DNA of 64,000 nucleotides, from contig CM022665.1 of the NCBI GenBank assembly GCA_012295275.1, forward strand, positions 7,428,976 to 7,492,975. The letters run 5' to 3'. Every line of letters starts with the position of its first letter. The stretch's first letter is position 1. This DNA comes from Chrysomallon squamiferum. Its lineage: Eukaryota; Mollusca; Gastropoda; Neomphalida; Peltospiridae. Shown here piece by piece: positions 1-64,000 of the stretch. The position numbers were made by a program, and so were the translations under genes. The notes below the pieces were generated by a model. It was not told where the DNA came from. It worked only from the letters and a program-made list of their open reading frames with translations, and made no database searches.

Positions 1-173
1 TTTATTTATTTATATTTATTTTTTATTTTTATATTATTATTATTATTATTATTTCTTTTTTTTTTTTTTTAATTTACATTTTAAAATATAATTCAAAGAT
101 ATTAATTATTTTTACTGGATTGTATTGTTATTGATATGTTTTCTTTTTCCCTTTGCCGTATAGTAAGAAAGCC

Positions 174-215
<42 letters not shown>

Positions 216-1906
216 ATCAGAATAGAGCTAAATCTATTTCGAAGAGTTCACAGACATAAGCTTAGCCTGGAAATAAATGGTCAGTCACGGACGTAATCGA
301 GAATACACTCTTCATTCTCTGAACAGGCAGACTTCGGATATTCTAAGACGGTCGACTTTAGATTTCCAAGTAGGTCGACTTTAGAACTCTGTGTAGGTCG
401 ACTTCAAACGTAGGTAAATCAATGCAGCTTTGATCATCATATAAACATACATTTTATATTACCAACTGTAAATATAAAATATTTCTCAGTAAAACTGAAT
501 CATCCGAAAATAGGACCTTTCCTTAGTTTTCTAAATAATTGAGAAATTTAATATTAAAAAAAACAACTAAAAAAAAACAACTTGTTACTTTGTTGATAGA
601 ATTTCACAATAAATATGGACGAAGCTAGCGTTCCAGAACATTAAGCAGGATAAAGCACGTACAAACGTAACAACAGAAGAGTGACTTTCTGTATACCAAC
701 TACATACTGGGAACTTATATAAGCATATGTGGAGCACTGACTGGAACAGAACAAATCCTAAAAAAAGGACATTGGTTTCTGTTTTTCTCTAGGTACTCTC
801 TATAGTCACCAGATCTGAACTCAGCTTCGGCGCCGTCTTGCCACTTTTGTTTGTGAAAATTTCCTTCGTCAGTTTTTTATTTTATTGTTTTTATTTACCA
901 TAGGTGAATCACCGTAAGTGAAAGAACTAACAATCAGATCTCAAAAAAATTAACTCCTTTCCAGGTATTTTCAAATTTTGCTTTTAAATTTCATTATTTT
1001 ATTTATTATCATTTTGGATTTTTCGCTTTGTGTTTGGAAAATCTCATACACATTTGGGGGGCCCGATTTGCCAGTACCTTACTGTAATTATTGTTTTGTA
1101 GAAATTAAAAATAAAAGTAGTAAGAACCTGTTTTCCGAAACCCACATGATTACATTAAACTTTAAAAACAAAACACAATGTTTATAAACAAAAATTTATT
1201 TCATAAATGCAAACAAAAATTTTAAACACAAATTTTAAAAACCACAAACAAAATTTCTTAATAACAAAAGACAATAAATTTGTTATTTACTGAGTTAGTA
1301 ACTGAAACAAACTAAAAATTAAAATAAAGGAAATATAATAATAGTAACTTTTACACAATAACCTGACTTTGTGTGTTTAATATAATCATAATGATTATTT
1401 TTATTTTATTTTGTTGTTTTAAATAAGTAAACATTTTTTTATTATTATTGTTATTATTAATTTTTTTTTTTTTTCAATTTGTTTTGGAGCTTTCTAGTAA
1501 AATGAAATCCCTACAAAAACAAAAAAAAAAAAAAAAAAAAAGAAAGAAAGAAAGAAGAAAGAAAAAAGTTGTATATATAAAAGTTACTTCAGAGTTAGTA
1601 ACTCTTCAAATAAAGATTGCAGTTAAGATCTACAGAATTTGTATCTCCCATGAATAATCAAGATGGCACTAATTGATTGGAGAGGGGGGGGGCGATTTTT
1701 ACGAATTCAAGCACAACAGGTTATTTATAAAAAAATATAAAAATAATAATAATGTGGGTTTTTTGTTGTTGTTGTTGGTTGTTTTGTTTTTTTAATTTAA
1801 ATTTATAATTAAAAAAAGAAAACAAGAAATGAACAAATAAAGAAAAAAGAACACATGAAATGTTGTGTTTTTTCTTGGAGGTACGTTTCTGACGTTTCGT
1901 ACAAAA
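1..1906. other. AT-rich intergenic DNA, no gene seen
   Basis: I see no coding exon with splice support. The stretch holds poly-T/poly-A runs (about 55-71, 181-211, 1466-1483, 1523-1540) and a short minisatellite at about 328-419. In that minisatellite the motif GTCGACTT begins at 351, 374 and 397, an exact 23-bp period. The open frames here are low-complexity or start in random AT-rich sequence. Confidence 0.6.
328..419. repeat. 23-bp minisatellite, about 3 units
   Basis: The core GTCGACTT recurs at 351, 374 and 397, exactly 23 bp apart, and a diverged unit may precede it at about 328. No function is visible. Confidence 0.6.
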
Positions 1907-2262
1907 TCAGTAGAACATGCCTGAACTCTGAGGTGGTGTAAAATATTCGGAGCCGATACTGAAATACAGGATCACACAACCAATGACTACAAGCAGCAGA
2001 GGATAAATACGAAACGACGTCTTGCCTTCTGGAAGCCTTGAAGGCAGGTCTTCGATGAACCTTGCGTAATCTGTAATAGTAAACCAAAGTGGTAAAAATC
2101 AGTCATTTTATGTTTCGTTATTGTTTATACTGATATTTAGAACTTACGAAAGGTTAGTTTAATTGTATATCTTATATTTGGCATTTTATTATTTAATATT
2201 CTTTTTCCAGTGACACACACATGCATACAGAGAGAGGGGGAGGAAAAGAGGGAGGGTTAGGG

Positions 2263-2329
<67 letters not shown>

Positions 2330-2765
2330 CATTAATACTAAAATTATTACCTACGAAGCAAGATCTGTTTTCCCATATTTCTCTCATTTTTTGTTCCATA
2401 TTGTTATCATCCCGCACTTTCACGTAGCTGCCGTTGCACAATGATAAATTCTTACTTTTGAACAGTTCAGCATCAAACTCTCGCACCATAACTGAAATTT
2501 CGGCAATGACTCCAAAAGACTCCAGTTTCTGCAAGACGAAAAGTCTTCTGTTTCCATTTGTAACGCAAAGAATTCCCCCAAATGGATAATACATTGTTTC
2601 CAATGGTGGCAAATCCTGAACTCTCAGACGCCCATATGCCAGATCTTCGAAAGTTTTTTCCAATGGTGTTCCGTCAGCAAACGTATTCGATATTGTACCA
2701 TGGCAATACTTCAGTTCAGAAGGGCGGACTCGTTTAGGACCCGTGTAGCCTGGCTCCAGATACAT
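1907..2765 (-). CDS. ParB/sulfiredoxin-like, tail-anchored small protein (2 exons)
   Basis: Exons on the minus strand are 2765-2351 and 2070-1907. Together they encode 192 aa, with phase 1 preserved across the GT..AG intron. An in-frame TAA lies 19-21 bases upstream of the ATG with no acceptor between them, which supports this start. Residues 11-82 are the most protein-like part. They end in NGNRRLFVLQKLE (70-82), which resembles the Asn/Gly-Asn-Arg-Arg segment of ParB/sulfiredoxin-fold nucleotide-binding domains; this is a family-level resemblance only. Exon 2 encodes a hydrophobic stretch (about 160-177, IYPLLLVVIGCVILYFSI) preceded by Arg159, and the protein ends 15 residues later. I infer a C-terminal tail anchor in an internal or outer membrane. 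A 5'UTR intron (about 2787-3185) is plausible from an acceptor at 2787-2788 and a donor at 3184-3185. The exact function is unknown to me. The gene structure is well supported; the fold call is tentative. Confidence 0.75.
2267..2327. repeat. (AG)n microsatellite in the intron of the tail-anchored gene
   Basis: An uninterrupted AG dinucleotide run of about 61 bp lies 24 bases inside the intron, next to the donor of exon 1. A naive translation through it gives a poly(Ser-Leu) tail that is not real protein. Confidence 0.95.
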
Positions 2766-3185
2766 ATTCAGAGGAATGATTTACTGCTATAATGTAATGT
2801 AACATAACATAAATGAACAGATCAGTAATCATTGTATTGATTTGTATATGAGTGTGTGTGTGTGTGTTTGTATATATGTAGGTAGATGGGTAAGTAGGTA
2901 TGTAGGTAAATAATATACCTACGTATATATGTATGTGTGTGTGTATGTGTGTGTATGTGTGTGTGTGTGTGTATTAATTTTAGTGACGTTAATACCGTTA
3001 ATACATAATTTAACGGCCTTTATCTGTGTCTTATTGCTTAATTATTCACAGCGTATATATATTTTATTTTTTGTACGTGTAAACGTTGCAGTCCCGTAAA
3101 ATAAACATTGGGGTCTTATAAAGTCAAAGATCTATAAACAGAAACATAATTATTATAATATTAACGTTATAATCGAAAATATTAC

Positions 3186-3260
3186 CTGTTTATTCACGTA
3201 ATCCTCGAACTGATGTAAATTGAATTACGTCATTGATATTATGACGTCAGAACGTTTCAA
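3186..3260 (-). promoter_or_regulatory. CRE-like pair upstream of the tail-anchored gene
   Basis: A perfect palindromic cAMP-response element TGACGTCA is at 3242-3249 and a variant (TTACGTCA) is at 3225-3232, about 460-480 bp upstream of the ATG at 2765. The setting, just upstream of a plausible noncoding exon, suggests a CREB/ATF-type promoter. This is motif evidence only. Confidence 0.4.
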
Positions 3261-3635
3261 ACTTAAACGGTTAGGACGGGGTATACGTATCTCAGTTTAG
3301 CAAAAGAAAATGACTTCTTTGATATTCTCTAATGAATTTGTAATTTATTTTCCACGTCCTGTTATCCTCCTTCTTTCATTCATAAATCTTACATTCGTCA
3401 TAAAAACACTTTCTGGACGATACACATTTATTTATTTCTTGTTGTTGTTTGTTTGTTTGTTAAAATTTATTTTAAAAATTATTTTTTTATTTTATGTACG
3501 GATGAACCCAAATACAATTAATTACATAAAATATGTGTCAGGCCTATTTGTTTGCTGGATAACACAAAATTGACTCGTTCGCACAAAAACAACAATCACT
3601 ATTATTACTACTACTTTTATTATTATTATTATTAT

Positions 3636-3765
3636 TATACATTTCAGTAATAATTACATGCTAACGAGACAGCTATTTACTATTATTATATTATTACTAT
3701 GAATATTATTACTATTATTACTATTATTATTACTGTTGTTATTACTATTATTATTATTATTACTA

Positions 3766-3820
<55 letters not shown>

Positions 3821-3858
3821 ACATTTCAGTAATAATTACATGCTAACTAGACAGCTAT
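3636..3858. repeat. (ATT)n expansion flanked by a duplicated segment
   Basis: A segment beginning with CATTTCAGTAATAATTACAT and ending near GACAGCTATT occurs at about 3641-3676 and again at about 3823-3860. Long ATT/TTA runs lie between the copies (about 3735-3819). It looks like a local duplication with microsatellite growth. Confidence 0.75.
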
Positions 3859-4116
3859 TAAAAAAAAAAAAAAAAAAAAAATGGCTCCAAAGAGTAGTCA
3901 TAAAATTCGTGTTTTATTAATTCTAGTACACTAGTTCATATTTAGCGATATTGTCTTCTGAGTATACCATTAAATATGTTATGCTCTAATCGTCATTTAT
4001 CTTTATTATATTCCAGACAAATTCTGTGTCATTGTTCAGAAACACGTTGTAATATAATTATTTGCTTACCACAAATATATTAAATTATTTATTCCCTCTT
4101 ATTTTCATTTTCAGCT

Positions 4117-4118
<2 letters not shown>

Positions 4119-4174
<56 letters not shown>

Positions 4175-4177
4175 CGC
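4119..4177. repeat. (TG)n-(CG)n alternating purine/pyrimidine tract
   Basis: About 24 TG units run directly into about 5 CG units. The whole tract alternates purine and pyrimidine over about 59 bp, which is the composition expected to favour Z-DNA. It lies in otherwise AT-rich intergenic DNA. Confidence 0.9.
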
Positions 4178-5405
4178 TGGATAAAACGTTTATGTTGCAT
4201 AAAAAAGACTCAGTAAATAAATAATACAAATGTCTATGAAAATAAACAAATAAATTGTTTACTAGAATATCTATACCAAGATAGAGGTGCAGAATGGTTT
4301 CAAAGCGACACAAACAATCTGATATACATATGCAGTGCTTGTAATTATTAGAAAGTGATTAACATTATTGCTAACAGTATAATATGGTGGGAATAACACG
4401 CAATACGCTGATATGTAATTTTATTTCTTCTTTTTATTATTATTGATAAACCAGTGGAATCCTATTCTGCGTTAATAGTCTAGATCGATATTACACTAAT
4501 AAAATAAAGATATTTATACATATTGTGTATAACCACATTTAATAAATACCTGTCCTCCCATTTTACAATTTTTCAGACATCTGTTAGGCTATAACTATTG
4601 TTTTTCTTTAGCAATATCGCAAACAAAAATGTTTATAATTATGATATATGTAAGATTATGAACTGCAGTTTTTTATTATTTGCGATGCTGTAATCAAGTT
4701 ATCTTGAATTACGTATTTCCATGATTAATTACCAATAATGTATTTATTTAATACGCTTTGCCGAGTCACTGCAGCCGTCAATATAATTATACATGTATTA
4801 GGATTAACAACATCAGTTCAGCGCACTGGCAACAGCAGCATGATGTTAGAGGATGTCCGGTGCGACGGTAGTAAAGGTACTACTATATATTTGATACCAG
4901 TAATACTTCATGAATATTCAGATAATTGTTGGCAACACGTCCGGCGCGACCGGTAAGGTTCACGTGACATAGCTCTGACCATATTAAGAAACGCGGAAAA
5001 AACTAATTTTCCATGGGTCAGTATCATCCATGTTTTGTTTTTTTCAGTCGATATCTTGGATACATAGAAGACGCTAACGATCTCCTCCGTCGGATTTGTT
5101 ATGCTACAACAACTTCATATTCAGTGTCTAGAACAAACAAGAGTTTCTAAACTTTCTCTGAACGATCATGATATATGAAAATGTTGTTTGCGTTTTGTCA
5201 CTTTGTTTTGAAAGTAATTAATAAGAGTAACAAAATAATCAAAAATGTTAAATTTAAAAAAGAAGAAAAAAGAATGAAAAGGGAAGTGTACGTATATTGA
5301 TTGAACCCCATAACTTCTGACCTTCTTTGTTCGGTCCAGATGAATCGATGAAGATCAATCTAGTCGTGGTTGATAGATGTTAGATTCCCTAAGACCCTCG
5401 TAAAG

Positions 5406-5676
5406 TAAACTCCGGAGTGATAGATTTTACGGGCTCTTGTTTCGCAAAATGATCGTATATTTTTTTTAAATATTTTTTTTCGTGTGCTCAAACGTGCTAC
5501 GGTATACATACATAAAACCCTTATCGGATATCGCTAGTTTAACTAATAAACTCCGGAGTGATAGATTTTACGGGCTCTTGTTTCGCAAAATGATCGTATA
5601 TAAAAAAAAAAAAAAAATTAGTTTACTAAAACGTGCTACGGTATGCATACATAAAACCCTTATCGGATATTGCTAG
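5406..5676. repeat. Tandem duplication of a ~130-bp unit
   Basis: Copy 1 spans 5406-5537 and copy 2 spans 5547-5676. Both begin TAAACTCCGGAGTGATAGAT and end in TTATCGGATAT(C/T)GCTAG. They differ mainly in the central A/T run and a few substitutions, so the duplication looks recent. No coding content is recognised. Confidence 0.85.
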
Positions 5677-5947
5677 AGCTAAGCCGACTCGGGTAGTAAC
5701 CTGCCCGAGACAGATATATATTTACGAGTATTGTAATTAACCAGTGCATTGTTTTAAAGATGGACGAAAAGTTCATCATTGACAGTTCTTGTTCTTTATC
5801 TTAATAGGGGAATGATTTGCAAGTGAATTTATTCATGCACTAGACTTATGGCTGTATTATTATTATTTCTATATCTTCGTGAACCTCTCCAGCTTGAATT
5901 TCTAGGCCTAGGTTTTGTTGAAATGTAGGCTCTTATGCATGCATGTA

Positions 5948-6045
5948 GGTAGGGCCGGCGCTACAATATAGGCAAACCAGGCAGCCGTCTAGGGCGCTGA
6001 TTTCAGAGGGAGCATTTCTCCAAATCAGCAACAGTTTTGAAAAAT
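5948..6045. mobile_element. GC-richer interspersed-repeat fragment
   Basis: The stretch beginning TAGGGCCGGCGCTACAATAT and continuing through AGCCGTCTAGGGCGCTG is much GC-richer than its surroundings. It resembles the end of a common animal DNA-transposon family. I cannot find a matching opposite end, so the family and the extent are uncertain. Confidence 0.35.
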
Positions 6046-6569
6046 AAATAAGAGTCGTTTTGTATCTTGGTTTATTTCATACAGGGACAAATAACTGGGT
6101 ATATTCAGACTAACCGAAACAAACAAAATGAGTGTATAAAAATCAGGACGTGATCATGTTCGCATGTTTTTCCGTAGAATCACGTGCATCCGAAACCTTC
6201 AATCGATTTATGCTTCCTTACCTTTTCCGAGCTAAGCTGAATTTTCGATGTTGTGTTGTATATTACACTTCCTTGTAGTCATAACCCTTATATATCTATA
6301 AACCATTCGTGAATCATTGTTATAATTTATTGGTAATGAATACATTATTAGTTAAATATAAAGCATATGATCGGAAGCATTAATTAAATATAAAGTATAT
6401 GATAAAATTTACACGTTCTCGCTTGATGTTCCTTACTCTGAAACGAACCATCAGTATTATATAAACGACTGCTTTCTACTTTCGTTTTCAAATTCCACGA
6501 ATCTGTTTAGTTACAGCAGATAATCATTGTAAAAGCTTTATAAGACATTTTTTCTAATAAGTTAAATAT

Positions 6570-7640
6570 TATATCAGTATGGTCGTGAACACTGTTCACA
6601 ATATTGTCATGTCTTTCGTTAAAGTATTTTAAAGTCCCAGAATACTGTTCACAGTAAAGTCATGTCTTAAGTTAACAGTATTTTTTAGTCCAGGAATACT
6701 GGAGACATTGGTCATACTATACCGTGTTTAAAATAATGTGGAGTACAATTTTCAGTCCACATATCCAATTAACAAAACAGTAGAATATTAGTAAAAAAAA
6801 TTAATAATTATTTTATTATTCCTGTCCTTCCACCCACAAATGAAATAAACATACTATTCATGTAGTTTACAACAAACAAATGTTAGTGTGTGTGTGTCTC
6901 GCATACATATATTTATAAATATTTTAACTATATGACTTCAATCCATATATTTCGATAACAAAACAAACCAAGATGTTAATATAATTTTCTTTACATCTGT
7001 CTAATTACTAATAAGATAACCTATGGTATTAATACATCAGCTGCTGTGAATTAAACACAGGTCTGCCTACATCATCTTTGTTTGCTAAAAAGTAATTAAC
7101 AAAAATTAATGATGTACTAGCTACCAATGGAAAGGTTAAAACTAACATCTCTTATAACTGCAGATGACAAAAAGAAGTTTCCTTGTTGTACAGACTCTTG
7201 TTATGTTGTATGTTAGCAATATTTTTAATACTGAAATACTGTACACAGTATGGTCATGTCTTTTGTTAAGTGTTTTTTAAACTAAAGCGACATTGATCGT
7301 ACTTTGTTTAAAATACCGTGGCCATGTCTTTTTTACAAGATTTTTGATACAGAAATAGTAATCACATACTGTAGAGACACTGTGGCATTAATATTTTGTT
7401 TGCTGTAGAAACAGTGTAGTAATGTCTTTTTAGTATTGAAATACTATTGAGAATTTTTATTTTTTTTAAGAAGTAGTACTGAAATACAACATATACAGTG
7501 GTCATGTTTTGTTTTGTTTAATAGAAATAGTACAGAAATAACGTAATTTGTTTACAAGATATTTTAGTACTGAAATACTGTAGAGACACGATCATAATCT
7601 CTTATTTACAAAACATTTAGTACTCAGATAATTCTAAAGT
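6570..7640. repeat. Degenerate repeat array (unit about 60-100 bp)
   Basis: Variants of 'TAGTACTGAAATACTGTA' followed by CACAGTATGGTCATGTCTTTT recur irregularly near 6575, 6640, 6700, 7225, 7350, 7425, 7480 and 7565. The spacing and sequence are eroded. This fits an old minisatellite or the internal repeats of a mobile element. Confidence 0.5.
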
Positions 7641-9910
7641 TAGGCAGGATCACTTTATCATTAATTATTATTATTATATATATATTTAAAAAAAATGTTT
7701 TAACAAATTCTAAGGCTAGAGCAGAGGAGAATTTCTCTTAGGTGATTCACATGGGTCACCTCAAGTTCATACCATATATCGGTGTAAACTGCCATGTAGA
7801 AAAAGTGAGGTTCACAACACAATTCATTCGGTTATGTAAAGGTATATTTTTATTAATTCAGTGTATACAATTGATAACACAAATGGAAGATAGCTAATGT
7901 CAAATGCATGTTATAAAGTTGGTCATGAGTAAACCAAAAATTATAACCCGCATTAAAATTCTTAATACAGACATTAGCATCTGTTGTAATTCAGACATTA
8001 AACTTATTGTTTTAGTTGAAGATATCACATATGTGGAAAGTACATACAAGTCAGTACTTGATATTAGAACTCAAGAATATACGTGATTCTGCAGCAGTGA
8101 TAACTGTTAATCAAAGAAATTATCACAGATCACAGGATATGATTTCTGCCAAAGACTGTAAAAGTATATTCATAGTTCTTTGTTTTCTGTATACATAAAC
8201 AGAGTAAAATACCAAACTCATATGACTACTCCAGTGATACTGTTGATATTTAAATCATATGGTGTTTACACTGTAGTGATATAGTATCTAGATCAGCTAT
8301 GAGGTATGTCATACTGTTAAGCACATTCATACACGATGTTTTATATTATCTCTATAACATACTGAATAAAATACCTCAATGATATGGTATCTATTACAGT
8401 ATTAAATATATTTGTACATGATCTGTTGTATGTTATCTTTCATTACTTTTTTATTTTTTATTAATAAATTCTTACTTATAAGCACATAAATAACAGCTTC
8501 ATTTTTATTGCAGATCTCATTAAAGTTTCCTGTAAGAAATGTGTATTAAAAGGAATAAATAAAGAGATATTTAGATCAGCCCATATCAAAAACAAATTAG
8601 TTTAACATGATCAGTGTTTCTGAAAGTGACTTCTGCACAAGCTATCATTTTCAGAAAAATAAACCATTTATATTCAGATGTTATAGATTAAAACTTTAAA
8701 AATCTAAATTCCATTCCCTCTGTGTTTTGTTACTTTTTGAGAATACATCCATTAAATGTGATAAAATATACCCAAAATAATAAGAAAAACCCCAATGAAT
8801 TTATAAAATAAATTTCATTTAAAAGGCTTCTGTGACAACTCAGTCAATTATTCTTGCACCTTTTCCTCATCTGTAGAGCATTTTGATGTGTGAGAGATTG
8901 GCACGACATCATACATTAACCCCACTACATTCTGAAAAATAATTCATTTCAGTTAATATGTAATATCAACCTTCTGGTATCAGCATATAATGTCTAAAAA
9001 TCCATGTGTTTACAAATTATTACTTTATTGCTATATGAACATGTTTATGTTATAAGACCATGAATTTAAAGTTTCACCAAAGTTTGCCTCCAAGTCCTTT
9101 GAATCCAATGTATGTTGGATTTTTTTTTCTTCCCCACATTGCTGATATCTGTCATTTAAATTAGAAACAGCTAATTACATATCAAATCTGGAACATATAG
9201 GTTAAATTAAATGCATGAATACATAAATTTGTTTGGAATCAACATTTCCTGTTATGCACCGAATACTGCAGCAGTCTTTAACTGTACCTTTCAGAAAAGT
9301 AAAATTCATGTTTATTTAGCAATATATTAAAATATAAATATGAAACAGAATCTCCCATGTCAAACCGGTAAAATATTATTATGATAATTGTTAATATTTA
9401 TTTAACACAGTAATAAATCAGGAAATACATGTTTGTAACAATTTAGCTGGTTATTTCACGACATTATTCTGTTTTGCTGACAAGATTTAACGCTTATGCT
9501 ATGATGATGTGGATGGACAATATGTAATCATACCCGATGATGTTAATGTTGCTACTGGAGTTCTTGTTGGTCTTCTCTTGTCTGTGCATAATGGGAGTAC
9601 TAGAAATTTAAAATGCAAAACAGACTATTAAGGATCATTGTTCATTTGGCTGTAAAATCTGTAGTCTATGATTTATGTCAAAATTTTATTAAACTTTTCA
9701 ATTTTTAGTGAGATATAAATTTACTTACACTCGATTACAAACAGATTTATTGTGCAGATTCTAATAAGATAATATCGATGTAGTTAGAAATTAAATTCTT
9801 CAACAACAATAAATCATTACATGCATCAACATCTACTAAACAATACTTCAGCGAAATTCTCAAAAACATTATTTATGAAACATTTTTGTTATGAATATTC
9901 ATTAGCATCT

Positions 9911-10195
9911 TTACTTCCGTCGCATTGGACGAGTTATGATTGTTTTGCTCTAGCTGGCAACAGGGTTATATAACCTGTCGGTTAACTAATCGCATTATAT
10001 TACGTAGCTATTTCAGCGTCTTAATTAATCTGACCAACCACCGCCAATAATCACAGCCAGTTTCATACCAAATTACATAAACTATAAATGCAATATATGC
10101 TGTATTACATGAACAAATAATTATAAAGTTCTAAGAAGCTGAAATTAAACTTTACATACCACCGTTTACGTGATTACTTCCCTTTTTGTTTATCA
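9911..10195 (+). promoter_or_regulatory. Probable NEK9 promoter / 5'UTR
   Basis: Within 300 bp upstream of the NEK9 ATG lie an ETS-type ACTTCCG at 9913-9919 and an inverted CCAAT core (ATTGG) at 9924-9928. Both are common in TATA-less housekeeping promoters. No TSS can be fixed from sequence alone. Confidence 0.35.
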
Positions 10196-13100
10196 ATGGC
10201 GACTGACGTGACTGGATTGGATGGTTTGCACGAAACCTCCTATGTATTCGTCCGAGTGCTTGGTAGAGGTGCTTTTGGCGAAGCCGTTCTCTATAGAAAA
10301 ACTGAGGTTACTAATTTATCTATAGCTGACATACAGCAATAATCAAATCATTATATGATGCACATTTAATTTATAATTTTATTTTGAAATTACACTCTTT
10401 CAGTTTATTTGCATTAAAGTAGAAACGATTCCATCGCCTATAATATACACCGTAATCATACGAAAAGTGTATATAATTAATATTAATATTATTCAGTTAT
10501 TAGACAAACAGCAAATAATTCGAGTACGAAATAATAAGTGTAATGCTTGATGTTAATGAACTAAAGGTTGCCTCCAAGAGCTGTTTGATCATGAGACTGT
10601 AAAAGTATGAAGAAATGAAATCCCATATTAAATCTCTCTATAGACCTCCCAAACAAACTGATGACTATTACCTGCTATTCCATCATGAACAAGTCATCAT
10701 TTTCTGATTAAGTACTGAACACAACAGGTTGAACCAGCATATGCATAAGAGATTCTGGCTGGTATCTTCTTCCATGTGCTGCTGTGGAGAAGCAGAACAG
10801 ATGACTGAACATATTCAAAATTGCATGAACCTGCAGCAGCCGAGGGAGACTGCCTGGCCAACTACAACAACTCTTCAGAAGAAGCTGTATGTCACAAGAA
10901 GTGATCTACAGAGATCAGTACTGTTTATAGTCACTGCTGGCCTTGATGTGTAGTCAAAAAGTGAATTAAAAAAAATAAATAATAATAATAATAATTAAAA
11001 AGGAAAAAGACAACATCATTTGTATTTATTTACATTGGTTTCAAGAAAACAAAAACTAGTTGTTTGTTTTATTATTTCAGGATAACAGTTTGGTTGTTTG
11101 GAAAGAAATCAATTTGACTAGACTGAATGAACACGAAAGACAGGATTCTCAAACAGAAATAGATGTTTTGTCTTTACTGAATCATGCAAATGTTATTTCT
11201 TACTACAACCATTTCACTGAAGAAGACACACTCTTTATTGAAATGGAATATGCAAATGGTAATACATATGTACATACATACAATATGGGATTAATCTCTA
11301 CTGTTTCAGTCATATTAACAACTTTCCTATCATTCTGAAAACTGAGACTTTCTTGTAGTTTTGGTCATCGTCAAACCAATAAATGGTTGAAAGCATCAAG
11401 ACATGAAATATGTTCCAAAGGAAGATAATTAGTAAACCATTTTTGGACTTTAATGCAAAATTTAAAAAAATAATAAAGATAAAATCTGAATAATAAATGT
11501 CAGATGTTTTCTTCTCTCTGATATAGAAGTAATTAGATGTACACATGTATACTTTATTTGATAATTCAGTCCATTATTTAAATTTTTTAGTCATTCTAAA
11601 ATCAATGTCTTATTTTTTTAACATTAAAAACTCAGTGAAATATTATTTCAAAGATTACATCATTCTCAAGTGATTGAAAGAACCAGATCATCAAAAAGAA
11701 AAAAATTTGTGAAACGATCTTAATGATTTCAAGGAAGTAACTCTACTCTATAAAAATGCAATTAGTAAACAAAATTGACTTCATGTATTGGTGTTTAAAT
11801 TTTTCTAATACTTGCAAATTACCTCCATTGTTTGTCAGGTGGAACACTCTATGATAAAATTGTTCGACAGAATGAGCTGTTTTCAGAAGAGGTGAGTACA
11901 AATTTGAACATGTCTCAGATTTACCTTTATGGTATGTGTCTAAAACAAACAACCAAAAAAACTGTGGATTTTCAGACATGTTGCTAGGTTATGGCATCTT
12001 ATATCAAAATTAGTTATCATATTTTCCACTAGATGAAAGGTTACTGAAACATTGTTATCCTTTTCACTTGTTCAATTTTATCTTTATTTTTTAATTATAT
12101 GTTTTCTTTTTTTTTTTTTTGTAATTTAATAAAATAAAATATATTGAAATTTATTTATTTCATTTCATAGTATAGACTGAGTAGTTCACATTGCTTCCTG
12201 ATTGTAAAAGAAAAAAAAAAAAATTTTTTTTTTTTTTAAAAAATAAGTTAACTCTAAACATTGGAGTTGATTTAATTTTTGTTATTAAATAACAACTGCA
12301 GTAATTCTTAGATCATCTTTTATGTTGCCATTAGTGAATGTAAACATTATTTTACAGGTTGTCAAGTGGTATTTGTTCCAGCTGACATCAGCCTTGGCTC
12401 ATATACATCAGTATGGAATTATTCACAGGTAAATAATTGATAATAATAATACTTATTCAGATGTATATCATCTATTAATTGAGAATTATCATAGAAACTT
12501 CATTTATAAACATAAAAAAAAAAAAGTCTGCTTAAACAGTTTACTCTCATTACATAAATTTTAGCTGAAATATATTGTTTGATTACTGCACAATTATTGT
12601 ATTATTTTAATTCTTTATGTATATATAATTAAAAATAAACCAATAATGTTTATATGTACAACTTTTTTTTTTTTTTTTTTTTTTTTTTCTATCCAGGGAT
12701 ATTAAGACTATGAATGTCTTTCTTACTAAGATGGATTTGCTGAAACTTGGAGATTTTGGCATCTGCAAGAAGCTGGAGACTGGTGCTCAGGCTCAGTCTG
12801 TAAGTTTCTGTTACCATGACAGGTGCATCAAATTTGTTTTGATGTATATGGGAAGATTAGAAATATGATACTATTTATGGCTACTGGGGAATAATTGAAA
12901 GGTGTTTTAGAACATTAAAATACCATCAGTTTACTGATGCATTAACAAATACATTACTTCCATTCTTGGAAAATCTCTGACTTTTTTTGGAAATATTTTG
13001 TGGATTAATAAATATGTGTTTCTGTAATTATAGGGGCTGATATATGTTTATATGCACAGGTATGTGTGTATATATTTAATTTTGTATATATTTTTGTGTT

Positions 13101-16100
13101 TTTAGATACATTATGTATGTATTTAGGTATGACTGGTACTTGGCAACCAAACCCCTTTTCATTTCTCAAGTAGCTTTTGTAATGTGATATCTGTACCCAT
13201 GCTGTAATCCCTACATTTTGTGTGAAAATTATGTACCTGATTTTTAATAACTCTTTTATTTAAAAGTATTGAGATATTATTACACACATTAACATAATTT
13301 TTAATTTCTTTTTTAAATTGTTTTTTGTTTCTCAGATAGTTGGAACCCCGTATTACATGTCTCCAGAACTGATGAAAGGAGAAAAGTAAGAAAATCACTG
13401 TTACTGTTGATTGTTTTTTTAGCTGAAAAGAATTCTTTATTTGAAAAAGAAAGTTTCCAATTTTTTTTTTTTTTTTTTCAGTATAATTATTTTTTCAGGA
13501 TATAATAATGAAATAAGAAAATAAATAAATAAAAAAAATAAAAAATTCTATTTACATTCTTGCTGTGGAAAATAATTGGAGGTGCATTTCTATATATGTG
13601 TGTGTGTGTGTGCATGTCTGTGTGAATGTGTGGGTGTCCATGTATGTGTTTTGTGTTTTGATAAACACACACATATTACTTAAATTCTATATTAAAAACA
13701 AACTTGTTTACCATGATATTTGTTATTTTAGATATGATTTCATGTGTGATATTTGGGCTCTTGGTTGTGTTTTGTATGAATTGCTGACACTGACAAAAAC
13801 ATTTGAAGGTTCAGTAAGTAATAAAAGTTGTATAACTAAACTATATTCAGTTATTCTGCCTTCAGGATTGTTTTTTTTTATATTTTTTTTTTTTTTTTTT
13901 TATTATATATATATATATAAATCTTTTTTGTTAGTTTGGTTGGGAGGGTGTTTTTGTTTCTTTTCTACAATTTGTATTCTAGTTAAATATTCATGAAGTT
14001 TGATATAAAATTTTAGCTTAATATCTAAATGTTGGTATACAGTATTATTCAAATTGGTATTAGTAACTAATTCTTTCATTTTTATTATTTAACGTATGGT
14101 AATAATTGAATTTTGATATATGCTACAAACATAAAAATGTATATTTGTCTTTCAGAATCCACTAAAATTGGCTTATGACATAGTTCTGACAGAGCACAAG
14201 CAGATTGACACAGAGCACTATTCTGTTCAAATTGGTTCACTTCTTGATGGCATGTTGAAGAAGGTATGTCACTTACATTTTATATATTTCACATACTAGT
14301 CTTTATAGTGGAGAAAAATGTACCAGCCTAATCTCTTTAGGCCCAGAGCAGTCCTTGATGGATTATGCTCTGTGTGGGTGACAATATTATCATTTTAAAA
14401 CATTTTTGCTTGAACAGACTTTACCACTACAAGTCTGTTAAACTGTTATTTATTTTATTTTATTTATTTTTTATTATTATTATTTTATTAGTTTTTTTCT
14501 TTCCTAGCTCACATATATACTCTTTTGAGTGGTGGGGTGGATAAATGTTAAACATTAATTGATTAACCATAAGATATTTAAAACTGAAACAAGGTATTTT
14601 AAGACATATTTTGTTTTGTTTTTGCAGAACCCTCTGGAACGACCATCTGCTGAAGAAATATTAAAGAATCCAATTTTCAGTAATCCCAAGTGAATACTTA
14701 TTACTTGTTCTTGAATTTACATAATCATTCATAAAGACCTACTAAGACTCAATTTTTATGCTGTTCACTTTGATACAATATCTTTTACATATTTTGTTTT
14801 TTTTCTATAAAGATGAATGTAAATTTATTTTTTGGAAAACACATTCTAAGGTTTTTTCAGTTTTATTACATTTTTAAAAATGGATTATCATTATTGTGCA
14901 GATACCAAGACCTTATTACATGCTAGTTATTCTAGTATTTTTGAGGTTGTTTTGATTTAGTTTGAACTGATACGATACAGTTTACATTAAAATAGATCAA
15001 CATTTATTTCTTGGACGTGTGCAGATACTGTTTAAATTTTAAAAATTTCTGAAGTATGTATAATTAATATTTCATTTTCATTTTTAAATATTTTGAGGTA
15101 AAATATATTTTTTATTTTGCAGAGAACTTGAAGAACGTATTTGGAGATTAAATTCACATGCACGTCGAGCAAGGATGTCTGCTGTTACTGTCTGTGATTC
15201 TGTGCCAGTGGTTGAATCAAAGATGTGTGAAGTATATATCATTTTATATATATATATATATCAAGCTATTATCTATTTGAAATCTCATCTGATAGAATTA
15301 AATGTACAACATCAGTACTTTGGACCTCATTTAACTCTTTGGGCCAATAATAGTGGTAAACTGGGAGTTCTCTTATATGCTATAGAACCAGTTAACAAAG
15401 AATCAACATCGTGGTGAATGTATCAAGACAGGAATCTTAGACTAGTCCTTGAGCATGTATACAAGATGTCTTTTGGGAGCTTACTGATAAGGTGATGGTA
15501 GAATCAGGAGTTCTGGACTCAGGATCTTCAAATAGTTTATGAATTTTCAAGATTTTCATTTTTAAGATATGCAAATGTTTCATAATTTCTTATTTTGAAT
15601 GTTTCACCATTTACTCTTTGTTATAGTTATATCAGTGGGGTGGTGGTAAAAGAACACCTCAAAAAATGGATATGTTTACAAGAGAAAAGAGTCCAATTCA
15701 AGTAAGTTTTAAAGATCTGTTTTTATTTTTTAACAGAATTTCTGAATCTTGTGACATTGTAGTAAGTTGTTTGTAAACACAGAGAAACAAATGCTAACCT
15801 AATGTTATAATTAATGTAAATACAATCAGTATACATATAAGTGTAAAAAACCTACTAGTCTGTACTATATAATAATACATGATGTATAGCAATGCAAATC
15901 ATAGAAATACCAAAACAAAATATTCCAAAAGATGAGAGAAAGAAAGAGAGAGATCCTTTCTATCAAAATTTATTTGATTTTATTAAATCACCACCGTTTA
16001 TAGTGCCAAAACAAAAAAGTATAGTTATTTAATGTTGAATATATAATTGGTTTCTTTTTTAGGTAGCAGCTGGTCATTCACACCTGGCAGCCATAACTTT

Positions 16101-18911
16101 TGAAAAAGAACTCTTTACCTGGGCTGTAAGTGACACTACTGATTGTTTATTCATTTGTGAATAAACATCATAGCTAAATACTTTACTTAGATGTAAGCAG
16201 AATTGATGTGAATTGGAAACTGTTTTACGGGTCTTTTTGGAAATGCTTTGTGGGAAATAAGAAAAGAAATTGTTAAATTTAAATTAATAAAAATGTTATA
16301 AATTTTTAGTTTTTTTGTTTTTCTGTTACATCTATTATGTTTCTTTTTATAGCTTTATTACAGAATCTGTTACAATTTGACATTTATTAACTTTGTTTAA
16401 TTATTCTTCACTCATTTTTTTGCATAATCTGACATAAAATTAGTTAAATATCAGTGATGTTAAAAAAAGAATGTGATCACAACAAAATATATTTAGATAT
16501 AAAGAAGTAAAATAGATTCATAAATGGATATATAACTATTTAATTTTACATTTACAACTTTTGAAAAAACATGATCTTTGTGGATGAAGCAAAGTTTATG
16601 GAAAGGTTATTTTTGAATGTTTGATTTTGTTCTATTTGACAGAATGTTCAGGGTGATACAGCTATTTCTGGACAATTAGGACATGGTGATGTTGCATCAT
16701 ATAAGGCTCCCAAAAGAGTTGATGCTTTGTTAGAAAATTCTGTGGAGCAGGTTTCCTGTGGTGAAGATTTTACACTCTGTGTTACAGGTTAGAGGTGTTC
16801 ATGTATTTGTACTTCCTTTGTGAACTACTGCATTAGAACATGTTTACATGTAAATATTATTATTATGCATTTCACATCATGAAATATAGAAAATATCAAA
16901 ACAGAGTGAAACCATAATGGTTACTGTGGGAAAATATCTTGCACTGATCTATTAATGTAATTAAAAAAATTTAATCTCTTATGTTTGTGAATTAAAATAC
17001 TGTTTTAATGGCAATTAAAAATTTGTTTTGAAATATCAGTATTTTTTTTACATTTAACAATAGTTTTATGTTTTCAGTCTGTATAGTCTTCTCTGTTCAT
17101 GTTACAACTAATGTCTGTCATTTGTTTTGCAGGGGGGGGTGTACATTTCACCTCTCTCTTCCTTCTACTGTTATATTCTTTGTTACAACAAAATATCAGT
17201 AAAGTGATTGTTTAATTTAAAAAAAAAAAATTTCACACTTTAATAATTTGTTCTTCAGTTTTATACATTTATATCGTACTTTTTTTTAGAATAAATGCTT
17301 TTTTTTGTTTTTTAAATAACAAATTTTCAGATGAGGGAGCTGTTTATGCTTTTGGTTCAGATTATTACGGCTGTCTTGGTTGCAGTGGTGAAGCAGATGA
17401 AGAAACATTATCACCTGTTCTGGTCCCATTCTTCACTGGCATCCCTGTGAAACAGGTTTCTTGTGGAGATGCACATGTAGCTGCTTTAACAAAATGTGGA
17501 AAGGTCTACACATGGGGATGTGGAGAGTTTGGTATGATGCTATTTATTATACATAGGAGTGATACGGTTAATGTAAAAATTTCAGCTTGTTTACATGTTT
17601 TGAACGGAGTTTTACTCTCAAAACCTATAACAGGAATTTGGGGTAAGTTTGTAAATAAATAGCATCAGTGACATGATATTATACAGTGAGTTATTTGTGT
17701 TTTGTGTCTGACCATCTATCCATGTTACGTCTGTTAACAGTTGTTTAATTAGAACTAATAACTTATTATTTCAATTACAGGAAGACTGGGCCTGAATTCT
17801 GAAGAGAGTTTTGATGTCCCACAAAGGGTTAGATATTATTTAATTTTTGCAAATTATTAATTTTAAATAATAGTAATAATAGTAGTGATAGTGGTAATGT
17901 TGGGTCTTGGTTTTGGTGGTAGTACTAGTAGTAGCAGGACTTGGAGTAGTAGTAACATCAGTAGTAGCAGTAGCAGCTGTAGTAGTAGGAGTAATAATTT
18001 TTGTATTAAACAATCAGTTAATTTATTTGGACCCAGTAGAAGCTTGTTATTAAAAATAATATATTCAGTTCTAATAATTTCCTGTTTGAACTGATTACAG
18101 GTGGCTATTCCTGGAAAACATGAAATAAAGCATGTTTGTGCAGCATCTGATGGAACTTTCTTAGTTTCTGTCAATGGACGACTTCTAGCCTGTGGTAGCA
18201 ATGAAGACAACAAACTTGGTTTTAACTCTAAGACTTCAGGTCTTAGGAAAAGGAAAAATCAGGTTGTCAATCATTTCTATTGTATGTTTTTGTAGTCTTT
18301 TGATTCCTGTTTCATTTTCAGATTTTAATGAATGAATATTTGTTTAATAACATTTTAACACATTTCAAAGTTAGTGCTTTTTAGGTATGAAGCTTTTGGG
18401 TTTTACTTTTTATTAATGATGATGTGAAAGACATAATCTGTTGTTGCTGATTCATAAGGTACAATTACTAATTTGTGGTAATATACCTTTTATATGCTCT
18501 TCTCAAAAATCTAAGCCATCAATTATAATTATAGTACCTTTGATACACCTAAGTGTTGCACGAAATAAAATGGAAATATTCTCTGAAAGCCTCAAACAAG
18601 ACAGAAACTTTGATCTGTGACAAGTTAATATCTTTCCAACTACCGAGATGGGTATTGCTATCTAATCACAAAAGTTAGAACTATAGTGGTAGACAGTACC
18701 CAATACATTGTACTAAATGGATGAAAACATGAAACAGTGCACTGGAGATTCTGTTATAACTCTGAGTACTGTAAAGCAATGACTACAGGTATAGGGGTAG
18801 TTGAAGGAGACTGTAAAAGAATAAACAAGTACTATAAGCCTTTATTGTAGATTGTTTCTTTGTTATAAGCAATCATTAATTTATTTTTATAGACTTAAAT
18901 ATGATTGCATG

Positions 18912-18952
<41 letters not shown>

Positions 18953-20584
18953 TTTAATGAAGAATAAATATGTTTATAAAGTTCTGTTATTTTTTGCAGA
19001 CTTATGACATTCCATGTAAATACACATTCACCACAGTGAAACCTCTAAATCAGTACCACATTGTCTCTGTAGCTGCTGGAAAAACACATGCTGCTGTTGT
19101 TGATTGTATGTTTTATAACTGTTTCATACTAGTGAAAAATTTCATTTTTTCAATTAGAATATTCAGATATATTTTATGGACATAAATACATATTTTGTAG
19201 TTGTTGCTATTTAAATGCTTCATCTTTTAAATTTTGTTGGTTTTTTGTACTCTTTCAGATTTAAAAATATAAATGGGTACATGTTCAGTCTTAAAAATTT
19301 AGCTGTATTCTGGCATTACTTCTCCCAGAACAAAAACACAAAGGAAAAAGACTCATAACATGGCGTTCTACTGAAATTAACCAAGAATTACATAAAATTA
19401 TGTATTTATAATAACTAGTCAATATTTTGTTTTAATTTTGCTGATATAATTAATATATCAAGCATGTGTCCTATAATATTTTGAATCATATATTGATATA
19501 GTTTACAAGTTAATCTAATCAATTCTTCCAGTGTATGGTTATTTATTTACATTTGGATCTAACAAGTTTGGACAGTTGGGTCTGGGAGACTTTAAAAGAC
19601 ATCAAACTGCCAGTCGTGTTGGAGGTGTTCTCGCTGGTCAGAGAGTAGAGAAAGTTGCTTGTGGTGATGGTTTCACTGTAGTTTCAACAACAGGTGTGTG
19701 AACATATACAGATAACATCATTTATACAGTACTGGCTCAGTGTCAGAACACATCTGATGTGGAGTGACACAGGATCTCTCCTCCTCAATACTGCCTTTGA
19801 GTGATTTAGCATACTAGCCTCAACTCAATGACTTACTTATCAAATACTGTTCTGTATCGTTTTTTGATAGGTGGAAGGTCCATATGAAAGGTTCTTTTTA
19901 GCCTGTTGAAAACACAAAGCCAATCATGTGGCCATAGAGGGATTGATATCTCTTGTTTTCAGGACTTTCCTTTTACCATATGTGTGACATCACATAACAA
20001 TTGGATAAAACATGTTTTAAACAATCAAATTAACTTGCAAATTATCTAAATAGCAAAGTACATTGTACTATTTAATCAACATGTTAAATCTGAGTCACTG
20101 TGTTAAATGTCATGCAAGATACCTTATATTTTATTACATTGAAATATATTTGAACACAGTCTTGTTATTGTTATTGTTGTTTTTTGAAATGAAGTAAAGT
20201 TAATAGCATTTGTTTATAAATACTGATATTTAAAGCTCATTTTGAGTTTATATGTGAAATCTCTTTATACTTATAAACATTTTGCATTATAATTGGTTAT
20301 TTTAATATCTAAATATCTAAATAATAAATATGACTACTAAGTTGGAAACAAATACAGTTTTTATAATTTAACTTTACAGAAAATCAAATTTATTCATTTG
20401 GAAATGGTGAGAGTGGTAGATTGGGCGCAGTGTTTGAACAAGGAAATGGACCTAACGGTCAGTGTACAGCCTGGCCAAGAGCTATATTTGGATCTCTTCA
20501 TCGTGTATCAGCAATTTCATGTCAACACTGGAATACTCTTCTTATTGCTGGTAACTTCCATCTTACAACTTATGAAATTAGTTC

Positions 20585-20637
<53 letters not shown>

Positions 20638-22329
20638 CATGCATTTTTTATTCACAGGACTGTATACTATCACAAACTTTTAACTAACTATTAAGATAAA
20701 TTTGTATTCATCTCAGATTTTATAATACATTATTGTTAGTTGATATTTTGTCCAAGGACTTTTATCTCAAGGGACTTTAGACTGAAGAGTTTTACCAGTT
20801 ATCATATATACATTCACACCATATGTGATGCTTAAGGGAACAAAATTGATAAAATGTCAGTAAATATCTATTACTTTGCAGAAAAGGTTTTGAATCAAAA
20901 AACACTGAAGACAAGAGTTTCATCTCCAAAATGTATGTATTCCTTGTTTCTATCACTGTTAGAAACATATGATAGGTGTTTCTTGTTACTAATTTTCTGA
21001 AAAAATGCTTTTGTTTTATATTGCTTTTAAAAACTTTGTTTCAGTTGAATGGGAAGTATACGTAGTCAGTTTTTGAAATAATGAAGTGTACCTGTGGTGT
21101 TATTATCAAATCTATAGTTTAGGCCAATACTGACAGCAACAGTTTACTTAATGAATATTAAAAAGCTTCTGTTCCATAAGTTTATCAAATTTCTGTCTTC
21201 TTTAGTATTTAATACAAGCTGTGAAAATGAAATCTCCATAAATTGCCATGACATATTAATTATACATTTTTGATTAGCACAAAGGAAATAAAACAATCAT
21301 TGTAACAATTCAAAACATTTGAATATTAATTGTCATTAGATGTCAAAACACTGGTCTTGTATGAGCAAAATATAGATATTCTCAAAGGCCTGAAAGTATA
21401 TAACACAGACTTTGATAAATCAGTTATGGGTAGTGTCTGGTACATGAAATGATCCAACAGGCACACCTAGGAAGATATAGCTTAGTGACTTTTCATGGTT
21501 TAAATCAGCCCCACCCAGTGAGCTAAAAGCAAAACACCACAAGCACATTTAATTAGTTTACAGGTATTAATAATAATGGTCTTTGCATTTCAAATGGAAA
21601 CATTCTTGTAGTTCAGTAAAATAACAAAATAACATGTAGAAAAAATACATTTAGATAATATCACGTAAGTAATTACTGCACAATTAAGGTGGACAATAAA
21701 TTGGAGATTTTGCTTTGGTTGCACATAATACAACTAACTGATGCTTAGCAATACACTGTAATTATAATATTTTGTTTCTAATAGGCAAGGCATGTATGCC
21801 AGGTAAGAAATTTAACATTTGATGACAGTTGCTGTTTTGCATATTTGGTTAGATTAAGGAGGTTTTTTTAATATTAAATATAGCCTAATCCATGCATGAA
21901 TAAACACAATCACAGACACACCAGAACCATAATTTGATATTGTTTTCTTAAATGTCCAGTTAACTCTGTCACATTTCATCATTATTTAATCACAAGAGAA
22001 TCTTTGGAAAAATAATTTGTGTTGACTGAACAAAAATAAATAATAACTGTAAATTCCATACACTTGTCTGTTTTCACTTGCATGAAATTAAAAGCTTCAC
22101 CCATACACCTAAAAATAATGAAAATATACATTTGAAACTGTTATTACTACTGATCCAACTTGATGTTTTTTATAAATAAGTTCAGGATTTTTTCATAAAT
22201 TTTTAATTTTTTATATTTTCATAAAAATTTTGACATTCACTGACATGACTTAAAAATTGTTAATTAAAAAATGGAAAAACTTTCATTGATAATATTGTCT
22301 TCTATTACTAAGTAGATTTATTCTCATAA

Positions 22330-22360
<31 letters not shown>

Positions 22361-25300
22361 ATTCTTCCTACTTGACATAAAAAGTATTATACACGTACTT
22401 TATATAACCAAACAGCTAATATATAAGCAAATGGCATGCATGAATGGATATGTAATAAGAGCTTTTTTATAGCTCAATGTTATGTGCTATGAATTGTCCA
22501 GTGCTTTCTCTAGATATTTTGATGTTAATTTATAAGTTACTGGTGATTGGCTTTTTTCAATATATTAGCTATGCAAATACATGTAGTGTGATATTATTTA
22601 AAACTAACAAAAATAGCATGGAAAATACCATCAGTTTGATTAATTTCTTTTTCTTTCTTTTTTATGTATTATTCCTAACATGACTTTACAAATTTGAATC
22701 AAAGTCATAATTTTTTTCTTTTTGTTTCTTGTTGTATTTACTGACATAAATAAATAGATGTTTTACTTATTTACCTTTATATCAAGAACATTTAGTATTA
22801 TGCTAACAAATATACAGTTTATTTTCACTGATTTCAATTAATATGGATATAGCATTATTAATAATGACGATGATGATTAAAAATACTGGGTCACATAAAT
22901 GATATCGGGATCAGTTTAAAATAAAATATTACTTCAGCAGTAAGTAATGTTGTTCAGTGTTTCTTTTCACATTTAATATATTTCATCAAGACATTTTTTT
23001 CTTGTAAGATAAAACATTTCTTAAATCATTACTCAACACTTTTTTGCTGAATCTTTTTTTTTTTTTTTTTTTTTTTTTCAGTTTTAAATCTGCCTGCTGT
23101 GGTTTGTGAAGAAGACACTGCATTTGTTAATGATGATGGTTTGAGTAGTGACACATCTAGTGACCCTGTCAATGATGACGCTTTTCAGTCTGAACTGGCA
23201 GATTCAGGCGTTCCAAGCACACAAATAGATAAATCTGAAGAAACCATGCCATCCTGGCTGAAAGAAGTCAGTCTCTATTACACTAATTTATTTAATTATT
23301 TTAAGTTTTAATGCTGTGTGATGCTTACAATTTTCATTAGACTTGCTTTCACATTCATGCACACAGAGATACACATACTCACTATTTTTTTAGGTTTTAA
23401 AAAGTATTTAGACTATTTACTACTTTGTTGTCTGTTGTATACATATATATGCGTTGTTCTTTGCCAGTGGTGACAGAGAAATGGAAAAACAAATCATGTT
23501 TTAAACTAACATATACAGCCTGCTAATAAATATTTTTCTGCAGTGAAAGTAACCTATTTGTTTTGAATTCCAAAAGACAAAATCAGTAGATTTGGTGATT
23601 CACACATGGGACCAATTTTGAGCCAGAGGTCATAGTAGGGTAACTTGCATAACGTTGTTACACCAAAGAAACAACAAAAATAACCCAAAACTGAAATTCC
23701 TTAACATATGCACATTATTTTTAGTTTATCTGATACCATTTTAAAAACTTTTTAATGCAAAATGTTTTTTTTTTAACACATCGATTTTGTGTAGACATTT
23801 GCAAGTTACCACAGAAAAGAAAGATTTTTGTGGTACATAATATCCAAATGTAAGATCAAATAATTCTGACACATACTTTAGATAGTGTGGAATCAGGTAA
23901 TAATAAATTGTGATGATTCACTATCAGGATTTTCTGATTAGCAGATGTCTTCCTTCTTCAGGATGCTGACATTTGCTCTGGTACAAAACTCTGGATCTGA
24001 AAAAAAAAAATACTCTGACATGTATGCAGTTACAATACAATCTGACCTTTTTCCATTTTCTTTGTTTGCTTGCATATTTACTTATCAAAGAAATAAAATA
24101 CATCTGTCACTTACTTAAAGTTGATAACTGTTGGGATTTAGATTTCACAAACTTAACAAATGCCAGTATGTGCACTTACAAAAGCCACAAAATCATTGCA
24201 GTGTCTCCAATTTCCAACTGTAAGAAGGACAGTCACCCTTAAAAAGTCACCAACTTTGAGAAGCCGCTTGAAAAGTGTTCACCAACTTTGACGTAGTTTT
24301 AAAAATACACATACAAATCTCACAATAGCCACATTTATCAAAATATTGAAAAAAACCCCAAAAAACCCTCTATATTAATCAAAGGTTTATGTTTTTTCTG
24401 GTCACTACTATACAACAAAGATGACTCTGATGTTAGATTTCACAGTATACTTACCAGTCACCAAAGTTCGTGACAATCAGGGCAGGCTGTTTGTGCAGAC
24501 TTGATGTAGGTTTTTCATCTGAGCTCGTTCCAGCTGGTTGCCTGTGCCTTGTGCAAGTCGATCTTGACTTACCAGTCATTGTGGAACTTAACACTGAGGG
24601 AGTAGCTGTGTTGAAGAGGATGATGAGGGATCAGTGTTCATTTTAGTCAACTCACAAGCTTTCAGTGCTGCTGCTTCACACCTTTTGTTATTAATCTGTG
24701 TCTGCTTCTGAGAGGATAGTTGAGGACATACATGCACACATAGAGACACTCTCACACTTTTTTTTTTTATTAGGTTTAACAAGTTGTTAGACTGTTTAAT
24801 AAAATCATGGCAGTTTACTTTAATATGCCTATTGCATATATATATATATAATTTCTATTCACAGGAACTACAAAATGCTGAGATAATTCCAATAACATCT
24901 GGTGAAGTGGCCAATTCCAGTGTTGACCATCCAAACACTGTATATAACGTAGAGGTAAAAACAATTTTACTTGAAACAAAATCACTTATTTTTTAAGATA
25001 TCTTCATGCAAGCCAAAATTAGGGAATACTTTAATGTTTTATATCATTATGAAAACATTTTAAAGTTGTTTATTTGCACTGTTAACAAAAACAAAACAAA
25101 ATCCCTCAGTAATACCTAACCAAGGTATAATTCTCATGACTGTAAATACACATTAGTCATCACAATGTTTCCCATTCACAACTTCATAATTATTTATGTA
25201 TTTACATTTCCTGATAATTATTATTCAGATATTTATTTTTCCCAGTGATTTAACTAGACGATGTCACAGAAAAATGTTTGACATCAACAGACAGTCAATA

Positions 25301-26117
25301 ATTATTTTCAAAATCAGTATTTAATTAACAAAAGTCAATATTTCTAACATTGATGATTCATAGGTTTTAATTTTAACTTTATTATTATTATTTTTTTTAT
25401 GTATTTTATTTTATTTATTTTATTTTATTTATTTTTTATCAAATTTAGTTTGAGGAAGCTCATTTATAAAACTTACCAATAATGTATCCTTAAAAATTCT
25501 TCAATAATCTTTGTCATTTTAATGTTATAACTAAAGCGTTTTCTTGTTTCAGACATCTGTAGAAGAAAGTGAACATGAACAAATCTCAGAGATTCAAATA
25601 AAAGAAAAGGAAGATGAACAAACTGTTATTTTAGAGCTTCGAGCCAGAATAAAACATCTTGAAACTGAAAACAAAAAGGTTTGTTGTTATATTTTCTTAA
25701 TTTTTAAACTTACATTTTAGTGATTTGGTTGAAGGTTAAATATGATCATTGTTCTGTGCTGGTGTATCATACAATTCATAATCAAAATCTGTGTGCTAAA
25801 TACATGCTGTGATACATAAGATTATGTAAAAGCTAAATTATTTGTTATAAATTCACAGGATGTTAACACATTGATGGTATTTATAAATGTACATTTTAAT
25901 ACTGATTCAAAGTTAGAGTCTTAGAAATGTTTTAACTTTCATGTGGCTTATGCAACTAAATCTTCACATTTATCTTTATTCTAAAGTGGTATACTTGCAT
26001 GACTTTAACTGAATTCTGAAGTGTCTTTGTTAACCACGTATTTCTGTTTGTCCCCAGTTGTGGGATTTGGTAAGCATGCAGCAGGAGAAGATTAAAAGAC
26101 TGGAGCAGAACCAGTGA
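10196..26117 (+). CDS. NEK9: Serine/threonine kinase NEK9 (Nercc1), 24 exons, 856 aa
   Basis: Exons: 10196-10306, 11081-11258, 11839-11891, 12358-12428, 12697-12799, 13336-13385, 13732-13813, 14156-14263, 14628-14689, 15123-15231, 15627-15701, 16063-16125, 16643-16787, 17331-17531, 17781-17827, 18101-18262, 19000-19105, 19532-19693, 20380-20550, 20882-20932, 23082-23266, 24865-24954, 25553-25678, 26058-26117. All junctions are GT..AG and in phase. The kinase domain (about 17-272) shows the glycine loop LGRGAFGEA, the lysine in VVWKEI, catalytic HRDIK, DFG, and activation-loop GTPYYMSPE. The RCC1-type propeller (about 310-686) has repeated SCG/WG/FG motifs. An acidic linker with [16 protein letters not shown] follows, then a C-terminal coiled coil (about 810-856). 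In vertebrates NEK9 acts in mitotic spindle and centrosome signalling upstream of NEK6/7. The protein is about 120 aa shorter than human NEK9, mainly in the C-terminal tail, and I see no KxTQT dynein-light-chain motif. Orthology is very clear; single exon edges could be off by alternative sites. Confidence 0.96.
10590..10953 (+). mobile_element. 3' fragment of a non-LTR retrotransposon (LINE) in NEK9 intron 1
   Basis: The translation shows the typical C-terminal reverse-transcriptase tail of invertebrate LINEs. It has an '[13 protein letters not shown]' block, then a [13 protein letters not shown] zinc-knuckle-like motif (CxC..H..C), and ends near 10953. An in-frame stop interrupts the upstream part (about 10708). 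It is a dead, 5'-truncated copy within the first NEK9 intron. Confidence 0.7.
20586..20636. repeat. (GT)n microsatellite just after a NEK9 exon
   Basis: The run of about 51 bp sits 35 bp downstream of the donor of the exon ending at 20550, in the following intron. Confidence 0.95.
21785..21802 (+). other. Candidate 18-nt NEK9 microexon
   Basis: GCAAGGCATGTATGCCAG is bounded by a consensus acceptor (TTTCTAATAG) and a strong donor (GTAAGAAA). Its 18 nt keep the phase-1 junction between the exons at 20882-20932 and 23082-23266, adding Lys-Ala-Cys-Met-Pro and altering the junction codon. It could be chance in a 2.1-kb AT-rich intron. Confidence 0.3.
23267..24864. other. NEK9 intron with an unrecognised GC-richer patch
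   Basis: Most of this intron is ordinary AT-rich sequence. From about 24440 to 24720 the composition is richer in G and C. The minus strand reads partly protein-like (Ser/Thr/Lys-rich) and contains two GGTAAGT donor-like sites. It may be a decayed mobile element. I cannot name a family. Confidence 0.3.
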
Positions 26118-26818
26118 GACTAAACCCAGAAACATGGCAACTCTTCAGAGATTCATCTTAGCATCAAATATATGTGGTTGTGCAAGATAAAACTTTACAC
26201 AGTCAAACATTTTTATTTTCGTATATATCAGTTGACACTATATATTATCATTTTGAGATCAAAATAGTTTAAATCCCCAAATATTCAAGAAATAACTTAT
26301 CTACTTTAAAATTAACAGTGCTACCTAAAACTATTATTTAAATAAAAAAGAAAGAAAAAAGGATTTAGTCATTAAATACTTGATGCATTCATAATTCCAG
26401 TATTAAGCTTACAAAACTGAAAAAGGAACAACAGTACCTAAAATTATTATTATTTTTTATTTATTTATTTTTTAATTTAAAGAAAAATAAAGAAATTAAG
26501 AAATTTGTTTTTAATAAAATTCATTTATTAAACACTTGATGTTTTCAGTTCCAGTATTAAGCTGGCAAAATCATGTCAAACATACTATATGAAAAATTTC
26601 CGTCCTAACATTTTAAACTCCATAATCAATATATCTGCCAAATTAGTGATGTCTTCTAAAATGTTAAATGTAAAACATTCTGTAAGATTTATTAGCAGCA
26701 TGATGATGTATAAAGCATTTTTTTTATTTTTGTTTTAACTTTATGTAGTGATATAGCATATCTGTGATACTGCTTTTATTTATTCCTATTTGTTTTACAT
26801 TTCTCAAATGAACATTAT

Positions 26819-26824
26819 AATAAA
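26819..26824 (+). terminator. Candidate NEK9 polyadenylation signal
   Basis: AATAAA about 700 nt after the NEK9 stop, followed within 30 bp by a T-rich tract. Earlier AATAAA copies at 26341 and about 26486-26516 are alternatives. Confidence 0.4.
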
Positions 26825-28127
26825 AGAAATAACAAGTGTTTGCCTTTTTTCTTTTTTTTATTAACACCTGCAAGTTGATATTTTAAAGGCTTTCTAGGCG
26901 ATGCCAAATTTGCAGTACTTGTTATTCAAAATATTTTTCCCATTATTATATATCAGTTGCATATTTTTAGTTTCAAGAGAGACAGCTGGGCCATATTATT
27001 CACATGGTTGATGAGGATGAAGCCTATCGCCTGTCAGGTTTTTTTTTTTTTTTTGTGTTTTTGCTGAAGCAGTTACCTGCCATAGTAAGTCGAAAGAATA
27101 AAGTGCCATAGTGGGGCCACAATACCCAAAAGCCAAAGGGCTGATATATAGGTTAGTAAGGCCTTAAGAAACAGAGATACTGTTAGGCCTAAAACTTAGA
27201 TGTTTATAATGAATGGAAAGAATGATTAATACCCCAGCAAAAAACAATGATAAGCTGGGTGTCAGCCTTGGACATATTAACAAACTGAAATAATATAAAT
27301 CAATGTGAATAATATTTTAAACAATATACATATATATGTATGTATAATAAATATTGAAAAATTAAATATTTTGACATATTTCTTAATGTGCGATGAAAAA
27401 AAAAAAAACTAAAAAAAACAGGTGTGCAGTAAACAATGGGTTTATTTTTTTATTATTAAGATCTTAATTTAATTTAAAAAGAAAAAAAAAAAAATTGGTA
27501 GATCTAGATGGATTCCTCTAATGGACAGCTTTTGTATTTGAAAATCAAAATATTTTATCAAATGTCCATTGCTGAAGTTTATTCAAAGCTGCAACTGATG
27601 TTCAGTAACATTTGTACTGGCTGAGAAAGAAAACTGCCATTGAATATGTCACAATGAGCAAAATGTTCACTGGTAAGTGATTGATAACATTACAGAATTA
27701 AAAAAAAAGAAAAAAGTACTTTTGAAAATAGTTTATTCATGCATTACATACATGTATATTAATACATAGCATCACTCAGCCACTTGGTTTTGCTTAACAA
27801 AGTACACTATTATATCGGTTTAATATTACATACATATACACACATATATATATTTGTATGTATATATACATACACATATACACACATATGTATATATATT
27901 TGTATGTATATATACATACACACATTCATACATATGTATACATACCTATATGTATGCTTGCATGCGCACACAGATGCACGCGTACGTTCATATATGACAT
28001 GTTCATTCAGATGTACCAAAAGTTAATACACATACCAGTTAAAATATCCTCCACAATGATATCATTCTGTCAATTCAAACATAGCGTAAGATGTATGTGT
28101 TTATGTGTATATATACATATTGGAGTG

Positions 28128-28197
<70 letters not shown>

Positions 28198-28809
28198 GCA
28201 TACATGCATGCGGGTTGATTTTGGTTTACATTTGTTTTGACTGTTTAATTATGAACATCTGACATTAAATCATTATCTCAAATATTATTCATGCACTGTT
28301 TTTTTTTTGGGGGGGGGTTTAAATTATGTGCTTTTTAAGTGCAATAATGAACATTTTTTGTAAGCAGGATTTCACCTACTACCAAATGTCAGTAAGCAAT
28401 AAAAAATATTTTTCAGGTGCCATTTTTTCCAAATATGCAGAGCCAGTTCTTCCGGGTGCAACTTTTTCCGTACCCCGGTGTACGCGTGTGGGTGAATGAG
28501 ATAACGTAACATGTCTCTGGAATTATATTAAAAGACTAGCATGTACTAAGACACTTAAATCAACACATGCTTGAGTACGGAATTTCCGGTTGGTAATTTC
28601 TCCGAATAATCAATCATAGTATCATTATGCATTATTATAATGACTTCAATCTTTTTTTTTTTTTCCTACCATTTTATTGACCAAATAATAATATTAATTG
28701 AATTATTTAATTATCCTTTAACTGAAAGTGAATCCTATTGTCAACGGCACGCTTTAACCTAATAGTAACCTGGAATAACAGATCAAGTCGAGAAGTTTAT
28801 TTTCATAAG

Positions 28810-29180
28810 TACAGGTTGCGTTTCCTTTATCAGAAACGTGTGGGGCCCGAAGTTTTGCGGAAGTTGGATTATAAGGCGATAGCCTGAGAGTAGACTGTAA
28901 CTCTACATGCGAATTGCATTTATATTTAATATACAGTTTATACAGATAACGCTCTATAGTATGTTTTATAATTTAATGCATACAATAAAGTTTGCGAATG
29001 CAAAACAATCCGAAAACTGTAAAATAGGTATGTTAGAAATAAATATTCACAGCGTTTTTAGATGAAATTGGCCTGACGTCAGGGCCTCATTCTGGTATAC
29101 TTAATGTAAAACATCTATTTCTGCTGCTCTGGGAAAGTTTTTGATTTTCGGAATTTCGGTTGAGGAATCGTCAACCTGTA
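28810..29180. mobile_element. Inverted-repeat DNA-transposon-like element, copy 1
   Basis: The element begins TACAGGTTG (28810-28818) and ends with the exact inverse CAACCTGTA (29172-29180). Its inner ends are also complementary in style (TTATCAGAAACG versus CGGAATTTCGG). A second, more diverged copy lies at about 48041-48316. It has no ORF, so it is a short non-autonomous element. A TGACGTCA palindrome lies at 29074-29081 within it. Confidence 0.6.
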
Positions 29181-29458
29181 TCATCATGGACTGTAAGATA
29201 CGAAATGATGAACCTTAGTTAAAGGCTTTCGTAAGTCTTTCCGAATGAAGAATATCAGCTTCGATTAGTTAACTATTTTTAATCTGCAACGTGCTGAAAA
29301 TATAATCAAATTCAAGCAGACGTTATATGCACATAAAGAGATTTCAGTTGCTAAATCCCCGAAGACTTCAACAATTTATTTTTTTTAATTTTTTTTTTTT
29401 AAATTTGAATGTTCATCCTCAGACCAGTAGAATTTGACAGACGGTAGTTCATTGACAG

Positions 29459-29918
29459 TTACTTCCTTCTACTTTCTACTGTTTGTTCCGTTTCTGAATT
29501 CCGGATAGTGGTTACTTTCTTTTCCCAGTAAATTCGGGTTTGACCAGAAGATTGAAGTAATTTGATGGTACACTTCCAGGTGGGAAACTGTAGATTGGCC
29601 CATTTGTTCCCACAAAATGCTGAAGTAAGTCTAATGCAACACTGAAACGTCAGCATGTTCACTAGTTTTTTCATTGCCAGAATGACTTTTATCATCATCA
29701 GCATTCCTGCTGTTTGTATTGTGATCCTCATCAGAATGATCTAAAGCACTGCTTGTAAAGTCAGTATCCAATTCATTAGCAAAATTTCTGTCCTCTGCCA
29801 ATTCAGTTTCCTCAGGAAGAAACATCTCAAATTCTGCTTCATTTTTGCTGTCCATAAAGTAGCACTTGGCAAAAGTAAGTGTAACAAAAATTGCAAATTT
29901 CTCAAAATATCCTATCAC
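29459..29918 (-). pseudogene. Degraded transposase-like ORF (piggyBac/PGBD-like?)
   Basis: The minus strand opens with an acidic Ser/Asp/Glu-rich N-terminus (MDSKNEAEFEMFLPEE onward, from about 29856), as is common in piggyBac-type proteins. The frame stops at about 29631. Coding-like sequence resumes in another frame with VPSNYFNLLVKPEF and a block suggesting 'ESNHYPEF', which resembles the start of a piggyBac DDE domain (xxxYFxLLF...xTNxYA). It then stops near 29459. I infer a frameshifted, truncated copy. The family assignment is weak and another transposase type is possible. Confidence 0.35.
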
Positions 29919-30043
29919 AACATGCTACTTTCACCATGCTGTTTTGTTCAATTTCATTCATTTATTCAGGATACTGCCTGCAATTGATTAGGTGTTAATG
30001 CTTTTATTGAAATGCAGTGCTGTGTGATTGTGGATACATTCAG

Positions 30044-30140
30044 GTACTCCCAGACTGTAAGGACATAAAACTTACATTTGGGTGCTTCCAGACTTTAAGG
30101 ACACAAAACTTACATTTGGGTGCTTCCAGCTTTAAAGGTT
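30044..30140. repeat. ~43-bp tandem repeat, about 2.3 units
   Basis: The unit containing AAAACTTACATTTGGGTGCT, then TCCAGACTTTAAGGACAC, occurs back to back with few changes. It is AT-poor compared with the flanks. Confidence 0.75.
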
Positions 30141-30984
30141 TAAATAAAATAGATATTGTTTTATGTCAAATCTGCAAGTATCAGTGACGTCAAACAATTG
30201 GCAGATGAGATATTTGAGTTATTTGCTATCAAGTGAATTCTGCTAACAGCCAGAGAGCAGATTGTCAGCATGTACATCAGCAGGAAAAAATAAGAGCAAT
30301 AAGTTAGATATTTTTATTAGGTATAACATTTTTTATGAATAGCTAAATTTCAATTATTTTTATTTTCATGAATCAGGAAATTAAAAATCATTGGATCTGA
30401 AAACCAAGAAATAAATAAGTGCAACCAAATATGGAAATAAAGTGTTTTAGGTTTGGGATGTTGCCAGTGGGTATGGCTCTTGTGGTTGCAATGAAAGGAA
30501 AACACCAATTCACTCATCTATACACTATAAAGTAGAATATATTTTTAAAACAATGTTCCCTCCAGGATTTCACTGAAATGCGCTTAACTAAACGTTGCTT
30601 AGCACTATACTGACTGATGGTGACTTTAGTTGCCCGAATAGGAGTATGAATTTTAAGAAAAATGTCAGGACCACATAAACTTTGGTTTTCACTGGAAGTC
30701 CTCGAGCAGTACTTTTGTTATTGTTATTTTATCAAAATAACATTAACATGCTTAAAATAATTGTGCATGCATCTTACAACAAACATAATCATGAAGTTCA
30801 TTTACTCAGTTTTTGTCACTTTCCAGTTCTTGTATTCATATTTCATATTTCTTGGGTGCATTTTCTGTCCAGGTTTTCTTACTAAGACATTGTCACATTC
30901 AGTTTGTCAGCAAGGGTCAAAGGCAGATGTCCTTTTGAATATACTGTTTTTTGGATGTATCAATTGTATTTGTGTCATCAGTAC

Positions 30985-31124
30985 CTGACAGGGTGTTAAA
31001 CAGATCATATCTTCTGAATGGCACACCTAATCTAATGACAGAAATAATATTTATTAACAGTGTGGTCCTTCTGATGATGAACCACATTCTCATGTGGCCA
31101 TGAAAAAAAGGTTGCCCATGCCTG
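30985..31124 (-). mobile_element. hAT-like transposon terminus
   Basis: Read on the minus strand from 31124, the sequence starts CAGGCATGGGCAACCTTTTT and continues with ATGGCCACATGAGAATGTGG. This is the typical form of hAT (Charlie-type) ends: CAGxxxTGGGCAA followed by a GGCCACA block. The other end was not found, so the element is truncated or highly diverged. Confidence 0.5.
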
Positions 31125-31760
31125 GTCTGTAAAATATAAAAAGAATCAGCAGGCATTTAAATGCAGCAGAAATCCAAAATAACATTCTACTTAAGCAAAT
31201 TTAAATGGTTTGTACCATTCCATAAAACCAATTAAAACAAGGAGAAACAACAGTACTGATGAGGGTTTTTTTCCCCTTTATTTTTGTTGGTTTTTTTTGT
31301 AGAGATAAAGTTGTGGAACATAAACCCAGTAGGAACCAGCAGAGATCACTGTGGCTGCTGCATGGAGTTACAATGCAATGACTTGAATTGATTTTTGTAG
31401 ATGGCCATCTCTACATAACAGTGTATGCTATCTCTTTCCTCATGCCACAAAAACACCCATGATCATCTGCTTGAACTTGATTATTATGTTGTCTGCATGT
31501 TGCAGATTAAAAATAGTTAACTAATCAAAGCTGATATTCTTCATTTCTTGTTCATAATTCCTTTGTGAAATTTTTCACTTAATTATCACCTTCAAAAGAT
31601 TATTAGAATGTTTAGAAATTCAGTGTTTGTAAATATTCTGTATTTTTATTTATTTTTTTATTTTATTGTATTATTATTTTTATTATTACTATTATTATTA
31701 ATTTTTTTTTAATTATTTTTTAGGGGCATACAAACAAACAAATGCATTTTGTATTCAGTT

Positions 31761-31775
31761 ATGTCTGAATTATGA
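31761..31775 (+). promoter_or_regulatory. 4-codon uORF overlapping the IAP start
   Basis: ATGTCTGAATTATGA lies directly upstream; its stop overlaps the IAP ATG as ATGA (31772-31775). A possible acceptor (GTATTCAG, ending 31758) just upstream suggests that the 5'UTR exon begins here. If transcribed, it would allow termination-reinitiation control. Confidence 0.4.
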
Positions 31776-34700
31776 ACTTTGCACTAGATGAAGAACATCT
31801 TAAATCAGAAACTGCAAGATTACAAACATTCTATAACTGGCCACACTCTGCATCTCAAAACCCAGAAGTCCTTGCTAAAAATGGTTTTTATTACATTGGA
31901 CCTTCAGACCGAGTGAGATGTGTATTCTGTCGTGGCATTTTAAAAAGTTGGAGATCCTCAGATGATGTTGCTGCAGAACACAAGAAACACTTCCCTCGTT
32001 GTCCATTTGTGCTGAATCACAATGTCGATAACATTCCTTTAGACAGCGGAAGTAGAGGATTGCAGTTTTCAGAACTCTTAAACCAAAATTTTTCAGGTGA
32101 AATTTCACCTGTTCTGAAACAACCACGATACAGGCAGTATGTAGATCGATTGAAATCATTACAAGATTTACCCAGTTATGTAGTTCAAGACAGAGAGCTT
32201 TTAGCAACAGCTGGTTTCTTTTATACAGGTTTGTAATTTACTTGTTTGTAATTACCATGTAGTATGGTTTCTAAACTTTACTAGAAACACTGTATAGATG
32301 GAGAATAAACCAGTAACTTTTAAAAGTTACATTCCAGCTGATGATTAATTTGTATAAGATGAAAGTAAATAACACAAATAAATTAAACTGACACTCTATA
32401 TCTGGAGTAAATAAAAATGATAATTAGTACTAAGATCATCTTAAAGATGATATTTTTCTTCTGTAATTAATTTATGTTACAGGTATTTCTCTGGGCATAT
32501 ATAATTTTGTTTGTAATATTCAGTACATAAATAATTATTTATGATTTTGAGAATAATCTTTTTAGCATTACTTCTATATTACACTTATATATAAAAGTAA
32601 GCACTTCTGCTTATAAATGTCCTTAAATTCATTGTTTTTTGTCTTTTTTAATTTTATTAAAATAGTTTTCAATGTTGTATTGTTAGGACATGGTGATAGT
32701 GTGCGCTGTTTTGCTTGTGGAGGAACTCTTCGCAGCTGGGAAGAGTCTGATGACCCATGGATAGAACATGCTTGCTGGTTCCCTAGATGTCCATATCTTC
32801 TTCAAGAAAAAGGACAACAGTTTGTCACTGATATTCAGAGTAATTTTGTAGCCAATATTCAAAACAGACAGGTATCTGTTTATGTTTATCTGTTTATGTT
32901 TATCTGTTTAAGAGAACCAATAACTAGTAATATGTGATATCGGGGTCAGTTGTTTATTTTACAATCTAAACCTCCTTGCCCTCCAAAACAAAACAAATAA
33001 ATAAATAAATAATGATAATAATAATAATAATAATAATAATATTAATAAATTAAAAAAATACAAAAATACAAAAATACAAAAATTTTCATCACCCAGATGC
33101 CACCATTACATCATAGTCTGTGCAGTAATGTTTGAGGATTAGATATTTGTAGCTGGCATGTGCAAAACTATGTGAGTTGTTGAACACTGATAATTTGTTT
33201 TTAACTCAGAACAGTTACTCTGATTCATTTGAATTAAATTTGGATGCAGCTGTGTAAATGAAACAGAAAAGCGCAGTTCAAGAGATGTATCCGTCATTAA
33301 AAAAGGACCTCATTTCTTTGGCATAAAATAAAAATGAGGTGAATTACATTTTGATGTGTTTTAGCATAGAAGTGCACAATATGAGAATATATTTAAAATT
33401 ATAGTATTCTTTGTTATTTATCCTGACATTTTACAACGTACAAATAATTAAATAAAAAAAGAATGTTATTTAAATCTATGCTGAAAATGACATGTACATG
33501 TTGAAAATAATAAATTCTTTCACATTTTAATTATCTGAGTTATTTTTGTTTTTATGTTAGCCTGTTCAGTCCCCTCAAAGAGAAAGTCCTCAGCCAGTGA
33601 GAAGTGAGTATGAACATCATACTGATATTAATAATTTAATGTATTTTCAGATGCATACCAAAAAATAAACAAAGAAAAAAACAAAACAAAATGGAACATC
33701 CACTCTTCATTTGATCTAGTACAGTAGTAAACATTTCAGTTAAACTCTGTTGGTTTAGGTTCTGGCTTCCTTTGCACATTTGTGGGTGTGTGTGGGGGTA
33801 TGTGTGTGAGTGTGTGTGTGTGTTTTTACATGTATATATATTAAGAGAGAGACAGACAGATCCCTAAATTTTTAATCTAGAAAATTTGAATTTAAATGCA
33901 TTTTTACAAAGAGGTAAATAAAAATCAGTTTGTATAACTACATTTTCTAAATTGTGTTTTCCTAATTTTAGGACAGCGTAACAACAGACATTTACTTCCA
34001 TACATTCAAGCTGTGGTTGATATGGGTTATGCTTCTGATTTGGTGTTACAAGTCCTGCAGAAAGAGCAAAAGAAAGGTATGCACTTGTATCATATACACA
34101 ACCCAATTAAGACAGTTACAAGACTAAAACAGTATTTACTTACTGTTATATTTTAAGTGTACTAACTGCATAAAAAAAATATGGTAACTGTTTTGTATGT
34201 GAAAACACAGATGTGTCATCAGGCAGTTTTAAACACTGATATGTCCTTGAGCTATGTTCCTTTACAAGGCAGGGTATATATAAACAGAAAAAAGTTCTTG
34301 TAACTGAGAGTATTGTTAAGATGTGTCTGGCTTATCTTGATTTTATCAGATTATTTTCTTAGAATTTATACCTGTTTTAATCAAAATCTTATTTAATGAA
34401 TTTGTTACAGGGCATATTATTTTGAAAGCACTGGACTACTTAGCAGATCAGTTTCTGTACTTTCTCCGTTTTCTCCTGCTCTTGTATATTGCTGACTCAT
34501 TGTTTTCAGGAAATAACATTACAACATCTGAAGCTTTGTTGACTGCTGTTGAAGAACATATTGCACAGGCTCAAAATTCAAACAGTCCATTACTGGAAAA
34601 TAAAGGTAAATGCTGAATTAATCCTTTTAGTGTTAGGTGTGAAAACTTCTTTTTGTTATTGTTTTTAATTATACACGTTAATTAGACTCTTTAATGGAAC

Positions 34701-35032
34701 GAATCTTCAGCAGGATATTATAATAAAGAGTTTTAATTTATGATTTAGTGTGATTGTAGGAAACAAAATTATTAATATAATCATGTATATTTATGTGAGA
34801 CACTGGTTGATTATTTAATTCTGTTGCTACAGTTACAGTATCCAATCCAGAGGACCCAGGTGAGATGAGTGATGATAGAATTTTGTGTAAAATCTGTATG
34901 AACAGAGAGGTTGAAGTAACATTTCTGCCTTGTGGTCACCTGGTGTGTTGTGAACCCTGCTCCAGGCTGGTTAAGGAATGTCCAGTCTGCAGAAATACGA
35001 TAAAAGGTACAATCCGCACGTATCTAGCATGA
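31772..35032 (+). CDS. Inhibitor of apoptosis protein, BIR-BIR-UBA-RING (361 aa)
   Basis: Exons: 31772-32228, 32687-32871, 33561-33603, 33972-34076, 34510-34605, 34833-35032. All are in phase. BIR1 (about 15-80) has zinc ligands C50, C53, H70 and C77. BIR2 (about 120-190) has C160, C163, H180 and C187. A UBA-like helical segment (about 230-280) follows (LLPYIQAVVDMGYASDLVLQ). The C-terminal RING (about 312-361) shows CKIC, LPCGHLVCC and CPVCR. There is no CARD. Family members bind caspases or their activators through BIRs and ubiquitinate them through the RING; they act in the cytosol. The layout is closest to a BIRC/XIAP- or DIAP2-like protein with two rather than three BIRs. A second acceptor at 34410 would add 33 mostly hydrophobic residues in frame; the 34509 site fits the UBA family better. 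The gene is convergent with the PARP gene. Confidence 0.93.
34411..34509 (+). other. Alternative in-frame 99-nt exon extension in IAP
   Basis: Two acceptors (TTTGTTACAG at 34401-34410 and TTGTTTTCAG at 34500-34509) are exactly 99 nt apart with no stop between them. The segment encodes a Leu/Phe-rich stretch and is itself pyrimidine-rich, like the tract expected before the downstream acceptor. The longer isoform would interrupt the UBA domain, so I treat it as intronic by default. Confidence 0.5.
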
Positions 35033-35413
35033 ATGAGTATTGTTGTCAGTCATAAAAATTGTCTGAACTCACATTACAGACAAAATGCTATGTGATTTTG
35101 TAACAGTCACTAACAAATTTCAAAATAATAATGTTGGGGAAGGGCTTTTGTTTAGTCTGTTGGGATGAAATTCCAAACGTAAAAGATTATATATATTTTT
35201 TTTTAGGAATACTATAACATGTTGTGTCGAGCTATGCTTAAATTTCTTTATTGAATGTATGATAGCATTGTAGTCATTCAAATGCATTACTGTTTTAAAT
35301 AAGACATTGGCATGATATCCCAGACAATTAAAACCAATTTACTGTTAGCCAGCTAACTGCTACTTTTTCCTTAACTATTTTCTAATCAATCTGGATGATA
35401 TCAGAGAAATTTT

Positions 35414-35419
35414 AATAAA
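35414..35419 (+). terminator. Candidate IAP polyadenylation signal
   Basis: AATAAA about 380 nt after the IAP stop, within TTTAATAAAAAAAAG. Another copy lies near 35468. Confidence 0.35.
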
Positions 35420-36898
35420 AAAAAGTAACAAAAATCAAAATTAGGTTATGGAACTGAACTTCTGAAATAAAATAAACATCTTATTGTAAATTTGAACACA
35501 TTTGCATTTGAAATTCAGTAATCTAACATACTAATGATACTGTATATTTGTAATTTCCTCATACAAATAAATGCAGGACAGAAAAATTGTTTAAGCATAA
35601 GCTGTCTTAACATCATTTGGCTCAGGAACCTTCTGATGGTTATGGGAAGGAAGTTATAGAATCAAGTTGTTTTCACTGAAGTGGATTTATCCATCCACTA
35701 GTACAATGACTTTTGAAGTTTTCTATTATTCCATACTTAACAATAATCTTTAAGAAGTTTGCCAGCATAGTAATAAACAAGAATAAATGTTCTATGAACA
35801 ATAATCTTAATTTTTCTAGTCAGAAAGAATCTCTCTCAAACAAATCAGGTAATTTCCAGTATACTCAGCGAGTACAAAATGCAAAAACAGCATATAATAT
35901 TTGGTACAGTTGGCTAATATGTTGGCCTAATTCATTCATTGTCAGTAGGATACATTGACCAACATCATTAAAAATGTTGGAATGGGGTAAGTTGAGACTT
36001 AACCATCTATTCAGATGTAACTGTGACAGATTTTATTTTCACTGACCTGCTGATATCATGGACTCATTTTGATTGATAAAAGGCTCATCTTAACTGTTCA
36101 CTCCTAGGCACCTGAAATTTAGGAACATAAGAAAATCTCTAGGCCAGTTAGGTTCATCTGCTTTCAGCAATTTTTGGTAGGGTCAGTACATTTAATTGCT
36201 ATTCCTGTTCATAGTGGAAGTTTGCATAATCAAGTTGAGTGAACTTGTTTTGCCATTTTTCATGAATGAATGCAGGTTTTTAAAATTTTATAACTTTGAA
36301 AATTAGATTTGAGTTAATATCTGCTATGGCAATCTAAAAATTCAGAAAACATTAAGATTATAAATATTATTGCCCCTTATTGAGATACTTTCTCCTCAGA
36401 TATTTCATAAATTCTATAAACTGATAGATGGGATGAAAATAATTCAGTGGTGGTTTTCTGAAATGAAATGACTTGAAAAAAACCCAACACATTTTAATTG
36501 TTGAAAATCTTATTGATAGTTCTCTATCAAAAAATTCCTGGCTTAGACATTAAATCAATGCCCATATTGGGAAAAAATTATCTGTATTTCAAATCAAAGT
36601 GTTCAAATTATTATTTATAATATATATATCCAGTAGTTAATATGACAAACCCAGATCCTGATAGTTTTTAGTATATTAGTGCTTCATGAGGTTTAGGTTC
36701 AATAAGTCAGAATAAGCTTTTTGACATTGTGTATTCTAAGTTATTTTGCAGCTGTTTGTACTATAAACACAAATCTGTGACAATATGATGAATATCATCA
36801 AAAGCTTTATACAGTGCCATAAATAATACTGTATGTGAAATTATATGATTACAGTATGAGTTAAATATTATTAATTTAACTGAAATGGTAATTTTGTA

Positions 36899-37004
36899 AT
36901 GTGTTAGTAATACTAACACATGAAATTACTATTGATATTTTGATATAAATGAGTATTACTAGGCATATTGTATTAGTAATACTCATTTATATCTAAATAT
37001 CAAT
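36899..37004. repeat. Two adjacent palindromes (foldback/MITE-like)
   Basis: TGTGTTAGTA-A-TACTAACACA (36900-36920) is a perfect 10-bp inverted repeat with a 1-base centre. Immediately after it, a 31-bp arm (36931-36961) pairs with 36974-37004, with one mismatch and a 12-base loop. The structure could extrude as a hairpin. There is no coding content. Confidence 0.8.
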
Positions 37005-40000
37005 TCCTTTGTTGTTGAATTATTATTATTCAGTGTTTTTTTCATATTTCTTGTTGTGTATTTTAAAAAAATATATTTTATGTTAGATTTTTGTTTTTTC
37101 TCCTTGCTCATGATTTCATAATACGGAAGTATAAGTTTAAAAATTCTGTTGACCACCATTTTTTTTTTTATTGATGTAATGTCATCAGATACAATGCAGA
37201 CCAGTTTGATCACAAATGCATACACACACATACACATGCAGTTACAGAAAACGGGTTTTATGAACAAGGGGTTTGCTAAGGTTTGTAAGCTTGAGGTTCC
37301 ATAATGGTCTACATGTATATAAACTCAATTTTTCTGTCACCTCTTTCATTCTGTATGCCATCTATCATTAAGAAGTCATGTCCTCACTTATTCTATGGGG
37401 TTTGATTTTGAAAGGGACAATCCCACTACCTTAATAAATAGAAAAACTGAGGGATGATGTTTGCATGTTATAGTGACATGCAGAAATTCACACAGCCAAA
37501 GCTTCTTTCATACCACAGCTGTTGGTCTTTCTTTTTTTCGTCATCACTATCTCCTACAAATCTGCACAAACTATGTTCCCTTTAGACTGTGGCAAGATAA
37601 TGTACATGTTGATTTTTGACAAGATAATGTACATGTTGCTTATAAATATTGAATAATATCATAAATATGTGCAAATATAGAAAATAAGTTAATAGCTAAT
37701 AATGGCTCCTTATTAGTTCAGATTTTTAAACAAACCCACAATTTCCATCACTGTTCACAAATCAACCTTCTTTCTGTATGTACATTTCTGTTTATGTGTG
37801 TTTGTATTATTTTTCATTTCACTACTGAACAGCTTGACATTTTTTCTGTGGAAACCTGATGCTGAAAAATGTGAAGAAATTAGTCTATTAATAAACACAC
37901 TAAGAAACTAAGCTGACATAAATAAATATTTTAATAATGTTAAATTTTATTACATTTGAACAAAAAATAAATAATAAAATCTATTTTATGTACTTGAAGT
38001 TCTTTACTGGATCAGGGTTGCAATGAGTGTAAGACTCACTGTCAAAATGGTACCAGACACCATCAATCCATCTTAAATAACAATAATTGTTCTAATAATA
38101 GTTGTAGTAGTTAACAGTAGTTAGCAGCAGCAGTAGTAGTAGTAGTAGAAGAAAATGAAGCCATCATAGCAACTGCAGTAAAAATAATAATAAAAATTTT
38201 AAATGATCATGAATTCTCATTTAACAACAATAATACAGAACATCAGAACACAATTCAACCATCTGTACAAAAGTGGTATTGTCATGACAACCAGTGGAAG
38301 AAAGACTGCTGATGACCAAAATGAATATACAAATCTGCATGCATAGCCTATATAAATAAATAAATAATTGATAATGATGATGAAAATAAACACATGCAAT
38401 AAAATAACTTATTCTTAACTGCTAAGGAAGGATTATAAATGCTAATCCATAATAATTGTTTTACAATTTCATAAAAAACAACATATTTTTTTTTACCACA
38501 AGCAGTTATCAACACACTGAAATGACAAATAAAGTTTACATGGATATGCATGGTATAATAAACTTCAGAAATAACAAACTTTATCCAGCTGTACAGTTGT
38601 CTTCCTTAAATTGGTTACATGCATCATTCATGTCAGCAAAGATAACTGGAAAAGAATTTTATTATTTATTTTATTCAGATCTCCAAACATTCACTTAAAT
38701 TAGGAAGAAGGAAAAAAAAATTCAGAATTTAGGCTAAATTAATTAAATAACATACTTTGCACTGAATTAGAAATATGATTTTAATAACAAAATTAAAGTG
38801 AAATAAAACAGTAAACAAACAAGCAAATAAATAAATAAACAAGTAAACTTGACAGAATTCTCTTTACAGTAAGCAGTAAACAAGACGTGTATTATCAACA
38901 TTACGTACTGGTTAGTCATAAAGGAATTTGCTGAAATGAGTAACAGAACATCTGAAAAAGACTGGCAATATAAAATGTAATTGTGCAGTCAATAAGAAAT
39001 TAAATTGGCTTTGAATATTTACAAAGTCACAGATATTTTGATCATGCACAAAACTGAAAATAATTAACATTTTTGGCAACTATTAAGATACTTTGATGTT
39101 CTCTGGAAAGAATAAGGATTTAAAAAAAAGGAGAATCTTTTAAAGTATTTCAGACACCCCTGATCATATCAGTGACATGCAAGAAGAGTCACCTTAGTAG
39201 CTTTTCCTTTGGTAAGGTGACAGAATTTTTCAGAAAAAAAAAAAATATGAATTTATTGTAATATTATAAATCTGAAAGAAAAGGATGTTGAGTATTAGAG
39301 TGAGAGAATATATGAGACAAAGGGAATTAATAACGGAACAGTTGGAGAAATGAGCAAAACAAAACAATAATACTGTTTATATTTGGGTTCTATTATGTCT
39401 GCCAGGAGGAGAAACAAAATCAAATTTTTTTATTTCTGTGATTTTTATTTTATTTTTATTAATAAAAAAAATTCTTTGGTTTTTAATTTGTTAAATGCTC
39501 AGCACTGTAATTATTCACTGGGTATATTTATAATTATAATTTCAGATACATTGTATATTTTGTAGTATAAACCACTTGTGTTTGTCCATCTAATCCTTTA
39601 GTTTTCAGAATCTAACAACAAAAACAACAAAAAACAAACAAATTCAAATCTAAATGCAGATTTATTCCCAAATCACCAATCAGCAAAATAATGTGTGTGC
39701 AGAAAATAGTTTTATCAGAGTATAATAATCAATTAACATAAAATATTTAATCCTATGTTTTAAAAAATTAAATCACTTGATGAATTAAAAAAAAAACTTC
39801 CTTTACACTGTACAAATAAAATTAGAAACTGATTATTATTTAATAAAACAATTAATATTTAAAGATAAATGGTTTGTTAATAATATTTTCTAATTGCTTT
39901 AAAAAAAAAGAAAAAAAAAGAAGTATATTATGACCAATAATTGATGATAAACTCATTTTCAATATTTTTATCCTAAAAACGAACTTCACAAATAGGCCGA

Positions 40001-40171
40001 TGCTCAGTTATAATGGGATTTTAGGATTAGTCTATTTTGGTGTGTCCTATGGATGATTTCCGTTTGCAAAAAAAAAAAAAATTTATTATAGCAGTCTATT
40101 TGAATAACTTACATTATTCTTATGTAATAACTTACTTTATTTTGAATTTTTATTCAAATTATATTTTTTTC

Positions 40172-40445
40172 TCTATATTAGAATTTAAAACTAAATCTAT
40201 TTCAGTTAATATCAGTTATAAACTAAACTGCACAAAAAAATTAAATATTCTGGATTACAAGAGCAAAAGTATATGATCATGTTAACAAACAAATAGTTAA
40301 CTAAATAAGTGATGGAAGTGAAATTTGTTCAGTACAACACTGCTTGAGAATATCAAGACACATTATGTTTTCTTCTCTGTATTAGATTTTATAACTAAAC
40401 TGCACAAAGATTTAAAATATTCTGGATTATAAAAGCAAAACTTAT
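40172..40445. repeat. Dispersed duplication of a ~80-bp AT-rich segment
   Basis: Sequence around 40172-40270 containing AAACTGCACAAA, then TATTCTGGATTA and AGCAAAA, recurs at about 40368-40445 with scattered differences. It looks like a local duplication. Confidence 0.6.
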
Positions 40446-42450
40446 CTCAAAGAAACATGTAACAGTATCCTACAAAGCAATGTTGTGATTTTTGTTGTTT
40501 ACATCTTGATTACTCTTATGGATAAATAAATCAGTTTTTCTAATTACAATGGCTTTTTAACTTTTTCTTGGACACTTGCATACATCTGGCTTTCATGCAG
40601 CCATCAAATGTAATTTAATTGTTTGCATTTTTAGCCATCCAGACTGACCAACAAAACATTAAATTAGTCCATAACAAAAAACAAAAACAAAAATTAATAA
40701 ACTCATTAAACTGTATTGTGCATAACAAGAAACATTTTATTTTATCACTGTATGTGTACTTAATTAAAATCATAGATTATGAAATACATTTTGTTATTAT
40801 TGTTATATGCTTTGTATGATGTTTTCTCAAATTTTTTTTTAAAATAAAGTGAAATAATAATTAGTGATACAAAAAATTAATTATAAATAAAAACATCAAT
40901 ATAAATAATGCAAACAATTAATTAATTAAATAAATGTGCAATATGCACAAGTTTTATATATTCTTTTCCTCTGATAACTCTGCATCAGCACATCAAAGAA
41001 AAGGAAAAGAAAATGATTATATTTTATTGCTAGAGCCAAGTTTACCACTGTCTTTTTCTTGGCCTATTCTGATGACAGGCAACTGCAGCATCCACCTTTC
41101 TTGATAAAGAACTAAAAATAAGTTCATAAGTTATCTATCAATATCTAATGGATCTGGAGCACCAAATTTATAAAATTTATGCACAGATGTAGAAAAATAC
41201 AGTTTTTAAGTGGTGCCACATTTTTTTTTTTACCTCTCTGAGTGTCATCAAGCCTAGTCACATTGTGTCTTAAACAGCTCAATGAAACAGGAGGAAGACT
41301 AATGCCAAAATTACCAAAGACATAAGGAAATATTGCTTCAGTTGAATGGAAATTCTATTATAAATACTCTGAGGGTGAATGACAGTTTATCAGGTAACTG
41401 GTTGAAATAGATGCCCGGAATTATTAGTGATTTGTGATGACCAACACTGATATCACTATCCAGGGCACAGATTACAGTAATTATTAATTTCACCATTTTT
41501 ACATTAGTTATTTTCTCCACCAATCTTTTATTCTGAATATTTTTGACTTGACACTGTTAGTGAATTCAGTATTGGAAAATCTCATTAATATAAGCATATT
41601 AATAATTCAAAATCAAGCATAAGTCATACATCGTAAGCATTATTCAATTTGTTACAAGTGCATTATTAAAATATGTATAAACCACAAAATACTGCAACAT
41701 GAATGATTTGCAGCATTAAGTCTCGCACACACAAATTGTATATTTAAAAAACATATGTTAAATATAGTTCTAATTTTTTTTATTAATGTTTTATTCTTTT
41801 TTTCTTTTTTTTTAAAATTATTATATTTATTATTACTTTTATTTTTTTAAATGATCCTTTATTATTATTATTATTATTTTTTGATATACATCTATGCAAG
41901 TTTCTTACATTTTGTACTCATAAACAAAGATAAATTTATAGTCCACAATTTGCTGATTGTTACATTATTTTAAATTAAAATACCAAACCATAAATTTTAT
42001 ACAGTAAGGCTGTACAAAATAATATTTAAAATAACTGACATAAATAAGTCAAGTCACAGTACTAACAAATTTAATTGTAGCCAGCAATTCAGTCTTTGTC
42101 TTCTGTACTCATTTATGAAAAACAAAGAACAAAATCAAAATAAATAAAATTTTAAAATTTTTAAAAAATTAAAAATTAACAAGGGTTAATAAAACAGAAA
42201 AGTAGCATGGGGTAAAAAAAAAAAAAAATGCACAATTTAAACCCCAATGGATTATTATATAATCTAAAAATATTAACTATATAATTATTGGAATGTTTTG
42301 GGATGGTAGTGGCTTCTCAAATCGCTGCTCATTAAAAACTGAATGACTAGAATTAAATGACATTCAGTTGTAAACAATCTGCTTCTGAGCCGCGTGCGTG
42401 TGTGTGTGTGTGCACACGTGCACATGTATAATAAAAGTTTTACAGTAGAA

Positions 42451-42456
42451 TTTATT
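42451..42456 (-). terminator. Candidate PARP polyadenylation signal
   Basis: TTTATT on the plus strand (AATAAA on minus) lies about 95 nt past the stop of the shifted frame (42551) and about 155 nt past the stop of the literal frame (42610). Confidence 0.4.
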
Positions 42457-42609
42457 TTTCAAATGCTCATGAAGTGAAATATAATAATTGGAAATAAGAT
42501 TTTTCTTTTCAAATATTTCACCTTTTCATGAATTATTAAAGAGGCTATATCTATTTCTGACTATAATAAACAATGTATGATGGAAGAATGTGACTTGTGT
42601 TAAAAATAA

Positions 42610-45600
42610 TCAACTCTTTTCCACATGGTGAAACATGTGCGAATCGTAACCAGCCTGCAGATTGGCTCCCCTCATTACCTGTTGGCAAGTATATGCCTAG
42701 AAAAAGAAAATATACTCACATTAAAGACACATGACTGAAATAATGCTTACAAACAAAAAAGATTATCTTTTCAAAAATATATATAAATATTAAGAAATGA
42801 TTTCAGGTAGCCATGTAATATGTTTTTAAAACTTTTATTTACATGTTACAGACTGGAACCCAATTAAAACATTGCTTCTCTAACTCACTTGTGTGCAAGT
42901 ATGAGGGATAAAAAATATTTTCTAGTTTTAAAATTAATAAATATAATTTGAAAGAAAAATATATATGTCAACATGATTTTGGTTTTAGGTTACTTGTTTT
43001 GTTTATTTAATATTTTTTTATATATATATATTGACTGAAAATGAAATATATTAACTATCAATAACTTTATGTATATACCATCCCTAAACCATGTTTTCAT
43101 AGTCAAAAGAGATTAATGTTTTAATGATCACTCAGTGAAAGCACAGTTATTTAAGAGATACATTGGATATCAGTGATTCATACTTTCACTAGTAAATTTA
43201 TGTCCCATCTTGAAGGGTAGGATGACATATGTAATACCTACCGTATATACTTGTGTACAAGGCGACCTTATGTATAAGTCGATGTGTATTTTAAGACCAA
43301 AAATTGCGTCATTTTAGGTATTACTTGTGTATAAGTCGACTGTAGATTCCAGGCACCATCACTATTTTTAGACCAGTGTGACAGTGCCATGAAGGCCTAC
43401 ATTGTACGCCTACTGTAACATAACTTGCACAAGCTGTAACTTGCACGTGCAATTCAAAGTAAGATAATTTCGGAACCTCAGGAATATTTTTTTCTATCGA
43501 AACTCTGCTACAAGACACGCCCCCGATCCTATTCCTAGCGCGCTAATTGGCCGAGGCTTCGCGCACTTGGCAACCGACTAGAATAACAAATATGGCAAGA
43601 AGTTGAACTGATTTTTGTTGCAGAACGTTTATAGAAATTTAGTTTGTTTTCAATTTGTCGGTAGTGGATATTAATGACGATTGCAATATTATTTCACCAA
43701 ATTCTTTACAATTACACAAGTGAGTTTTGTTTATGAAATTAGGACCAATATTTAGTGCAGTTTGGCAGAGAAGTCTGCATTCCTAGATCATTGCAAGACG
43801 CCGTAAGGCATAACGCCGTACTGACGGTTTTCTCGCTTTAAAATGTATTTTTATGTCATTAAACGGAAGAATATCATGTTTTACATTCATATTTGGTTTT
43901 GTTATTTAATTTTTCAAAACATTTTATACGATAAAATTATATTTTTGAAAAGCTGAAAGACCGCGATTATTTTAGATGCATCCAGTAGCAAAAAATAGTC
44001 AAAATGGCGACTCTTCAGCAACAGCTACAAAAGCATTACCTATGTAAAAGTCGACCCCCAAAATATTACCTTAATATAGTCTCCCAAAAATTCGACTTAT
44101 ACACAAGTATATACGGTAACTGATATATGCTGTAAAAAACTCGTACTAAAAACTGAGTATGTCAAGTGTAAATTTGTATTTATCAAATGACTAAAAATGC
44201 TAATATTAATAATTAAGGTTGATTTTTTTAAAGTGAAAGAATTCAAAGCATAATATAAGGAATATCTAAAGAATGTGAACAATTAACTTTTGATACATTT
44301 GCCGTGATTTTTAACTCTGTTACAGTCACTGTTTCCATAATACTGATAGGTGGTAAACATTTATCACTTTTCAGCTCATTAATCTGTGTAAAACCTTTTC
44401 AGCTGGGTAGCTATGCCTACTAATAAAACTAATATAGCATGTAATTGTAGAAATTGTCCTTTGTCTATGAGAAAAAACAAAAAACATTTAACTATCTAAC
44501 TGGAGGGTAGTTATGTCGAGCACGATTTGGTTTCTAAGATTTTGTTAGCAAAGGTTAAATCTGGCAAACTAATGTCACAGTGTAGTGCTGAAGTTGAATT
44601 CCTTATGGAATAATATATTACTTTCAAAGATGAAAACTTGAATTCAGAGAAAATCAAAATATAATCTGTAAATAAACTGAAGAAGATATCAATTAAAAAC
44701 ACTGATAATGTTAACATCTGCCTACATCAGCTAAAGAAAATCAGTAAAGAACATATGTTAACAACAGAAAGAGATTTCATCTTTAAATTTCCCAAACATA
44801 CTCATCAGTGCAGTATTTACATTAATAGGAAATGCAAGCAGATGAACAAAATGAGGTGGTTTTATTTACTAAACGTCAGTAAAAATGGAAATATGCCATT
44901 ACCACAGAGAAATAATCAGGAAACAGGTACAAACCTTTCCTTGTAAAATTTGACAAAGCATGATTGTAGTTGACCCATTTATGTAAGCCATAGAATATTC
45001 TGGATATTCACTGAAATACACACCAGCACCATAGTAACCACTGTCTGTCTTAGCTTGGAACCCACGATCACCTGAAGACACAAACATTGATAAGTTACTA
45101 ACCTTTCCAATGAGTACTTGACACAGCATTAGTTGTGTGGCACCAGAAATATAATGCATTGAATAACTTGGATATTCACTGAAGTACACCCCACTGCCAT
45201 AGTTGTTCCCAGATTTCATGACAAAACCTGGATCTCCTAAAATCAAAATGTTGGTATATTAAATATGGAACATTTTAAAAAATGTGTTTTTGTTTTATTT
45301 TATTTTTTTTTTTTTTTTTTCCCAAATGCTGGTAATATGATGACAAAAGCAAAAAGATGGATGAAATCCAGTGTTAGTTATGGAAAGAAACTATTAGTTG
45401 AAAATACTATTAAACAACAGAATTTTTTAGTTATATATACAAACAGTCTATAATGTCGACAATGATGGTAAACTGATTTTAGCATTGTAAAGAGGTAGGT
45501 CGTATAATAAGTTTTCTGAGATAATGAATACCCAATACTTGCCCAGTTGTCTTTCAGAATAACAGAAAGTATGCTGAGTTACAGACCTATTTGTTTTGAT

Positions 45601-48600
45601 TGCCCAGTAAGCTGGTAAATATTAATGAATAAATTAAGAAAGAAAAAAAAAAAACAGTTAAAAAAACTGAAGTATTAAAAAGTATTTTCATTGCCTGTGT
45701 TCTTGTAATTCACCTTTTCTCAAAGAATTACATGACAGATGTCTGTTTTAAAGTCATACAAAGAATTACATGACATGTCTGTTTTAAAGTCAAAGAATTA
45801 CTTGATAGATGTTTGTTTTAAAGTTGTACAAAGCATTACATGTCAGATGTCTGTTATAAAATCATACAAAGAATTACATGACAGATATCTGTTTTTGAAG
45901 TTGTACAAAACGTAAGTAAAAAAAGAAGTTGAGATTAATTATAAGACCATGTAACAATTTTATTCACAAAGTTACTGGAATACAAATGCAATATCTTAAA
46001 GTTTCAAAATGCTAAAACTGTTGTAATGAATAAAAACTTGATTTTGAATTATGTGATGGTTCTTGAATGACATGTCGCTGTGACAAAGTGGACATGAATT
46101 TATACTATCACACATCAAGTCTATGTACAAGTACTACAATCTGATAATATCAAAAATACCAACTCAAAAGCATTGTTAGTAGAGCCATTCCAACGTTGAT
46201 TTTCTCAGAAGTTTTTGAAAATCACAACAAAGAAAAAATTCATTTTCATTCACAAAATACAACGCAAACATAAAACTGTGTGTTGACGATTTATACAGAT
46301 CTGATGATCAGAGACAAGATCAACTGATGGTGGTTTATCAGGTAATTTTGCAATGTGTTTGCATTAGAGTGTATTAGCCAGTCTTGGTAGTTGGGGACAG
46401 GAGGGGCACATAAAGCAAATAATATTATGTATATTTAAATACAGATGACTCGAGCACATTTTGGGGTGGTAATCAGGTATGGCAGTATACTTGGGTGTGT
46501 GTTCAAAAGAGGTTTAACAAACATATATAATCAAATATGCTTTTGTAGCCACCTTGATATCTTCCAACAATGCATTTTACTATATATATATAAATTTATG
46601 TCTGTCTGTGTAAGTGCATGTGTATTAAATAAACTGGTATGATACTGACAAATGTTTTGTGTTAGTTATTCATTAAAATTAAAATTAAGTACACTAATAT
46701 ACCTGGAGCTAAAAATCCTCCTTCACAGATTTTCTTAATGTTATTGGTGTTTGTTCCATGAAAAGCTAAGACTGGGTATGACATATCTTCACCTCTTGTT
46801 TTCTTCAGATTCTGCTGAGCAGCTCTATACATAATTATAAAAAAAACACAATAATGTTTTCTAAAATAAACTTGCTACTTTAAAGATACTCATGTAACAA
46901 AACAAATTTTTAATAATTTCCAGTAAGATTTTGATTTCTCTCAAATATGTTTTGAAAATGTTATCAATTAGTCTCAAAGGATCTGGGTCTTTCAATATAC
47001 AAGAAAACACTTAACTGTTGAAATCCAGTTGTGTGTTTTTTGCTGGAACTGGAATTGGACCAATTTTCTCTGATGGATTAATTAATATTTTTTTTATAAT
47101 GGTGAAACCAGATTGATATTTCAACCACTAAGGAACAATATTTGTATTTATCAGTACATGTTTTCATATTGTTTATCCCAATGTTATGATTAAATCTGTT
47201 GACCAATAAAACACAGATAAGATAGAATTTTTAATTTAAAACAAATATTGTTTTACAAATACTTGTGAAACCATATTACTTGCATCTTTTGGAATGGAAA
47301 TGTTCCAGATATTTTGGTAATGTTTTTGAAAAAGATATAACAAAAGTTATGCAACCTTTAAACCATTGTAATTGTGATTAATTTTTATTTTCTAGTAGAA
47401 TTGATAAAACATAATGAATGATTTATATTTTGTGAATCTTGGAGAAATAAAGAATATAAGTTATATCTACCTGAATTTCTTCATGAGAACTGGATTTACC
47501 ACATATTCAACCTTGTCAACACGATAGCTTTAAAACAAATACATTTTACAAAATGAAATGAATGAAAATATATTAGTAACAAAAATGATCCATATAATTA
47601 CAATTGGACATTTATGAATATAAAGTCTTCATAAAAAAAAAAAAAAATGTATATTATAATAATAATAATAAGCAGACAGATAAATAAATAAACAATTAGA
47701 ATAATGAATTTTTTTTTTTTTAAATATGTAAAGAAAGAAAAATACTTCATTTAACAACATGCTCAACATATTTAATTCAGACAGTATATGCATGTTTACA
47801 GATGAGAGAGGAAACCTTTAACAACTTTATAGTCAGCTACTTTTTTCAATTAACACCAAGAAATTTTCCAACATAAACCAGTCACTAGACACATCACTGA
47901 GAAGAATGCATCTGGAGATCTGTCACACCTTAGGTCAGTAGTCTCAAGCATTACGAAGAAAAAATAAATATTCATACTCACAAAGTGAACAGACTGAGTC
48001 CTACTTATAATTTAAGTTTATGAATATCATAAGATTACAATACTGACAATCCTTCATCTGAAATGCTTGGGACTGAAAGAATGTTTAAGATTTTGGGATA
48101 CAAGGATACAGCCTGAGAATAGGATCTAAGTCTAAACACAAATTCCATTTTTATTTTATATACAACTTACACAAACAGACTGCAGGATTTTGCATATATT
48201 ATTTTTAATGTTTTTAATGAAATAAAGTTAGTGTATGAAAACTGTAAGATATCACCATTTCAGATTTCAGACCTTTTCAGATTCTGGAATTTGAAACAAG
48301 TGAACCTCAACATGTACCAGGAAAAAAAAGTCAGTGGTGATACATACTGAGCTGATGATTCAAGCAGTCTAAGAAACTGAGACTCTGCTGTTCTGAAATG
48401 ATGTTCTTCTGCTGTGTTTTTGTGAGCTCTTTCTGCATGGAGACTAAAATAAACTGTTTTGTTTCCTGACAGAGCTTCTTTCTCTCCCTTTACCAGTTTT
48501 GACTGACCTGGTCCTTGCTGAAATAGTTAAAAATTAGTTGTCAAAGAATTATTCAAAAACAATAATTTTAACTGAAGTAACTTCGTTTATGTTATTTTAC

Positions 48601-50439
48601 TATTTTACTGTAAACATTTCTAGGTACCCAAAACATTTAATGGTAATTACCTTTTCACATCTGCTAATATTAATTTTTACATTTTTTCCACTTTGTGGAT
48701 ATTCCTCCATCTTCTTGAGGTCGACTTTATATAAACGCCCCTTGGGGTCTGTCACCTCCGTGAATCTCTCTTTAGTTTGATAAGCCTTTTCAAGCTTGGC
48801 ATTAATACCACGACTGAATGCCTGACTTTCACCGTGTCTGTCAATGTAGTACCACTGAACCAGATTAGCAACAACTTTGGCTTCTTGCTTTTTATCAGCA
48901 GCTGTTTTGATCTGTAAAAGTTTTTCTGAAATCTTCTCATAAGCCTTTAATACATCCTCTCTAACACCTGTAATTTTCACTAATTTGTTCTGAGACATGG
49001 ATAACTGAACTTTGCATTTCTTGGCAATTTCATCAACAGCTCTTTTCTGAAATCAGCAAAAACAAAATTTGTTATCGAAAAATTCAAGAAAATTAAAAAT
49101 AGAAATGCTCCCACCCCTATAAATGCATCCAAACTGAAAAACCCAGACTGAATTAAAAAAGCAAAAACACATAAAGAAGACATTAGTCTTTCTGTCTGTT
49201 CATATGTTATACTGGGTTGAGGAATAAGTCATTGCAGTTAAATTAAATTTAATCATTACATAGAAGAAAACTTAAGCTTAACTGATAACAAGATGTAATT
49301 TAATCAATAATGCATACTACGTTGTTATTTAACACTTCTTCCCAACAGTCAACAAGTTTTTTGATGCCTCTGGAACAAAATTTGAATCAATTATGAACCG
49401 CAATGACTTATTCCTCCACCCATTAGTTTGATCTTTAATTAATTACAATTTTTTATGACATGATGGATCTTCCAGTGTAACATCTTTTAATTCTAATATT
49501 CAAATACCCAGTGATAATTTGCAACTCAAAAATTAACTAACTTCTTCACTGGGTAAATCACCAAAGTTTCCACACAGATTTTCTGGTAATGTTTTGTCGT
49601 CAACAATCATTTTGCATTGTTCAATGAAAGCCTCTCTGGCTGCAGCTAAACCATGATCGCCTTCAGCATAAATAGCAATGACACATTCTTCACTCAGGGA
49701 CTGTTTCCAAGAATGTGAGGATCGCTTAAGCTTTACATCTCTGCAACCTAAAAATAAAATACAAAAAAAAAAAAAAAAAATTTAAAAATATTAATAATAA
49801 TAAATAGTTCTGTTGAAAATAGAGAAACATTAATAATTTATTAAGTTTTTAGTTTTTTTATGTGTTAAATAAACAAAGACAGAAGTTATGATTCTAACAC
49901 AAAAATGAGTAAAATGTTTGATAACCAAACTTTAAACGTAACAAAGAATGATTCTTTTGTTGATTGTTGTAAAAGGTAAATGAGTTTGGGATTAAATCTA
50001 TTGATTTAGTGCATAGGTGAAAAAGTACAGTTTGTGTACTCAAAAAGAAATGAAAATAATAATTTATAAACTGAATCTTTGGAATCAGTGATAGTTACAA
50101 CAATGAAAGCACTATTATATATATATATATATATATAATAAAGTAAATCAGTATATTATTACAACATTGCATGACCTATTTAGCCTACAAAATCACTGCT
50201 TATATTGTCAACACTAAGTAATAACAAAACATTTTACAGGCCAACCACCAATAAAATAAAATTGAACTTAGCTTTAGTGAACTTTACAGAATATACAATT
50301 AAAACTTGTTGAAAAATAATGTGTCAGTTTTACAGTGTACATCAGTGATATAAAGTCTGCCTCAGATATTACAATCACAGAATCAATTCTTCTTAATGAA
50401 TTCAACTGGCCAGCTGAAACCTATTTCAATCTTTAACAA

Positions 50440-50470
<31 letters not shown>

Positions 50471-53400
50471 TATCTAATAAATGTCATTTGATAATTTGCT
50501 TAAACATATATATATATATAATCAATTAACTTTTTTCTTGCCATACTATACTAATTTATTACTGAAAACAAAAGACTATTTTATTATTTTAAATGACATA
50601 AGCATTACCATGTCTGTGTCTAGAAGAATAATTTCTTTGTCCACTAAAGGCTGACTTGAAAGCAGGTATCATGTAGCCATGAAAGATTACCAGACGAATT
50701 TGTTTTAGACTGGAATACCGTTTAGAATCACTAAACTTCTTTATTGCCTTTGCTATTACATCTGCTAGCCTTTCAGCTGATCCCTTCTGACCACCTATGA
50801 GTAATTAAAACATGTATAAAGGTTGTTTTTTTTTTTAAATAACTGTTATAAAAAGACATTCAACATACTTCTTAAAGAGTCATGGTTATTTACTTTATTT
50901 TATTTTTTAACAGTCCTTTTTAAAATTATTTTATCTTCATTGGTAATTTTCCTACCATTTATCTCTTTTGTAAAGGAGAATTTAACACAGGCTTACTAAA
51001 TATTTGTGGTAATGTAAATAAAAGATTTTACTGGAAACTTGTTAAAATGTTCACCATAATTTGTTTTTTCCCATCAGATGGTGATACCCAAACTGGAAGT
51101 GAAGTATCTGATTTGCACAATTTTAAATACTAGATTTCATATTTTTTGCAATAAGAAAACATCTAATTGCCTTCAGCAGAGAATGCTCTCTACCTATTTT
51201 GATCTGTCACACTAATACATAGGATACATCAACTGTCAAGTAGTTACAGTATCGTCTGTATGATTCAACTAATAAAATATGTTATACTGTTAGGCTTGTT
51301 TCGTTTTTTTTATGTGATATCAATGTTCAAACACAAAAAATAAAAGAGTATGAAAGTATTTGCAATAATTACCTGTTCCAAGAGCAGGGATAGAAAGTGA
51401 AGCGATTCCTTGCTGATCTACCAGGTTGAGACCTTTTGTCAAGATTTTAAACCAACCATCATTATTTTTCTGTGCTTTAATGTGCAGTATGTATTGGCAG
51501 TTCAAATTGCCTGCTTCTGTCAACACAACTCCATTTGCTTTCATGTCTTCAACTAAAAAGAAAGAAATAATATGTTTTAACACAACTGTAAACACATATA
51601 CTGTAACCCTTAAACAAAGATATTTTTATGAAAAAACAACAACAATTATTTCAAGAATAATGATAAAGCAATTCATTATAGATTAGTATGTTCTAATACA
51701 ATTGATTAAATGCAGTTGAAAAACAAAAGCTGTAGAAACAACTGAAGAAACAGTTTTAGTATGTGTCAGATTATAAACTGTTGTGTCTATTGGAAGCACA
51801 ATGAAGACAGTGATTTGTTTTCATATTGCACTGCATTGTTTTTCATACAAAGAGATCAGACAGTCCACATTGTTATTTTAAACAAAAACAAAAATGTATT
51901 ATTTTTTTTTTTTATTAACATTGCTTAGTTGATACAAATAATATTTCATTTTAATTTTATTTCTTTATTTCTCCTTATTATTATTAAAAAATGTATTTAT
52001 TATGATTATTATTTTTATTGACTGCAATAATTAAATGATGAAATAAAAAAAAAAATTAAGTATTTTACTCACTGCGCTCTTCACAATAACTCTGCAGTTC
52101 TGGACCAGCTTTAGCCAGAATGGTTTTTGAAACTGCACCTGAAAACAGATACATGTTTTGTGAAGTACGTTTTGGTTAACATTCAAGACATTTAGACACT
52201 TTGTGAAAACTGTTTTATAAAGAGTGAACATAACTGACGTACAAAATAATGAGATATCTAAGTTGGTGTCGTTGGATTTATAACCCACCTATTTTGCTAT
52301 TCCAAATGAAGCTCATTAACCAATTTTCAAAATTATGGATTAGATTTTGTAAGATTAAAAATAACATATATGGTTTGGTGATAACAGTAGAACCTAAACT
52401 TACTTGCTCATTTTTCTCTCTGTGTCCCTCTGGCTTTATTTTTGTGTTATAAAACTTAAGAAGCTAAACAGGATGTCTAGATATGAATCTTAATTGGAAC
52501 AAAGTTAAAAAAAAAAAAATTAAAATAATTATTGGTGCTAATTTGTAATTATCTTTATCAATCCAGCTAGCTTGCTACTTTACTTATTAACATAATTAAA
52601 ATAATTAATTATAATCACCAGTGTTGAGATCTAGTGTACTGTTGGTACTGTTCACAATGCATTCAGTTTTTTCCAGAGTTATATCCCCTCGTACAATGTG
52701 CACTTTGATATTACCACACATGAACTGATCTACAAAAACATCATCAATCATTTAAAGTGGTTTTGTATTTTTGGCTGCAGTTAGAGTATATGACTAACAT
52801 ATAATCATCACATGATCAATATTCAGAATTTTCATATTTTACATCATTGTTAAAAACCAGATATAAATAATGTATTACCAATATATAAAAAAAGGATAGC
52901 TAGTCAACATTCTAGCAATATAAATTTTACTTAATACCTACCATGATTTGAGGAATGTCGTCCATTAGCTTGGGAATGTTTCACCTGCTTTGGTAAATCT
53001 TCTATCTCTGAATAACTATTTTCTTCAAAGATGTTTTTGAATGCCTGAAGAAAAGTCAATAAAATTAATACATAAATTTGACAATAATGTATAAAATAAA
53101 TTTATTAACTATAAATAAGAATAAAATTTCCTTTTTATATAATAAAACTATTTTTTGAAAGCGTATTTATTACACACTAAGCTGCTTTTTAATGTATTTA
53201 CATGTAAATGAAAAAATATTTGTATAATGAATGTTTTGGTGTAATTTCTAATAGTGACATTTACCAGTTCTTAAATCCATTTTCAATACAGATTATAAAA
53301 ATCTGCTTATTTAAACATTATTTAATAATTTCAGGCCTTTTTTATAATTATTAAATTTTGTTTTTTTTTTTTTTGATCTGCAGGTGGAATTATTGTTTTA

Positions 53401-53892
53401 TTCCAGAAGCAAGAATTTATAAACTGATACCAGACTGATAAACTGTTAACATGTATTAATTTTGTCAATCTTGGAAAAAACCAGTTCAGAGTAATGCACT
53501 CTGTAAAACTGTAATTAAAAAAAAAAATTAAAAATGAGTAATAAGTACTGTAATATTCCATTCAACAATAAACTATTTTAAGAAAACAAAAATGACTATA
53601 CCTGTAATACATCAGTATTCTGGGGATAAACAACACAAATAATATTCTTCACTGTTGATGATGGATTATTCTTAAAGTGTAGTTTCACAGCTTTTTGCAG
53701 AAGAGTTGCAGCAATGTCAGCAGGGAATCCAAGAAGTCTTCCAGTTCCAAGTGGTGGGAATGCAACAGAACTGAGCTGTTCCTTAGCAACCAGATCCAAA
53801 CACGAAGTTACAAACTCTCCTAAGATCTACAGCAATATTAATGTAATTATAATCTCTACAAAATATAGTGTGTTTGTGCTGTGATTTCTCTG

Positions 53893-53924
<32 letters not shown>

Positions 53925-54952
53925 CATGACTGTTTTTAAACTGACAAGAGATCAGAATATCCATCATAACACAATACAAATTTGAAATCAGTACTAAAAT
54001 TTATTTCAAGTTAAAATGTATTTGTGAAAAAACTGATAAAAATGTATCCATTTTTTTATAATTCACTGATTATTCTTATGTTTATTTATTCTGACAACCC
54101 TTTAATTGTCATTAAATTAACTGTATTAATAATTACCTATTTATCTGAATTAAATAAAAGTGTTTTAGTCAGAGGTAACAAATAATTTTTAAAAAGCCAC
54201 CTTTTGTGCTTGTCCTTTTTGGTCCCATTTATTCAAGCATCCAAAAAATATTTTCTGACGTGGCGGATAACTGGAGTCAACTACAGCAATATCTTCAAAA
54301 TCTAAACCATTTTTATATTTCTTATAGCATTCTCTTTGAAGTGCTTTTCCATATTTCTGAAGCAGAGATTTGGATACAGCATTGCCAGACAGATCAAAAT
54401 CCTGATTAATAGGGCTTACCAGAACATCAACCTAAAAAACAAAACAGTGAATTTTAATTTTCAAGTTAAATTAGCAGAATTATTTATTCTATATAATACA
54501 AGTTAATATTTTTTTTAAAATAAAATTGTTGTTTATCTAAATTGTTTTTTAAAATAAACAACAATTAACTCTGCTAAATTACATGTTCAGAATACTTGTT
54601 TTTAAATATAATAAGTTTTTGAGGAATCTCAGTTGTTAAAGAACAGAATGACTAAAATCATCATTATAAGAAATTATAAAGAACATTAACAGCTGATGAC
54701 AATTAGCTTATTTTTAAAAATAAATGAAGTTCTTGAATATAATTCATATCAGATGAATTTTTCTGAGACTATTTTATAAAATTAATTCAAATTAAAACAT
54801 CACATCAAATAATGCTGATCAACTAAACTGTAAAAATTTAACCTAATTGGAAAATGCAATATGGTTACGGCTTCATCTTTCTGATTTGTTTTATTTATTT
54901 GCTTATTTATTAGACTTTGATGTTTTCTTTTCAACAAGCTACTCTTTTCTTT

Positions 54953-54991
<39 letters not shown>

Positions 54992-56164
54992 ATTTTCACA
55001 TTACAATTTAAGTCAGTATAGAATATTGCATCAATATTATATTTATGTTGTGTATTAAAGCTTTATTTTTGTTTATTAACTTGTTAATACCTCCTGATCA
55101 GCAAGGTCTCCCTGAACTATTTCAACTACATCCTGCAGTTGTTCAGAAGAGTGATGCAGACCTTCAGTATCTGAATCATTTCCTGAAGTGAAAATATGAA
55201 GAATAATGTTTCTTTTTCACTAATGCATAAAAATACACTGACACATACTTGCTATTTCAGATAACATAATATAAAATATTGTGGCTAAATCAGTAAATGA
55301 AACAATGGAATATGAGAAAAGTGACATCAAAAAATGGAATTTTAACAAACATCACATGAAATGTAATCAGCTGTACTGATATGTTCAGGGACCAGTTTGT
55401 ACACTTTTTATCTCAACAATAACATAAAATACTATTTAGACTACAAACCTGTCAGCAGAAAGATTATGAGGTTTCTATGCACTGATTAAAAATTTTAAAA
55501 TCATTATTTGAAAATAAAAAAAATAATAAATGTATTTAAATGTAGCACTGAAACCAACCTGTGTCATCATCATCAGTAGAATCAGAATTCCCATCTAAGA
55601 TATTTTCATCTAACACATCAACAAATGCTTTGACAGTTTTCTTGTTGCTGTCACAAAAACAAACTTCTCTCAGTGTTTCTTCATTCTGATCTTCATCCCT
55701 GAATTCCTGCAAAGCTGTCACAATGACTTTCACTGCTTTGTTTGGTGGGTAGCCAAATATTCCTGAACTCAAAGCAGGAATTGCAAGTGATGTAAAATGC
55801 TGCTTGTTTGCTTCTTTGAGTATATTCACCACAGTGTTTTCCAGGTCTTTATCTTCAGAGTTGTTACCATCTTGCCATCTTGGTCCTACGGCATGAATAA
55901 CAGCTTTGCAAGGCAACTGACCAGCAGTGGAAGTATAAACATCACTGTCAGACAATGGTCCATTTTCACTTATGTATTGTTCACATTGGTTTTGAATTTC
56001 TGCACCACCTAGAACAGAAAAATAAAATATCAGATAACTATGAGAAAAAAGTATGCAGTAAAAATGTATTTTGCTTATCAGTAAATGTAACTGCATTTAT
56101 TTATCAAATAGCAAATCTGACATACTTCTGATTTCAATTTTATATGTATACTGATATTAATATA

Positions 56165-56227
<63 letters not shown>

Positions 56228-59200
56228 CCAGCATTATATTTCGTGCAATAAACATTTAAGAAACACATTTTTAATTTAATATATTATCATTTGGGAAATT
56301 ATTTTTAAAATAATTGATATCAAATCAAAATCAGGCTGGTTCTCAATCACAAAAAATTATGAAATGCATACTTTGCACATTACATACATACTTACAAACC
56401 TATACACCTGTCTACCCATCTACATACATATACATATATTATTTGCACACAACTACACACACACACAAATACATACATTCACACATATACAAACAGTACA
56501 TATATAATTACATACATACATACAGAAATATACAAAAAAAACCTCAGAAAACAAGCATACACACACAGATATATGCATACACACTTACAAACATATTCAT
56601 ACCTATACCTACTCTATACATCATATATACATCCTCAGATTTAAAAAGAAGTCAAAATTTTATGTAAAACCTTTCTGAACAATGTCACTGGCAATTCCTC
56701 CAGCATGATCCAGATTAACATTGGCTGCATTAACAATAGCATCCACTTCCTGAGTTGTGATATTTCCATGACAGACTCGCACAGTCTTATTTCCAATTGA
56801 CCAGGTTTTCTTCATATTTTCAGTTGAATCTGTATTTTCAGCAAATTCAGTTTCTGGCACTATAATACATTTCTTCTTCTTTTCAACAAGCATTATAGCA
56901 TCTTTTCCACATTCCTGAGTTAAAAGTTCTTTTAGTCCTGGCTGTTTTATCTTATATGTTTTACTGCTTACTTGGGATTCTAGTTTCCTAAGCTCATCGT
57001 CAGCTTTCTTAATTCCAGATGCTGTTCCAGAAATATACAAATCCTTATGCCCAAAAGAAATTTTTACTTTTTCCTCATACAAGTTATCTGCAATTGAATG
57101 TATTTTGTCTTGTTTGTGTTCCTTGAAATATTTATAAATTGGTTTAGGCAAGGAAAAGGTTTCCTTTTTAAAATGCTTCATGCTGAAGTAATCATTAATT
57201 TCAGTTTTAATATCATCTGCAATATCTTTTGTTGCAACGAGAGTAATTATGCCATTTTCTGATTCATCCATTAGTACTTTTCCTGCATATGTATCTCTCA
57301 GTGACTTATTCAGTTTGATCCACTCAGGTAAGCCAGAAAAATCACCTGGCACACGAATAGTTTTTTCAACAATGCTTTCTTCGATTACGTCTTGTGCTTT
57401 TTTTAAAACTTCATTATCTAAAGCATACACTGTCACCACATGTTCTTTAAAGTCAGCACAGCAATCCATCTTAGCTAGAATGTCCTCCAAATATGTTTGT
57501 GTTTCCTTTTCTTCTAACAGACTCAAATATTTCTTTTCCAAATTTACATCAGCCCTTAGGAAGCCGTCCAGATGTGTATGTACTTTCAGTTTTGCATCAG
57601 TGATGTCTGACCGATGACCTTCAAATTCTATTGTGTTCTGCTTGCAGTCATATCTGATTTTTAAATTGGGAAAGTCTCTCCTAAGTCTATGTTCATATTT
57701 TGATGAAAACAGCAACTTCATCTGATGTGCCTTGAGTTCCACAACATCTTTCTGAGTGAGATTTTTCACAAAGGTCTGAATTTTGTCCAAAATTGTTTGT
57801 ACTGCTTCCATTTCCCCAACAATGATCAAATCATTTTTCATTTTAAACACATTAACTTTTTGATTCAGTTCCTGAAGAGTCATCTTCAGTTCTTTGTTGA
57901 TTTGTGGATGAAGACTTGATTCTGTTGAAACACTTCTGCTAATTAGTCCATTTTTCTTAATGAAATCAAGAATCAGAGTGTTTGCATGTTTTATGAATGC
58001 TTCACTGTTTTCAGATGTCTCACATTCAACAAAAGGACGTACCTTTGTTCCTTCCATTGTTTCTACAACCAGTTTAGCATTTATTTGTTGCAATTCTTCC
58101 AGTAATTTTTTGTAATATTCCTCACTCCTTTGAAGAAATTTTAGGATATAGTAGTCAATGTCGACTGGAAATTTCTGTTTCATTTTAGTATCATTGTGAG
58201 TTCTCTGGAACTGCTGATGCAGATGAGAAGAACTAAGACAAGGGTAATATAGTTTCATCCCAATCTTTGATCCCTCTACTTTAACATTCAAAGATGGGTC
58301 ACAAGCCTTTTCTGCATCTGTAACATAGTAAAATATCACTTAGGGTAAAACATCTTTAAAATGATACAGAAAAACAAAACAGAAATATAATTCTGTTTCA
58401 TCAAATTAGCAGGTTAATTTATACATTTCATATAAACATTTTTCTTCATGTTTACAAAGTTTAAATTCACATTAGAAAATACAGAGATCTATATGCCTGA
58501 ACAAAAGAAATAAAAAACATGTTTTCAGTGAAATTGTAGTCTGCCGATTTAAGAGACAAAAACATCTATGCTGTATTTGCAATCACTTTATATAATTATT
58601 CTGGACTGAAATATTGAAATTTGAAAAGACAAGACAGTATTTCACCATGTAACTGTAACAAAATTTTTTTTTTGGACAAGTTCATTGCAGCTCAGATTTG
58701 TTTTGTTAGTTCTGTTTATAAAATGTATTTACTGCATAGTTATATTCTGAGATAAACTGATACTAACAAATTTGGCATTCAATTATTTCTTTGTTTTTAC
58801 TGCTTTTTCAGACTTAACCTAAACAAGTTTCATCTAAGGGTCTAACAATCTGCAATAGTCTTATACTTAAAAAAACACCTGAGTACATCATGAAATTCAG
58901 TATAATAATTTTAGTAAATAATTTGTTTTAACAAATGACCTCCAAGCTTTACATAACTCAACAGCTTAATCTAAGTCTAAATCTGGCATTGACTGTACAT
59001 TAATTTAAATACAAACACCAAACAGAAACAATTAAAATATACAAAGTTAAACAACCTTTGAAATTAGAAAAAAATACAACTGCTTCTCCAGTGCTGGGGA
59101 TTATATCAACTTTTTCCACATTGGCACCAATACCACGCTTTGGATTTTCAAGAGTATATTGAACCGCATCACTGGTGACATTAACAGGCAACCCGGAAAT

Positions 59201-59776
59201 TATCACAGATTTTGGTTTTTCAACTGGTGATATTCGCAGATAATTTCCTTCCACTTTTCTTTTTTGACATCCTTTTTCCAAACATTCCATATCTAAGTAA
59301 AAAAATGTATTAAAAAATGTATTCATGTATGTATGTTGCATAGGTGTGTGTGTGTGTGTGTGTGTGTGTGAAAAGACAATGAAATAACTTTCACAAGTCA
59401 TTTTACTTTTCTTTTCTTTTTTTTATCCCCTAAATATAGGAAGAAATGATGAATAAATGATGGAAAGGATTTTAGTTGAAGTCTACGGAGCCTAATAAAA
59501 CAGAAGAAGAGGGATTTTTTCATGATGGGACAAATTGTAGCAGTCTAAAGAAAGTTCACAACTAATTTTGTTCAAATCTATAAAGCTGTTTTCATTTAAT
59601 TAAAATTTAAAAGTGTAGCAGGACTTTTGAATGACCCTGTATTTTGGAACTGTCATATTATTTTTTAGCATTGAGTTTTCCTTTACAATACTGGTAATTA
59701 AGTACAACAAAAAATAACAAGCTCTTGATAATATTTATTTTATTTTATTATTAATTTTAATTTTAATATTTTATGA

Positions 59777-59811
<35 letters not shown>

Positions 59812-60094
59812 TTGTAATATTATTTCATATAGAGAAAGGAAAAACAAAAACACTAGTTGCAAGTTTGGCATATCCTCAGTCTGTCAGGAATTGTTATGTA
59901 TTACTATAAATGGATAAGGATGGAAAGAAATATTTTATATAATGATGTACTCAACACACTGTATTTAAGGTTGCATGACATCTGACGTAAAGGTCAAAAA
60001 CCATAAGAAAAGTCACATATCATGAGCTCCTATTTTCAGTTAGCAGAATGTGTGCCATTATATGCAGTATTTCCCAGGATAATATATACAGTCA

Positions 60095-60137
<43 letters not shown>

Positions 60138-60779
60138 ACAGACTTTAATACATCAGAGAACTGTCTGTACTGACAGTCTACCACTAAACTAGATCTCTTC
60201 CCTTTCTGAAAATAAATACGTAACTAAATAGATAAGGAAAATCATCTGCCTCTGATGAATCATGATGTTGTCATGTTCTATTATTAGCAAAGTATAGTGT
60301 TATTATATATATATATATATATATACATATAGACATTGCATGTTACTCCTGTATATTCATACTCTAAAAAGAAATATAAAATATATCACATTAAATATAA
60401 TATATATATATATTTTGTTTTACCTGGTTCTTCACTAAATTTCACCAGAGCAGTTCCACGTATTTCTTCACGAAGGATTTCTTCTGGTGTAGCATTACTT
60501 CTTCCCTCAAGAAAGTCAAACAAACATTCATTTGTGGTTCGTGGATGAATGTTCTCAATGAAAATTCTGAATTTATCTATCCCTGGAAGGTTTTCCAGAA
60601 ACAATATATTAGAGAATGTTAATTAAAAATTAGAACTATATTGGTCTTATGTAAAATATGTTTTAAAAATCAACAACAACAATATCAGTAATATTAACAA
60701 TAATAATCTGAGGTTTACCTGTACATTTGTTCTTACGAGGCCGAGGAACTGGTCTCGGCCTTTCACTATCAACATCCAT
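42610..60779 (-). CDS. PARP14-like ADP-ribosyltransferase: RRM/KH, 3 macro, WWE, PARP
   Basis: Exons from the 5' end: 60779-60719, 60582-60424, 59292-59056, 58317-56671, 56008-55559, 55182-55091, 54431-54201, 53826-53602, 53044-52942, 52729-52619, 52138-52073, 51552-51373, 50794-50609, 49747-49542, 49046-48651, 48517-48348, 47527-47471, 46824-46703, then either 45236-45103 or 45071-44935, then 42696-42610. The total is 1639 or 1640 aa. RRM-like modules (21-152) precede a long KH-like helical region. Macro1 (about 657-815) keeps the NAAN and GG motifs. Macro2 (about 852-1034) is degenerate at those sites, and macro3 is at about 1069-1249. WWE (about 1360-1430) contains VQWYYIDRHGESQAF. The PARP domain shows FHGTN (catalytic His) and GVYFSEY (catalytic Tyr). 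PARP14 relatives bind ADP-ribose and mono-ADP-ribosylate proteins, and in vertebrates they act in immunity. The literal reading stops early because of a probable 2-nt insertion in the last exon. The start at 60779 is the first usable ATG; the frame upstream of it is closed by a TAA near 60906. Confidence 0.93.
43241..44116. mobile_element. Non-autonomous Tc1/mariner-pogo-like element with TIRs
   Basis: The left end CCGTATATACTTGTGT (43241-43256) and right end ACACAAGTATATACGG (44101-44116) are perfect inverted repeats. Similarity extends inward (..AAGGCGAC / ..AAGTCGA), and TA dinucleotides flank both sides (43239-43240, 44117-44118) as a TA target duplication. The 876-bp element is GC-richer than its surroundings and has no transposase ORF. 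It lies in the last PARP intron. Confidence 0.85.
44935..45071 (-). other. PARP catalytic-loop exon, copy B (mutually exclusive)
   Basis: 137 nt with the same phases as copy A (1 in, 0 out), encoding YYGAGVYFSEYPEYSM and IMLCQILQGK. It lies only 31 nt downstream of copy A, too close for a normal intron. Joining A to B by splicing would also break the frame. Retaining the 31-nt gap keeps one open frame through both copies. Confidence 0.88.
45103..45236 (-). other. PARP catalytic-loop exon, copy A (mutually exclusive)
   Basis: 134 nt, entering in phase 1 and leaving in phase 0. It encodes 45 residues with NNYGSGVYFSEYPSYSM and LMLCQVLIGK, which carries the acceptor tyrosine of the H-Y triad. 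The acceptor is TTGATTTTAG and the donor is GTTAGT. It aligns with copy B at about 29 of 45 residues. Confidence 0.88.
45720..45907. repeat. Minisatellite, about 5 units of 33-39 bp, in a PARP intron
   Basis: The unit (CAAAGAATTACATGACAGAT followed by GTCTGTTTTAAAGT) repeats about five times with small indels. It lies in the intron between the exon at 46703-46824 and catalytic-loop exon A. Confidence 0.85.
48041..48316. mobile_element. Inverted-repeat element, diverged copy 2
   Basis: This copy matches 28810-29180 at several blocks in the same order: CATCTGAAATGCTTGGG, then GCCTGAGAATAG, then ATAAAGTT, ending with CAACATGTA at 48308-48316. It sits 31 bp downstream of the PARP exon 48348-48517, inside the intron. 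Confidence 0.5.
53892..53925. repeat. (GT)n microsatellite in a PARP intron
   Basis: A GT run of about 34 bp with one interruption. It lies in the intron between the macro2 exons 54201-54431 and 53602-53826. Confidence 0.9.
56168..56225. repeat. (GT)n microsatellite in the macro1 intron
   Basis: An uninterrupted run of about 58 bp within the intron that splits macro domain 1. Confidence 0.95.
60097..60136. repeat. (AC)n microsatellite in a PARP intron
   Basis: An uninterrupted AC run of about 40 bp in the intron between the two RRM-like exons. An (AT)n run follows at about 60305-60324. Confidence 0.95.
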
Positions 60780-61256
60780 TTCTTCAAGATTCCTTTCTTT
60801 TTCTGCTGGGTTGGATATTTTTTCGTCTTTAATAACCGTTTTAAATACGTATTTTGTATTTTTTCCACGTAAGTTTAAGGCAGAGTACGATATGATCGTA
60901 TACAATTAAACAATAATGAAAATTTAACAGTTTAGGTACATATTAAATTAAATATCATAACCTCACAATTAAATTTGGAATGATCTGACAAAATGCAAAA
61001 TTTTACACAAATTAATATCTTCCTGAAACTTCACGTATTATCCAAGAATTTTACTTTCGGTTTCAACAATCCAATACACTGATATCAGTCTATATGAATT
61101 GGATGGTAGCGCAACACAAATGCTAGCGATAGAGATGAGAGGAAAAGTACTTCCGGAGTCGTATAATTAAGTTTGATTGTAAATGTGTTAAGAAAGGAGG
61201 GATGTGTTTTTATCAGTGATACAAATATTAAACATTTCTTGTATTGTATTTTAAAA
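60780..61256. promoter_or_regulatory. Bidirectional promoter between PARP14-like gene and FIG4
   Basis: The two start codons diverge across 477 bp. Motifs present: ETS-type ACTTCCGG at 61149-61156 and GCGGAAGT overlapping the FIG4 start; GAAACCGAAA on the minus strand (61055-61064), matching the IRF/ISRE half-pair GAAANNGAAA. There is no clear TATA box. Shared regulation is an inference from layout and motifs. Confidence 0.6.
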
Positions 61257-61875
61257 ATGGCGGAAGTACCCTTGATATCATATACGCAAAAACTTGTACT
61301 TTACGAAACAAAAGCTGTAAGTAAAAATAAAAAATAATACAAAAGCATCGATCATAGTTACCATCATTATTATGTAATAATCTAATGTGTTTAACTAACT
61401 TAAACTCTAAGACGAAAATCCAAATGAAGATTAGTTAAAATTTTAACTTATATTGTTACTATCCTTGTCAGTTGTAAGGATGCGGAAGTCAGGGCAGTTC
61501 CACACTCCGGCCTACTGTCTTCCAGCATATATGAAATTTATTATCAGCTGTGACATTAAATATGTATTTGATATATATGAGTATAATCATTATGATTATG
61601 CAAAGCTCCAAGATCATTGAGCATACTGAACCTTCATTATCACAATAGCATAATCTGACATAGATTACAATGAAGAAAAAAAAAATTATTATATAAATAA
61701 ATAAATAAATAAAACAAAAATAGATTCAAAAATAAAATAAATAATAACACTTTAGGGTCATTTTTAAAACATTACTTTTGCTGAAATTAAGAAAATAATC
61801 AAAACATTCAAAATTATTCATACTGTCCATGTTAATTTTACATTCCAGCTGTCAACAGTAAAAATAATAAAAGAA

Positions 61876-61920
<45 letters not shown>

Positions 61921-63941
61921 TTAAGTATTGAAAAGCTGAATAAGATCTATATCAAAAACTGTCTGTACATAATTTGTTGTTTTTATTTTAGTTTATTTTA
62001 CTGATAAATTATTATCATTAATTTGTTTTTTTCTTGATGTTGTTGTATTTATTATATTATAATGTTTAACTTTCTTTTTTCTTTTTACATAGTATACATA
62101 TACATTTATTTTAATTTAGCGTTACTATATAGTCGGATCCAATAAGACAGAGACAAAGTTCCGGGTGTTGAAGATAGATCGAACAGAACCTCGAGAATTG
62201 ATAGTCCATGATGACAAGGTTTGAACTGATTCTTTATAAACAATATATTGTGTAAAATACATATGTAGCTCAGTGGATAGAGTGCAGGACTGAGTAATAA
62301 AAGATGTTGATCAGAATTTCAGTCATTGTCCTAGACTGGTTCATCAGTGGTTGTTATTTGTACTTTCCTAACTTCAGAAAGATGCTCACAAGAATATCTT
62401 GCGTAGTAGTAGTGCCAGTGGTTTTGTTTCTCTCTATTGTTTAACAAGTACCATGCTTTAACACTTAATGTCTGTTACTTATAATATGTTACCCTGTCTG
62501 TGGCAAATGCATACAAATCAGATAGAATGCCCAAAATGGATGTTTTTACCTTCACTGGGTACATTTCATTTGTATAAAAAATTATTATAGTATTCCAGTT
62601 ATTACTGTTATAAAAGGCTTTAAATTTCTCACTCAAAAGCAACATTTATTTGTCATGTATCTCTACAAGTAAATAAATTGTAAAATAGCATTTTGTGTAA
62701 AACCAGTTTTAAAATGTTGAAAATAAATATTTCAGGTAGAGTACAGTAAAACTGAAATCAGGAATATACTGACTATGATTAATGTTGGGAACCAGGCACA
62801 TCAGTCACAAAGAGGAAGTTCAGGTCTTTCCAAGACAGTATCAGCATTTGGCATTGTGGGTAGGACTTAAAATTGTTTTCACTGCTACACTTGGTCAAAT
62901 GATGATTATTATAAAATATTTTAATGCCCTTTCAGTTGGTAATTTAGTAATTTGGTCTGATGTATAGCATTTAGGATAGTTAGTCACCTGACTTTCAAAC
63001 TATTACAGTAAGTTAATGCAAATTAACAGAAATATGTCATCACAGGTTAATTGAAATTACAAATGCTGAAATCATCAGTGATGAATAGATACACAATACA
63101 TTAATAGTGAAACCACTGATTGTAAATGTATTATTTTAACTCACATGTTTGAATAATTCAGTCTTCATTTGAAACAGTTGATTATTATTCACCAGTATTC
63201 CTAATATTAAATTAATTTGAATATATATATTTTCAGCAAAAGAAGTAAGCTAAAAGAATTAATGTTTCCTTTTAATTGCTGATACCAGAAGCAAGAAATT
63301 TGAATTTAAAATGTTTATCTTCTGAGAAAAAAAAGAAAAAAAGAAAAAGTAATTGACAATTAACATTAATTGGAAACAGACAATTCTGTACATCTTTAAC
63401 TAGTTCCATTTTGGGTGCTTAACTAAATATTCTTAATACAGTTGCTTCATTTCATTCTGGCTTAATTTATGTAAACACAGATATGACTAAGTATGTTTAT
63501 GCATATTTCTTTCTGTTTGCAGGGTTTATTAGATTTTTGGAAGGTTATTACATTATACTTATAACAAAGAGAAGAAAGGTGGCATTATTGGGTTCTCATA
63601 CTATCTACAAAGTTGAGGATACCACAATGTTGTATATCCCAAATGATACTGTAAGATACTTTCATCCAGATGAAAGCAGGTAAAGTGTCTGTTTTGTGTT
63701 CCTGAATAATAAAAAAAATTATGATCTATAGATTCATACATGTATAATTTATTTATTGTCACAATTTTAATTTTATTTTTGGCATCTGTTTAATGATGTC
63801 ATGTCTGACATTGTTATGGATCAGTGAAACTTTTATATATTCTCTTGTAACAGAAGGTGTTTAACAGTTAACAATCATTTTTAATTTCAGATATGTGAGA
63901 ATGTTTCAGAATGTGGATTTGTCAAGTAATTTCTACTTCAG
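61257..63941 (+). CDS. FIG4: FIG4 phosphoinositide 5-phosphatase, N-terminal part (5 exons)
   Basis: Exons: 61257-61316, 62120-62218, 62736-62859, 63523-63679, 63891-63941. All are in phase, giving 163 codons plus 2 bases; the gene continues beyond the window. The product shows family blocks in order: [76 protein letters not shown], and [13 protein letters not shown]. These match the N-terminal Sac region of FIG4. FIG4 removes the 5-phosphate of PI(3,5)P2 and works with VAC14 and PIKfyve on endolysosomal membranes. The catalytic CX5R motif lies outside the window. The ATG has a good purine context and opens head-to-head with the PARP gene. Confidence 0.96.
61877..61921. repeat. (ATT)n microsatellite in FIG4 intron 1
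   Basis: About 15 ATT units. Confidence 0.9.
62264..62430 (+). mobile_element. tRNA-derived SINE in FIG4 intron 2
   Basis: A box-A-like TAGCTCAGTGGATAGAG (62266-62282) and a degenerate box-B-like GTTGATCAGAATTTC (62306-62320), with tRNA-like spacing, begin the element. A non-tRNA body follows. The head no longer folds as a good tRNA. It resembles tRNA-headed SINEs known from cephalopods; the 3' limit is uncertain. Confidence 0.65.
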
Positions 63942-64000
63942 GTAACTGTAATTTCTTATCTTTATTAATTGAAATGAGCTTTCTGTATGAAAAGATGAAA

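Follow-up and report, generated by a model that had tools for sequence, protein, structure and literature searches.

Exclusive exons and PARP14-type enzymes

According to the accessible portions of PMC7969005 and PMC5740500, the closest described arrangements are OGDH exons 4a/4b and the human clusters of <50 nt, in which tandem homologous exons shift the reading frame when included together and the donor lies near the branch point. The same portions give ~50 nt as the distance from donor to branch point that is needed for both to be bound at once, and name a frame-shift followed by decay as another safeguard of exclusive exons (PMC5740500, PMC7969005). The pair read here from the genome sequence is likewise tandem and homologous, but its whole interval is 31 nt, and what would be exchanged is the part of an ADP-ribosyltransferase with the catalytic Tyr and the donor (D-) loop. 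No report of alternative catalytic exons in a PARP appeared in titles or abstract openings among the matches listed in one open library, and the string "splic" is absent from the accessible part of a PARP14 review (PMC13224862). Mutually exclusive exons are known; their placement in the catalytic loop of a PARP14-type enzyme is probably new and unusual.

The window is a 64,000-nt stretch of the Chrysomallon squamiferum genome. Gene 1 runs along the (-) strand from ~60.6 kb, or from farther out, to 42.55 kb and is, by its predicted domains, a PARP14-type ADP-ribosyltransferase gene, as the earlier note had proposed. In an approximate joined protein the domains follow the order RRM, KH, three Macro, WWE and PARP, which is that of PARP14 (ARTD8). 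Matches over curated cut-offs in this protein were found for Macro (2.1e-54, three stretches), RRM_PARP14_3, KH_PARP14_3 and WWE, and also for PARP, at 50.1 bits in the form with exon A and 37.3 bits in the form with exon B. Four homologues (P0001, P0002, P0006 and P0007) matched exons along gene 1, leaving some exons unmatched, with 0 in-frame stops in any match.

Gene 1 differs from PARP14 in its duplicated loop exon, in a frame break in its last exon, and at the third triad position, which we take to be the Glu column of the GKEL tail. Human PARP14 has a hydrophobic third triad residue. The aligned residue is Glu in 69/69 homologues and in the shifted tail of gene 1, so that the hydrophobic residue of the PARP14 type was not found; a hydrophobic residue occupies this position in most mono-ART PARPs according to the accessible part of PMC9189837.

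Table 1. Features of gene 1 (positions in the window)
Feature	Position	Strand	Basis or detail
RRM exon (RRM_PARP14_3)	59060..59292	(-)	domain search, homologue match
Large exon, KH-like domains and start of Macro 1	56669..58317	(-)	domain search, homologue match
Macro-domain exon stretch	50610..56009	(-)	Macro 1 begins at end of preceding large exon
WWE-domain exon	48651..49046	(-)	domain search, homologue match
Upstream PARP exon (YRVDKVEYVVNPVLMKKF)	47470..47529, approximate	(-)	tblastn match to P0002, P0007
Upstream PARP exon, catalytic His (FHGT)	46703..46824	(-)	exits in phase 1; tblastn 46829-46701
Exon A	45103..45236	(-)	134 nt; acceptor ATTTTAG, donor AAG/GTTAGT (/ marks the exon end)
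A-B interval	45072..45102	(-)	31 nt, GT...AG (GTTAGT...TTCAG)
Exon B	44935..45071	(-)	137 nt; acceptor TTCAG, donor AAG/GTTTGT
Last PARP exon	42554..42696	(-)	DNA reading, paralogue comparison, homologue matches
Site of the 2 extra nt that paralogues 2 and 3 lack	42630..42645	(-)	DNA comparison and homologue frame changes

Two other features were seen in the introns around the pair. An element of ~880 bp at 43239-44118, in the intron after exon B, has 34-nt inverted ends that are 85% complementary and looks like a DNA transposon or MITE, and a 38-bp tandem array of 4.8 copies lies at 45721-45895 in the intron before exon A. Elsewhere in the window, the plus strand carries two BIR (inhibitor of apoptosis) exons at 31769-32937 and a set of open frames at 13529-20694, with an RCC1 repeat (17216-17662) and sub-threshold RCC1 and protein kinase matches, which we take to be perhaps a Nek8/9-like gene.

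Geometry, age and constraint of the exon pair

Exons A and B each enter in phase 1, leave in phase 0 and are bounded by GT-AG sites. Both carry the catalytic Tyr in GVYFSEY; exon A combines it with the D-loop KSGNN-YGSG and SMHY, and exon B with the D-loop KTDSGYYGAG and SMAY. The two are identical at 29/45 aligned residues and 83/135 nt (61%), and their BLOSUM62 local score of 151 is far above chance (maximum of 56 among 2000 shuffles). The coordinates, strand, phases, gap length and residue identity given in the earlier note were all reproduced, and its two statements about the frame hold: A joined to B, for which it gave a frame shift, runs into a stop codon, and retention of A-gap-B gives 302 nt in which the frame stays open. 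The open gap proves little, because ten codons are often free of stops. As motif matches only, the gap holds TAGTAAC, which starts at gap base 3, agrees with TNCTRAY at 6/7 positions and overlaps the exon A donor, and CTTAT, which fits yUnAy with its A at gap base 12.

Three marks of mutually exclusive exons are found together at this locus: the exons are adjacent and homologous with identical outer phases, joint inclusion is impossible or destructive (31-nt interval, stop), and both copies are constrained. This supports the earlier claim of a duplicated catalytic-loop exon whose geometry forbids A+B, and A and B are likely to be a mutually exclusive pair that exchanges the D-loop. The spliceosome would be unable to join A to B owing to steric crowding within 31 nt, and a joined product would contain a stop codon. 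With A-to-B joining blocked, transcripts would carry A or B; the possible outcomes are A, B or the 302-nt read-through.

The silent sites of the two exons are saturated. Between A and B, 82% of synonymous sites and 27% of non-synonymous sites differ (pS 0.82, pN 0.27), and by this comparison they are old, intact, divergent exon copies; a recent tandem or assembly duplication is ruled out by the saturation. It is hardly credible that an assembly or haplotype artefact made the second copy: the probable source assembly is long-read based and heterozygous, which would allow one, but the 61% nucleotide identity, the saturated silent sites and the single locus returned for A-gap-B by a DNA search of the 404.6-Mb genome all argue against it. 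The doubled assembly segment that the earlier note had warned of is not what we found.

Outside sequences comprised 88 proteins from protein searches, of which 69 homologues were aligned for conservation. Two paralogues, 2 (L015) and 3 (L016), occur on the contig of gene 1 a short way beyond the window, with one loop-exon copy each as far as seen. At the 15 columns that are at least 95% conserved in the 69 homologues, A and B each keep 15/15 residues, paralogue 2 keeps 14/15 and paralogue 3 keeps 10/15. At the 90% level (23 columns) B keeps 22/23 and A 20/23; all three misses of A fall in the D-loop (T, D and G). Neither exon looks dead on these counts. The loop exon of paralogue 3 reads GVYLSGY and, with 10/15 strongly conserved residues, may be decaying or specialised.

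Nine scans covered the flanking introns of gene 1 and the surroundings of paralogues 2 and 3. Nothing scored above the 95% shuffle level, neither as a further exon copy in either flanking intron of gene 1 nor as a remnant of the absent copy near paralogue 2 or 3; one scan for remnants fell just at that level (downstream intron of paralogue 2 against A, 35 vs 35).

A frame break in the last PARP exon

A comparison of the DNA of the three genes showed that the last exon of gene 1 exceeds those of paralogues 2 and 3 by two bases, near 42640. A frame change falls at the same site in 3/4 homologue matches (P0002, P0006 and P0007), and P0001 matched the tail frame only. Entered from A or B, the last exon reads AYTC...GYDSHMFHHVEKS, with an early stop, and the conserved tail HVSPCGKELIIF...YYSQK sits in another frame, the full conserved end being HVSPCGKELIIFNTSHILPSYIVYYSQK*. 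The protein with either exon ends in DSHMFHHVEKS, and the final strand and the tail Glu are lost as assembled; the Glu of GKEL is out of frame in gene 1, where the frame break precedes it. Because the next exon is two bases longer and reaches an early stop, neither isoform gives a complete catalytic domain as assembled, and the complete domain with its third triad position in frame that would mark a PARP14-type enzyme was not found. The earlier note holds for the gene type, the duplicated exon and the exclusion geometry; it had missed the frame-shifted next exon (42696-42554).

A DNA search of the whole assembly with the last exon returned gene 1 itself and paralogue 2, with no intact copy of the gene 1 exon that lacks the excess; paralogue 3 was found by protein. 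The assembly has 404,604,130 bases in 22 contigs. The scaly-foot snail genome consists, in the accessible text of PMC7142155, of 15 pseudo-chromosomes and seven unanchored contigs, derived from a 407.8-Mb error-corrected assembly before scaffolding that used nanopore and Illumina reads. This probable source assembly is nanopore-based and was polished with Racon and Pilon, and the heterozygosity is given as 1.38% (PMC7142155).

Read in its own frame, the tail still has the conserved ending of a PARP and stops at the usual place, and no other break was seen in the matched exons. For these reasons we favour the explanation that the two-base excess is a mistake of sequencing or assembly, or else an allele that is recent or not fixed; a disabling mutation in a dead gene is possible. 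Two splicing solutions were also considered. With donors 4 nt beyond the end of A or B, the tail would come into frame. GTNNGT is a normal donor consensus, and since the present donors have it and the shift would cost the conserved GYDSH, these donors are not favoured. Skipping both A and B also enters the tail frame, but the catalytic Tyr is lost.

Our preferred reading, with a probability of about 0.58, is that a PARP14-type gene carries the exon for its D-loop and catalytic Tyr in two old, diverged copies that are used singly. Were the two-base insertion real and common, gene 1 would instead be a recently disabled PARP (a pseudogene or pseudo-enzyme) and the pair the leftover of a former switch. 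We consider this rather unlikely: the insertion is present in an assembly that holds no intact copy of this exon, and cluster members may decay, given that paralogue 3 has lost conserved residues (10/15 kept), but no stop interrupts any exon match to the four homologues, the shifted tail remains conserved up to its stop, and the sequence probably derives from a heterozygous animal through a nanopore assembly with error correction. Less probable again is the use of a single copy, or of A-gap-B kept as one 302-nt exon, with the other copy a passenger. Such use is compatible with the open frame on retention and with outer splice sites that can pair, and both loops occur together in 0/82 homologues with the loop motif (of 88; proteins only). 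Set against it are the 15/15 conserved residues that A and B have each kept despite saturated silent sites, the GT-AG sites at both exons, and the disturbance of the fold that a two-loop protein would probably cause.

Origin of the pair and effect of the exchanged loop

Abalone (Haliotis) PARP14-like proteins belong to the same domain family, and their loops resemble exon A (MKSGNKYGSG or GN; P0001, P0003 and P0004) or exon B (AKTDTGYYGSG, AKTDAGYYGSG; P0002 and P0005), but one loop was seen in each protein and exon B falls outside the abalone B-type group. The D of TD-G is present in 65 of the 69 aligned homologues, and 3 have a gap at the gap column of exon A. The D-loop of A, one residue shorter, is a derived form that also occurs in the abalone A-type genes and paralogue 2; B has the common TD-G type. 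Exon A is identical to abalone P0001 and P0004 at 34/45 residues and to paralogue 2 at 25/45, and the loop exon of paralogue 3 is identical to B at 26/46 and to A at 22/45. Silent sites differ greatly between A and paralogue 2 (Ks ~1.4).

The loop-exon tree is built on 46 columns, its bootstrap had not settled, and genes 2 and 3 have long branches in it. It places A in one group with gene 2 and abalone P0001, P0003 and P0004 (96/82, starred); the groupings of A with abalone A-type alone (72/85) and with Patella added (78/92) are not starred. Exon B joins the Bulinus PARP-BRCT protein P0017 (98/82, starred), with the abalone B-type proteins elsewhere, and gene 3 falls with B in a weak group (60/75). 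A forced A+B clade costs 16.3 log units with a p-AU of 0.078 (46 columns, bootstrap not settled), so that copying within gene 1 is disfavoured, not rejected. In the flanking-exon tree the three local genes cluster together (98/91, starred), and neither abalone sort was rejected as their sister (p-AU 0.31 each). We read these data as a split of A from B that came before the divergence of the local genes 1-3; gene 2 would have retained an A-like copy and gene 3, with less certainty, a B-like one. Of the 60 PARP-domain matches listed across the genome, 32 fall on contig C10, several of these in long open frames, which points to a large PARP expansion.

Exon A might instead have been acquired through recombination with an A-type paralogue and not descend from an ancestral pair, an origin that would be compatible with alternative use. 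This is quite possible, with the odds somewhat against it. The A-type and B-type loops of abalone reside in separate proteins with different flanks, and the three local genes are close paralogues, as recombination would suggest; against it, no close A donor was found in the snail's own genome, and A is nearer to abalone P0001/P0004 than to paralogue 2. Any exchange of A would be old, given its Ks with paralogue 2.

We take the exchanged exon to encode the D-loop, the GVYF Tyr, and the nicotinamide-pocket residues Ser and Tyr, which fits alignments with PARP12, PARP14 and PARP4. The main difference between A and B is the D-loop. As a lead only, the PARP12 match is 30.3 bits for A against 18.5 for B, and PARP4 gives B a slight edge (24.0 vs 22.2 bits); the PARP14 match is near equal (24.9 and 23.9 bits). 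The accessible part of PMC9189837 states that the D-loop influences activity and that its conservation does not extend across PARP subfamilies. We infer that the A/B difference may alter substrate choice or activity, and its effect is likely to be on rate, mono/poly preference or target choice and not on/off. More doubtful, and advanced tentatively as one joint claim, is a splice-selected active-site switch in which one gene could use either D-loop type: A would be closer to the clade-3 mono-ART PARPs (PARP12-like) and B of the common TD-G type, and the switch would be ancestral in gastropods and later split into separate genes, as the A-type and B-type genes of abalone and paralogues 2 and 3 here.

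If transcripts use both exons, splicing would let an antiviral-type ADP-ribosyltransferase change the loop that lines its NAD+ pocket. With two natural versions of the loop in an otherwise shared protein, the role of the D-loop in activity could, if this is true, be tested cleanly, and the locus would be an example of a single pair of alternative exons that came to be spread over separate genes.
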